Assembly (NCBI GenBank): GCA_028386065.3
Contig: JAKUCV010006799.1
Coordinates: 1 to 64,000, forward strand
Direction: 5' to 3'
Origin: Turnera subulata
Lineage: Eukaryota > Streptophyta > Magnoliopsida > Malpighiales > Passifloraceae
Length of the DNA stretch: 64,000 nt
Part shown: positions 1 through 64,000 of the stretch, in pieces
Layout of the letters: each line of letters starts with the position of its first letter
Position numbering within the stretch: position 1 is the stretch's first letter
The notes under the pieces: model-generated
What the model was told of the DNA's origin: nothing
Seen by the model: the letters and a program-made list of their open reading frames with translations, nothing else
Database searches by the model: none
Translations under genes and position numbers: made by a program

Positions 1-193
1 AGACCAGCTTGTTGCCTAATAGGAATTGTAAAGTTGACTTCAGGATAACTAAGGAAAGAAGGATAATGATGATTGCTAAGAATCAATGATAACGTTGTGA
101 TTTGCTGAATCAGTGTCCTTGAATTGTGGATGAATTTGATGACCTGAATCAGGGTGGACGCCTAGCATAATTCTTGCCTATGAATGTGTCCAT

Positions 194-234
<41 letters not shown>

Positions 235-956
235 GCTTGGATTGCTAATGGTTTGATTAGCATATACATGTGATCGTTGCTTATTCCGTAGGAGAAACCT
301 GAATGTGAAACGTTAATGTAAATATAGGATCGGACAGCAACACTTTCAAGTTATGAGTGACACCTTAAACAAACTACCAATGACTTGAAGTGTAAAAGAA
401 GATCATCATGAACTATATTCTTTGTTAAGGTGTTGATGTTAGTTTCTAGTCAATATCAAGAACCCATCTACATTAAAAAGAACGTACCTGGGATCTAGTT
501 CTGATTTGTGATAAGGAGGTTTAAATTGATATACATCCTTGTACGTGTAGAAGCAGCAATCCGTTATTTGGAGACGGCTTGCACCGTTTAATTAAGCTCA
601 ATTCTGTATGATGTATATAGCTTCATTATTGTTGATTAAATTGTGAACATATTTCAGGGATTAAGTTATAATTCCCAGCCCCATTGTAAGGGATTGAACG
701 AAAAGTGTCTCTGTCACATGTTGACATTCACAGGAAAAAGACTGGACATCTCCAATATCATCTTTTGTGCACACTATATAACTTGGTTTTGTGGGTTGAA
801 GTGGATTGATGCATATGCTGATATAGAAGACATCTAACCTACATTTTCAAAAATGGGAAAGAATTGCAATCCAAGAATCTAGCAAGGTTAAATCTATTTC
901 GACCTTCAACTGCTTCTTCAAAATTAGAACTAGACCATGCAGGCTTTTTTTTTTTT
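1..956. other. AT-rich noncoding DNA, no gene seen
   Basis: I see no convincing coding sequence here. The only open frames are short (about 64 residues) with no recognisable domain, and codon use looks random. The stretch carries a TA dinucleotide run and ends at a T-tract bordering a MITE. It may be an intron, a decayed repeat or ordinary intergenic DNA. Confidence 0.5.
198..231. repeat. (TA)n microsatellite
   Basis: A pure alternating TA run of about 34 bases is directly visible. Such tracts are common in plant intergenic DNA and are often length-polymorphic. Confidence 0.95.
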
Positions 957-1575
957 GGAAAAATTACATTTAGCATACTTTAATTTTAGTAGAGTATCAA
1001 TTTGGCCATCTAATTATTTGCTTGAATATTTTAACAATTTAATTTGCTAACTCATCGCAATTAAAGCATTCTTCCATAAAAAAGAAAGACATGCTGTTAT
1101 ATCTTAGTTAGTGTTAGAGTATGAGTTATCTTTTAGATTCTAAAAAAATTATATTTTTTAAATATTGGTTTAAATCTTTTTTTAATATGTATTTTGATTT
1201 TTGGATGGTAAAAATTTTTAAGTCTTGGAGGAAAAGATGAAGAATGATTGTCGGTAGTTAGAGGGAGAAAGATTGTTGAAAAAGAAATAAATAGGATTTA
1301 TGAGCTGATTATCATCTAATTTTAGAAGTTTTTAAAGGAAAAAATGAAAAAGATGGATTTAAACCTATATTTACAAAACATAGTTATTTTAGGATTCTAA
1401 TAGGTAATTTACTTGCCAAACTAATTGAGATATAATGGTTTGATTTTTTTTTAAAGACAATTTACTTTAATTGTGATGAGATAATAAATTAAATTGCTAA
1501 AATGTTCAAACAAATAATTAGATGGCCGGATCGATACTCCACCAAAGTTAAACTGTGTCAATTGAAATTTTACCC
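957..1575. mobile_element. MULE-type MITE with long terminal inverted repeats
   Basis: The first ~115 bases (957-1075) are an imperfect inverted copy of the last ~115 bases (1460-1575). Both arms share, in opposite orientation, a block around GGCCATCTAATTATTTG and another around CAATTTAATTT. The element is ~620 bp and has no coding sequence. It is flanked by T-tracts on both sides (945-956 and 1576-1583), which could be an 8-9 bp target duplication made of T. Long inverted repeats with an 8-9 bp duplication suit a Mutator-like MITE. A fold-back element is the alternative. The exact ends are uncertain because the flanks are homopolymers. Confidence 0.7.
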
Positions 1576-2498
1576 TTTTTTTTCATATATATTAGAAGAG
1601 TATCCTAGCCATCCATCAGACTTTGGTTTTGCAATTTTCTTTTTTGCATTTTTTATTTTTGAAATGCTGTTGCTTGCCCTAAATTTTCAAATTTAAGAAA
1701 TGTTATATCAAAGTGGGTGGTGAAAAGGAGAAGGAATGGCACATATTTGGAGGTATTAAACTATGTGATGGATTTGCTTAGATTGTAAGTAAGTGGCACC
1801 ATCGATTCTTGTTTGACCCGTATTTTGAGGCAAATAAGTCGCACCCTTGTTCTTCAAACTGCCAGCCTAACTTGCTCAGCTCCATTGCGCTAAAACCCAT
1901 AATTCTCCATTCGCACATGCACTTCTATTTCTACCACTGGTCCACTGCTATTTAGAGTACTTGATCGCCCCTCGAAACCCAAACAAAGCCCCTCTTTAAT
2001 TATAAAACAATTAATCCCCCATCTATATCTTGTCTTCAAAAACCCTCGTCTTTATTGGATCCTAGCTTGGCATTTTACCACGTTTTGTTAGCTTTGCACA
2101 TACCGTACAAACATTCGCTTCAAGTCTCCATAGGACAAAGTCAGTGCAGGCCAACCCAAATCACTAATATATTAAAACCATCCTACTAAGAGGTTTAAGC
2201 AGAACCGTGACGGGAAAAGAATGGATATATAACAGAAAACAGACTAGGAGATTAAGCGTAACCCACAATGGTAAACCAGGTAATTGAAAGCAAATTCACA
2301 TTATGCAAAAAAAAATTACATGATATATTTAGTATGTAATAATTGATGAGTTGTCCGTTGAAATTTTAAGCTGTTTAAATCTAAGACAAGTTTTACAGTA
2401 TATGTTTTTAATTATCTACTTTATTTGCATATCCAAACTTAGCAAATTATCTACAATTCCCAACCCAAAATACCCTCAATCCCACCTTGTGGGATCTC
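1576..2498. other. Noncoding DNA between MITE and solo LTR
   Basis: I see no gene, RNA gene or recognisable repeat in this stretch. The one 64-residue frame overlapping its start runs out of the MITE arm and is not credible. Confidence 0.5.
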
Positions 2499-4063
2499 TG
2501 TAAGTTTCCGGGCATGCAAACTTGATAAACAAAATGCAGCGGAAAGAGCCGGAACTCATGGAGGATCCATGTGAAACAGAGTAAACCGAATAACAAAAAT
2601 TTCGTACCTGGTTTGGTCGAGATCTTTCACTCAACTGATGATACGAATCAGCAAGAACCGGACAGAAATCCGACTCCTCTACGGTATCCACACAAACCGT
2701 TGATGACTGCTAGCAACCGTCTCACGATCACTAACTCGAGCACTCTCGAACCGCAGTGCTAGCTGCAGAATTTCCGAGAGCAAGAGAGCCTAGAGTGTTT
2801 TTCTCACAACTCTTGTGAATGTGTTTGTGTGTTGAGCTCTCCAAATCTGCTCATCCTTCACACTCTTACATATATCACATATATGTTTACATGTTAGTTA
2901 ATATAGAAAATGGCCAACCAATCATACATACATCTTATCATGCATAATTGTGTTTTCCATTATCTATACTTTAGTCACAATCATCTACATGATCATGTCT
3001 CCACTAACTCAATTATAAATATCAACATATATATAAAACAACACATCATTTCATGCCTTTGGAACAATAATTCAGGTTCAATAATTTTGGTAACTATTGA
3101 ACCGAACCAACCCAAACGACCCGGTCCAACCATGGTCCAACCATGGTCTAATCACTAGCTCAATAACCTGGTCGAACCATGGTCCAACCATGGTCTAACC
3201 ACTGGCTCGAATCAACAGTTCTAAGTGTGTGACCCTGTAGGCACTTGTAACGTTTGGCAATAATTGTAAACTCATTTACAATTATAAACAATAAGCGGCG
3301 TCTAGCAACACATTATTGCTACCCAAACGACAAGATCAGTACTGATTCTTTATGCCTCGGAAATATGTCATTATCCTTTCGTCACATTATCAAGATTAAA
3401 CATGAGACATGGAATAAGTCAATCTCGTATATGTTTAATCTAAGTTTCTTGACCCCCGAGTTAACTGTGTAAAGCGGATACTAATGATATCACCATATGA
3501 CATAATCCGAGCATGGCCATGCATTTACAGTTCAACTCTATCAAGAGGCCCAACTGATAATATACCCGTTATATGGGTTGGACGAATTCCATCTTGATAA
3601 TACAAAACCCACTACACGTTATATCATATACCCAATGATTACACTAAGGTCTACTCAGTTACGAATAGCCAAGAGTAATATCAAAGTATATGACTCACAT
3701 GTTGGGAACCTTGATGATCTCAGGGCTAAGGATAATACATATAAGAACCACTAATGACAATCATATAACGTTCCATGTAGTGTTCTTATGTCGGGTCAGT
3801 CCAGACCACAAGTTCTCTAACTTGTACCCGTATGTAGAATTCATATCTCATATAATTCTCAACATACGCTAGTCTTAATTTATTATTACAACCCATCCAT
3901 AATAATAATCGACTAGGGACATTTTAGGAATATAAAATGTTCTAGGGTTATAAATATGTGCAAGCGTTTATCACATAAACGTATTTATTGGAATAACCTT
4001 AATGTATATACATGACTATATACAATCATCCAATGATTGGCTTTTGAGCAAATTACACTAACA
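2499..4063 (-). mobile_element. Solo LTR of copia family A (reverse)
   Basis: This 1565-bp segment is the reverse complement of the LTRs of elements 1-3. It begins TGTAAGTTTCCGG and ends ACACTAACA, so on the minus strand it runs TGTTAG...CTTACA. The flanks ATCTC (2494-2498) and ATCTG (4064-4068) match at 4 of 5 bases, as an old target duplication would. No primer binding site or polypurine tract adjoins it, so it is best read as a solo LTR left by recombination between the two LTRs of a former element. Confidence 0.88.
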
Positions 4064-4217
4064 ATCTGAACCCTCGGAATCCATTCAAGAGGTAAATGCC
4101 ACTGTACTACTAGTAGTGTTGGCACCATCTATGTTTTTAATATATGAGTTGTATAATTATCGTCCACTGAAATTTTTTGTTGCTCAAATGTATAATGAAA
4201 ATTTTTATAATCTTGAG

Positions 4218-4432
4218 TGTTAAGGGATAATGATGCATATCACTAACTATGTTTACTTGTGATTATTTTTATCATCCACGATGTAAACTCTATCAGTATC
4301 TAGTGTAGTCAGAGTCTATCTCTTATCACTTAGGAGTTCATGTTTCAGTGTATGACTAATACAACTAGTATAATACAAGCATTTTGGTACCGTAGTATGA
4401 GTGCTTAGTATTAGTCACTTACCTGTTTTTAT
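4218..4432 (+). repeat. 5' LTR of nested copia element 4
   Basis: The segment starts TGTTAAGGGATAATGATG and matches the 3' LTR copy at 47405 onward for about 140 bases. Shared blocks include the stretch around GTTTACTTGTGATTAT and the one around TCAGAGTCTATCTC. It is followed at once by a primer-binding-like site and then a gag start. LTRs of roughly 150-250 bp are typical of the Ale/Retrofit-like copia group. The right edge is inferred from the position of the primer binding site. Confidence 0.75.
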
Positions 4433-4433
4433 A

Positions 4434-4446
4434 TGGTAGCGGAGCC
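4434..4446 (+). promoter_or_regulatory. Primer binding site of element 4
   Basis: TGGTAGCGGAGCC resembles the plant initiator-tRNA-Met primer binding site (TGGTATCAGAGC in most copia elements) and lies 12 bases before the gag ATG. The same variant, TGGTAGCGGAGC or TGGTAGCTGAGC, occurs after the 5' LTRs of elements 1 and 2. Confidence 0.75.
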
Positions 4447-4457
4447 TAAAAGCTTCA

Positions 4458-4666
4458 ATGGCAACCGATCCCAAAAACACTCATCTCACCTCCCAGAATT
4501 CCTCTTCCTCCTCATAGCCGAAAGGAGCTGATCTCAAAAGTGTTATCTTTGATGCTGCAACTAGTGCTCTGGCACAATCTCATCAGCATATCTCCATCAA
4601 GCTCACAGAAACTAAATATGTTTTCTAGAGGGTTTCTTGTTGAGCAGGGTGTTATGGGGTACATAG
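4458..4666 (+). pseudogene. gag: Copia element 4 gag, N-terminal fragment
   Basis: From the ATG the frame reads MATDPKNTHLTSQ and then residues typical of the copia gag N-terminus, including the block HISIKLTETKY. In-frame TAG codons stand at 4515-4517 and 4626-4628. The frame is cut at 4666, where element 5 has inserted, and continues at 41184 after the duplicated CATAG. Across the junction the reading frame resumes with a plausible gag sequence (VMGYIDGSFP). This is strong evidence that both halves belong to one element. The gene is dead. Confidence 0.85.
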
Positions 4667-5530
4667 TGCGAATACCTAACCCAAAATCACTTGGGCCTAT
4701 TCACCTAATCCTTTCACCTTCTTCCTCGGGTCAATCCCATGACATTGGAGTCGCCACACAAATTTTATTAAGGACAAAACTTGGGAAAAAATCTTCATGT
4801 GACTCATTTAGGCTACATGGTCATGGCGAACCAAAGTCATGGATCGAGGGTTCGTCACAGATGGGAAGGTGTTAGGCACCGATCCGTGTTGGGTCGAGAC
4901 TATGTGCAATTGCAAAATGCAAGTGTGCCTTGTGCAAGTGTGCAAGTGATAGAATGGGGGAGAAGAAGAAGAATTGGCTTGCATCCCGTTGTAAAACCGA
5001 TTCTACCTACGTACCCGAGTGACCGAGGTCAAAGCCACGTAGTTCAAAACATGGAACAAATCGGCCACTTACATCATCAAAAGCATCAGCATATAATCAA
5101 ACAAAGATCAACTAAAAGAAGGTTTAGTGTTGCCACTTGTAGCCCTTCTCTAGCTCCTTGTAATGGGTTGAGTTCTACATCCACCTTCTTTCTACTTCTA
5201 AGCTCAATGGTTGATCCTCTTCTTGACTCTTCCTTGCTGGACTACTGTTGATGCCTCCCACGAAATTTCTCCAGAGTTTCTGCCTAAGAATGTATCTGTA
5301 GACTTGGAGAGGTAGAGTTTCTCCAAGCACTCGAGGCTTATGGGTATGTGTGTGAGAAAAATCGTGTCTCTCCTGAAATGTGTATGAGGGGTCCTATTTA
5401 TAGTGTTCTGGGAAGCCTAGGGGCATGGACCTGCTTAATGGTGAAGATTATGACCGAAAATCTGGTCCAAAATCGCGTAGGATCAAATTAGAAACAAAAT
5501 CGGAGAAAATCAGCGGTTCTGGGCACCTAT

Positions 5531-5612
5531 GACCGCCGCTGCCGGCGGTCATGCTCTGGACGACCACCAGTGCCAGCAGTCATGTGAGGACGACCGCCAG
5601 CACCTGGCGGTC
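5531..5612. repeat. GACCGCC/GGCGGTC hairpin cluster in LTR
   Basis: Two perfect inverted pairs are visible: GACCGCC (5531-5537) with GGCGGTC (5544-5550), and GACCGCC (5592-5598) with GGCGGTC (5606-5612). Similar clusters occur in the right LTR (40466-40546), in the related solo LTR (43758-43808) and just upstream of the plant mobile domain gene (28262-28330). In the LTRs they lie upstream of the TATA box in transcript orientation. Confidence 0.85.
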
Positions 5613-6498
5613 GTCGCGAGAGGACCACCGGTCACCCCCCGTGTCACTCGTTCTTTCCATTTTTGACCCCCAATTCCCCCTAATTTAGCTCTAACTTGAT
5701 CCTACCGCAAAATTGACCCAGAATCACTCAATTACTTGATCACCACTCCCCCTAAATCATTCCTAGATTGATTGATTACACATTGATACCCATTTTAAGC
5801 AAAATCATACCAAAAACACAAAGTCTACTTAAATGATGATTTAACTCTGATTTTGCACGAAATCAAAGCTAAAATTAATCTGCAAGAATTGTGTTAATGG
5901 GCTAATCAAACTCTGGAGAATTAACTTGGGCCCTTAAACCCATTTTTAACCCAAGAATAAATCATCTCAATATACTTGGATTAAGGAATAGACTAAGGGC
6001 CCCAATTATATATTCCAGCCTAAATAAACCTTTTTATATATTTTATTCTAAGATTAAATCATCTCATTAACCCTAGAGTTCAAATACATGAAGGTCTAAA
6101 CCACCAAAATACATAATTTCTACTAAGTTAAAGTCATGACATGTCTTAATCCTAAGATTAAATCATCTCATGTAACGCCCCTATTTTTTGTTAATTGGTT
6201 TTTACGAAATTTTCAAAATTTTCGGTATTTAATTTCCATTTTTACCCTTGAAAAATTTCCGACAGTTTTTTGTCAAGAAATTGTTATTATTATTATTTTA
6301 TTCTCCTTGAAAGTATTATTTTACTTTTAGAGTTAACCGTTCTTGGAATCTTTGGGAACCATTGGTGTTCCGGGGTGAAACACGAAGTTGTTTTAGTTTT
6401 GAGTCAAAACTCCGTAGTATTGGATTTAAAGGAAAATAAAAAAAATAAAAACCTAATCTTATGCGCACGTTGACCAGGGAAGAGTTGACCGCGCCTTA

Positions 6499-6524
6499 AG
6501 ACCAAAACGACGTCGTTTTGGTCT
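6499..6524. promoter_or_regulatory. 26-bp perfect palindrome with ACGT core
   Basis: The segment is a perfect palindrome centred on AAAACGACGTCGTTTT. GACGTC is a bZIP-type ACGT core. It sits at the start of the CpG-rich part of the element 6 LTR, a plausible place for a promoter element. Factor binding is inference. Confidence 0.8.
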
Positions 6525-7724
6525 AGGCCGGCCAACCCTAACCCCCTTCCTCTTTTCTTTTCTTTTTCGTTTCCCTTTCTCTTTCTTTTTTTTTCTTCTT
6601 CTCTTCGGCCGCTCTCCCGTTCTCCCTCTCTCCCATGTTTTGCTCCCGGATCCTCTCTCTCGCCGCCGTCTTCACCATCTCGTCTTCCTCTCCCTGCATA
6701 GGAGGAGAGTCGGTTGTGTTTGAGGACCGGTGGGCTCGCCTCGGCTGCGCATGTTCTTGAGTTCGAGTCGTCGTCGCCGTCATCTTCTTCCTCCACAGCC
6801 ACCACTTTCTTCACCGTTTACCTCCTCCCGCCTCGCTCGCGTCGCACTTCTGCCGCCGCCGGTGCATCGAGGTGGAGAAAAGGCACACCCGGGGAGGACA
6901 AACAGCGAAGGACCCACAGGGCAAACTCAAACCCGTCGCCGTTGCTGCCTTTGTAAGTGCCCTCGTCTCTTTTCCCCTTCCTTCCTTTTGTTCGAGTTGT
7001 TGGTTTGACTCGGCTCGGGTGTGTGTTGTGTTTTCCGGTGATGGTGTTGGTTGAATTGGATGATGGTGGTTGCGGGTCGGTGCTGTAGCGGCAGTGTGCA
7101 GAGGATGGCTGTTGGTGGATCTGGACTTCCGGTAGTGAGAACTTGGCCGGGTTCTGTGCGGGATTGCTTTGGGAAGTGTCTCGTAATGCTCGGTTGGTGT
7201 TCTTTGTTCAGAATCCGAGACAGATCTGAGATGTGTCCAGATTTGGATCGTGTGGTTCTAAGTTTCTGGTAAGGATTCGACCTCAGTTCGTTCCTTTAAT
7301 CGTTTAATGCTCTGTGTTTGCTGGGTGTGGTGTTGAATGTTGTTTCATGGTCTCCGGGTACTGGGCAGATTGCGAGCGAGTCGTTTCCGGGCTGTTGGGG
7401 GCTTTTCCTGCAAGGGCTGACCGGAATCCGGCGAGGCTCGGGAATTTTTCGGCGAGGCTCGGGTTGCTGTTCCGGCAAGACATAAATTTCTTTTCCGGCA
7501 TTACATGGTAATTCTCGGTGTTGGCCGTTATTTGATTTTGTCCATGACATGTAGTGTAATTGCATTTAATCGTTGTATTAAAATGAAAAGGATACAGTGG
7601 ATACTGGATACCGAGCTTGGAGAGTTGAGTGGCGTGGCCGATATATGTCCGACGCACATAGTATCTTTAGGCCGGAAAATGTTTGGGCTCGAGAGCTCGG
7701 TTGATGTGTTTATGAGGATAGGCC

Positions 7725-7925
7725 GGTCTTAGGCCCAATTAATGTCATATTAATTTTATATGGGCTTTTAGGCCCAATGACTAATGAGGTCGGCTTTAGG
7801 CCCAATGGCTTGTATTTGAGATGGGCTTTAGGCCCGAAGACTATTATGGATATGGAATGGGCTTAGGCCCAATAAATGGTAATTAAATTATGATGGGCTG
7901 TAGACCAATCAATTATAATATAGAT
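7725..7925. repeat. Degenerate GGGCTTTAGGCCCAAT repeats
   Basis: At least five copies of a motif near GGGCTTTAGGCCCAAT recur at 30-50 bp spacing, each with a small inverted core (GGGCYTNNNGGCCC). They lie inside the element 6 LTR. GGCCCA motifs resemble plant site II/TCP-type elements, but a regulatory role is only a possibility. Confidence 0.7.
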
Positions 7926-8518
7926 TTAAGTTAAACATGAAATTATGGAGCTTGAGGATTATATTTGGGCTTAGACCCCGACTTATTAGTGGATTCACGG
8001 TTAATGAACACAAACGGACTAGAAGGCTCAAGATTTCATCTTTAGCATGCATTTAGTATTTGTCATGAATAAGGGCCTTATATGACTTGTGTGTTTGTAG
8101 GATGGTATGAACATAGGAATGTTAAGGCGGAATGAGGCTTCGGCTTCCGAGATAGTTAATATGGCCCAGGTGAGGACTTATAACCTTTGTATGCATTACT
8201 GCCTACAATGCTCGATTAATAAACTTGGTACAAGAAGTGCTAATACTTGGTTGGTATTGAGTGCTACATGCTTGTATGCCTGCTGTATTGATGTTCTTGT
8301 TTGCATTTATATCTTAATGATGCTATCTTGATGCGGTTTGTCTGATTATGTGAATCATGTGCTTGTGTGATATGATATGCCAGTTGAGCATGGGATGTTT
8401 TGATATGATTAAATATTATGATATATGATTCTGAGGTTCGTGTGGTGACTTGAGGGCTGGAGGCCCGGACTTGGAAAATAAAATGTTAAATCCACACAAC
8501 CCTGTTTGATCATAACGT

Positions 8519-10003
8519 TGTTAGTGTAATATGCCCAAAAGCCAATCATTGGATGATTGTACATAGTCATGTAAATACATTAAGGTTATTCCAATAAATA
8601 TGTTTATGAGAAAAAACGCTTGCACATATTTATAACCCTAGAATACTTTATATTCTTAAATGTCCCTAGTCGATTATTATTATGGATGGGTTGTAATAAT
8701 AAATTAAGACCAGCGTAAGTTGAGAATTATATGAGATATGAATTCTACATACGGGTACAAGTTAGAGAACTTGTGGACTGGACTGACCCAACATAAGAAC
8801 ACTACATGGAACGTTATATGATTGTCATTAGTGGTTCTTACATGTATTGTCGTTAGACCTGAGATCATCAAGGTTCCCAACATGTGAGTCATATACTTTG
8901 ATATTACTCTTGGCTATTCGTAACTGAGTAGACCTTAGTGTAATCATTGGGTATATGATATAATGTGTAGTGGGTTTTGTATGATCAAGATGGAATTCGC
9001 CCAACCCATATAACGGGTATATTATCAATTGGGCCTCTTGATAGAGTTGAACTGTAAATGCATGGCCATGCTCGGATTATGTGATATGGTGATATCAATA
9101 GTTTTCGCTTTACACAGTTAACTCGGGGATCAAGAAACTTAGATTAAACATATACGAGATTGACGTATTCCATGTCTCGTGTCTGATCTTGATAATGTGA
9201 CTAAAGGACGATGACATGTTCCGAGGCATAATGAATCAGTACTGATCTTATCGTTTGGGTAGCAACGATGTGTTGCTAGACACCGCTCATTGTTTATAAC
9301 TGTAAAATGAGATTTTACAATTATTGCCAAATCTTACAAGTGCCTACAGGGTCACACACTTAGAACTATTGATTCGAGCAGGTGGTTGGACCATGGTTGG
9401 ACCGTGGTTGGACCAGGGTCGTTTTGGTTCACTAATTGTCTGCATTATTGAACCAGAATTAGTGATGTGATGTGTTGATATATGATAATGTATTAATGGT
9501 AGACAAGATAATGGGAATCATAATGATGATAGTTGGTGGACCATTATGTTGGCCATTGTCTCTATTACTTTATGCATTAGTGGAGGTGGGTAATCAGATT
9601 ATCTTGCTCTTGCAATTCTGAGTTTTAGAGACTTGAGATAGTTTTTCAGACTTGCAGGAACACACACACACACTCTCCTTTCTTTGAGAAAGAAAGAAAA
9701 CACCACAAACACAAGTTCTAGCTCCCGGAAATCTGCAGCTAGCACTGTTGTTCGGGAGTGCTCGGGTTGGTAATCGTGAGACGATTTTCGGCTAGTTATC
9801 GACGGTTCGTGTGGAAATCGTAGAGGAGCGGGATTTCTGTCCGGTTCTTGCTGATTCAGCTCAACAGTTGAGTGAAAAAGCTCGACCTATCCAGGTACGA
9901 TTTTTGTTTATTCGGTTTACTCAGTTTCACATGGATCCTCCATGAGTACCGGGTCTTTCCGTTGCATGTTTGATTGTCAAGTTTGCATGCCCGGTTACTT
10001 ACA
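8519..10003 (+). repeat. 5' LTR of element 1
   Basis: It begins TGTTAGTGTAATATGCCC and ends CCGGTTACTTACA, followed by the primer binding site. An internal minisatellite of GGTTGGACC-like units lies at about 9385-9418. A short inverted repeat, CATGGATCCTCCATG, lies near the 3' end. Confidence 0.93.
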
Positions 10004-10004
10004 G

Positions 10005-10017
10005 TGGTAGCTGAGCC
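10005..10017 (+). promoter_or_regulatory. Primer binding site of element 1
   Basis: TGGTAGCTGAGCC lies one base after the 5' LTR. It resembles the initiator-tRNA-Met complementary site of plant copia elements, with differences from the common TGGTATCAGAGC. Confidence 0.8.
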
Positions 10018-10316
10018 TCTTGTGAAACGCTAAACCGAATTAGATGTTCAACTTGTTATATGTGATATAGCGTAAACATGATAGTATATGTGATATGCTA
10101 AATTCTTTTGCATATGTGATATGTTGAATTTCAATTTTCTATACATGATACATGTTTAGGTTGGTGTTTGTCAAAAGTTTTTTGACAATGAATGCTTGAT
10201 TGGTATATGATATCAATCAAGGTGTTCTTGGTAGTAAGTCAAATGAGTTCGACAAGGAAAAATCGATTGTCCGTTTGCGTATAGAACGATTGTCGTTTTA
10301 GTATAGCAGGGCCTAA

Positions 10317-10898
10317 ACATCGATGTTGGTTAGACGAACATCGATGTTCACATGAGTTTTGCCTTGGCCGGATCTTCCAAACATCGATGTTGTGTGACAA
10401 ACATCGATGTTCTAGTGAAGATTGGCTTTGGCAAAATCTACAAAACATCAATGTTCAAGAGTTAAACATCGATGTTCTCATGACGAGTGGCCTTGGCAGA
10501 ACTCTCAAAACATCGATGTTCAAAAGTTAACATCGATGTTCTAGAGCATTTCCAAATTAGTTTGAGATTCCAAAATTCTCAAACATCGATGTTTAAAAAG
10601 TACTGCCAGAAATCTTGAACTTTCAGAACTTTAAAAACATCGATGTTCAAGAGTTAAACTTCGATGTTCTGATCTCTGCCAAATAGTTTGGAGTTCCAGA
10701 ATTCCCAAACATCGATGTTTAAGAGTTAAACATCGATGTTCAAAAGTCAGACATCGATATTTAAGAGTTAAACATCGATGTTCAAGAGTCAGACATCGAT
10801 GTTCAAGAGTTAAACATCGATGTTCTTGAACACTGCCAAGTAGTTGGGAGAATCAAATTCTCAAAAACATCGATGTTCAACGTTAGACATCGATGTTC
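10317..10898. repeat. Palindrome-pair array A (AACATCGATGTT) in leader
   Basis: About 19 copies of a palindrome close to AACATCGATGTT occur between primer binding site and gag. They come in pairs. The ATCGAT cores begin at 10319/10340, 10383/10403, 10447/10468 and 10512/10532: spacing within pairs is 20-21 bp and the first pairs repeat every 64-65 bp. The interspersed sequence often holds a CTTTGGCA-like or CCTTGGC core. Because the two members of a pair are complementary, each could form a ~12-bp stem with an 8-9 nt loop in RNA or DNA. Function is unknown. Confidence 0.95.
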
Positions 10899-11470
10899 TT
10901 ATGTATTTTTGGTTTCCGAATTTACAAAAAAAAAACATCAATATATGATTTGTTGATTATATGCATATGATGTATGAACATAATATGTTGATGTAAATAT
11001 TAAGTTCTTCTTGTGTTGCCTTCCATGATAAGCACTCATCATTGCTTAGATCAACACTTGGTAGGTTTTGCCAAAGTAAGGTGCCAATGTTTATTCTAGC
11101 AAGGTGCGATGGGATAATTGTAATATCCAAACTGCTTATTATGGGTTGAACTTAACTAGGTCATCTCAATAGGATTGAGGACTTAGAGACAAAGAGTTGA
11201 GCTAAGTCTGTGAGATAGACAAGAACAAGTGCTGTTCACTTAACTATCCAAGAGTTACATGAGATGTAATTGACAAGAGTTGTCTACCTAAATAACCATG
11301 ATGTAAGCGATCGGCCAAAGCTGACTTATCTTGTAGTGAAATATGGATCTTGGCCTACTTATCATATTTTGATTCATAGTAGGAGCATCATTTAGTAAAA
11401 TTCCTTATTAAGTGATTTTATGTATACATGACTCTTATTTTTGTGAGTTGATCAATGTTGTAGAGTTATC
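10899..11470 (+). other. Rest of element 1 leader, noncoding
   Basis: This is the untranslated leader between the palindrome array and the gag ATG. It matches the leaders of elements 2 and 3 (for example the block GATAAGCACTCATCATTGCTT is partly shared). I see no ORF or RNA gene in it. Confidence 0.8.
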
Positions 11471-14400
11471 ATGGCACAAAACACTAGTACACAATCATTA
11501 CGATCTGTCCTTGAGAAGGAAAAGCTGAATGGGAATAACTTCCTAAAGTGGCATCGCAATTTGAGGATAGTCCTCAAACAAGAAAAGAAATTGTATGTCC
11601 TTGAAGGGCCTGTTCCAAATGAACCGGTGCCTAATGCTCTTTGGGGGGAAAGAGATGCTTACAAGAAGCATGTTGATGATGCATTGGATGTTGCATGCCT
11701 TATGCTTGTTTACATGGACTCTGAGCTTCAGAAGCAACATGAGAACTTGGGTGCGTTCGATATGATCGAACACCTGAAAATGCTCATTGAAGAGCAAGCT
11801 AGGCATGACAGGTATGAGACCTCTAAGGCATTGTTCCAATGCAAGATGGCTGAGTCATCACCGGTGAGACCTCATGTGCTCAAAATGATTGGATACATTG
11901 AGAGCCTTGAGGGTCTAGGTTTTCTTTTGCAAAAGGATTTGGCTGTTGATCTAGTTCTGCAATCGTTGTCGGATAGTTATAGCCAATTTGTCATGAATTT
12001 CAATATGAATCATCTTGACAAATCTTTGTCTGAGTTGCATAACATGTTAGGAACAGTTGAGCAACAGATGAAGAAAAATAAATCCTACAGCATTTTGATG
12101 GTTGGAAAAGGCAAAGGAAAGGGTAAAGCCAAGTTTTACAAGAAGAAGAAATGTGCCAAAAAGTTTGGTGCATGTGCATCTTCTTGTTCACATGTGCTGA
12201 AACCCAAAGGTGGTATTGCAAAGGAAGGACAATGTTTCCATTGCAACAAACGTGGCCATTGGAAACGCAACTGCCCTATTTACCTCAAAGAGGTGAAGAA
12301 ACAGAAGGGAAGTATGACTTCCGCTTTAGGTATTTTTGTTATAGAAGCTAATATCTCTATTTCTGCTTCATGGGTACTAGATACCGGATGTGGTTCTCAC
12401 ATTTGTGTAAATGTCCAAGATCTGAGAAAGAGTAGAAGATTAGCAAAGGGTGAGATAGACCAGCGCGTTGGAAATGGAGCAAGAGTTGCTGCATTAGCCG
12501 TAGGAACTTACTATCTATCCTTACTGAGTGGTTTGGTTTTAGAACTTGACGATTTTTATTATGTACCTACCATAAGCAGGAATTTGTTTTCTGTTTCTTG
12601 TCTGGACAAGAAAGGTTTTTCATTTGTAATAAAGAACAATTGTTGTTCTATTTATTTCAATGATATTTATTATGGTGGTGCATATTTTAGCAATGGTTTG
12701 TACGTTCTAAACCTAGGAACACCAATCTATAACATTAATACGAAGAAGGTTAGATTAAACGATTCTAATGAAACCTATCTCTGGCATTGTCGATTGGGCC
12801 ATATATACGAGATTCGTATTTCTGAACTCCATAAAGATGGACTTTTAAACTCATTTGATTTTGAATTATATGAGACATGTGAGTCATGTTTATTAGGCAA
12901 AATGACGAAGGCTCCTTTTGCTGGTAAAGGTGAAAGAGCTTCGGACTTGTTAGGTCTTATACATTATGATGTATGTGGACCTATATCAACACAGGCTAGA
13001 GGTGGCTTTCAGTACTTCATTACATTTACTGATGATTACAGTAGATATGGCTATGTGTATCTTATGAAACACAAGTCAGAATCCTTTGAAACGTTTAAAG
13101 AATTCGAGAGTGAAGTACAGAATCAACTCGGCAAGAGTATTAAAATGCTTCGATCTGATCAAGGAGGTGAATACTTAGGCCGAGATTTTCTTGATCGTCT
13201 AAAGCAATGTGGTATTGTATCACAACTTACTCCACCAGGTACGCCTCAATGGAATGGTGTATCTGAAAGAAGGAATAGAACTTTGTTAGACTTGGTTCGT
13301 TCTATGATGAGTCAAGCTGACCTTCCTTCTTCATTTTGGGGACATGCATTATTAAGTGTTGCCTTTACACTTAACCGTGTTCCATCTAAATCGGTTGAAA
13401 AGACACCATATGAGATATGGACAGGGAAGCATCCCAATTTGTCTTTTATGAGGATCTGGGGTTGTGTGGCTTTCGTGAGACGAGAAGCATCAGACAAACT
13501 CGGCCCTAAATCCGTCAAGTGCCTCTTTGTTGGATATCCTAAGGAAACTAAAGGATCTATAATCCCACAGAGCACAAAGTGTTTGTTGCTCGTACTGCTA
13601 TTTATCTAGAAAGAGAATTCATTTCTAGAAAGATCAGTGGGAGAAAAATAGAACTCGAAGAAGTTCGAGGTATAGAGGCTGAGATGGAACAATGACAGGA
13701 ACCACAAGATGTTGTGGGTGAAAAACCTGTGCCTGTAACACATGGACTACGTAGGTCTGATAGGATTCGGCATGAGCCTGAGAGATATGGATTTCTTATG
13801 ACTCATACTGTAGACGTGATGCTCATAGAAAAGGATGAGCCCACTTCCTATCAGCAGGCTATTACGGGTCCAGACTCTAAGAAGTGGCTAGAAGCCATGA
13901 ATTCGGAGATGGAATCCATGTATGAAAACAAGGTATGGACCTTGGTTGATCCACCTGAAGGGGTAAAACCTATTGGGTGCAAGTGGGTCTTTAAGAAATA
14001 GACCGACATGGATGGTAATGTGATTACCTTTAAAGGGCGATTGGTTGCGAAAGGTTTTAAGCAGGTTCATGGTATTGACTATGATGAAACTTTCTCACCG
14101 GTTGCCATGGTTAAATCCATCCGGATTCTATTGGCTACAGCAGCATACCATGATTATGAGATATGGCAAATGGATGTCAAATCCGCTCTCCTTAATGGAA
14201 ATTTTTTAGAGGATGTGTACATGACACAACCTGAAGGTTTTGTCACTCTAGAAAATGCTAACAAGGTCTGCAAGTTGCAAAGATCCATTTATGGATTAAA
14301 GCAAGCTTCTAGGAGTTGGAATCTTCGTTTGATGTAGTAATCAAACAGTTTGGTTTCATTAAAAATGAAGATGAGCCATGTATTTACAAGAAGGTTAGTG

Positions 14401-15410
14401 GGAGCACAATCGTTTTCTTGTTACTGTATGTTGACGACATTCTACTCATTGGGAATGATATTCTGACACTACAGTCTGTAAAGACTTGGTTAGGAAAGAA
14501 TTTCTCAATGAAGGACTTAAGAGACGCTGCCTAAGTGCTAGGTAAAAAGATCTATAGAGATAGATCCAAATGGCTTCTTGGGCTAAGTCAAAGTACATAT
14601 ATTGACAAGGTGCTAAAGAGGTTTAGCATGCAAGATTCCAAGAAAGGTTTCTTGCTCATGTCACATGGCATATCTCTCTCAAAGAATCAATGTCTTAGTA
14701 CATCTAAGGAGAGAGAGCGGATGAGTAAGATTCCTTATGCATCAGCAATAGGATCTATCATGTATGCCATGCTATGTACTCGACCGGATGTCGCATATGC
14801 ATTAAGTGTCACAAGCATATTTCAATCTGATCCCGGTGAAAGTCACTAGATAGCGGTTAAGAACATCCTTAAGTACTTGAGAAGGACTAAGGATGCATTC
14901 CTTGTATATGGAAGCGTTGATGAGCTTGTTGTAAAGGGTTACAGAGATGCTAGCTTCCAAACTGACAGGGATGACTTTAGATCACAGTCAGGTTATGTGT
15001 TTTGTCTTGGAGGTGGTGCTGTATGCTGGAAGAGTTCAAAGCAAGAGACAGTTGCTGACTCTACAACTGAGGCTGAGTATATAACCGCCTTAGATGCAGC
15101 GAAAGAGGCTGTTTGGATTGAGAAGTTCGTAACTAAACTTGCGGTGGTTCCTAGTATTGACAGTCCGATTGAGCTCTATTGTGACAACAATGGGACAATC
15201 GCACAGGCTCAAGAACCTAGATACCACCAGAGATCCAAACATATACTCTGACGCTATCATCTTATTAGAGAGATCATTGATAGAGGCGATGTCAGGCTGT
15301 GCAAAAATTCCTTCTGAGAACAATGTAGCAGAACCATTGACTAAGCCGCTCACACAGCATAAGCATGATGGTCACACTGCATCCATTGGTATTAGATACA
15401 TGGAATGAAT
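11471..15410 (+). pseudogene. gag-pol: Element 1 gag-pol polyprotein (broken)
   Basis: The first 712 residues are open from the ATG at 11471. They hold a gag domain, a CCHC zinc knuckle (residues ~255-268, CFHCNKRGHWKRNC), an aspartic protease (DTGCGSH, ~304), a GAG-pre-integrase HHCC zinc site (~434-475) and an integrase core with D500, D563 and E599 in correct D35E spacing. Compared with element 2, about 7 bases are missing near 13555, which shifts the frame. Later breaks are TGA 13693-13695, TAG 13999-14001, a one-base loss near 14331, TAA 14532-14534, TAG 14847-14849, TGA 15249-15251 and an extra A near 15305. The RT box YVDD lies near 14430. RNase H motifs (DASFQTD, STTEAEY, YCDNNGT) lie at 14945-15200. 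The domain order gag-PR-IN-RT-RH is that of Ty1/copia. Confidence 0.95.
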
Positions 15411-15432
15411 GGCTTTAGTGCAAGTGGGAGAT
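15411..15432 (+). promoter_or_regulatory. Polypurine tract of element 1
   Basis: CAAGTGGGAGAT immediately precedes the 3' LTR, and the same sequence stands before the 3' LTRs of elements 2 and 3. It is the expected plus-strand primer site for reverse transcription. Confidence 0.85.
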
Positions 15433-16936
15433 TGTTAGTGTAATATGCCCAAAAGTCAATCATTGGATGATTGTACATAGTCACGTAAATACATTAAGGT
15501 TATTCCAATAAATATGTTTATGAGATAAACGCTTGGACATATTTATAACCCTAGAATATTTTATATTCTTAAATGTCCTTAGTCAATTATTATTATGGAT
15601 GGGTTGTAATAATAAATTAAGACTAGCGTATGTTGAGAATTATATGATATATGAATTCTACATACGGGAACAAGTTAGACAACTTGTGGACTGGACCGAC
15701 CCAACATAAGAACACTATATGGAACGTTATATGATTGTCATTAGTGGTTCTTACATGTATTGTCCTTAGACCTGAGATCATTAAGGTTACCAACATGTGA
15801 GTCATATACTTTGACATTACTCTTGGCTATTCGTAACTGCGTAGACCTCAGTGTAATCATTGGGTATATGATATAATGTGTAGTGGGTTTTGTATGATCA
15901 AGATGGAATTCGTCCAACCCAAATAACGGGTATATTATCTGTTGGGCCTCTTGATAGAGTTGAACTATAAATGCATGGCCATGCTCGGATTATGTGATAT
16001 GGTGATATCAATAGTATCCGCTTTACACAGTTAACTCGGGGATCAAGAAACTTAGATTAAACATATACGAGATTGACATATTCCATGTCTCGTGTTTGAT
16101 CTTGATAATGTGACGAAAGGACGATGACATGTTCCGAGGCATAATGAGTCAGTACTGATCTTGTCGTTTGGGTAGCAATGATGTGTTGCTAGACACCGCT
16201 CACTGTTTATAATTGTAAAATGAGATTTTACAATTATCACCAAACGTTACAAGTGCCTACAGGGTCACACACTTAGAACTGTTGATTCGAGCAGGTGGTT
16301 GGACCATGGTTAGACCGTGGTTGGACCAGGGTTGGACCGTGGTTGGACCAGGGTCGTTTTGGTTCACTAATTGTTTTAATTATTGAACCAGAATTAGTGA
16401 TGTGATGTGTTGATATATGATAATGCATTAGTGGTAGACAAGATAATGGGAATCATAATGATGATAGTTGGTGGACAATTATGTTGGCCATTGTCTCTGT
16501 TACTTTATTCATTAGTGGAGGTGGGTAATCAAATTATCTTGCTCTTGCAATTCTGAGTTCTAGAGACTTGAGAGAGTTTTTCGGACATGCATGAACACAC
16601 ACACACTCTCCTTTCTTTGAGAAAGAAAGAAAACACCACAAACACAAGTTCTAGCTCCCGGAAATCTGCAGCTAGCACTGTTGTTCGGGAGTGCTCGGGT
16701 TGGTAATCGTGAGACGATTTCTGGCTAGTTATCGACGGTTCGTGTGGATACCGTAGAGGAGCGTGATTTCTGTCTGGTTCTTGCTAATTCGACTCAACAA
16801 TTGAGTGAAAGAGCTCGACCTATCCAGGTACGATTTTTGTTTATTCGGTTTACTCAGTTTCACATGGATCCTCCATGAGTACCGGGTCTTTCCGCTGCAT
16901 GTTTGATTGTCAAGTTTGCATGCCCGGTTACTTACA
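15433..16936 (+). repeat. 3' LTR of element 1
   Basis: It is a close copy of the 5' LTR but carries an extra ~22-bp unit of the GGTTGGACC minisatellite at about 16290-16352. It ends CTTACA before the AACAT flank. Confidence 0.93.
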
Positions 16937-17829
16937 AACATATGCGAAAACTCTTTAAGCATAATTGAGAATAAAGAAGTATATTAATTCTACTGTGGGG
17001 CTGTTGACCGGTTGGTTCGAGCGGGAAGTGATACCCCTCGGGATTTGATGCGGGATAGCATGGTATATGCGGTTTAGCATATGGGTCTGTTACAACCAGT
17101 TCTACCTCTCTCTTTCTATCTTCCCCTTTCTACCTTCCTCTTTCTCTCTGTCTATCTCTCTCTCTCACAGATTATATTGGGCCTTGCCCTGGTTATATTG
17201 GGCTTACGCCCTGGTTGTCTCATGAGACAGGACCGAGCTCGACGCACATAGTAGAGGGCCCTAATAAAATATTTAAATCTAATAACAACGATAATAATAT
17301 AAGTAATGATAAGTGATGGTTTGAAGTCTGATGATGAGTTTGGATTGTGCATTGTGACCTGTTTGTGCACTTTGCTTGCTACTGCCTGATATCGTTGTTA
17401 TTGTGGTTGGGTTGTATTGTATACGCTGGTTTATTTGTTATGGTGAGACGGTGGTTGGTCTCACCCCTCACATATTTCTCAGGTTAGCTGATCGATGATC
17501 AAAAGAGCATATCAGCAGGTGGCGGTGCTTTCCTCCTCGGGTCGGATCCATAGGGTTCATTCCATGCATGTTGCTATGTATTTTTGTCTTCCGCTGCATA
17601 CTTGATTCTTTTGTATTATTAATTATTATTTGATTGAATGTTGATCATGTTCGTATCCCGGGTAGAAGGGCATTTTGGTCACTTCTCATGTTGTAATTAA
17701 TTTAATGGGTTATTTGGGATACTGGTGTTTAGTTGATGATTTTTCGGGTCCCGAGAATGATAAGGGTAGTTTAATCATTTTATATTTAAGTTCTATTTTA
17801 TATTAATAAATTGGGACACGGGCGTTTCA
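16937..17829. other. Right part of element 6 LTR, noncoding
   Basis: This continues the element 6 LTR after the nested copia. It has a CT-rich tract (about 17100-17165), a run around GGTGAGACGGTGGTTGGTCTCACC that can form an imperfect inverted repeat, and the terminal GGGCGTTTCA. I see no coding sequence. Confidence 0.7.
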
Positions 17830-17906
17830 TCTCATCAATTCCAAGTTCAAGTATATTAAAATCTAATTCTAGTAGAAAATTCGTGGGTCAAATTTGGGTG
17901 TCCACA

Positions 17907-17930
17907 GATGTCCCTCGTTGATGAGTCTTT
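17907..17930 (-). promoter_or_regulatory. Possible polypurine tract of element 5
   Basis: On the minus strand a purine-rich stretch (ACGAGGGACATC) ends at the left LTR. That is where a polypurine tract should lie if the element reads on the minus strand. The match is modest. Confidence 0.45.
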
Positions 17931-18029
17931 ATAGAACAAAGACGAAACAAAGCAAGGAAAGAATAATCAAATTTGAATGTTAGATGTGTGGTGTGTGCCA
18001 AGTTTCGGAGCATCCCATGCTCCACTTCA

Positions 18030-18480
18030 GGAATCGTCTCATCATGAATTTTTGTGGGACTGACCCTCGGATTCCGGGAATCATCTCATCCCGGATTTTC
18101 GGGAATCATCTCATCCCGAGGCGTTAGAATCATCTCATCTATCAGATGTTGACAAGGAATCATCTCACCCTTGTCGGCTGGATTCTGTTTAGGAATCATC
18201 TTATCCTAAGCTATGGTTTCCGGGAATCATCTCATCCCGGGGCGATAGAATCATCTCATCTATCGGGTTGTTGAAATGGAATCATATCATCCTTGTCGGC
18301 TGGATTCTATTTAGGAATCATCTCATCCCATGCTTATGGTTTTCGGGAATCATCACATCTCGGGGCGATAGAATCATCTCATCTATCGGGTTGTTGACAA
18401 AGAATCATCTCATCTTTGTCGGCTGGATTCTGTTTGGTCTTTGGGAATCATCTCATCCCAGGTTTTGTGAGAATCAGGTC
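18030..18480. repeat. ~122-bp tandem repeat with GAATCATCTCATC submotif
   Basis: The marker GTCGGCTGGATTCT recurs at 18173, 18295 and 18418, a period of 122-123 bp. Each unit holds three or four copies of GAATCATCTCATC framed by short complementary words (CCGGGA...TCCCGG, GATAGA...TCTATC), so single copies look like small hairpins. Tandem repeats close to the 3' LTR are known from Tat/Ogre gypsy elements and fit the minus-strand orientation of element 5. Confidence 0.85.
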
Positions 18481-19237
18481 CTCGGCTTTAGTTTTGCGGG
18501 TACTGGGTACACGGCTTTTATCTGGTTTCCTCATTGCGAGAACCAGGTTCCCGGCTTCAGACTTGTATGTCTCAAGGTCTGTTCATCTTGGGTTTGCAAA
18601 GGCTGGGCCCTTGGCTTACTGGTTTTCCTCATGTTTGGATCCCTCATAACTGGACTCCCTCATGGTTTTCTCCCTCATGGCTGGTTTCGCTCATGTCTGG
18701 ACTCCCTCATCTCTGATTTGCCTTGCCCTACTCACGGTTCATCTTTGTATGGACTCCCTTGTATCTAGACTCCCTCACGGTTTTCTCTCATTTGGGTTGC
18801 TCATGTCTGGTTTCCTTCTCATCTCTCTTCTGACTAGGTTCTTCAAAGTCTATATCCCTCATTGTCTGGACTCCTCTCTGACTTCTCTCTCATCTGGTTT
18901 TACCGGGTTCCTGGCTTACTGGTTTCTCTCTTGACCGGGTTCTTCGTCTCATGGTCGGCTTGTTCTGGGCTCTCCTCAGGGTTATAAGGATCAGGTTCTT
19001 GGCTTTTCACTTATGGCTCAGTTGTTTTACCTCTGGGTACCTCCTGTTCTCTCATTATCCTACTGGTTTGTGCTTGCTCATCTCATGGATTTGCTGGTTC
19101 TCTTTTGGGGTGCAAAGACCGAGTCTTTGGCTTTTAGCTGAATTCTCCTAACTAGGCTGGACTCTCAACTGGGTTCCCCTCGGGTTTGCAAAGACTAGGT
19201 CTTTAGCTTTCTTAACTGGATTCCTACTTGACTGCCC
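18481..19237. other. TC-rich degenerate repeat region of element 5
   Basis: The sequence is rich in words such as CTGGTTT, CTCATGG and GGACTCCCTCA and continues across element 2 to about 27870. The plus-strand frames here (up to 166 residues) owe their length to composition and have no domain. I treat the stretch as decayed repeat DNA. Confidence 0.6.
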
Positions 19238-20766
19238 TATTAGTGTAATATGCCCAAAAGCCAATCATGGATGGTTATTTGTAGTCATGTATACGCATTA
19301 AGGTTATTCCAATAAGTATCGTTTATGAGATAAACGCTTGCACATACTTATAACCCTGGAATATTTCATATTCTTAAATTGTCCCTAGTCGATTATTATT
19401 ATGGATGGGTTGTAATAATAAATTAAGACTAGCGTATGTTGAGAATTGCATATGTGATATGAATTCTACATACGGGTACAAGTTAGAGAACTTGTGGACT
19501 GGACCGACACACATAAGAACGCTACATGGAACGTTATATGTTTTGTCGATAGCGGTTCTTATAATGTATTGTCCTTAGACCTGTGATCATCAAGGTTCCC
19601 AACATGTGAGTCATATGCTTTGATATTATTCATGGTCATCCGTAACTGGATAGACGTAAGGGTAATCATTGGGCATATGATGAGTGTGTAGTGGGTTTTG
19701 TATGATCCAGAGGGGATTCGTCCAACCCATATAACGGGTATATTATCGGGGTGTTTCTTGATAGAGTTGAACCGTAAATGCATAACCATGCTCGGATAAT
19801 GATATATGATATCATTGGTATCCGTTTTACCGGTTAACTCGAGGATCAAGAAACCGAGACTAAACATATGCAAGATTGACATATTCCATGTCTCGTGTTT
19901 AATCTTGATAATGGGACGAAGGGACGATGACATGTTCCGAGGCACGTGGAATCAGAATTGATCTTGTCGTTCGGGTGGCAATGATGTGTTGCTAGATGCC
20001 CGTCTTTGCTTATAATTGTAAAATAAGATTTTACGATTATTTCCGAGCGTACAAGTGCCTACAGGGTCACACACATACAGCCGTTGATTCGAGCAGGTGG
20101 TTGAACCGTGGTTGGACCATGGTTGAACCAAAGTGTGGTTGGACCGCGATTGAACCAAGGTGTGGTTGGACCGTGGTTGGACCAGTGTCGTTTTTGGGCT
20201 GGTTTGGTTCACTAAATGTCAAATTTTTGAACCAAAACTTGCTGAGTTGTGTTGATAATGTTTAGTGGGAGACATAATCATGTTGCTTAGTGGACCACCA
20301 TGTTGTCCATTAACTCCACTAATGCATTATGGCTTTGAGGGTTGAGTGATCAGATCACTATTGCTCATCTTCTTTCTCACACACACTTGTTCTTGAGAGA
20401 ATTTTCAGAACTTGAGAAGAGTTCTTGAGTGGTCTGAAAATTGAGAGAAAAACACCACACACAAAAGCTCCCGGAAACCTGTTGCTAGCACACCAGTTCG
20501 GGAGAGCTCGGGTCGAAGTCGTGAGACGTTCTTCAACCGGTTACAGCGGTTCGTGTGGATACCGTAGAGGGGCAAGGCTTTTGTCTGGCTCTAGCTGATT
20601 CGGTTCTACAGTTGGGTGAAAGACCTCAACCGTTACAGGTATGAAAAATTGTTATTCGGTTTAGCTCCCTTCACATGGATCCTCCGTGTGTATCCGGTAT
20701 TTCCGCTGCGCATACATGTTGTATTTTGTGCTTTTGATTGTCAATTGCATGAACCGGATACTTACA
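19238..20766 (+). repeat. 5' LTR of element 2
   Basis: It is homologous to the element 1 LTR and ends GGATACTTACA directly before a GTGGTAGCGGAGC primer binding site. A GGTTGGACC-type minisatellite is expanded and diverged at about 20098-20190. Confidence 0.9.
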
Positions 20767-20767
20767 G

Positions 20768-20780
20768 TGGTAGCGGAGCT
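20768..20780 (+). promoter_or_regulatory. Primer binding site of element 2
   Basis: TGGTAGCGGAGCT follows the 5' LTR by one base, in the same position and form as in element 1. Confidence 0.78.
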
Positions 20781-20976
20781 TCTTGTGATGTCCTAAACCG
20801 AATTTTGTGTGTTCATATGTTATATGTGATATAGCTTGAACATGCTAGGTATATGTGATATATATGTTGTTGACGTTGATTTGTCAAAAGTGTTTTGACA
20901 ACAAGAACTTGATTGGTATGTGATATCAATCAAGATGTTTTCGACAAGGGTGCTTGAAAGGTATATGATACCTACG

Positions 20977-21578
20977 ACATCGATGTTTAAGCTTCAACAT
21001 CGATGTTCTCTTAGGTCGATTGTTGACCGAGAGGTCAAAACACCTATGTTTAATTGTTAACATCGATGTTCTATGCACTCGGAAACCTCCAACATCGATG
21101 TTTGATGGTCAACATCGATGTTTTGAGGGTTCGGCGACCTCCAACATTGATGTTTGATAGTCAACATCGATATTTTGAGGGTTCAGCAACCTCCAACATC
21201 GATGTTTGAGTGTCAACATCGATGTTTTGCAGATTCGCAAACTCCAAACATAGATGTTGAAGGGTTCAACATCGATGTTGTGGAACCCAGTAACTTCAAC
21301 TGCGAATTTGAGGCAGAAGGAGGCCGAATTGGTGTCTGGCTTGAAAAGCAACGTTGTAGCCCTACTTCTTAGCTTTCCAGCGACACCAAGTTTGCACAAA
21401 TTGGATCTCTACAGCTCTGGATATGGCCGAAATACTAAGTGTTGCCAAGTAGTTGGGAGAATCAGATTCTCAAAACATCGATGTTCAAGTTAAACATCGA
21501 TGTTATTGAGCTACTGCCAAAGAGTTGGGACAATTTGATTGTCACAACATCGATGTTCCAAATGGTAACATCGATGTT
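20977..21578. repeat. Palindrome-pair array B in leader
   Basis: About 16 copies of AACATCGATGTT or close variants lie between primer binding site and gag. Cores at 20979/20999, 21094/21114 and 21146/21166 show a 20-bp spacing within pairs. The interspersed sequence (for example GGGTTCGGCGACCTCC) differs from that of array A, so the palindromes and their spacing are better conserved than what lies between them. Confidence 0.95.
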
Positions 21579-22145
21579 ATCATGTATTTTGTTTTTCAAA
21601 CTTACATGACATCAATGAATGATTTATCAAGAACTAGCATGTGATGTGTAGGAATTATATGTTGATGAAAATATTAAGTTCTTAGTTGCCTTCCATGGTA
21701 AGCACTCATCATTGCTTCGATCAACAAATGGTAGGTTTTGCCAAAGCAAGGTGCCTTTGTTTATCTTAGCATGGTGCGACGCGATAATTGTAATATCGGA
21801 ACTGCTTATTGTGGTGTTGAACTTGACTAGGTCATCTTAATAGGATTAAGGACTTAGAGGCAAGGAGTTGAGCTAAGTCTATGAGATATACTAGAACAAA
21901 GTGTTGTTCACTCAACTATCTAAGAGTTACATGAGATGTAATTGACAAGAGTTGTCTACCTAAATAACTATTGATATATGCGATCAGCCAAAGCTGACAT
22001 ATGTTGTAGTGAAATATGGATCTTGGCCTACTTATATAATTGTCTTAATTTATGTAGTAGGAGCACATTTAATAGAATTCCTTGTTAAATGTATTTGTAT
22101 GCATGACTCTTATTTGTGTGAGTTGGTCATTGTTGTAGAGTTTCC

Positions 22146-23553
22146 ATGGCACAAAACACTAGCACATTGTCACTGCGATCGGTCCTTGAGAAGGAAAAGT
22201 TAAAGGGGAATAACTTCCTGAAATGGTATCGTAACTTGAGGATTGTCCTCAAACAAGAAAAGAAATTGTATGTCCTCGAAGGGCCCGTTCCGAGTGAACC
22301 GGCGCCTAGTGCACCAACGGCAGAAAGGGATGCTTACAAGAAGCATCTAGATGATGCATTGGACATAGGATGCCTCATGCTTGTTAACATGGAATCTGAG
22401 CTTCAGAAGCAACACGAGAACATGGGGGCGTTCGATATGATCGAACACCTTAAGATGCTCTTTGAGGAGCAAGCAAGGCATGAGAGGTATGAGACCTCTA
22501 AGGCATTGTTCCAATGCAGAACGGCTGAATCATCTCCCGTCAGACCTCATGTGCTTAAGATGATTGGATACATCGAAAGCCTGGAGGGTCAAAGGTTTCC
22601 TTTGCAGAAGGAATTGGCTGTTGACCTAGTCCTGCAATCGTTGCCTGATAGCTACGGTCATTTTGACATGAACTTCAATTTGAACCATCTTGACAAGTCC
22701 TTGTCCGAGTTGCTCAACATTTTGGGAACAACTGAGCAACAAATGAAAGCAAGTAAATCCAATAGCATATTGATGCTCGGAGGTGGCAAAGGAAAGGGTA
22801 AAGCTAAGATGAAGAAATCCACCAAAAAGTTTGGTGCATCTTCTTCACAAATGCTAAAACCTAAAGGTGGTATTGCAAAGGAAGGCGAATGCTTCCATTG
22901 CAAGAAGCCTGGCCATTGGAGACGGAACTGCCCGGTTTATCTTCAAGAGTTGAAGAAGAAGAAAGGAAGTGAGGCTTCCACTTCAGGTATGTTCGTTATT
23001 GAAGCGAATATCTCTATCTCTGCATCATGGCTATTAGATACCGGATGTGGTTCTCACATTTGTGTAAATGTGCAGGAACTAAGAAAGAGTAGGAGATTGG
23101 CTAAGGGTGAGATAGACCTACGTGTGGGAAATGGAGCAAGAGTTGGTGCATTAGCCGTAGGAACTTACTATCTATCCTTACCGAGTGGTTTAGTTTTGGA
23201 ACTAGACGATTGCTATTATGTACCAACCATTAGTAGAAATTTGATTTATGTATCTTGTCTTGACAAGAAAGGATTTTCATTTGTAATAAAGGACAGTTGT
23301 TGTTCCATTTATTTCAATGAAGTATATTATGGTGGTGCATATTTGAGCAATGGTTTGTATGTTCTAAACCTAGAAACCGCAATCTATAACGTTAACACGA
23401 AGAAGGTTAGAACGAACGATTCCAATGAAACGTACCTTTGGCATTGTCATTTAGGCCATATAAATGAGACTCGTATATCTAAACTCCATAAAGATGGACT
23501 TTTAAAGTCAGACTCGTATATCTAAACTCCATAAAGATGGACTTTTAAAGTCA
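22146..23553 (+). pseudogene. gag: Element 2 gag-protease (frameshifted by a duplication)
   Basis: The frame starts at an ATG (MAQNTSTLSLRSVLEKE) and runs 459 residues. It shows the gag domain, a CCHC knuckle (CFHCKKPGHWRRNC, ~245), the protease site DTGCGSH and a GAG-pre-integrase start. A 43-bp tandem duplication (23468-23510 and 23511-23553) shifts the frame by one and ends it. Without the second copy the frame would run into the integrase that follows. Confidence 0.93.
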
Positions 23554-25987
23554 TTTGATTATGAATCATTTGAGACGTGTGAGTCATGTTTGTTAGGCAA
23601 AATGACGAAGGCTCCTTTTACCGGTAAGGGTGAGAGAGCATCGGACTTATTAGGTCTTATACATAGTGATGTATGCGGACCTATGTCCACACAGGCTAGA
23701 GGTGGTTTTTCATACTTCATTACATTTACTGACGATTTCAGTCGATATGGCCATGTGTATCTAATGAGACACAAGTCAGAATCCTTTCAAAAGTTCAAAG
23801 AATTCAAGAATGAAGTACAAAATCAACTCGGTAAAAATATTAACTTGCTTCGATCAGATCGAGGAGGTGAATACTTCGACCGGGAATTCCTTGATCATCT
23901 AAAGGAGTGTGGTATAGTATCACAGCTCACTCCGCCGGGTACGCCTCAATGGAATGGTGTATCCAAAAGGATGAATAGAACCTTGTTGGACATGGTCCGT
24001 TCGATGATGAGTCAAGCTGACCTTCCTCCTTCGTTTTGGGGACATGCATTATTGAGTGCTGCTTTTACACTAAACCGTGTTCCATCTAAATCCGTCGAAA
24101 AGACACCATATGAGATATGGACTGGGAAGCGTCCCAATTTGTCTTTTATGAGAATTTGGGGTTGTGAGGCTTACGTAAGACGTGAATCTTCGGATAAACT
24201 CGGCCCTAAATCCGACAAGTGCCTCTTTGTAGGATACCCTAAGGAAACGAAAGGGTATTATTTCTATAATCCTTTAGAGCACAAAGTGTTTGTGGCTCGG
24301 ACTACTATTTTTCTAGAAAGGGAATTTATTTCTAGAAGAATCAGTGGGAGGAAAGTAGAACTCGAAGAAGTTCGAGAGATAGAGGCTGAGATGGAACAAN
24401 NNNNNNNNNNNNNNNNNNNNNNNNNNNNNNNNNNNNNNNNNNNNNNNNNNNNNNNNNNNNNNNNNNNNNNNNNNNNNNNNNNNNNNNNNNNNNNNNNNNN
24501 NNNNNNNNNNNNNNNNNNNNNNNNNNNNNNNNNNNNNNNNNNNNNNNNNNNNNNNNNNNNNNNNNNNNNNNNNNNNNNNNNNNNNNNNNNNNNNNNNNNN
24601 NNNNNNNNNNNNNNNNNNNNNNNNNNNNNNNNNNNNNNNNNNNNNNNNNNNNNNNNNNNNNNNNNNNNNNNNNNNNNNNNNNNNNNNNNNNNNNNNNNNN
24701 NNNNNNNNNNNNNNNNNNNNNNNNNNNNNNNNNNNNNNNNNNNNNNNNNNNNNNNNNNNNNNNNNNNNNNNNNNNNNNNNNNNNNNNNNNNNNNNNNNNN
24801 NNNNNNNNNNNNNNNNNNNNNNNNNNNNNNNNNNNNNNNNNNNNNNNNNNNNNNNNNNNNNNNNNNNNNNNNNNNNNNNNNNNNNNNNNNNNNNNNNNNN
24901 NNNNNNNNNNNNNNNNNNNNNNNNNNNNNNNNNNNNNNNNNNNNNNNNNNNNNNNNNNNNNNNNNNNNNNNNNNNNNNNNNNNNNNNNNNNNNNNNNNNN
25001 NNNNNNNNNNNNNNNNNNNNNNNNNNNNNNNNNNNNNNNNNNNNNNNNNNNNNNNNNNNNNNNNNNNNNNNNNNNNNNNNNNNNNNNNNNNNNNNNNNNN
25101 NNNNNNNNNNNNNNNNNNNNNNNNNNNNNNNNNNNNNNNNNNNNNNNNNNNNNNNNNNNNNNNNNNNNNNNNNNNNNNNNNNNNNNNNNNNNNNNNNNNN
25201 NNNNNNNNNNNNNNNNNNNNNNNNNNNNNNNNNNNNNNNNNNNNNNNNNNNNNNNNNNNNNNNNNNNNNNNNNNNNNNNNNNNNNNNNNNNNNNNNNNNN
25301 ATCTATAGAGATAGATCCAAAAGGCTTCTCGGGCTAAGTCAAAGTACGTATATTGACAAGGTGCTAAAGAGGTTTAGCATGCAAGATTCCAAGAAAGGGT
25401 TCTTGCCCTTGTCACATGGCATATCTCTCTCAAAGAATCAATGTCCTAGTACATCTAAGGAGAGAGAGCAGATGAGTAAGATTCCTTATGCTTCGGCAAT
25501 AGGATCTATCATGTATGCCATGTTATGTACTAGACCGGATGTCGCTTATGCTTTGAGTGTCACAATCAGATACCAATCTGATCCCGGTGAGAGTCACTGG
25601 ACAGCAGTTAAGAACATCCTTAAGTACTTGAGAAGGAATAAGGATGCATTCCTGGTTTACGGAAGCGTGGATGAGCTCGTTGTAAAGGGTTACACTGATG
25701 CTAGCTTCCAAACCGATAGGGGTGATTTTAGATCGCAGTTAGGTTAGGTGTTTTGTCTTGGAGGTGGTAATGTGTGCTGGAAGAGTTCAAAGCAAGGTAC
25801 TGTATGTTGGAAGAGTTGCAAGCAAGAAACAGTAGCCGAATCTACAACTGAGGCTGTGCATAGTTCCTTTTATGAACAAAGTAGGAGATCTATTGTCTAA
25901 TCTTCTCATGCAGCGGAAGCATGATGGTCATGCTAGATCCACATGTATGAGATATATGGATGATTGGCTTTAGTGCAAGTGGGAGAT
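23554..25987 (+). pseudogene. pol: Element 2 integrase and partial RT/RNase H
   Basis: 23590-24399 encodes the integrase core with both aspartates (SDVCGP and RSDRGGEY contexts). The catalytic glutamate position reads K: NGVSKRMNR against NGVSERRNR in element 1. This alone would abolish strand transfer. An N gap hides the RT palm. After the gap the frame reads the end of RT and RNase H (ASFQTDRGD) to a TAG near 25747. Downstream, a partial duplication of a GGAAGAGTT-containing segment and a deletion of roughly 230 bp against element 1 remove most of RNase H. Confidence 0.9.
24400..25300. other. Assembly gap (901 N)
   Basis: A run of N covers the reverse-transcriptase part of element 2. Frame continuity across it cannot be judged. 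The N may stand for an estimated rather than a measured length. Confidence 1.
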
Positions 25988-27479
25988 TGTTAGTGTAATA
26001 TGCCCAAAAGCCAATCATGGATGGTTATGTGTAGTCATGTATACGCATTAAGGTTATTCCAATAAGTATCGTTTATGAGATAAACGCATGCACATACTTA
26101 TAACCCTGGAATATTTGATATTCGTAAATTGTCCCTAGTCGATTATTATTATGGATGGGTTGTAATAATAAATTAAGACTAGCGTATGTTGAGAATTGCA
26201 TACGTGATATGAATTCTACATACGGGTACAAGTTAGAGAACTTGTGGACTGGACCGACCCACATAAGAACTCTACATGGAACGTTATATGTTTTGTCGAT
26301 AGCGGTTCTTATAATGTATTGTCCTTAGACCTGTGATCATCAAGGTTCGCAACATGTGAGTCATATGCTTTGATATTATTCCTGGTCATCCGTAACTGGA
26401 TAGACGTAAGGGTAATCATTGGGCATATGATGAGTGTGTAGTGGGTTTTGTATGATCCAGAGGGGATTCGTCCAACCCATATAACAGGTATATTATCGGA
26501 GTGTTTCTTGATAGAGTTGAACCGTAAATGCATGGCCATGCTCGGATAATGATATATGATATCATTGGTATCCGTTTTACCGGTTAACTCGAGGATCAAG
26601 AAACCGAGATTAAACATATGCGAGATTGACATATTCCATGTCTCGTGTTTAATCTTGATAATGGGACGAAGGGACGATGACATGTTCCGAGGCACGAGGA
26701 ATCAGAATTGATCGTGTCGTTCGGGTGGCAATGATGTGTTGCTAGACGCCGCTCTTTGCTTATAATTGTAAAATGAGATTTTACGATTATTGCCGAATGT
26801 ACAAGTGCCTACAGGGTCACACACATACAGCCGTTGATTCGAGCAGGTGGTTGAACTGTGGTTGGACCAGGGTTGAACCAAGGTGTGGTTGGGCCGCGGT
26901 TGGACCGTGGTTGGACCATGATTTTATGATTTTGGGCTGGTTTGGTTCACTAAATGTCAGATTTTTTAACCAAAACATGCTGAGTTATGTTGATAATGTT
27001 TAGTGGACCACCATGTTGGCCATTAACTCCACTAATGCATTATGGCTTTGAGGGTTGAGTGATCAGATCACTATTGCTCATCTTCTTCCTCACACACACT
27101 TGTTCTTGAGAGAATTTTCAGAGCTTGAGAAGAGTTCTTGAGTGGTCTGAAAATTGAGAGAAAAACACCACACACAAAAGCTTCCGGAAACCTGTTGCTA
27201 GCACACCAGTTCGGGAGAGCTCGGGTTGAAGTCGTGAGACGTTCTTCAACCGATTACAGCGGTTCGTGTGGATAACGTAGAGGGGCCAGGCTTTTGTCTG
27301 GCTCTAGCTGATTCGGTTCTACAGTTGGGTGAAAGACCTCAACCGTTACAGGTATGAAAAATTGTTATTCGGTTTAGCTCCCTTCACATGGATCCTCCAT
27401 GTGTATCCGGTATTTCCGCTGCGCATACATGTTGTATTTTGTGCTTTTGATTGTCAATTGCATGAACCGGATACTTACA
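25988..27479 (+). repeat. 3' LTR of element 2
   Basis: The LTR follows the purine-rich CAAGTGGGAGAT and begins TGTTAGTGTAATATGCCC. It closely matches the 5' LTR of the same element but has fewer GGTTGGACC units (about 26850-26925). It ends CTTACA. Confidence 0.92.
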
Positions 27480-28261
27480 TTCCCCTAGGTGGCTTCTCTC
27501 ATGGTTTTCTTTATCTTGCAGTTTGGGGGTGTTGGGACCCGGCTTTGGGATTGGTTCCTCTCTGGACTCGGGTTGCGATAACTAAGTTTTCGGCTTTTAG
27601 TTGGATTCTTTCATCATTCTATCGGTTGGGTCTTTTCATCTCTTGGCAAATGATAGTGGTTTGCTTTGCTGGGTTCCCTCAGGGTTGGAAAGACTAGATC
27701 TTTGGCTTTTGACTGGACTCTCCTAGCTGGGTTCCTCTCGTCTTTGGGTGTCTCACATCTAGGTGTCATCTCATGTTCTGGTTGCCTCACTCCTCGGTTC
27801 CTCACATTCACGGGTTTGGGTTGGATGCGTTTGGGTTTTGGTATTTTTGGTTCCCTCATAATCTTTGAGGTTTAAGAAGAGGTGATGTCTCACAATTAGC
27901 CTATCTGGATGCCCTGCCCCTATTTACTGGTTTTGAGAATCACACTATGTATGTTGTGCCCCTCGAGACATACAAGCCAAAAGTGGGGTGTGGTACCCCT
28001 AGCATCACGCCATGGTTTGAACGGCAAAAATTAGTGTGCCCTTGGTACAAGTTTTTCAAAATGAACGGGGACCGTGCCCCTAATCCCGGATTTTCCGCAG
28101 ACTCAAGACATTGGACACCATAAGTGGTTTATTCAATTCAAACAATGTATCTCATTATTTGGGACTCAAAAATTTGCATACAGGGTTTTATCTTGGAGGA
28201 AAGGTCGTTTTGGGGCACAAGGCCCGCGAAAAATCAAGGAGGAGCCCAAACAGGAGGTGGC
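27480..28261. other. Interior of element 5 upstream of PMD gene
   Basis: TC-rich decayed repeat sequence continues to about 27870, then unremarkable sequence. I see no credible coding sequence. The frames of 60-120 residues cross the LTR edge or lack any domain. Confidence 0.55.
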
Positions 28262-28362
28262 GATCATGTGAGAAGGCCCGCCAGAGCTCGGCAGTCTTGT
28301 GAGGATGACCGCGAGGGCTTGGCGGTTTTTTCGTCATGACCGTCATCCCTATTTGGGGTTTT
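28262..28362 (+). promoter_or_regulatory. LTR-like hairpin cluster and AT box before PMD gene
   Basis: 28262-28330 resembles the LTR hairpin cluster: the block GTCTTGTGAGGATGAC recurs at 40513-40528 in the right LTR, and GCCCGCCAG...TTGGCGGT echoes the inverted GACCGCC/GGCGGTC words. A TTTTAAAA box follows at about 28359 and then a CT-rich leader to the ATG at 28504. A promoter for the antisense gene, partly of LTR origin, is a reasonable inference. Confidence 0.5.
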
Positions 28363-28503
28363 AAAACCCCTCTTCCTCCTTCTTTCTCTTCATTCTTCAT
28401 TCTTCATTCACTCCCTCTCCAACCCCGAATCCTCTCAACTTTCTCTCCCTCCCTTATTCTCAAAATACTCTAAAACATCTCCTCATTCCACCAATCCTCA
28501 TCC

Positions 28504-30788
28504 ATGGCATCATCATCATCAAATCCCTCCAAATTGCGGGAAGAGACAATGAGGAAATACCATCCCAAATCTGACCCAGAGGAGAATCCAATCTTATTGT
28601 TGAAATCCCCCAGTAGACACATCTCCACCCAACTCAATAAGGTTCAAGTAAGTTGTGTCTAAACCAAAAACTCCTTGGATTTAGATTTTGATTGATTTTT
28701 GAGTTTATGCCCATATGCCCCTTGAATTTGAATTCGTGTGATGCATGTTGTGTTTGAATGCTTAAGAATACTCCTAGAATGTCTAGAATGCTTTGCCCTA
28801 TATTCATTTCACGGATTAAACATAAGAAGTCATGAATTGAGGTTCTATCCAAATTGGGGGCTTAGGGTTCTTGGTGAAATTTGGAGATTGTGAATGTTTC
28901 TGGTGTTCTTTTGACATTGTGAGTGTGTAGAATTGATGTTGGGTGACTGGGTATTAATGGTCTTGTCCCAATTTTGGCCAATTTTGAACTTCGCCGGGGC
29001 AGATTTTTGTGATTTTCTAGTTTTTGACCCGTAAATAAAACTGTGCTATGATGTTGGAATGCATGATGTAAGTGTGTAGTCCCGTCCCCATGATGCATGT
29101 CTTGGTGTATGTGGTCCAGGTTTGATCTTGGTGAACCCGAGTCGGCATGAGTATTGACTTCTTTTGGTGCATCTACACAAGATTTGAAGGATAGACAATG
29201 AAATGATGCCGGGGCTAATGCCTGCCATCTCATCCTTGAACATGTGAGGAAGGACAGGCCTGTTCGAGAAATTATTGAGAGGGTCGGGTTGTGGGACTTC
29301 TTTTGCACTTTCCAAGGAGACAGAGTTGACCTGCAGGCTGTATCAACCTTGGGCGAGAGGTGGTGGGATACCACCAATACCTTCCATCTCGCTTGTGGTG
29401 AGATGACGATGACTCCTTCAGAATTTACCCACATCATTGGGCTATTATTCCAAGGCGATCCTTTCGTGTTTGATCAGCACTTAGGCCTCGATCGTTTTTA
29501 GGAGTTGGTGGGACTTGTCCCTGACTGGGTCTGCACATGTGAGACCAAAAAATTAGACATTCCATGCCCTCGGAGAGTGCTTTGACGTGCTAGGTCACTG
29601 ACATATCCTTTTTTGTCTTTATTTGACCCGGGTCATAACGACTTTCCTGTCGAACCGATGTCTCCTACGTGGTTGCAGAAAGCCTTATTGGATCCTCAGT
29701 ATTCTGGGACGGCTGAGCAGAGAGCCCGGGACTTGATATTGTTGAGCATGAGTCCCTCTTCGCTTCCGGTAGTGATCGGGTTCGATGTGATTTATTGGTG
29801 TCGCTCTTCCACCTGGACAGACCGCGGATTGATTGGGCCTCGGCGGGTTTCGCGAACGCCTACTGAGAGATGTGCAACTTTTCCCAGGTTGCTGCGAAGC
29901 ACTTCTATGGTTCGGCTTGGATTTAGGAGGTATGTCTTTTTACCCTTGTCCCCTTTTATCATATCTGTTTGCTTTTTTATCTCCTTATTTACTCGTGCGA
30001 TCTTGGTAGGTGTGGGGTCAAGAGTACCTTTGCCTGTCTGCTTCGAAGCTGCCAGCTGGTGAGAAGGCATGGCCGATTCCTCACTGTTGGGGCTCCCCGA
30101 GCTGCGGGACTACGAGTAATGTCCACGACCCAGTACAGGCCCGTCACCACTTAGATCTGGTTGTCCTGTCGGGCAAGGTATCTTTTCTCCCTCACCTCTC
30201 GTTTCCCGAGAAAATTTCTTTGGTAGCATTGTCTTATTGAACGTTTGTTGGCAGATCCAGTTTTCCCCTTTTGCAGCTTACCAGGACATATTAGAGAGGA
30301 CTGACTCCATGACCCTAGTGATGGATCATTATCGATGCTTGATAGGGTACCCGGATATGAAGGTGTGGTACCTCGGGGATCTTGTATGTGCACAGACCAT
30401 TGAGATACCATGTATACCACCTGATCCTCTAATCTCCATGCAGGACATTAACGAACCGGGTGAGGCCCCTAAAGGTGACCGCTTGGATTGGCATGTCGAT
30501 GACTTGGCCTTACCAGGAGACTATTCTTCCTTCGTCAGTGAATTTCTGATGCCTCCCTTGACTACCCTAGAGGCAGGTGGACCGATGGCCAGTACTGGTC
30601 CTTCTCGGCAGAGTTCCGCCTAGCGGAGGAGGAAGGGCACCGGGGCATCTTCTTCTACATGTGGTCCTATTCTCCCAGCCTTTGATGCTGACTTTGAATC
30701 TTTCGATGATTCATATAGGTGTTGTCGGGTGTCAATTTCGAAGGACCTCCTTCCTGATTTTCCACCATTCCCAGCTGATGTTACTATG
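28504..30788 (+). pseudogene. Plant mobile domain (PMD)-like gene, decayed
   Basis: Exon 1 (28504-28647) reads MASSSSNPSKLREETMRKYH... and ends at a good GTAAGT donor. A second exon holds VREIIERVGLWDFF and MTMTPSEFTHIIGL, typical of the PMD/aminotransferase-like family (PF10536). An in-frame TAG stands at 29499-29501. Later pieces include a block with QYSGTAEQRARDLILL (near 29690), VAAKHFYGSAW (near 29890) and 30237-30623 with the C-terminal PMD pattern WYLGDLVCAQT. A TAG follows, then more readable frame to a GT at 30789. PMD proteins of plants include MAIN/MAIL1, which act in silencing, and versions carried by transposons. This copy lies inside element 5, antisense to its LTR promoter, and is most likely element cargo. 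Exon edges other than the first donor are approximate. Confidence 0.8.
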
Positions 30789-31407
30789 GTACCTTCTAAA
30801 TCACTATCCTTACATGTCTCCTCCCTTCTTTTATATTTTAACTAATCTTCTCCATATAAAATAGGTTCCGGCCGCTGAGGTTTCCCGATTATGGACATTG
30901 CTTGGACGGGCCAAGCTATCTGCATACAGGAGTTGACTTCCTGTGTGACAGAAGTGGGATTTGCTCGCCCTGCGCCATTGCCTCGGGATCCTCGCCCTAC
31001 CAGACCATTGGTACCTCCTTCTGCCCCACAGCGGATTCCTTAGCTGGCCAACCCCTCCTCGGGTGATTCTGAGGATACCATTCAAGAGTGCACTTGCCCG
31101 ACCCGCCAAACTCGGAGCAAGAAGTGGCGGTCTTGATAAATGCGTGTATGCCCTAATATCTAAGTGTGTGTACTTCTGCAGGATTACTCCTTTTCTTTTC
31201 CTTTTCCTATGCATGTATGCATGTCCTTATGTTTGGACACATGTACTTTGATGGCATTACTCTTCTCGAATGCATGTTTTTGTCTCCTACTTGTGAAATG
31301 CGACCATGTATGCAATTTTGAAAACTACCGAATCATGCACCGTGAGTACCAGAATAGGTTAGGTACTGAGGTTTGAGAGGTTTTCACAAGGTCGCACAAG
31401 ACACCTA
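30789..31407. other. Downstream of PMD gene, no clear gene
   Basis: A possible further small exon follows an AG at about 30864 (VPAAEVSRLWTLL). Beyond that I see only decayed sequence up to element 3. Opposite-strand frames of 89-127 residues have no domain. Confidence 0.45.
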
Positions 31408-32933
31408 TATAAGTCTCCGGACATGCAAATATGACACTCATATGGAATAAAATGCGCAGCATAAAAACCGGAAACACATGGAGGATCCAAGTGGAAGTAA
31501 CTAAACCGAATAACAATTTTTGCATATCTGAATCGGTTGAGATCTTTCACCCAACTGTTGTGCCGAATCAGCTAGAGCCGGACAGAAATCCGGCCCCTCT
31601 ATGGTATCCACACGAACCGTCGATCTCTGGTCCGAAAACATCTCATGATCTCCAACCCGAGCACTCCAGAACAGCAGTGCTAGCTGCGGATTTCAGGGAG
31701 CTATGTGTGTTTTGTGTTCTTCTTCCTTTTTAAAAGAAGGAAGAGGGTGAGTGTGTATTCTTCAAGCTCTGAAAATTCAGACTCAAGAGAGAGAGGGATC
31801 AAGAGTAATCTGATTACTCAACCCCATTAGTGTATAGAATAGTGGAGTTAATGGCCAACATAATGGTCCATCAACCAACATGATTAAGACACCATCATAA
31901 TGTAGTCTAATCATGTCTCCACTAAGTCTAATGGGATCACACATCACAACACTCATGTTTGGTTCAATAATTCTGACAATTAGTGAACCAAACCAGCCCA
32001 AAACGACCCTGGTCCAACCACGGTCCAACCACAACTGGTCGAACTATGGTCGAACCACCGTTCAACCACCTGCTCGAATCAACGATTCTATGTGTGTGAC
32101 CCTGTAGGCACTAGTAAAGTTTGGCAATAATTGTAAAATCTCATTTTAAAATTATAAGCAAAGAGCGGCGTCTAGCAACACATCATTGCTACCTAAACGA
32201 CAAGATCAGTGCTGATTCAATATGCCTCGGGAACATGTCATCGTCCTTTCGTCCCATTATCAAGATTAAACACGAGACATGAAAAACGTCAATCTCGTAT
32301 ATGTTTAATCTTGGTTTCTTGATCCCCGAGTTAACTGTGTAAAACGGATACTCATGATATCACCATATCATATAATCCGAGCATGGCCACGCACTTAACA
32401 GTTCAACTCTATCAAGAGGCCATTTGATAATATACCCGTTATATGGGTTGGACGAATCCCATCTCGATCAATCAAAACCCACTACACATTATATCATATA
32501 CCTAATGATTACCCTTAAGTCCACTTAGTTACGAATGACCAGGAATAATATCAAAGTAAACGACTCATATGTTGGGAACCTGGATGATCTCAGGTCTAAG
32601 GACAATACATATAAGAACCACTAATGACAATCATATAACGTTCCATGTAGGGTTCTTATGTGGGTCGGTTCAGTCCACAAGTTCTCTAACTTGTACCCGT
32701 ATGTAGAATTCATATCTCATATAATTCTCAACATACGCTAGTTTTAATTTATTATTACAACCCATCCATAATAATATTTGACTAGGGACATTTAAGAATA
32801 TATCAAATATATTCTAGGGTTATAAATATGTGCAAGTGATTATCTCATAAACATATTTATTGGAACAACCTTAATGTATATACATGACTACATACGATCA
32901 TCCATTGATTGGCTTTTGGGCACATTACTAACA
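31408..32933 (-). repeat. 3' LTR of element 3 (reverse)
   Basis: On the minus strand it starts TGTTAGTAATGTGCCC after the purine-rich GTGCAAGTGGGAGAT. It ends CTTATA, where the usual CTTACA has changed. Confidence 0.92.
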
Positions 32934-33029
32934 ATCTCCCACTTGCACTAAAGCCAATCATCTATATATCTAATACCAATGGATGTAGCATGACCATCAT
33001 GCTTTTATTGTGTGAGAGGCTCAGACAAA

Positions 33030-34146
33030 GGATTGTCCATACAAGACACAGAAATCAAATTCCTGCTTATGGTAGGTACATAATAACAATTGTCCAGTTC
33101 TAAGACCAAACCACTCGGTAAGGATAGACAGTAAGTCCCTACGGCTAATGTGGCAACTCTTGCTCCATTTCGGACACGTAAGTCTATCTAACCCTTTTCC
33201 AATCTCCTACTCTTTCTCAGTTCCTTCACATTTAATTAAATGTGAGAACCACATCCGGTATCTAATACCCATGATGCAAAGATAGAGATACTAGCCTCTA
33301 TAACAAAATACCTGAAGCGGAAGTTTTACTTCCCTTCTGTTTCTTTACCTCTTCAAGGTAAACAGGGCAGTTGCGTTTCCAATGGCCCGGTTTGTTGCAA
33401 TGGAAACAATGTCCTTCCTTTGCAACACCACCCTTGAGTTTCAGTACATGAGAACAAGATAATGCACATGCACCAAACCTTTCGGCACATTTCTCCTTCT
33501 TGTCAAACTTTGCTTTACCCTTTCCTTTGCCTTTTTCAAATCATCATAATGTTGGAATTGTTTGCCTTCATTTGTTGCTCAACTGTTCCCAACATATTTA
33601 GCAACTCAGACAACAATTTGTCATATGGTAAAATTGGCTGTAATTGTCCGGCAACAATTGCAGGACTAGATCAACGGCCAACCCCTTTTGCAAAAGAAAA
33701 ACAAGATCATCAAGGCTCTCAATGTATCCAATCATTTTGAGCACATGAGGTCTCACGGGTGATGACCCAACCATCTTGCATTGGAATAAAGCTTTAGAGG
33801 TCTCGTACCTCTCATGCCTTACTTGCTTTTTCAAGAGCATTTTCATGAGCTCGATCATATCGAACGCCCCCATGTTCTCATGTAGCTTCTGAAGCTCAGA
33901 GTCCATGGTAATTAGCATAAGGCATGAAACATCCAATGCATCATCAACATGCTTCTTGTAAGCATCCCTTTCTGCCCTAGGAGCATTAGGCGCCAGTACA
34001 TTAGGAACAGGCCCTTCAAGGACATACAACTTTTCTTGTTTGAGGATTATCCTCAAAATGCGATGCCACTCTAGGAAACTATTCCCATTCAGCTTGTCCT
34101 TCTCAAGGACCGATCGCAATGATAATGTGCCAGTGTTTTGTGCCAC
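33030..34146 (-). pseudogene. gag: Element 3 gag-protease remnant
   Basis: On the minus strand the frame corresponds to MAQNTGTLSLRSVLEKD, but the start codon has become GTG. 182 residues of gag are open (33598-34146). The zinc knuckle (CFHCNKPGHWKRNC) is readable at about 33363-33414 and the protease entry near 33255. From about 33035 the sequence jumps straight to the last residues of pol (KHDGHATSIGIRY), so ~3 kb including integrase and RT is deleted. Small indels and stops break the rest. Confidence 0.9.
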
Positions 34147-34499
34147 GGTAACTCTACAACAATGATCAACTCACACAAATAATAGTCATGTATACAAAAT
34201 CATTTAACAAGGAATTCTATTTAATGATGCTCCTACTATGAATCAAAATAATCATAAGTAGGCCAAGATCCATATTTCACCACAATATAAGTCAGCTTTG
34301 GCTGATCGCTTACATCTTAGCTATTTAGGTAGACAACTCTTGTCAATTACATCTTATGTAACACTTGGATAGTTGAGTAAACAACACTTGCTCTTGTCTA
34401 TCTAATAGACTTAGCTTAACTCTTTGCCTCTAAGTCCTCAATCCTATTGAGATGACCTAGTTAAGTCCAAACCCACAATAAGCAGTTCAGATAATACAA

Positions 34500-34745
34500 T
34501 TATCCCGTCGCACCTTGCTAGGATAAACATTGGCACCTTGCTTTGGGAAAACCTACCAAGTGTTGATCTAAGCAATGATGAGTGCTTATCATGGAAGGAA
34601 ACTAAGAACTTAATATTTAATTCAACAATTGTTTCAATGCATAACAATTATGCCATCACATCTTACTAGGATAAACATTGGCGCCTTGCTTTGGCAAAAC
34701 CTACCAAATGTTGATCTAAGCAATGATGCATACTTGTCAACAATT
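34500..34745 (-). repeat. Duplicated leader segment in element 3
   Basis: A ~90-bp block containing GGATAAACATTGG, CCTTGCTTTGG and TGTTGATCTAAGCAATGATG occurs twice (about 34519-34600 and 34668-34735). Elements 1 and 2 have this leader block once. It is a local duplication specific to this copy. Confidence 0.85.
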
Positions 34746-34824
34746 GTATCCATATATGTCATGCATGTAATTCACCAATCATATATTGATGTTATGTAAG
34801 TTTGGAGACAAAAATTACATGAGA

Positions 34825-35466
34825 ACATCGATGTCTAACAGTGAACATCGATGTTGTGAATTTGATTCTCGCCAACCACTTGGCATTGCTCATGAACATC
34901 GATGTCCTAGCTTGAACATCAATGTCCAATGGCCTCTAGAACTCAAGAACATCGATGTCTTGATTTGAACATCATTGTTCTGAGGCTCTGGAACTCCAAA
35001 CTATTTAGCAGATCTCAAGAACATCGATGTTAGGTTCTTGAACATCGATGTTGGAAAGTTTCGAAGGTCCATTGGCCTCTGGAACTCAAGAACATCGATG
35101 TCCTGACCTGAACATCGATGTTGGCAAGTTCCGAAGGTCCAAAACTTGGCAGTAGTTTTAAACATCGATGTATTACATTTAAACATCGATGTTTGATTTT
35201 CTAGAACTCAAGGACATCGATGTTTCAGCTTAAGCATCGATGTTTAAGAATTCTGGAACCTCAAAACAATTCGGCAGAACTTTTTGACATCGATGTTCAA
35301 TCTTGAACATCGATGTTCATTCTTGAACATCGATGTTCATGGGAATCTGCCAAGGCCAACCTTCATTGAACATTGATGTTTTGTCTCACAACATCGATGT
35401 TCAGTAGGCTCGGCCAAGGCTAAACCCATGTCGACATCGATGTTCATCAGATGAACATCGATGTTT
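34825..35466. repeat. Palindrome-pair array C in leader
   Basis: About 21 copies of the AACATCGATGTT palindrome or one-base variants occur. Cores at 34827/34847, 34898/34918 and 34951/34971 are 20 bp apart. The array lies between primer binding site and gag of the reverse element, the same relative place as arrays A and B. Interspersed words such as CTGCCAAGGCCAACC echo, in reverse, the CCTTGGC core of array A. Confidence 0.95.
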
Positions 35467-35756
35467 TGGCCGTGATGTGCTAGAACGACAATCGTTCCAT
35501 ACGAAAACCGACGATCGATTTTCCTTTTGTCAAACCCCTTCGTCTTACTGCCACGATCCCCTTGATTAATATCACATACCAATAAAGTGCTTGTTGTCAA
35601 AACACTTTTGACATAAACCAACATCAACATATATATCACATATACATAATTGAATTCTATATATATGATCATGCTTCATCACATACCACATATCACATAT
35701 ATTTACGGGTACATATCATACATATGCACAAGAATTTGGTTTAGAACTTCACAACT

Positions 35757-35770
35757 TGGCTCCACTACCG
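35757..35770 (-). promoter_or_regulatory. Primer binding site of element 3
   Basis: On the minus strand CGGTAGTGGAGCC follows the LTR end CTTACA. It is a diverged form of the site seen in elements 1 and 2. Confidence 0.7.
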
Positions 35771-35771
35771 T

Positions 35772-37283
35772 TGTAAGTCTCCGGACATGCAAATATGACA
35801 CTCATATGCAATAAAATGCGCAGTAGAAAAACCGGAAACACATGGAGGATCCAAATGAAAGTAACTAAACCGAATAACAATTTTTGCGTACCTGAATCGG
35901 TTGAGATCTTTCACCCAACTGTTGTGCCGAATCCGCTAAAGTCGGACAGAAATCCCGCCCCTCTACGGTATCGACACGAACCGTCGATCTGTGGTCCGAT
36001 AACATCTCATGATCTCCAACCCGAGCACTCCCGGACAGCAGTGCTAGCTGCGAATTTCTGGGAGCTACGTGTGTTTTGTGTTTTTCTACCTTTTTCAAAG
36101 AAGGAAGAGGGTGAGTGTGTATTCTTCAAGCTCTGAAAATTCAGACTCAAGAGAGTGAGGGATCAAGAGTAATCTGATTACTCAACCCCATTAGTGTATA
36201 GAAAATTCAGACTCAAGATAGAGAGGGATCAACATAGTGGTCCATCAACCAACATGATTAAGACACCATCATAATGTAGTCTAATCATGTCTCCACTAAG
36301 TCTAATGGGATTACACATCACAACACTCAAGTTTGGTTCAATAATTCTAACAATTAGTGAACCAAACCAGGCCAAAGCGACCCTGGTCCAATCACAACTG
36401 GTCAACCATGGTCCAACCACCTGCTCGGTTCAACGATTCTATGTGTGTAACCCTGTAGGCACTTGTAACGTTTGGCAATAATTGTAAAATCTCATTTTAC
36501 AATTATAAGCAAAGAGCGGTGTGTAGAAACACATCATTGCTACCCAAACGACAAGATCAGTGCTGATTCATAATGCCTCAGAAACATGTCAATGTCCTTT
36601 CGTCCCATTATCAAGATTAAACACGAGACATGGAAAACGTCAGTCTCGTATATGTTTAATCTTCGTTTCTTGATCCCCGAGTTAACTGTGTAAAACGGAT
36701 ACTCATGATATCACCATATCACATAATCCAAGCGTGGCCACGCATTTAACAGTTCAACTCTTTCAAGAGGCCATCTGATAATATACCCGATATATGGGTT
36801 GGACGAATCCCATCTCGATCAATCAAAACCCACTACACATTATATCATATACCTAATAATTACCCTTAAGTCCACTCAGTTACGAATGACCAGGAATAAT
36901 ATCAAAGTATACGACTCATATGTTGGGAACCTTGATGATCTCAGGTCTAAGGACAATACATATAAGAACCACTAATGACAATCATATAACGTTCCACGTA
37001 GGGTTCTTATGTGGTCGGTCCAGTCCACAAGTTCTCAAACTTGTACCCGTATGTAGAATTCATATCTCATATAATTCTCAACATACGCTTGTCTTAATTG
37101 ATTATTACAACCCATCCATAATAATAATCGACTAGGGACATTTAAGAATATATCAAATATATTCTAGGGTTATAAATATGTGCAAGCGTTTATCTCATAA
37201 ACATATTTATTGGAACAACCTTACTGTATATACATGACTACATACGATCATCCATTGATTGGCTTTTGGGCACATTACTAACA
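35772..37283 (-). repeat. 5' LTR of element 3 (reverse)
   Basis: A full LTR with TGTTAG...CTTACA on the minus strand, about 5% different from its partner by eye over the first 130 bases. A local duplication of AAAATTCAGACTCAAGA lies near 36130-36230. Confidence 0.92.
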
Positions 37284-39572
37284 ACCTACTCCTCTTTGTT
37301 GGGTTTATCATAGAGAATCATTTCAAGCAAAGATTTCCATGAAAATGAGCATGCCCCAAACCTCCCCAAACACCATTTGGCCATAAATTTTGCCTAGGCC
37401 GTTCTTTCGGGTTCTCAACCTAGCAGGCATGTCTTAATTTTTGCCTAGATCGCCCTTTCGAGTTTTCAATCTAGTCGACTAGTCCCCCTCTCTTTCTCCA
37501 TTTTCTTTTACTTTGTTCCTCTGAGGTGGACAGCGGTCAAAACTTACCCAGATGATGGTGAGTTCCAAGTCTTTTCATCTTTTGGCAGCACTTTCCGGTG
37601 ATGGCTCGATTTTGATCCTTTTTTGACTTAACAACATGATCAGGAAAAATCTAGGGACACTAATCTTGAGCATGGGAGGAGGTTTTCTCAATTGAAGAAG
37701 TCCAGACCTAAACCTTATCATCTTTTACTAACTTAGCTTAGGAACCAAACTTTATTTAGACCGGGCTCTTTAATAGAGTTACCTACGTACCAGTAGACAA
37801 TAACGTCCATTATTTCAAATCACAAGGAAGTATTTTTCTCGAGAAGTTTAAACATTGGTTGTGGGTGCACTTCCTCTTTTCCCATCCTTTCTTTTTTCCT
37901 TTTTTTTACCTTCCCTTTTTTTTTTTGGAATTGACCTCACAAGCCAAGCTTATTAATTCAAGACAAAGTATTTGATTTGAAACAGATTTGATTTGCTGGA
38001 TCAGGTCTTCGTAGTTCATTTCTGTGGTTCCCAACTAAGTTGACAAATTCCAATGAGATTTAACACATCATCTTCATAAATAAGAGGATAGGACATCCAT
38101 TACACGAATACTAATAAAAAAGACACTGATTATAGACAGACGACATTGACCCTTCGAGGAGAAGTTAACATGGATAGACTTCATCCCTCCTTTATTTTGA
38201 GAAAAGAAAAACAATCTTGACATTTTGAAACTCCTAAACCTTCTTATCCTCCCTATTAGCCATTCTAAGCATCCTCCCCCATTACCCATTCAATCTTGTC
38301 TGGGTACACAAGCTTTCTTCGTGGGACTATAGTGACGGTTTCCTTCGGGTCATCATGTTGGACTTCGACCATCATTGTCTCGTCTCCCCCCCCTTTGACT
38401 GTTTTCATCTTCCTTATCAGTCATCATGCCATCTTGTAATTTCGAGTGTTCCTCGGATCTTGAAACATCACTCCAATCATCCCACTTGCTTTCCCTTAGC
38501 TCCTAGAAGCATTCCCAGAGAGCTTCTCGAGTGAGTGCAGCATTCTGGAGCTAGATGCCCCTCAGCACATCTTCAACAAGCACATATTGTCCCATGGCAT
38601 CCCGAAACTACTTCATGGCTACTTGGGCAAGTGGTTGGCCTAGTAAGACCCTACAGAGAATTGTTTCTTCTAACTAGCCCATCAACGTCCGGAAGGTTGA
38701 TTGCACCTCTTTCTCTTGTTGAAGACTCTGTTCTTCAAAAATTGGAAAATCATCCTCTGTCAGCTTCCCCTTCAGATTCGTTTTTGTGCCAGTATCGCCT
38801 TCCGACTGGTTAGCAAGCTCATTGCTCATGGTTTCTCTTGACTGCCAAAAGTGGAGAAGTGGGTCTTAGTGCCTTGCTCAGATGGATTCAAAAAGAAGGC
38901 TAGCAATAAATGGTTGGATAGGACACGGGCTGACTCCTGATTCGGCATACTATCTTTTCTAAAAATATGCAAAATGACATGTTTTACGCAATCCTAACTT
39001 CTCTAATTCTTAGAGCAACTGGGCATCCACTCAAATTATCAAAACATGGGTGAACCTCCTTTGAGTTTTGGTAGACCACCGCTTGAAAACATGAAACTTT
39101 TTCCCTCTTGATAGCCATGGATGATTACTCCCCTTTCTTTTTTTCTCAAATCCCCATCTATGCATGAATTAAAATCCAAAAATAACAAGCTACAACACAT
39201 ATATACAATATAACAAATGCCATACAAATGCACGTACCGTTTATTGATTCACAATGCATGAGATGCTCATAGGTGTGCAGCTGGTTGGGGGCCAAAAGGT
39301 TGCCGCTAGGGAATAGGCTGACCTACTCACATGTGATAATGGATATCGCGTGAGGTCCAAGGCCGATTAATCCCCATCATTGGTAAGCATCGAGAAACGG
39401 GTTCGCTCAAGCTGCCATCGCTTAAAGAAAGCATTGTGGTGAACTTGGATTCCCTCGCCCTATAACGGTAAAGGCTTCACATCAATCATGATGAATGCAA
39501 GGCACTTACGATGAGAAGTAAAAAGGCACATCAGATTCTACAATTGCACAAAATCTCTTGAACCCACTACTT
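37284..39572 (-). other. Interior (5' side) of element 5, noncoding
   Basis: I see no gag or pol similarity and no long frame on either strand. A ~50-bp imperfect tandem duplication (TTTGCCTAGGCCGTTCTTTCGG-like, about 37386-37485) is present. It probably holds the leader of the element and the scar of a large coding deletion. Confidence 0.6.
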
Positions 39573-39591
39573 CCCCAGCGGAGTCGCCAAC
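39573..39591 (-). promoter_or_regulatory. Primer binding site of element 5
   Basis: On the minus strand TTGGCGACTCCGCTGGGGA lies directly after the LTR end. Sites of this form occur at the same place in Tat/Ogre-type gypsy elements, which use a tRNA other than initiator Met. It fixes the minus-strand orientation of element 5. Confidence 0.75.
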
Positions 39592-41183
39592 TGTGAATAC
39601 CCGACCAAAAATCACTTGGGCCTATTCACCTAATCCTTTCTCCTTCTTCCTTGGGTCAATCCCATGACAGTGGAGTCGCCACCCAAATTTTATTAAGGAC
39701 AAAACTTGGAGAAAAACCTTCATGTGACTGCTTTAGGCTACATAGTCATGGTGAACCAAAGTAATGGGATCGGGGGTTCGTCACAGATGGGAAGGTGTTA
39801 GGAACCCATCCGTGTTGGGTCGAGATTATGTGCAATTGCAAAATGCAAGTGTGCCTTGTACAAATGTGCAAGTGTGGAAAATAAAAGAATGGGGTAGAAG
39901 AAGAAGATTTGACTTGCATCCCGTTGTAAAACCGAGACTACCTACGTACCCGAGTGACCGGGGTCAAAGCCACGTAGTTCTAAACATGGCACAAATCGGC
40001 CACTTACATCATCAAAAGCATTATCAAATAATCAAACAAAGATCAATCAAAAGAAGGTTTAGTGTTACCTCTTGTAGCCCTCCTCTAGCTCCTTGCAATG
40101 GGTTGACTTCTACACCCACCTTCTTTCTACTTCTAAGGTTAATGGTTGATCCTCTTCTTGACTCTTCCTTTCTGGACTACTGTTGATGCCTCCCACGAAA
40201 TTTCTCTAGAGTTTCTGCCTAAGAATGTATCTGTAGACTTGGAGAGGTAGAGTTTCTCCAAGCACTCAACGCTTATGGGAGTGTGTGCGAGAAAAATTGT
40301 GTCTCTCCTGAAATTTGTGTGAGGGGTCCTATTTATAGTGTTTTGGGAAGCCTAGGGGCGTGGACCAGATTAATGGTGAAGATTATGCCCGAAATTTGGT
40401 CCAAAACCGCGTAGGATCGAATTAGAAACAAAATCGGAGAAAATCGGGGGTTCTAGGCTCCTATGACCGCCGCTGCCGGCGGTCATGCTCTGGATGACCA
40501 CAAGTGATGGCGGTCTTGTGAGGATGACTGCCAGCACCTGGCGGTCGTCGCGAGATGACAGTCGGTCACCTCGCGTGTCACTCGTTCTTTCCATTTTTGA
40601 CCCCCAATTCCCCCTAATTCAGCTCTAACTTGATCCTACCGCATAATTAACCCATAATTGACCAAGCATCACTCAATTACTTGATCACCACTCCCCCTAA
40701 ATCGTTCCTAGACTGATTGATTACACATTGATACCCATTTTAAGCAAAACATACCAAAAACACAAAGTCTACTTAAATGATGATTTAACTCTATTTTCCA
40801 CAAAAATCAGAGCTAAAATTAATCTACAAGAATTGTGTTAATGGGCTAATCAAACTCTGGAGAATTAACTTGGGCCTTTAAACCCATTTTTAACCCAAGA
40901 ATAAATCATCTCAATATAATTGGATTAAAGAATAGAGTAAAGGCCCCAGTGATATATTCCAACCTAAATAAACCTTATTATATATTTTATTCTAAGATTA
41001 AATCATCTCATTAACCCTAGGATTCAAATATATGAAGGTCTAAATCACCAAAATACATCATTTCTACTAAGTTAAATTTATGACATGTCCCTAAGATTGA
41101 ATCATCTCATCAATTCCAGAGGTTCAAGTATGTTAAAATCTAATTCTAGTAGAAAATTCTTAGGTCAAATTTGGGTGTTCACA
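39592..41183 (-). repeat. 5' LTR of element 5
   Basis: The 1592-bp LTR starts TGTGAATACCC and ends GGGTGTTCACA in window orientation. A TATA box (TATAAAT on the minus strand, 40331-40337) followed in transcript direction by AGGACCCC marks the likely promoter. The hairpin cluster lies at 40466-40546. It carries the uninterrupted sequence that corresponds to the element 6 insertion point in the other LTR. Confidence 0.92.
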
Positions 41184-43219
41184 CATAGATGGCTCATTTC
41201 CTTGCCTTGAGCCTTTCTTTCCAATTGGAGAAGATGGTGTGTTGCGTCCTAATGGTGATTATCAAAAATGGGTTGAACAGAATAACCTGATCATTAGTGC
41301 CATTCTGTCTTCTGTTACTTTTGATGTACTTTCTGTTGTGGTGAACAATAAGACAACGAAGGATGCTTGGGATGCACTAGAAGAATCTCTTACGTCTGCC
41401 AGTAATACAGGAGTGATGGCAATCCACATGGCCCTGCAATGACTTGAGTAGTAACCCGATGAACAGGTCTTACGTTTTCTGCATCGTGCAAAACGTCATG
41501 CAGATGGGATGTCAGCCTCTGGTAAGCCCTTATCAACCAATGACTTTAGTATTTATATGTTTCGGGGCCTCAAATCAGAGTACAAACCACTCGTCTCATC
41601 TTTTGCAAACACGCCCAACACCTGTGACTTTTTTTGAGCTTCAAAGTTTTTTGATGAGCCATGAGTTCATATATGATGATCCGGTGAAAGCTTTCCATCT
41701 CGACTCTCCACTGCGACCAACTGCACCATCTCCAACACCGCCTTCTGCTCATCTGCTGCAACATAGTCCCTATCGTGATACCAATCCTCGTGGCCAAGGC
41801 GGTCGTTCTGGTTTTCGAGGCCGTGGTGGACGAGGTGGTCGCAATGGAGGTGGTCGTGGTAACTACTGGTCTTCTGATCGCACATGGTCCTCTGAGCAGC
41901 CGCGTTATCGCTGTAATATTTGTGGGAATACAGGACATACTGCTGCTTATTGCTATAATCGCAATCAACCATAACACAATGTCAATCTCACTCAACAGGT
42001 GCCGCCCACACCAACTACATATGCACCTTCAGCTTGGTATCCAGATACAGGTGCGAGCAACCATGTTACTTCCGATCTATCCCAGTTTTAGCATTATGAT
42101 GGCTACCATGGTATTGAATCCCTTCAAGTTGGCAATGGTGCCTCACTTCCTATAGCAGGTAATGCTTCTCAAACTTTAAATACATTTACAAAAATGCTTC
42201 AGTTACAAAGTATTCTTCATGTTCCAACCATAACAAAATCTCTTACGTCAATTCAGCAATTTACTAAGGACAATGAATGATTTCTACGAATTTTATGCTA
42301 ATTTTTTTCTACTAAGGACCAGAATACCCGGAGAACAATTCTCCCCGGGCCGAGCATTAATGGTCTTTATCAGCTCTCTCTACTACTGTTCCCCGTCAGA
42401 TGGAGGATTACTTTGCTGTGCGAGTTGAACCCATTGTCTGGCATCAGCGGTTAGGACATCCTCATCACCGGGTTCAGAAACCAAATAGTTATCCGCAATT
42501 CCTTACATGTTAAGAGTCCTAGTGTGTCTATGTTGTGTCCTCATTGCTTTCAAGGTAAAGAGTCTAGGAAACATCTTCTTCCTTCCAATAATCGGGCCAC
42601 TACCCTTTTAGATTTGCTTTTCAGTGATGTTTGGGGACCTGCCCCTCAATCGAGTTATGATGGTCATCTTTATTATTTAATATTTGTTGATGATTTTAAT
42701 AGATTTGTTTGGTATTATCCTTTTAAAGCCAAATCAAATATTTTTCTAATTTTTCCAGTTTTTCGAAAGCATGTTGAATGATAGTTTGCAACTAAGATTA
42801 AAGCTTTACAAATGGATTGGGGCGGTGAGTTTTGTAAATTGAATAAATTCTTAACTAATCAAGGGATAACATATCGTCTCATGTGTCCTCATACACATGA
42901 ACAACAAGGGTTAGTTGAACGTAAACATCGACATATAGTCCAAGCAAGACTCTCATTGATGGCCACTACATCAATACCACGACGATTCTAGCACTTTGCA
43001 TTTGAAACGACAATCTTTTTGATAAATAGGATGCCCACACTTGATAACAATCATGTCTTAAATTATCAGCTTCTTTTTAGTTCAACACCTGATTACTCCT
43101 TATGTGTTTTTGGAAGTTTATGTTTTCCCTATTTAAGGCCTTATAACAGACATAAAATTCATTATATATCTAAACCCTGTGTTTTCTAAGGTTATAGTCC
43201 TCATCATATCAGATAAAGG
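41184..43219 (+). pseudogene. gag-pol: Element 4 gag, protease and integrase part
   Basis: The element 4 frame resumes after CATAG. Visible parts are gag (41239-41442, then in another frame to about 41972), an RG-rich stretch before the zinc knuckle CNICGNTGHTAAYC (about 41910-41955), protease PDTGASNHV (about 42040), GAG-pre-integrase WHQRLGHPHH (near 42440) and integrase start DVWGPAPQSS with FVDDFNRF (42524-42781). Numerous stops and shifts occur, for example TGA near 41440. The frame leads to GYSPHH just before the solo LTR at 43220. Sequence features fit the Ale/Retrofit-like copia group. Confidence 0.88.
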
Positions 43220-43957
43220 TGTGAACACCCAAATTTGACCCATACTTTATTCTATTATCTTGAATTATAAATCGTTTATGTCTTTGATTGATGAGATAAT
43301 TTGATTTATGACATGAATATGTTTGTGATTTATTATAGTAGAATAAGGGAATTTTATTTGCTTATTTCTTTTATTTATTTTTGGCTCTTTATTATTTGAT
43401 TAATTTTGGGTTAAGAATAGATATTAGGTTTGGTTTAAAAAAATATGGATCCTCCAGAGAAGTTACCCCATTTGGACATATGGCCTGCACCTAACTTTAA
43501 TCCTAATTTTCGTGGAAATTTAGGATTAATTGAATATTTTCCCTATTTTGTGTTTTTATGGAAGTTTTAATTGAAAAAGGAATAATTTGATGTGGGGTTG
43601 ATAAAGAGAAAAAGTAATGGAGTAGGAGACAATTTTTGGGTGTTTTCTGGGTTAGGGAATACTCTAGAAGGCGTGGAAACCAACTAGGAATCGGATTGGA
43701 GGAGAAAAAATAAGAAGAAAGGAAAAACTGTACAATCGGTGGCGGAAATGGTGACATGACCGCCACCACCGGCGGACAAGGAGGGAAGACCGCCGGCCCC
43801 TGGCGGTCGACATGACAAGACCGTTGGTGATATGGCGGTCGTTCCTTCTGGATCCTTTTTTTTGCCTCTTTTTCGCAATCTTTGTCCACAACCATCAGAT
43901 TTAGGGGTTTAATCTCGACCCTTAGATTAATAGGACGACCCCCTACCCTCTGAACAC

Positions 43958-43965
43958 TATAAATA
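43958..43965 (+). promoter_or_regulatory. TATA box of element 7 LTR
   Basis: TATAAATA followed by GAACCCCC is in the same position and context as the minus-strand TATA boxes of the element 5 LTRs. Confidence 0.7.
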
Positions 43966-44629
43966 GAACCCCCATTACACATTAGAGGGACACATGAGAA
44001 TTATTCTCTACACACTTATAAGCTTAGAGTGCTTGGAGAAATCCTAGTTCTTTGAAGTTAGGAGTTCTTCTAGGAGCTAATTTTCGGAAGAGATTTCATG
44101 GAGAGGAGTTGTGAAAACCCAGTAGCGAGAGGGGAGCAAGAGGGGTATAAGAAGGAGGCCAATCGGAGCAAATCATTGGAGAAAAGAGTGCAAACCCAAG
44201 AGGAGTGTTCTTCCCTGCGCATTCTCGGGAAAATCAACATATCTCGGGCTACAGACGTCGGATTGTTGCATTCTTGGAGTCTATGAAAAGATAAGATAAA
44301 GGTATACAACTTTGTTGCAGACACCAGACGTGGATTTGGCCTCTTTTGGCACCAATTTGCGATTGAAATTGAGTCAAGATTCTATTGCGAAGCGGGAAGC
44401 TAACGGGAGCGAGAAAAGGACTTCAAGAGGTAACCCTAACCCTTTAAATCGATTTTTGCAGTTGAGATTGTATTGCTGTGATGATATTGATGATGATGCT
44501 TTGATTGTTATGTGAATCCATGCTTAGAACTAGTGAGCTTTGATCCCAATCACATGGGTAAGTAGGTAGTCTCAGTTAGAAAACGTGATGCAAGCCAAAT
44601 CATGTGTTTCTTTTGTTTTCTATGTCATG

Positions 44630-44890
44630 TGTGTCGTGTTGATGCTGTGATGTCGCTATGATGTGGATGCTACTGCTATGATATAGATGTCGTTGTCATG
44701 ATGTTGGTATTGCCACTATGATGTCGATGTTACTGCGATGTCGCTGGGATGTGGGTTATGCTATATTATTGCGATATTGCTATGATGTTGATGATGTGAT
44801 TGTGTTGTTAATGTTGCGGCTTTGATGTCAATGTCGTTGTAATAATGTTAATGTTGTTGTGATGTTGCTGCATCATTTTCTTGTTGTGTA
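44630..44890. repeat. Degenerate GATGTYGCTATGATG minisatellite
   Basis: A run of imperfect 12-18 bp units built from GATGTTG, CTATGATG and TGTCGTTG words lies in element 7. It is absent from the element 5 LTRs and may account for part of the length difference. Confidence 0.75.
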
Positions 44891-45279
44891 TTGTCGTGAT
44901 GCCATGTAAGAACTATGTGAGCTTTGAATCCGGCTGCCGGGGTACGTAGGTGGGTTCTAGTGGTGGAATCTCATGCTCAATTATGTGTTTTTTTCTACTT
45001 TGTTTTTGTTTTCGTTTCCTCTATCTCGTTGTTGTGTTGTTTGTGCATAGGCATGTAGGGATCTTCAATTGCACATGATTTTGCCCCAACATGGATGGGT
45101 GCCTAACACCTTCCCATCTGTGACGAACCCCCGAACCCTAAATCTTTGGAACACTATGACCAGTTGCTGCGGGTTATAGATGTCAAGGTTTTTCCCTGAA
45201 TTTTGTCCTTAATAAAATTTGGGTAGCTACTCCTTTGATGTAGTGAGGAATCAAATGAACTTTTGATCGGGTCCTCACA

Positions 45280-47404
45280 ACAGGTGTTATGATTATCTTA
45301 CTAAATGTTTTTATATAGCTAGGCATGTAACTTTTCACGAAAATGTTTTTCCTTTTGAAAATGTCTTGGCTCAGCCTGTTTTATCTCCCGATGATGAGGG
45401 ATGCTGGACTACGGTGCCTCTCAGTGTATTCTTCCCATCCTCACAGCAAGGTATGTCCTCTTCTATTCCGTCTCAAACTCCACCACATTATTCTAATTCC
45501 TCACCTGTATGTCACACACCTTTGTTGCATCAAACCAGTCATGAGAAACCATCTTCTACTCCAACTAAAGCTCTTCCTACTACACAACCTTAGGAAACCA
45601 AAAAATTTCCACCTACAAGTCCATCCTCTCCTATTACTCGTCTAAATCTATCTCCTGATTCCTTATCCTCATCCACCCCTGATCTAAGACCTTTATCTTC
45701 ACCTACACTTTCGCCTCAATCACCTGATCTCGACCCATAGCCATCCCCACCTCAGCCTCCAAAGATACACAAATGACACTTCGTGCCAATCCCAAACAAA
45801 ACACAAGGATACAGTCTATCTTCTCATAACATATAACTTCTTTCTTCTCCCACAACTGAACCTACCTCGTATACTGAAGCTAAGAAATATAAAGAATGGA
45901 ATCATGCTATGTTAGAAGAAATGAACGCACTGATTGCTAATAAGACATGGGATTTAGTACCTTCACATTATTCTATGAATTTCATTGGCTGCAAATAGGT
46001 TTACCACATCAAACAGAAAAGTGATGGGAATATTGAACTCTACATGGCAAGACTAGTAGCCAATGGGTTTCATCAAAGGGAAGGGCTTGACTATCAAGAT
46101 ACATTTAGTCCAGTAGTGAAACCCACAAATATTTGGATCATTCTTTCCCTTGCTCTAACTTGTCATTGGCCTCTTCGACAGCTGGATGTGTGTAATGCTT
46201 TTCTTCGTGGTCATTTACTGGAGAAGGTTTATATGACACAGCCCCCTGGTTTGTTTTCTAATCCTGCTAAGCCTAGTCATGTTTGTCTCCTCAAAAGGTC
46301 TTTGTATGGTTTGAAGCAGGCTCCACGGGCCTGGCATTCTAGATTGCAGGCTGCTCTCCTCATACAAGGTTTTGTCACTTCCAAGACAGACCCTTCCTTA
46401 TTAATTTATCATTGGCAACATATCCACATTTATTTGCTTGTTTACATGGATGATATTATTGTCACTGGGAGTCATCCGACTACTGTTAATGGCCTTATTA
46501 ATTTTTTGGGCAAAACCTTTGCTATTCGTGATCTGGAACTTGAAAATATTTTCTTGGCATTGAGTTGCATTGTCAACGTGATGGCATATTGTTAATACAA
46601 CATAAGTATATCAAAGATCTGTTGAAAAAGTCAGGTCTAGATCAATGCAGGCCAGTTCCAAGCCCGACCTCAACATCTCAGGTGCTTCGTCTCAATCATG
46701 GTGAACCTCCTGCAGACACTACTACCTATCGTCAACTAGTTGACTCACTACAATATCTATCAGTTACTCGACCAAACATAGCTTTTTTTCACAAGTAAAG
46801 CAAGTTAGTTTATGCACTTTCCGACCTCTGAACATTTAATTGTTGTCAAGAGGATTTTACGTTACTTGAAAGCTACGAAGCATTATGGTCTGCATCTTGG
46901 TTCGATGGACAATTTTTCATTGCAAATTTATACGGATGCTAACTAGACAGGCTGTCCAGATGATAGAAAATCTACTATTGGGCTTTTCCTTTTTCTTGGT
47001 GGAAATCTAGTTCCGTGGGCTTCTAGGAAACAACGTACTGTGGCTCGTTCTTCGACGGAAGCTAAATATAAAGCTATGGCAGATGGTGCTGCAGAGATGA
47101 TGTGGGTTCGGTCTTTACCGCATGAACTGGGTGAACTGGTGCCACCACCAACAATGTGGTGTGACAATTTGGGTGCTACTTACTTGAGTCACAAGCCGGT
47201 TCTTCAAGCAAGAACGAAACATGTGGAAACTGATTTCTACTTTGTCAGAGAACAAGTCCAGCAGCACTGATTGAAGGTCCAATTTATTGGTAGTGATGAT
47301 GAAATTACTGATACACTCACAAAGCCACTAGCAATTGCATGATTTTTGGAGTTACGACACAAACTAAACCTTTCTGTTCAACCATGGTTAAGTTTGAGAG
47401 GGGA
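45280..47404 (+). pseudogene. pol: Element 4 integrase tail, RT and RNase H
   Basis: After element 7 the frame continues with the integrase C-terminal region and a Ser/Pro-rich linker (about 45360-45740). RT follows (46044-46595: [23 protein letters not shown] and the catalytic YMDD at 46443-46454). RNase H then follows in pieces (46860-47340: STIGLF, RSSTEAKYKAM, WCDNLGATYL, TKHVETD). Stops and shifts occur near 45592, 45985, 46595 and 46797. A purine tract GAGAGGGGA (47396-47404) borders the 3' LTR. The element is dead. Confidence 0.9.
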
Positions 47405-47555
47405 TGTGACTAGATAGTGATGTATATCAATAATTGTGTTTACTTGTGATTATGTTTATCATCCGTGATGTAAACTCTATCCGCATCTAGTGTTGTCAGA
47501 GTCTATCTCCTATCACTTATGAATTCATGTTTCAGTGCATGACTAATACAGCTAG
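47405..47555 (+). repeat. 3' LTR of element 4, truncated
   Basis: It starts TGTGACTAGATAGTGATG and matches the 5' LTR for about 150 bases, up to the shared ACTAATACARCTAG. There it stops, against ~215 bp in the 5' copy. The Helitron-like sequence begins immediately after. I did not find the missing ~65 bp elsewhere in the window. Confidence 0.75.
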
Positions 47556-47585
47556 TTTCTACGTAATAACATTAAAATTGGTGAA

Positions 47586-47604
47586 ATAGTGTCTCCTGAG
47601 GAGA
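47586..47604. repeat. Hairpin near Helitron 5' end
   Basis: GTGTCTCC and GGAGACAC flank a 3-base loop just inside the Helitron 5' terminus and run into CACGTGGCA. It is an 8-bp perfect stem. Confidence 0.75.
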
Positions 47605-48851
47605 CACGTGGCAATGTTTTGGGAAAGTTAAATTTTTTTCTCATGGCACATGCGTAGCCCACATGCATACTATCTTTTTTTCTTTTTTTTTCCTTTTTTG
47701 TCATCCTCATTCCATTCTTCCTCTTTACACTCCACTTTCTCTCTCTCAACTTCCACCCACAACAACCCTTCTGCAACCTCCCCACCTAGGACCGCCCTGT
47801 TGCCCTCTTACATTGTCTTCTTTAGCTTCTACCCTTGGTACAAACTGGTGAGCATGTTTTTTTACTCCTAATTTCCTTTTTTTGTGCAAGTCTTCTCGTT
47901 ATTATGAAGTGGTTATTGTGGATCTGACGATATCTACTTTCTTCAGGCCTATGCAATTTTTTCCATCCTTTGACAACACATATTATACCATGCTTTATCT
48001 CCTCTAGATTTCTTAGCCATGCTTTATCTCCTCTAATTTTTTTTTGTTGCTTTATTAGTTTATAACGGATAAAGACGAACAAAGTTGTTGTGAGGATGGC
48101 TTATTGGGTATTTGATTTCAGACCAACAAAATTGTTGTCAGGACAGCTTATTGAGAAGTATTTGATTTCCTAACTTTTAAGTAAATATTTGATCTTTGGA
48201 AATGGTATGTGAGGGTATTTATGGATTGATAATAAGATGAACATAGAAAAAGCTGTATGTGAAATGTTGGTACAAAAATCTATGTAATAACATTAGAATG
48301 TAATCTTGGTTCCTTCACCGGTTCTGTATTACTCTACCTCCAATCCTTTCTCCACGCACTTCTTTTTCGCTCAAAAGGAAGTTCTTTTTTTATCACGAAA
48401 GATTAAAATTTCATTATGGAAAAAAATGAAATTAGAGAGCATGGGCCTTAATTAGCATGAAGGATCGTTTGCTATTGCTTATTTAAAATGAAGAGTTTTC
48501 CATGCCAATTCTCTTTTATTAGGTATTAGTAGTTCCTGACATAACATACTCAGCAAACATTAATATTTGACATATTATAGTTTTGACATTAGAAATCCAT
48601 GCTAGAGGCATTGATATCCCCGATATATTACATGTTCTTGCTTCTATGTAGAAAAATAGGAGCTTGTTGGGAATTTAATTTCCTAATTTTATGTAAATAT
48701 TTGTTTTTTAGGGATGGTATGTCTGGATATTTATGGATTGACAATGACATGAACATGGGAAAAGCTAGATGTGAAGTTGTTTTTTCCTACTCATTTTATA
48801 GAGTTTCAGGTTAACGTGTTTTGATTGTATCTTCAATTTAGCAAATACCCA

Positions 48852-49200
48852 ATGGATGTTGCTGCCATAGCCAGGTTGAATAGGGCTAGAAGAATCAGAA
48901 TTTTAAAGGACAAATGTTCTGCCAACGAGGTATGCATGAGAATTTTATATTTCAGCCAAACTTTTGCCTCCCTATTACTGACTGACATTGTCTTATAGGG
49001 TTGTAGGAAAAGGCTGCTACCAACATCGCATGATCACACTACCGTTGCAAGAAAGAAGGCAAAAGTTGTGCCATGTTCATGTGCCAATGCCACGAAGGAG
49101 GTACGACCTATGAAAACGACTGTCGACTCCATGATAAACAATGCAAAATTGCATATTTCTGCACAAAGTGTTGTTGATGANGTCTTGCTCACCCTTTACA
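48852..49200 (+). pseudogene. Helitron Rep N-terminal exons
   Basis: Exon 1 (48852-48929) reads MDVAAIARLNRARRIRILKD and ends in GAG before GTATGC. After TTATAG the frame continues from 48999 as GCRKRLLPTSHD through a basic stretch to MKTTVDSMIN and onward. An ambiguous base (n) stands at 49181. MD-x-AARLNRARR-like starts occur in plant Helitron proteins, so I assign it to the same gene as the Rep downstream. The exon join is a prediction. Confidence 0.6.
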
Positions 49201-49559
49201 TGGCTGTATATTTACTGCATGGTGCTTGATTTTATGACGTTGAGGATATATTCGTGGAACAAAACGGATCACTATGACTAGGAAAGGTTGCATTGCCTGT
49301 GGGATAAAACTTTTAAACTTTATACCAACAATTCAATTTTCAATGCTGAAGATGTTGCCAAATAAAAATAATGCACTGATGCGTCAGTTAGAAATAAAAA
49401 TGCGTCAGTTAGAAATAAAAAATCAGGTTTAATCTTTATTTCAATGCCTTTGGATACTTGATTCATTATGTTTGGTACCGGTATTTTCCATTCCCTACAT
49501 ATATACATATATTGTTTATGCTCTAGATCATTGGAGTAGCGTTCCTTTTCCAATGGAAA

Positions 49560-52063
49560 TGATTTATTTTGACCTCTGAAGATTTCTTCAATTTTGGTAC
49601 ATAGGGACATCGAACCACATTTTGCATTTTGGTAGGCCAGAATGTGTATGTCAATTTTATGGTGTTTTGGTACGAGGAGCGAATCGATAAGAGATCTAAT
49701 AGTTCCTGCCCTAGATTTTCTTTGTGTTGCCGAGAAGGAAGAGTCTTACTTCCTTTGCTGCAACCTGCACCAGACCAATTAGAAACTCTTTTAGATTGCA
49801 ATAAAGACCACATATCAAAAAAATTTAGAAAAAACATCAGACTTTACAATTCTATGTTTGCCTTTACATCTATTGGTGCCAAGGTTGACAACGAAATCAA
49901 CAGAAGACTTGGTCCTTACATCTTCAAAATTAACGGCCAAAATCATCATAGGATTGGTTCTTTGTTGCCTATTGATCGGAAACCTCCAAAGTTTGCACAA
50001 CTATATATATATGACACAGACAATGAAGTTAGCAATAGAATCTCATCCTTTTCGACAACTGATACTACCAAAGTTATTGATGCTCACTTGGTTCTAAACT
50101 TGGTTCAGATGCTTGATTCCTATAACGAAGTTGTAAAAGCATTTAGGATGGTACGCGATCATTGCAAACATAGTGATGATTCATCTATAAGGCTCAGGTT
50201 GATTGTTCAAAATATAGAAAGGAACAGGCAATATGACTCGCCATCCTGCAACGGGTTAGCTACATTGATAGATGGTGATTTTGGCCAATCTGTTCGGAAT
50301 CATGATATAATTGTGGACCACAAAACTAAAGGGTTGAAGCACATAAGTGATTTACATCCTTTATATATGGCATTACAATATCCTTTATTATTTCCATATG
50401 GAGAACCGGGATATCAAGTGGATTTACCAAATGCTAATCCCATTGGAAGTCAAGGCCGAACAATCAAAAGATATCACTATAAATGAATATTATACCTTTT
50501 GATTACAACAACGAAGGCAAGAAGGGAAAACTCTTATCCAAAGTCAGCGTTTATTGCAACAATATATAATTGATGACTACTCATGCATAGAGGAATAGAG
50601 ATTAGATTATATTCGTAGAAATCAAAATGACATGAGATCTGAAATATTCAGTTGTGTTCAAGATGTTTTTTTTAGGGGTGATGTTGATGCTAATAAACTT
50701 GGAAAAACAACAATTTTACCTTCAAGCCATACTGGAAGTCCACGTTACATGTACCAAAACTATCAAGATGCTATGGCCATTTGTAGAACTTGTGGATATC
50801 CAGATTTATTTTTGACATTCACATGCAATGCTCAATGGCCTGAAATTAAAGATGCAATCTCTATGATAGACAATTTACAACCAGAAGATCGTCTAGATAT
50901 TGTTTGTAGGGTCTTCAAATTGAAACTAGATTACTTAGTTTCTGATATCAAAAAAAAAAATATTTCGGTCAGACTATTGTATGTAAGCAACCTCCCTTAC
51001 TGTTTTAGAAGCATGAACTATCATTTTCGTATACTATAACAAGGGAAAATAGTATTGTCTCCGCCAATTTCTAAACGTCTTTTCATAATTTTTTCCATGC
51101 GGATTTCAAGTATTTATACTGTTGAATTTCAGAAGAGGGGACTTCCGCATGCACATATCTTAGTGTGGTTGGATGACAAGAATAAATATGTGACTCCTGA
51201 TTAAATTGATTCGATAATATCAGCTGAAATTCCAGATGCAAGCACCGATCCTATTGGCTATGAAGCGGTTTCAAAGTTTAAGATGCACGGACCATGCGGA
51301 ATGGCCAACCAACAGGCACCGTGCATGACTAAAGGATACTGCTCTAAACATTTTTCGCAAAAATACACTGCTCAGACTATTGTAGATTCTAAAGGATTTG
51401 TTTTATATAACAGAAGAAAAACTAATCATCGAGTTCAAAAAGCAAATATCCAACTAGATAATAGTTTTGTTGTTCCCTATAACAGAGATTTGATTGTCAA
51501 ATACCAAGTCCACATTAATATTCTAATATGTAACAAATCCAATGCAGTTAAATATTTATTTAAGTATATAAATAGGGGCCCTGATAGAATAAAAGCAATG
51601 ATTGAGACTACAAAGGAATTTGATCTAAAGAGTAATAACAATTCTTAAGGAATTTGATACAAAGAGTAATAACAATTCTTCTGACAACATTGACGAAATC
51701 AAGTCATACCTAGATTGTAGCTTTTTATCTATATACGAAGCTGTTAGGAGAGTATTTCAATTTTCAATACATTTTAAACAACCATCTGTTGAACGCTTAA
51801 CTATCCACTTACCAGACATGAATAGAGTTGTTTTTCCTGCAAACCAAAGCGTGCCAAGTTTATTTTTTAGAAAAGATATAAGAAAAATAATGTTTACTGA
51901 ATCGATGCATACAAATTCGCAGGAAAATGCTAAAGAACTCACATACGCACAATTTCCTACAAAATGGGTGTGGAGCAGTAGAGATAAAATTTGGACACAG
52001 AGAAAAAAAGGTCATTCTTTAGGTCGTATAGTTTACATTCATCCAAGTGCTGGAGAATTGTAA
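49560..52063 (+). pseudogene. Helitron Rep (HUH endonuclease) domain, broken
   Basis: 49629-50485 is open and matches the Helitron helicase-like N-terminal region (FWYEERIDK, FSLCCREG, HRIGSLLP). 50632-51039 continues with PSSHTGSPRYM, YQDAMAICR and FLTFTCNAQWPE. The HUH motif HAH (51148-51156, in GLPHAHILVW) and the double tyrosine motif KYLFKYINRG (near 51550) are both preserved, so the two nicking tyrosines are visible. A 34-bp tandem duplication (51613-51646, 51647-51680) ends that frame. 51818-52063 covers the Rep C-terminal block (ELTYAQFPTKWVW). Rep cleaves and joins single strands during rolling-circle transposition; this copy is interrupted several times. Confidence 0.92.
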
Positions 52064-52129
52064 AATTTACGAATGCTTTTTAAATGTTGTAAGAGTCCCT
52101 ACAAATTTCGAAGACATCAGAACAGTCAA

Positions 52130-54041
52130 TAACATTATTTATCAATCGTATTAGGAAACTTGCAAAGTTTTAGGTTTGTTAGGTGATGATATGGTTTGGC
52201 ATGAAGCATTAAAAGAGGCATCACATTGGGCAACAACATACTAGATAAGACACATTTTTTTGCTACAATTGTTATCTCTTGCGAAGTTGCAGATCCTGTT
52301 AACCTATGGGAGACAAATTGGAAACTATTATCTGAGTATATTGTTTACAAATGGAGAGAAATTTTCCACACTCCAAATGTTAATATTCCTGACTATCAAT
52401 TAAAAAATTATACTTTGTTAGAACTTGAAAAAATATTTAACAATAACGGTACTTCTTTGCAAGACAAAAAATTTCCTCTCTCTGATCAGACTATTTTTCA
52501 AGATGCTGGAAACAAACTTTTGAGGGAAGAATTGGATTATGACACCAATGCATTACAAGAAAGGCATAATCATTTATATTCACATCTAAACGCAGACCAA
52601 AAAATGGATTATAATGCAATACTCGAAGCAGTTAATGAAAAATCCGGTGCTATATTTTTTGTTTATGGCCACGGTGGAACTGGCAAAACATTTCTATACA
52701 AGACAATAATTTCGAAAATTCGCTCCAATGGAAAAATTATTTTGGCTATTGCATCCTCTGGTTTAGCGTCATTACTATTACCTGGAGGCAGAACTGCTCA
52801 TTCTAGATTTAAAATCCCACTAAAGATAGATGATTGTTGTATCAAGGTACACAACTCGCACAATTAATTCAATTCACTGATCTCATTATATGGGATGAAG
52901 CGCCTATGAATCATCGAAATTGTTTTGAAGCTGTTGATAAATCACTAAGAGATATTTTAAAACATAGATCCTATCAATGTTCTTGATAAACCATTTGGAG
53001 GAAAACTCATTTTACTAGGGGGTGATTTTAGACAAATTTTAACTGTTGTCCCCAGAGGAGACAGAAACAAAATAATCCAAGCATCCATTAACAAATCAAA
53101 ATTATGGAGAGACTGTCATATATTTGTTCTCAAAACTAATATGTGATTATTAAATCCTTCACTAGATGAGAAGTCCAAAACATCAATCCCGAATTTTGTT
53201 GAATGGATCCTAAACGTCGGAGATGGAAATGTAGAAAGCATTCAAATGAATAATGAAGAAAATGAACCCTCGTGGATTAAAATACCCGATGAATTTTTGG
53301 TCCATGCAAATGAAAATAAACTTGGGGCTATCATTTCAGAAATTTACAATGATTTTCAGCAAAATTTTTCAAATATATCATACCTAAAACAAAGGGCGAT
53401 AGTCACACCAATGAACTTCACTGTCGATTTAACAAATGACCAAATACACTTAATGCTTCCAGGCGAGGAAAAGACATACTATAGTTTTGATTCAATATCA
53501 AAAATTTCAATGAGTAGTGGCCAAAACATGGAATTATATCCCATTGAATTTTCGAATTCTCTAAAACTAAATGGAATACCCCATCATGAATTAAAATTAA
53601 AAGTCCGTACCCGATAATTTTAATGCGTAATATTAACCAAAGCGCTGGCTTGTGCAATGGAACAAGACTAATAATAACACAACTTGGCTCTAAAGTAACA
53701 GAAGCCGAAATAATTACTGGAAATCATTCCGGAAATAAAGTTTTCATTCCGCGAATTGAACTTGAAACATCAGAACATAAATGGCCATTTACATTAAAAC
53801 GACGACAATTTACTATCAAATTACGCTACGCTATGACAATTAACAAAAGTCAAGGTTAAACACTCGAGAAATTAGGCTTATATCTACCAAAACCTATATT
53901 TACCCATGGTCAATTATACGTGCATTGTCGCGTGTCACATCTCCATATGGAATAAAAATTTTGCTTGAAAACGAAGAAGGAATACCCAAAAATTACACCA
54001 AAAACATAGTTTATAAAGATGTGTACGATAATTTGTATTGA
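52130..54041 (+). pseudogene. Helitron PIF1-type helicase, broken
   Basis: 52226-52867 holds Walker A (GHGGTGKTF, near 52670) after a DQKMDYNAI motif. A shift follows, then Walker [10 protein letters not shown] (near 52890), GGDFRQILTVVPRG (near 53025) and later helicase blocks in 53246-53617 and 53623-53859 (RNINQSAGLCNGTRL, MTINKSQG). The last readable piece (LGLYLPKP...VYDNLY) stops at 54041. Motif order is that of the SF1 PIF1-like helicase fused to Rep in Helitrons. At least four frame breaks are present. Confidence 0.92.
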
Positions 54042-55607
54042 AACAATTAGAAAATTTTCAATAATTTAGATGGTATAACTACAGTCAATCCATGCTACTG
54101 TCTAATGCTCCCTAAATATGTTCCTTCGCATGGAATAATATCACTCCATCATAACATGCCTCTTATTAGTAACGCAGCAATGGTAATAACACATAATATA
54201 ATACTATCTTTATTAGTGGATTATTTCAATGAGAGGAAAATATAATTAAGTAACATTGCCACATAACATAATATTATCTTTAGTAGTGAATTATTTCAGT
54301 GGGAGGAAAATATAATTAAATAGCATTACCAATGAATTTTTTTTCGTGATTATTTTATAAAAGAAAAAACAATAAACTATTTTTACTCTTTTCCCCTCTC
54401 ACTTATAAACCCACGTGACCACACACAGAAACAAGACCTTAAGTTCAACTTCTTATCTATCCAAATCGTATCCAATAAGTTGTCTCCTTTACATTGTTAT
54501 TACCCTTTGTTTCCAACGACCCAGATGGGAAAGAATAATAAGAAAAAGAAACCTAACGCAAGATGAAAAAGCAGGAGATACAGAGGAAGAAAGAATGGCG
54601 GCTGTAAATTCCTTCATAATCCTTTTTACGACAGATTCATTCCCAACAAGGTACAAACTCTTCATCCTATAACCCATGCTTGCAGTTGTAACTAAGATTA
54701 AAATTACTTGGTGAAAAAGTTTGGGCCACCCCATGTTTGCATGAATTTAGAACTCTCCCTATTGATTTATCCTCTACAAAATTTTAGCCAAAACCCTCTC
54801 TATTTCTCTCTAGAATATAACATCTTCTCTATTTGTGCTGACTTCTATTTCTAATAAAAAATACTATTGGCTTATGCCACGGATATCCTAATATTCTACA
54901 AACCAAACTGATTGCTTTTAAAAAATTTGGGGTTCTCCATCATGATTTACTATTAGAAAAGATTTAGGCAAAATTTACTATATATTTGTTTTTGGCATGC
55001 AATATGTCCTCTATTCATACTGTGTAAATAACTTTCAGATTTCTTATTTTTAAAAAAAATAAACTGACTTATTGGACATCCCATCCTTCTAGAAACATAA
55101 TCGAATAAGTAAACCCTGTAATGATTTCCACCCCATGCGATCAATCTTTGTGTATTTAATTATAATATTGTCTGCCTTCTTTGTCCAAGTCCAGCAATAT
55201 TACCCTGTACTTTCACTAATATCAAAGCATCACGATGCCCAAGCTCTTTCTGCAAGCAAGCACCGCCCAATTTTTTCTTACCTCAGCCTAATCTAGCTTG
55301 GACTTATAACCTCTTTGAAGTGCATCATGGCCCTGCACCTCAATAGCCACTTGCATAGCCTCCCTTCTTTATCTTCTAACACCAGAGATCCCAATTTTCT
55401 TTATATATCCCCTGGTCCAGAGCAAACGTACCCACAACCATTGCTCGACAACAATTACCCACATCTATTGTTCACCAAAACATTCACAGTCCCCAACACA
55501 AGTACAACCAACTTCTGCCCTCTTGCTACTTTTCTGCATGTTTGTTTCCATCCTTGAAAATTTGATAGCTTTGTAACTACTAAATTTCGTACATGCAGCT
55601 GCAAAAA
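54042..55607. other. Helitron spacer with ~75-bp duplication
   Basis: An imperfect tandem duplication of ~75 bp (about 54187-54257 and 54262-54331, sharing GAGGAAAATATAATTAA) follows the helicase. I see no convincing gene between it and the RPA-like exons. Frames of 60-85 residues here have no domain. Confidence 0.55.
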
Positions 55608-56640
55608 ATGGAATTTTCCTATCTCAATGAGCTGTAAATTGGAGGTGCTTATAAGATCAAGGTTCGCTTATCCAGAATTTGGGATTCAACCAACCCACGG
55701 TTAGACAATGAGCTCATGTGTGTGGATGCTATTCTGATAGATGAAATGGTACATCCTCATCCCATTAATTTCTACAACTTATTGATTAACAACTACAATC
55801 TTTGTAATTGATTTCATGTAAGTTTTATAAATATTTTTTTCCTATTCAGTCATCTCAAAAAAATATCCTTTTGCAATGAGAAAGGACAATGGATTGCAAG
55901 CAACTATAAGGAAAGAAGATGCTGCATTGCTCAAATCTTCGATGGTTGAAGGAGAAGTATATGTCATGATGGACTTCGATGTTACTCCCAAAAAGAAAAG
56001 CTACAACGCCACCCCGCATCCGCACATCATTAAACTACATCGAGGAACCATTATCAGACAAGTAACTGAGAACCAAGATAAAATCCCCATGCATTGGTTT
56101 AGCCTACTAAATGACTAAATTGTTGTCAAGGAACGCATAAGTGATAATTTAGTTGTCACAGGTAAACCCTTTTAAACACATCCATTATTATCTAACTATC
56201 ATTAAAGTTTCATCTTGCACCAATTCATTTTGTTTAAGTGCACATATATTATTGGACAAGTAATCACAGTCAGCTACAGTCCAAAGACAAAGATGGGAGT
56301 CCCTTCCTTGGGAAAAAAATATATCCACCTACAAGACATCAAGTGTGATTTTGTTGCTTATTTAATATTTTCTTTATTATAATCATACTGTTTATTATTC
56401 TTTTTACCACCTGCATCCCTTTTTGCACAGGAAACGAATTGCATAAGTCACCTTCTGGCCCCAACAAGGTAACTTGCTAGATGAGGAACTGATTACGAAA
56501 CTAGATCAGGAAGGCCCTGTGATTGCCATTTTAACCAGAACAACAGTAAAAACTTATAGAGGAAAACTGTACATAACCAATGCTCCTACTCACTTTCCTC
56601 TCATCCATACTTGAAAAAACCATGTTGTCCTAATTTGATA
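55608..56640 (+). pseudogene. RPA1-like OB-fold protein of the Helitron
   Basis: Exon 1 (55608-55748) starts MEFSYLNEL, has an in-frame TAA, then GAYKIKVRLSRIWD and VDAILIDEM before a GT donor: an RPA70/DUF223 OB-fold start. After a CAG acceptor (55849), 55876-56118 reads LQATIRKED, VEGEVYVMMDFDV and HIIKLHRGTII, the rest of that OB fold. A third piece (about 56430-56630) reads VTFWPQQ, GPVIAILTRTTVKTYRGKLYITNAP, a second OB fold split by small indels. Plant Helitrons often encode such RPA-like single-strand binding proteins. Stops and a frame mismatch at the second exon show decay. Confidence 0.8.
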
Positions 56641-58231
56641 ATACTGTAGGCCAACCATCCTTGAGCTCCACTTCTGCAACCAGACTCTATCTCAATCTTT
56701 CAATTTCAGAGGTGAAATCCTTTAGTGAAAGGTTACAATAACAAGAATCTATCTCATTCTTGCCATCACGTTTTCGTCCTAAACCTTGGATGGTAATATC
56801 AACTTCTAGTCACTGTATCTGGTGTGAAACAAATGTAAGAAGTCACGCATTTTTAAGAAACTGTGAAATAACTCTGCCGAAGGCTTTTAACTCTTCTTTT
56901 GTTATGCATTTAGAACACTGTTTTATTTAGTTAGTATTTGCTGTTAATTCCATATTTATGTGTTGTTTTGTTTAGGCTGTCTTTAAATGTCTAAGCTTAG
57001 GTTTGGAATTGGGAGAGTTGGAGTACTTTCTATTGTTACATAGATTTGTCTTGCTATTTTAGCCATTGTACTACGTGGTCCGGCCTGTAATTGGTTATTT
57101 TAATTCCCATTTAAAGGTCATGGGATGCATTATTTCAGATTGGATGTTTATCCTTTAAGAGGGCCAGAAAGGACCATATCAGAGAACTGTAAATAGATCG
57201 TACAGAAGTGTTATCATATAGAAGTGTTATCAATTCGTAAATTCACTAAACTTATGGAAGTGGCGACAATTGGTGATTTGAATAGTACTGTGAGAGAAAG
57301 TTCATGTTCATCTAAAAATGATTCTTTTTTACTTTTTTTTTCTTGCTAATTCATAATTCAAATGCTGCAATAAGGTGCTTATTTTTTGATATTATCTGGG
57401 TGAAATATGATTATGTGATGTTGAAATAATTTGTCCAGCACAACTTAATATATGCTATTGTCTTACTTTTTACCAATGTATACTATTGTCTTACTTTTTA
57501 CCAATCTTAGATAACCTTTGATTTATTAGAGTCAAATTAATTATTTTCTCTCTAGCATTTTGGAAACAAAAATGCAAACGTACTGATTTTACCTTCCCAA
57601 CTGGCTGGGTGCAAATTTGTATAAGAGATATTTTATACAAAATGAATGGCCTTAAAGGCATGGTTGTATGCATTCATCAGCCATTTCACCCATTGCTATT
57701 TATTTATGAAATGCATATGACAATTTTAGAAGCAAGAAGAACACCACTCAAACTTTGTTGTTAACATATGGTTAGTTACCAACATCAAATTCGTGGAGTT
57801 CAAAATTAGATATTTTGCATTATCTATTGTCTCACAATATCAGTTGCTGTCCAGGTTTCTAAATCTTGACTTTTGTTTCATTTATCACATCCATTCATCA
57901 AAAACATACAGTGGGAAATGAGAGTGTTTCCTCCTATTTTATTATGGTGACTCATCATTTGCATATAAAATTCATAGTGCCTCATTGAAACTATTTTTGT
58001 GACACATCAACATACAAAAGAAACTACACTTTGAAACTGTTCAGTTAAGTATGCTTCAAGATTTAATAATTCACGTACAAATCCCAATTACATATTGTCA
58101 CAACTCTTTCTATTGGCTAACAGCCTCCGTACCCCAATAAGCCAATTGGCTATTATGAAAAATCGAGCGGACAATTACATCAAACCCGAAGAAGAAACGA
58201 TGCTAAACAGGGTTACCGTGGTTCACTTGCT
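56641..58231. other. AT-rich DNA between Helitron and SIRE-like LTR
   Basis: No gene is seen. A 29-bp local duplication (TATTGTCTTACTTTTTACCAAT-type, about 57455-57505) and a perfect AGCCAATTGGCT palindrome near 58142 are present. The Helitron 3' end and the outer edge of the SIRE-like LTR should both lie in or near this stretch. Confidence 0.5.
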
Positions 58232-59698
58232 TGTGTAAGACCAAACAAGCAAAGAAGGGGGGGGGGGGGGTGAATTAGCGAATAAGAACTAACTAAAACT
58301 TTAAACAATAATAATTGCAGATTTAAAAGGAGAGAAAAGCAAACCGATTTATACTGGTTCACACACACACAACCCGTGTGGCTAATCCAGTCCTCCGAGA
58401 GACTCTCTAGAAGATTCCACTATCACCGTTAAGCTTCCGGGTGCTTAACAAACCGTTTACAACTCCTGCTTGAAGATTCAACACTTCAAGAATTTTCCCA
58501 CAGAAAGAAGACCCTCTTCCTATGAATTCACTACAAGGGAATAATCCTCCCTCAAGGTGTGTGATTACAATTGAGTCACTCAAAGCAAAAACTCTCTTCA
58601 AGAGTAGGTATGAGTACACAAAGTAAGCTCTATAAGGCAACTCTCAATTCTCAATGATATTGGCTCATAAATGATATGTATGTATAACAATGAATGCTTG
58701 AAACTGTAGAGAGTCGATATGTATATAAAACAGAGACCTACATGCTCTATTTATAAGGTTAAAAACATGTATTACCGTTGGAAAATATGTTCAAAACATC
58801 TTTAAACAAAGTATCATGGAAAGGTGAAAAGTATATCTGCTCATGTCGGCTGAACATCGATGTTGCAAATCAGGACATCGATGTTCTAGCCTTTGAGTAT
58901 GCATTATTGGCCCAACGGTCATAAGGACATCGATGTTGCAAATCTGGACATCGATGTCCTGGCCAGTGAATGCGAATCATTGGGCTAACGGTCACTAGAA
59001 CATTGATGTTGGCCAGAAGGACATCGATGTTCCACAAGACATTGTCCAAGACCCGAGACGAAATAACATCGATGTTCCATAGCTGAACATCGAAGTTTTG
59101 GACATTCCCAAAACAATCTTAAAACCAGATTCAGTAGGACATCGATGTTATGAAACAGGACATCAATGTTCAAACTCTTCAAAGCAATTTTTAAGCATAA
59201 CGGTCATGAGGACATCGATGTTCAGAAATTGGACATCGATGTTATAAACTACTGCCTACTTTTGGAAAAATTGTTTTAGTGCAGGACATCGATGTTCCAA
59301 TATTGGACATCGATGTTCAAAGCTTAGAAACCTTCTCGAAAGCTTGGTTTCATGGCAGGACATCGATGTTCAAAATTGGGACATCGATATTCATGGCTCG
59401 GAAGACATAAATATGATTGAAATAAAATCAAATTGATGCATGAGTAAAAGTGATTTTGTTTGAGCCAATAACTTAGAGACATTGAATGTTTAACCTTGTA
59501 CAAAATTGAGTTCCTAACTCTTTTTTTTCCTCTTGCTTGATCTTGTCACATCCATTCTTGAACTTTTGATGTCATAAGGCTTTGCTCTTGATTATTTCTT
59601 TTTGCTCCATAATAATGATCATCTTAATACAAGGTTGATTTGTCATTATCAAAACCTGAGTGAGATAAAGAGATGTTAGCAAAACATTATTTTCAACA
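58232..59698 (-). repeat. 3' LTR of SIRE-type element
   Basis: The inner end at 59698 is firm: minus-strand TGTTGAAAATAATG follows the polypurine tract. The outer end is uncertain. The LTR holds palindrome array D and, near its outer end, a run of 14 G (58257-58270) before TGAATTAGCG. Confidence 0.7.
58854..59391. repeat. Palindrome-pair array D inside the LTR
   Basis: About 16 palindromes of the GACATCGATGTT/AACATCGATGTT type occur in pairs. Cores at 58856/58877, 58929/58950 and 59002/59023 give a 21-bp spacing within pairs and a 73-bp repeat unit, which contains CAACGGTCA/TAACGGTCA in the longer spacer. Spacing within pairs is as in the family A copia leaders, while the longer unit and the spacer sequence differ. 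Confidence 0.95.
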
Positions 59699-59712
59699 AT
59701 TTCCCCCTTTTT
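59699..59712 (-). promoter_or_regulatory. Polypurine tract of SIRE-type element
   Basis: On the minus strand AAAAAGGGGGAAAT stands directly before the LTR, close in form to the tract of soybean SIRE1-like elements. Confidence 0.85.
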
Positions 59713-60084
59713 GATAATGACAAACAAGTTGAAATATGTGCTTATTAGTTCCCCCTATGTTTTAGCCATGATACCATTTAAGTTGAACTTTTTGAACCTG
59801 GTGTGCACATACATATTAAGTTGTTTTCCCCCTTTTGGCATTAGCAAAAAGAAATTGAAAAGACAAAGACAGGCTCTTATGCAAATGAAAGAACATGAAA
59901 GATAACATAAGATAAAAAAAATAGAAATATGGGTGTTAGTTCCCATCATCATCATCGTTATCTTCTTCATTTTTGCAGCAACTTCTTCTTCTTCATTCGC
60001 CGCGTCCATGTCCATAGGATCACCGGCCACAGTAGGATCATATGGCTCATCATCATCATCTCCCTCAGCTCCGAAATCATAGCC

Positions 60085-61185
60085 CTAAAATGTTGCATGA
60101 TAGGGTGGAGGTTGATAGTGGACTCTATCAAAGTAGGACCGAAGAGCATGCCCTTGGCGTTGAACTTCAAAGTCAATGCGATCAATGGACTGTCCCATGC
60201 TATTAACACTCAATTGAAGATGGGTAAGAGAAGCTGGAATTGATTCAAAAGTGACGACAGAAGCTTGAGGAGCCGGTTCTGGACAAACTGGTGCTGCGGA
60301 ACTTTCACCCGGTGGAAGTCTGGGTGCTTGCTCGGATTTACCAGTTCGGAAGGTGTCATCACTAATTGCCCACGTTTTTGTATGAGAGACTTGGGGACCT
60401 TCCCGAGCATCAATGCCGGCCTGTAGGAGAATGTCCAACACCATGATGGGATAGGGCAGAGGATGATGGGTGGATTGAGACGGATAGTCGGTCATGTGCA
60501 TAAGCACGAAACGTGCCCAATTAATTGGAGCATGATGGAGAATGGCATGGAGTATCTTCACATCCTCAATAGATAGGACGATATGATTTCCGGGTCGTGG
60601 CTTGATGACCCAGGTGATGAGATAAAACAGAACACGATTCTCCGGAGGAAGAGAATGAATTGTTGGTCTTTTGGAATGGGCGGTACGGACAACCTTCGTG
60701 AAACCGAGCGCTTGCAAAAGAGGAGCTTCAGTGGTCGTGATGAAATGAGGACCGCCGTAAGAGGCAATATCCTCACCCTGAGATGGTAAGCCGGAAACTG
60801 CCCCGAATTGCTCGAGAGTCAAAGAGATAGCAATTCCATTCACCTGAGCTGTTAACACGTCACCATCGCGATTAAGGATGGAGTAGAAGGCTTTGGTAAA
60901 ATCGGCACTATACTGATGGCTTCGGTTGGTTACGAAGTCCCACAATCCAGATGCTCGAAGGTGCTCTTCAAGCCTTGTGTAGTTCTTCTCCCTGGGATAC
61001 GAGACTGGAAGATATCGGGGAGGAAAAATTTGACGAGTGTGAAAGAGTGATTGATAGAGTGTGAGTTGTGCACCTGAGGTGAACCAAACAGCAGATTGGT
61101 CATCCAAAGGTATTTTAAAAGAAGAGGAAGAAGGACCTCCTCTTTTGGAGGGTTGTCTCACAGGCGTTTTGCCGTGTCTGCCCAT
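60085..61185 (-). CDS. Env-like/plant transposon-domain ORF of SIRE-type element
   Basis: An intact 366-residue frame starts MGRHGKTPVRQPSKRGG and lies between pol and the 3' LTR on the same strand, the place of the env-like gene in SIRE/Maximus elements. Residues ~50-230 (for example RLEEHLRASGLWDF, FYSILNRDGDV, SLTLEQFGAVSGLP and the later LFYLITWVIKPR) match the pattern of the putative plant transposon protein domain (PF20167-like) found in many such ORFs. I see no signal peptide or clear membrane segment, so nothing in the sequence supports a true envelope function. The C-terminal third is Pro/Ser-rich, then polar. It is shorter than many SIRE env-like proteins. It is the only long unbroken element gene in the window besides the pol end. 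Role unknown. Confidence 0.75.
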   Translation of the reverse strand: MGRHGKTPVRQPSKRGGPSSSSFKIPLDDQSAVWFTSGAQLTLYQSLFHTRQIFPPRYLPVSYPREKNYTRLEEHLRASGLWDFVTNRSHQYSADFTKAFYSILNRDGDVLTAQVNGIAISLTLEQFGAVSGLPSQGEDIASYGGPHFITTTEAPLLQALGFTKVVRTAHSKRPTIHSLPPENRVLFYLITWVIKPRPGNHIVLSIEDVKILHAILHHAPINWARFVLMHMTDYPSQSTHHPLPYPIMVLDILLQAGIDAREGPQVSHTKTWAISDDTFRTGKSEQAPRLPPGESSAAPVCPEPAPQASVVTFESIPASLTHLQLSVNSMGQSIDRIDFEVQRQGHALRSYFDRVHYQPPPYHATF

Positions 61186-61439
61186 AGTATAAGTGTTGAA
61201 TCAGGGAGTATAGAGGTGAAGATAGGAAGGATATGGAGTAGAGAATGCAAGAAGAAGACTTGGATAGATTGTGGAGAAGAGTGGAAATGTAGAGGAATAG
61301 AGTGTATAAAGTAGGCAGCAGAAAAATAGTTGTTGGGAGCTGGTAACGGCTAGTAGCGGCTATAAACGACTAGAAAGTGTTGAAGACAACGGTCAATAAA
61401 TCTCCCAACGGCAATATTTTTTTGAAAATCTGCAGCTGA

Positions 61440-61790
61440 ACATCGATGTCCAAGATCGTAACATCGATGTTCTGTACTGTTTGGTTGATTCTGTGAACGG
61501 CTAACGGCTATTTTTTAAAAAAATCCACAGCTGAACATCGATGTCCATTTGCTCTCGGGTCCGAGTTTTGTAAACACTGAAAAAGAGGACATCGATGTCA
61601 TTATTCAGGACATCGATGTTAAGTGCTCTCGGGTCCATGCTGTGGAACGTTTAAGCAAATCGGACATCGATGTTCGGATTTGGAACATCGATGTTTTATG
61701 CCCTCGGTTGTGTGAAACATTGATGTTGAAAAATATGGAAGGAAAAGAATACTTACTGAACATCGATGTTCCGATACAAAACATCGATGT
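61440..61790. repeat. Palindrome-pair array E upstream of env-like ORF
   Basis: Ten palindromes occur, mostly in pairs: cores at 61442/61463, 61591/61612, 61666/61687 and 61762/61783, each exactly 21 bp apart. Several spacers contain GTGCTCTCGGGTCC or related words. On the minus strand the array lies between pol and the env-like start codon. Confidence 0.95.
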
Positions 61791-62388
61791 TGTATGGGCT
61801 TTACATGTTTTGTCCAATTTGTGGTTCTTCCGGTTCCCCCTGCCTTTTGGCCTTGGTGAGGGGTACCTGCAAAACTTAGTTAGACGAGCCTCGGGTGCTC
61901 AAGTTAGCAAAGATAATACACTAGTTTTAGAAAGTTGAAACATGTGTGACAAATTTAAGGATAGTAAGTTGGCCTCTGCCCCCAAGAATTATTGTCTTGG
62001 ATTTCTATCCTCCCGGGATGAGAGGGTATCTCCTTGTCGTAAGTACACCGGGCTCGAGAAAATGTCTTGTCAGTTGGACTTTGGGTGCCTCTGATGCCCA
62101 ACTAATTAGACTGTAAGTTCTGTGATGAATCAGTAATGCAGTTTTGGCCACGATTTTCAACAAAGCAGACGCTTGATTATCTGAGAAATTGGATGTTAGC
62201 AATAAAAGAATTTGAAAGTGTCGCAAAAAGGAGATTCTTGAAAACCGAAGCGGTTTGGAGGGGTCTTCCTCTGAACGTTATTCATGATACTCCAAGCATA
62301 GGTAGGGGTCACTTCCTGAACACTGCTGGTCACTTCAGAAATTTGTAGGGGTCACCTTTTGAGAGAAGAAGCAATATAATTATGTTTC

Positions 62389-62396
62389 TATAAATA
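62389..62396 (+). promoter_or_regulatory. TATA box of plus-strand gene-like unit
   Basis: TATAAATA lies 83 bases before the ATG at 62479, a normal distance for a plant TATA box with a short leader. Two copies of TAGGGGTCAC (62302 and 62347) lie just upstream. Confidence 0.65.
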
Positions 62397-62478
62397 GACA
62401 TACGTTAGAGCTTATTAAACACAGAAAGTTTGTAATCCAATTTCAGAAAGAGAGTTAGCAAAAATATCAAAAGCAATA

Positions 62479-63120
62479 ATGCCTTCCCCTTCCACTGTCT
62501 TTTTTGTTGAGGGTGCTAGCATAGGCAGGAGAAATCGGTTGGCTTTCAGCATCATAAATGAGCAACAAGGGCCATTGCCAGAGGAACTAGCAAGAATTCC
62601 TCGTCTTGTCTTCGTAGATGAGATTTATTCGTCCCGATTCTTTGTCACCCCTATGGAAGAGACCATCTTCCTGGAACATCAACAATCCTTGCGAACTTCC
62701 TACTACGGTACGGCTAATTCCACCATGTTCTTTATCTCTGACAGGTTTCAGGAGCTTCAGTTGGAACCATCCTACCAGATTTTGAACGAGAGCAGTTATT
62801 ACCAGATTACAATGACAGTTCAGAGCATTCCTCGGGTAGCTGGAGTAGCACCCACTTGGCCAAAGGTTCGCCTTTTGGTGTGGAACTGCAGGGGCATCAC
62901 AGCACGTTCCCAAGATTTTGTTCGAATTCTACGAGACCTGAAGAACCAATATAAACCAAATATGGTTCTGCTTACCGAGACTCAATGGCAGCAAACCGGA
63001 AACCACGGAGTTATTCCTCTTCGCTTTCCACCAACACATCCATTCGAGCTTCCTGGCCAGAACAACTCGGGGGGAATGTGGTTTGCTCGGAATCATAGCA
63101 TTAGGGTTAAATACCCCTAA
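62479..63120 (+). CDS. Unknown protein with LINE-type endonuclease N-terminus fragment
   Basis: The 213-residue frame starts MPSPSTVFFVEGASIG. The first ~125 residues resemble nothing I recognise. Residues ~130-170 (VRLLVWNCRGI, FVRILRDL, MVLLTETQ) match the start of the endonuclease/exonuclease/phosphatase domain as found in plant LINE ORF2: the WNCRG and E-T metal-site region only. Catalytic residues further on are absent, so nuclease activity is not expected. A TATA box, a short leader and AATAAA signals about 170 bp after the stop (near 63289) make it look like a transcribed small gene. It runs opposite to the surrounding SIRE-type element. It could be cargo, a separate insertion or a processed chimera. 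Confidence 0.6.
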   Translation: MPSPSTVFFVEGASIGRRNRLAFSIINEQQGPLPEELARIPRLVFVDEIYSSRFFVTPMEETIFLEHQQSLRTSYYGTANSTMFFISDRFQELQLEPSYQILNESSYYQITMTVQSIPRVAGVAPTWPKVRLLVWNCRGITARSQDFVRILRDLKNQYKPNMVLLTETQWQQTGNHGVIPLRFPPTHPFELPGQNNSGGMWFARNHSIRVKYP

Positions 63121-63190
63121 TGGCTTCACTGTAACTGGTGTCCCAAATCATTAGGAGCTAGATTATGATAAGTTTTTTTTTTTTAATATA

Positions 63191-63285
63191 TGTGTGATTG
63201 TAATGTAATATAAACAATGTAAGCGTGTGTGTGTGATTGTAATGTAATATAAACAATGTAAGCGTGTGTGTGTGATTGTATAAAA
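63191..63285. repeat. 39-bp tandem repeat, 2.4 copies
   Basis: Units beginning TGTGTGATTGTAATGTAATA start at 63191, 63230 and 63269 (partial). They lie just after the plus-strand gene-like unit and before its AATAAA. Confidence 0.95.
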
Positions 63286-63288
63286 TCA

Positions 63289-63294
63289 ATAAAA
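63289..63294 (+). terminator. Possible polyadenylation signal
   Basis: AATAAA in the context ATCAATAAAATC lies about 170 bases after the stop at 63120 and could serve the plus-strand unit. Confidence 0.4.
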
Positions 63295-63357
63295 TCTTGT
63301 GTGTTTGTGTTAATTCAGCATGTATCAAAGCAAAATTGGTTTAGAGAACTTACCTGA

Positions 63358-63388
63358 ACATCGATATTGTGATACTCAACATCGATGT
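63358..63388. repeat. Palindrome pair F
   Basis: A single pair (AACATCGATATT and AACATCGATGTT) has cores at 63360 and 63381, again 21 bp apart. It lies between the pol stop and the inserted gene-like unit, and was probably continuous with array E before that unit arrived. Confidence 0.9.
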
Positions 63389-63480
63389 TGTGATCATGTT
63401 GCCAAAATTCTGGATTAGCCTTCAGTTCTACTTTGTTCCCCCTATCATTTTGCCTAATTGGCCTTCATAATATGAGTTCT

Positions 63481-64000
63481 TCAAGGAGGGTTGCACATGC
63501 CCAAATCCAGCCTTATTTTTGTGAATTGATCTTCTTTCAAAGGCTTGGTGAAGATATCTGCAAGTTGTCCATCGGTCTTGACAAAATCAAGTGTTATATC
63601 TTTCTTTTGCACATGATCACGAATAAAATGATGTCTAATCTCTATACGCTTTGTTCGTGAATGCTGGATAGGATTCTTAGTGAGATTGATGGCACTAGTA
63701 CTATCACAGTAAATAGGAATAGATTCAAACTTCAAGCCATAGTCTTCAAGAGTATGTTTCATCCACAAAACTTGAGCACAACAAGAACCTGCAGCTATAT
63801 ATTCCGCTTCGGTAGTAGAAGTAGCTACGGAATTTTCCTTTTTGCTAGACCATGAGACTAATGCTTGACCAAGAAATTGACATGTACCACTAGTACTCTT
63901 TCTATCTAAGGTACTCCCGGCAAAATCCGCATCGGAATAACTAGTGAGAGTAAATGAACTCACTTTGGGATACCAAAGACCAAGGTTGGGAGTCCCTTTA
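63481..64000 (-). CDS. pol: SIRE-type pol, RNase H C-terminal end (partial)
   Basis: The frame is open from the window edge to a TGA at 63481-63483. It reads YSDADFAGSTLDRKST, SWSSKKENSVATSTTEAEYIAA, IYCDSTSAINLTKNPIQHSRTKRIEIRHHFIRD and ends FTKPLKEDQFTKIRLDLGM. These are the copia RNase H blocks in SIRE-type form, with the catalytic D of DADFAG, the E of TTEAEY and the D of YCDSTS visible. RNase H removes the RNA strand during reverse transcription. No break is seen in this part. Confidence 0.93.
   Translation of the reverse strand, partial: KGTPNLGLWYPKVSSFTLTSYSDADFAGSTLDRKSTSGTCQFLGQALVSWSSKKENSVATSTTEAEYIAAGSCCAQVLWMKHTLEDYGLKFESIPIYCDSTSAINLTKNPIQHSRTKRIEIRHHFIRDHVQKKDITLDFVKTDGQLADIFTKPLKEDQFTKIRLDLGMCNPP

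Follow-up and report, generated by a model that had tools for sequence, protein, structure and literature searches.

Why do retroelements of different copia lineages carry clusters of one palindrome, set in pairs about two helical turns apart? The question arises from 64,000 nucleotides of Turnera subulata DNA (contig JAKUCV010006799.1, positions 1 to 64,000; hereafter the window), where the word AACATCGATGTT occurs 86 times with up to two mismatches, the mean in 100 dinucleotide shuffles being 4.1 and the largest value 10.

Results

The Sirevirus arrays are repeated-motif boxes with an unusual word

The preliminary description placed three arrays, D, E and F, in a SIRE-type copia element, and we find them there: in the LTR, 5′ of an env-like ORF and just after pol, respectively. 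All features of this element lie on the minus strand. The RNase H end of pol (63,481–63,999), cut by the end of the window, was recognised by RNase H identity comparison and tblastn relatives; no Pfam family matched this ORF. Just past it, array F consists of one palindrome pair with a 21-bp spacing (63,357–63,389). Array E (61,439–61,791), found like F by mismatch search and spacing, is a linker array of 10 palindromes on the 5′ side of the env-like ORF (366 aa; 60,088–61,185). This ORF, called from the ORF list, Pfam and protein comparison, matches PF20167 at 38.8 bits, below the curated cut-off of 45, and is 96% identical to a T. subulata protein across 45% of the ORF length. A plus-strand ORF running across E (61,549–61,938) is taken as a by-product of the repeated word. 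Array D (58,853–59,391) holds 16 palindromes, in pairs 21 bp apart, at 307–845 bp into the LTR; a TATA box, assigned by motif position, follows 98 bp beyond it (58,749–58,755). The CpG observed/expected ratio is 0.94 in D and 1.42 in E, against 0.62 in the flank, with a G+C content of only 40%.

Sequence inspection gave the terminal polypurine tract and its AT/TG junction with the 3′ LTR (59,698–59,707; LTR start at 59,698), flanked by an inverted repeat whose arms were read by eye. Five GGGGGA copies are found on the minus strand, at 59,707, 59,755, 59,832, 61,840 and 63,442; several linker polypurine tracts, like this junction, are Sirevirus features. A run of C at about 58,270–58,260 is a candidate for the C-rich integrase signal that Sireviruses have near the LTR end; the window holds only one LTR of this element, and its gag region, which in Sireviruses encodes a large protein with zinc knuckle and coiled coil, falls outside.

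This layout matches the repeated-motif (RM) boxes of Sireviruses (Bousios et al. 2010, BMC Genomics 11:89, PMC2829016), and the SIRE arrays are therefore a known kind. RM boxes are palindromic and occur in many copies, clustered 200–400 bp into the LTR before the TATA box; further copies stand in the linker, on the 5′ but not the 3′ side of ENV. Likewise, the 16 copies of D (at least 8 define a box) begin at 307 bp and lie upstream of the TATA box, and E and F precede the env-like ORF, between which and the LTR we found no palindrome copy at two mismatches or fewer. The word itself is unusual. Its core in the arrays, ACATCGATGT, lacks the CGG-CCG shared by 12 of the 13 RMs of that study, the exception being Tnd-1, whose word, ACAATCGATTGT, is similar to ours. 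The polypurine tract here also ends in the base A reported for Tnd-1 and ToRTL1 (PMC2829016). RM clusters are further described as CpG islands; D and E have CpG ratios above their flank but, as given above, a low G+C content.

The word occurs in three copia lineages

RMs were called Sirevirus-specific (PMC2829016), whereas the word found here is also carried by two other copia lineages. Three copies of the first, family A, lie in the window: array A1 has 19 palindromes (10,316–10,897, plus strand; LTRs 8,518–10,003 and 15,432–16,936), A2 has 16 (20,976–21,578, plus strand; LTRs 19,240–20,766 and 25,990–27,479) and A3 has 21 (34,824–35,465, minus strand; LTRs 31,410–32,937 and 35,774–37,287). 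These arrays do not sit in an LTR, as had been assumed, but in the leader, from the 5′ LTR to gag. The second is a compact copia, "G", with the array in its LTR. RNase H identity among A, G and the Sirevirus is 33–41% in pairwise comparison; that family A and the SIRE-type element, at 33%, represent different copia lineages was thus rightly proposed. Each of the 23 arrays sampled across the genome (a sample and not a whole-genome survey) could be assigned to a copia element of these three lineages or a close derivative, in two cases by eye, so that this sample gives no sign of a genome-wide spread independent of retroelements.

The arrays differ among families in their position relative to the promoter, which counts against an enhancer reading. 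The Sirevirus LTR array is in U3 upstream of the TATA box, together with AACGG (MSA-like) motifs, and those of A and G lie downstream of the likely transcription start, as judged from inferred start sites.

Palindromes are kept in helical register

As a proposed binding site, the palindrome reads RACATCGATGTY, and its 10-bp core hardly varies. The whole genome contains 76,101 copies of the palindrome word and 63 of a reversed-letter control, but many copies descend from few arrays, so that raw genome counts, here and below, are not independent. Exact 10-mer pairs were also met in other genomes, in one viral-contig stretch and 33 genome-contig stretches; the first spacing was 21 bp in 25 of these 34, and an open frame of at least 900 nt surrounded 11. 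The eight inspected were short tandem repeats, and we take these pairs as unrelated.

All pair steps in D, E and F are 21 bp, and those in the three family-A arrays are 19–21 bp, as the preliminary description had it. However, the longer units that it gave, 73 bp here and 64 bp in family A, are not fixed. Steps between pairs vary, mostly by whole helical turns: 32, 43, 45, 52–54 and 74 bp in D and E; 31–33, 43–44 and 50–54 bp in A1–A3, with one gap of 206 bp. Helical turns also mark the centre spacings of exact pairs genome-wide, with 29,922 at 19–21 bp, 57 at 24–29 bp, 3,714 at 30–33 bp, 6,359 at 41–44 bp, 362 at 45–49 bp and 21,811 at 50–54 bp. When spacers were clustered, 35 of 44 clusters were no more than 1.6 bp away from a multiple of 10.6 bp (expected share, 30%), and none of 10,000 random sets was equally periodic. 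Phasing holds at each location: 27/31 in the A leader, 37/50 in the Sirevirus LTR, 19/22 in the Sirevirus linker and 24/24 in the G LTR. Sirevirus arrays depart from it with steps of 45 and 58 bp, as do 855 genome pairs at 34–39 bp. Among the 50 of the latter that were listed, 48 were at 39 bp and 45 of these belonged to 21+18 triples, so that one subfamily has an out-of-phase 18-bp step.

Spacers are partly related and cores are constrained between elements

The two element families had been described as sharing palindromes with non-homologous spacers. This premise is only partly right. Indeed, the best stretch between A and SIRE spacers matches at 19 of 21 positions, in inverted orientation, and spacer similarity between families exceeds that of shuffles in four of six tests (z 3.9 to 5.8). 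Moreover, CTGCC occurs at a fixed offset in the spacers of A, the SIRE LTR and G: genome-wide it starts 8–9 bp past the palindrome 8,361 times (4,148 + 4,213), against 8 times (4 + 4) at 14–15 bp. As the spacers are partly related, array segments were probably exchanged, and their spread between lineages probably contributed to the present distribution. YAACGGY (MSA) was considered as the site of a common factor and dropped: it is present in 18 of the 47 spacers from Sirevirus LTRs and 3 of the 22 from linkers, and in none of the 31 A or 21 G spacers, a pattern suggesting that it was added in the Sirevirus lineage.

Core divergence between elements is about one-sixth that of the spacers (74/1607 versus 910/3126). 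Between the LTRs of one element no such difference is seen (6/280 versus 13/467), and cores do diverge within family A, at 30 of 182 positions between A1 and A3.

Discussion

How could one short word come to be held in register in three lineages? We consider it moderately likely that the arrays are composite, helically phased platforms on which a dimeric host factor docks, with the probable function of an enhancer. They would act at the DNA level, being bound by a sequence-specific nuclear protein of the host. The basic unit would be two sites two helical turns apart, with units following each other at about 3, 4, 5 or 7 turns. Given this whole-turn spacing, most bound dimers would lie on the same side of the DNA and could bind cooperatively, and a second factor probably binds CTGCC, 8–9 bp beyond the palindrome. 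The positions of the arrays, upstream of the TATA box in the Sirevirus LTR and downstream of the likely start in A and G, fit a position-flexible enhancer, which several copia lineages may have kept for the access it affords to one and the same host factor; some exchange of segments, followed by selection, would account for the arrays in each. Selection, a common host factor and a single DNA face had all been put forward for this locus. The helical-turn spectrum and the six-fold lower core divergence support these proposals, which we regard as partly supported overall. What the sequences show is the word and its abundance, the phasing, the composite spacing, the occurrence in three lineages and the constraint between elements; from these we infer protein binding, the dimer, cooperativity, the enhancer effect and the host origin of the factor, for which the literature searched offered no usable candidate.

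The arrays could instead work as RNA, with adjacent palindromes pairing into hairpins; these would give the leader its shape, supply small-RNA production or let genomic RNAs dimerise. Array D does fold far below shuffles (z −9.6), but the palindromes alone explain folding in the Sirevirus arrays, since shuffling only the spacers gives z values of 0.1, −1.1 and 0.2. Nor are deviating bases generally matched in the partner copy (0/32 in A, 10/60 in Sirevirus, 0/18 in G), and a flexible RNA would not predict whole-turn spacing between pairs. Hairpins are thus not supported for the Sirevirus arrays by covariation or spacer shuffling. They keep a slight chance in A and G, whose arrays are, judging by position, within transcribed leaders and whose spacers stabilise the fold over and above the palindromes (four A arrays, z −2.1 to −3.3; one G array, z −3.6). 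In maize, small RNAs are said to map to the clustered palindromes of Sireviruses (Bousios 2016, according to PMC10760457). Altogether we judge the RNA explanation unlikely.

Equally improbable, in our opinion, is the view of the arrays as a selfish tandem repeat, carried from element to element through recombination or template switching, with a spacing that only mirrors the way it multiplied. The spacer similarity between families, the shared CTGCC offset and the tandem duplications found inside arrays would all fit. However, whole turns are kept across 44 dissimilar spacer clusters, distances of 3, 5 and 7 turns do not result from a 21-bp repeat losing units, and the core is conserved above the spacers between elements, not between the LTRs of one element. 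Very unlikely, finally, is that the arrays recruit, in place of an ordinary activator, a boundary or anti-silencing factor by which the elements stay open. Arrays on either side of likely promoters, as well as in the linker, would suit such a factor. So would the CpG ratios of five window arrays, 0.90–1.42 where the window as a whole has 0.63, a contrast to which each palindrome contributes its own CG. Against it, the stretches read contained no extra ORF common to all three lineages, so that an element-encoded factor is without a candidate.

Palindrome clusters are also known from the LTR cis-region of maize Sireviruses, according to what PMC10760457 relates of Bousios 2016. The location is alike, but the word, CACCGGACNNNGTCCGGTG, is another, and that account interprets it through RNA secondary structure and small RNAs. 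For family A, the likeness is rather to Drosophila elements with host-factor sites in the leader between LTR and gag. A cluster of Su(Hw) sites sits in the leader of gypsy. PMC2829016 names an activator within the 5′ UTR of the copia element of Drosophila. These systems differ from family A in factor, motif and host kingdom, and we claim no membership.

The 2010 description of the RM palindromes named neither a factor nor a mechanism, and the main text of PMC2829016 does not discuss helical spacing ("helical" and "spacing" occur only in its reference titles). That the phasing extends over tens of thousands of copies speaks for proteins along one DNA face, and suggests that one host protein docks in this way on the arrays of all three families. 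The presence of the word in other copia lineages shows that the palindrome is not peculiar to Sirevirus. Its spacings, abundant at 2, 3, 4 and 5 turns but scarce at the distances in between, form a natural library that resembles a spacing experiment made by evolution, and a single palindrome pair offers a ready bait for the factor. More tentatively, and with less confidence than in the docking platform itself, the three lineages may share an access code: interchangeable phased arrays, each a palindrome pair plus CTGCC at its fixed offset, which one host factor could read anywhere in an element, as enhancer or against silencing, with segments traded between lineages and selection keeping the register. 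If so, the approximately 76,000 sites would be among the largest target sets of this factor in the genome.

Results

The window holds 86 matches to the palindrome AACATCGATGTT at up to two mismatches, where 100 shuffles averaged 4.1, and 84 of these matches lie in six arrays. Three of them, A1 (10316-10897, 19 palindromes), A2 (20976-21578, 16) and A3 (34824-35465, 21), belong to one copia family, A, present in three copies whose ~1.5-kb LTRs are 92.6-94.4% identical in a self-comparison of the window. The others, D (58853-59391, 16 palindromes), E (61439-61791, 10) and F (63357-63389, 2), belong to a Sirevirus. The 21-bp distance between centres given for D, E and F in the preliminary description was indeed seen in every pair step of these arrays, the corresponding steps of the A arrays being 19-21 bp.

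The A arrays start ~0.2-0.3 kb past the 5′ LTR and stop ~0.57-0.68 kb ahead of gag, and therefore lie in leader sequence. Within the A LTRs lies a further short tandem array around TGGTTGGACCA, whose 11-bp period is also near one helical turn (3119-3208, 9383-9419, 16295-16354, 20098-20184 and 32009-32058). Elsewhere in the window, we noticed a 123-bp tandem repeat made of GAATCATCTCATCC words (18078-18466) and ORFs (49629-53617) resembling, by eye, pieces of Helitron Rep/helicase.

On the minus strand, the element at 58-64 kb shows, in order, RNase H, array F, array E, an env-like ORF, a PPT with its AT/TG junction (59698), array D, 307-845 bp into the LTR, and a TATA (58755). Over 45% of its length, the env-like protein matches a Turnera subulata protein at 96% identity (1,937 candidates yielded two matches, both from Turnera). 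Bousios et al. 2010 (PMC2829016) print these features for Sireviruses, and 13 of their 21 Sireviruses have palindromic repeated-motif (RM) boxes, placed in the LTR and 5′ of ENV; the RM core printed there is CGG-CCG, Tnd-1 excepted (ACAATCGATTGT). Since this layout is already described, the Sirevirus half of our observation falls within a known kind and differs in its unusual word. An opposite-strand ORF in the Sirevirus linker (62479-63120, plus strand) resembles by eye the endonuclease part of a LINE, had no match in a Pfam search, and adjoins a 39-bp tandem repeat (63191-63280); the two are perhaps a nested insertion.

On contigs C8 and C20 of the assembly, stretches flanked by paired arrays encode the gag-pol of a third, compact copia lineage, G (Pfam RVT_2, rve, gag_pre-integrs and Retrotran_gag_2). 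The arrays flank the element on both sides, within the LTRs, and in the one G copy read the array lies downstream of a TATA-like word, near the primer-binding site. Compared by RNase H, the lineages, for which A and G are working labels without lineage names, share 33% (A and Sirevirus), 37-40% (A and G) and 38-41% (Sirevirus and G) identity. Two G-like arrays lie 1.9 kb apart (L063, L079, L064; G000 C8:42700-45400), and a 1.1-kb stretch between them matched none of the copia proteins tried; this is perhaps a small non-autonomous LTR element keeping the array.

Arrays were present at 4 of 20 contig starts of 10 kb each (200,000 bases, 46,966 of them N); 18 further loci drawn in contig order from genome match listings, plus L035, brought the sample to 23. 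A spread unrelated to retroelements, which the preliminary description would have counted against its reading, was not seen in this sample: all 23 were placed, one in A (L065), nine in G or G-like elements (L059-L064, L068-L070) and 13 in Sirevirus, by BLAST except for L039 and L076, put in Sirevirus from spacer similarity read by eye.

The 222 neighbour steps in these loci fall at 18-22 bp (122), 30-32 bp (7), 41-45 bp (20) and 51-55 bp (69), with rare steps of 58 (1), 63 (1) and 74 bp (2). When similar spacers were collapsed, the 134 between-pair steps of window and sample gave 44 clusters, 35 of them no more than 1.6 bp off a multiple of the 10.6-bp helical turn (30% expected); the 10,000 uniform and 10,000 jittered random sets included none as periodic. 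Steps are in phase in the A leader (27/31), the Sirevirus LTR (37/50), the Sirevirus linker (19/22) and the G LTR (24/24).

Genome-wide counts cover 518.7 Mb in 7,125 contigs, likely the short-read T. subulata draft that PMC9862265 puts at 7,877 scaffolds, and in which arrays may be collapsed or mis-joined. The 12-mer palindrome has 76,101 copies, against 63 for its reversed-letter control. Exact pairs number 29,922 at 19-21 bp between centres (control 15), 2,185 at 22-30 bp (1), 57 at 24-29 bp (0), 3,714 at 30-33 bp (1; 30-32 bp among the places listed), 855 at 34-39 bp (0), 6,359 at 41-44 bp (5), 362 at 45-49 bp (0) and 21,811 at 50-54 bp (5), where pairs are not necessarily neighbours and the 41-44 and 50-54 bp classes include sums (21+21, 21+32). 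Per bp of spacing, the 24-29 bp range is ~1,000-fold below 19-21 bp. Among 50 places listed for 22-30 bp, a hand count gave 16 at 22, one at 23 and 33 at 30 bp; among 50 listed for 34-39 bp, 48 were at 39 bp, 45 of these being 21+18 triples. Such triples, with an out-of-phase step in many copies, mark a Sirevirus-like subfamily (G000 C23, C55, C61, C68, C80, C158 and others). Because copies share descent, the pair counts are a description of this genome and should not be read as independent trials.

In aligned arrays, differences were counted separately in the 10-bp palindrome core and in the spacers. LTR pairs of single elements (n=4) gave 6/280 in the core and 13/467 in spacers. The 14 comparisons taken as between elements, which reuse several loci, gave 74/1607 (4.6%) and 910/3126 (29.1%), or 71/1447 and 883/2799 without L073/L075 and L071/L072, each ~7.5 kb apart on one contig and possibly LTR pairs of a single element. 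The weakest case is A1 against A3 (core 30/182). The palindromes anchor the alignments and bias them toward the core, yet single-element LTR pairs share this bias and show no difference. Because the gap appears between elements and not within them, the core seems, from these alignments, to be maintained through the multiplication of elements and, once a copy has inserted, to decay much as its surroundings do.

Spacers are alike across families beyond shuffles (40 each; without L039, L064, L072, L075 and L076). The spacers of A and Sirevirus, called non-homologous in the preliminary description, resemble each other no more than shuffles in direct orientation (z -0.2) and more than shuffles in inverted orientation (z 4.8); Sirevirus and G are likewise alike only when inverted (4.8; direct 0.5), A and G whichever way they are compared (3.9 and 5.8). 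Over distinct spacers, 66 pairings of a 5-mer with an offset recur in at least two families; 100 shuffles, which take no account of relatedness, gave a mean of 0.01. CTGCC, starting 7-9 bp past the palindrome, is common to A (14/14 occurrences), Sirevirus LTRs (11/18, opposite strand; 7 more at 0-1 bp) and G (4/9; the other 5 at 10 bp on the opposite side); at 8-9 bp it is found in 13/31, 11/46 and 3/18 distinct spacers, respectively. Genome-wide, CTGCC occurs 4,148 + 4,213 times at 8-9 bp and 4 + 4 times at 14-15 bp, ~180 being expected at either offset with equal base frequencies; since the latter count is itself below chance, a fair estimate puts the enrichment closer to 50-fold than to 1,000-fold.

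YAACGGY is found in 18/47 Sirevirus LTR spacers and 3/22 linker spacers, and in none of the 31 A and 21 G spacers. Its density in the LTR spacers is 9.8 per kb, while the sampled contig starts have 0.35 per kb, and AACGG lies 7 bp from the palindrome in 16 of 19 cases (window 58853-59391; L035, L044, L057, L058, L066, L071, L073).

Discussion

Do the arrays act as RNA or as DNA? Array D folds with a z of -9.6. With palindromes kept and only the spacers shuffled, z was 0.1, -1.1 and 0.2 for Sirevirus arrays, -2.1 to -3.3 for four A arrays and -3.6 for one G array; the palindromes alone explain Sirevirus folding, and A and G spacers contribute some. The partner copy matched off-consensus bases in 0/32 (A), 10/60 (Sirevirus) and 0/18 (G) cases, and a match inside the same copy was seen in 0/32, 6/60 and 0/18, a test of limited power because the sites are well conserved. 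Against an action as RNA stands the whole-turn spacing, which is a property of DNA.

Among the papers listed for the palindrome word as text in the open literature, none concerned plant retrotransposons by title, and in that literature, closed papers and supplements aside, searches on Sirevirus or retrotransposon palindromes and on helical arrangement in retrotransposons brought up no earlier account of the phasing. Several bacterial assemblies carry ACATCGATGT arrays every 21 bp, with 11-bp spacers of a few types (L006, L009, L012, L016, L026, L030, L010, L017; several contigs within one assembly); as far as seen, they are unrelated to the plant arrays.

According to PMC9730800, AACGG forms the core of the MSA element, to which MYB3R proteins bind, and the MSA-like YAACGGY motifs hint at cell-cycle control of the Sirevirus. 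For the arrays of the three lineages, the best reading is one of helically phased docking sites for a putative dimeric host protein, with a second putative factor sitting at CTGCC; in effect they would serve as a position-flexible enhancer or as some related chromatin element.
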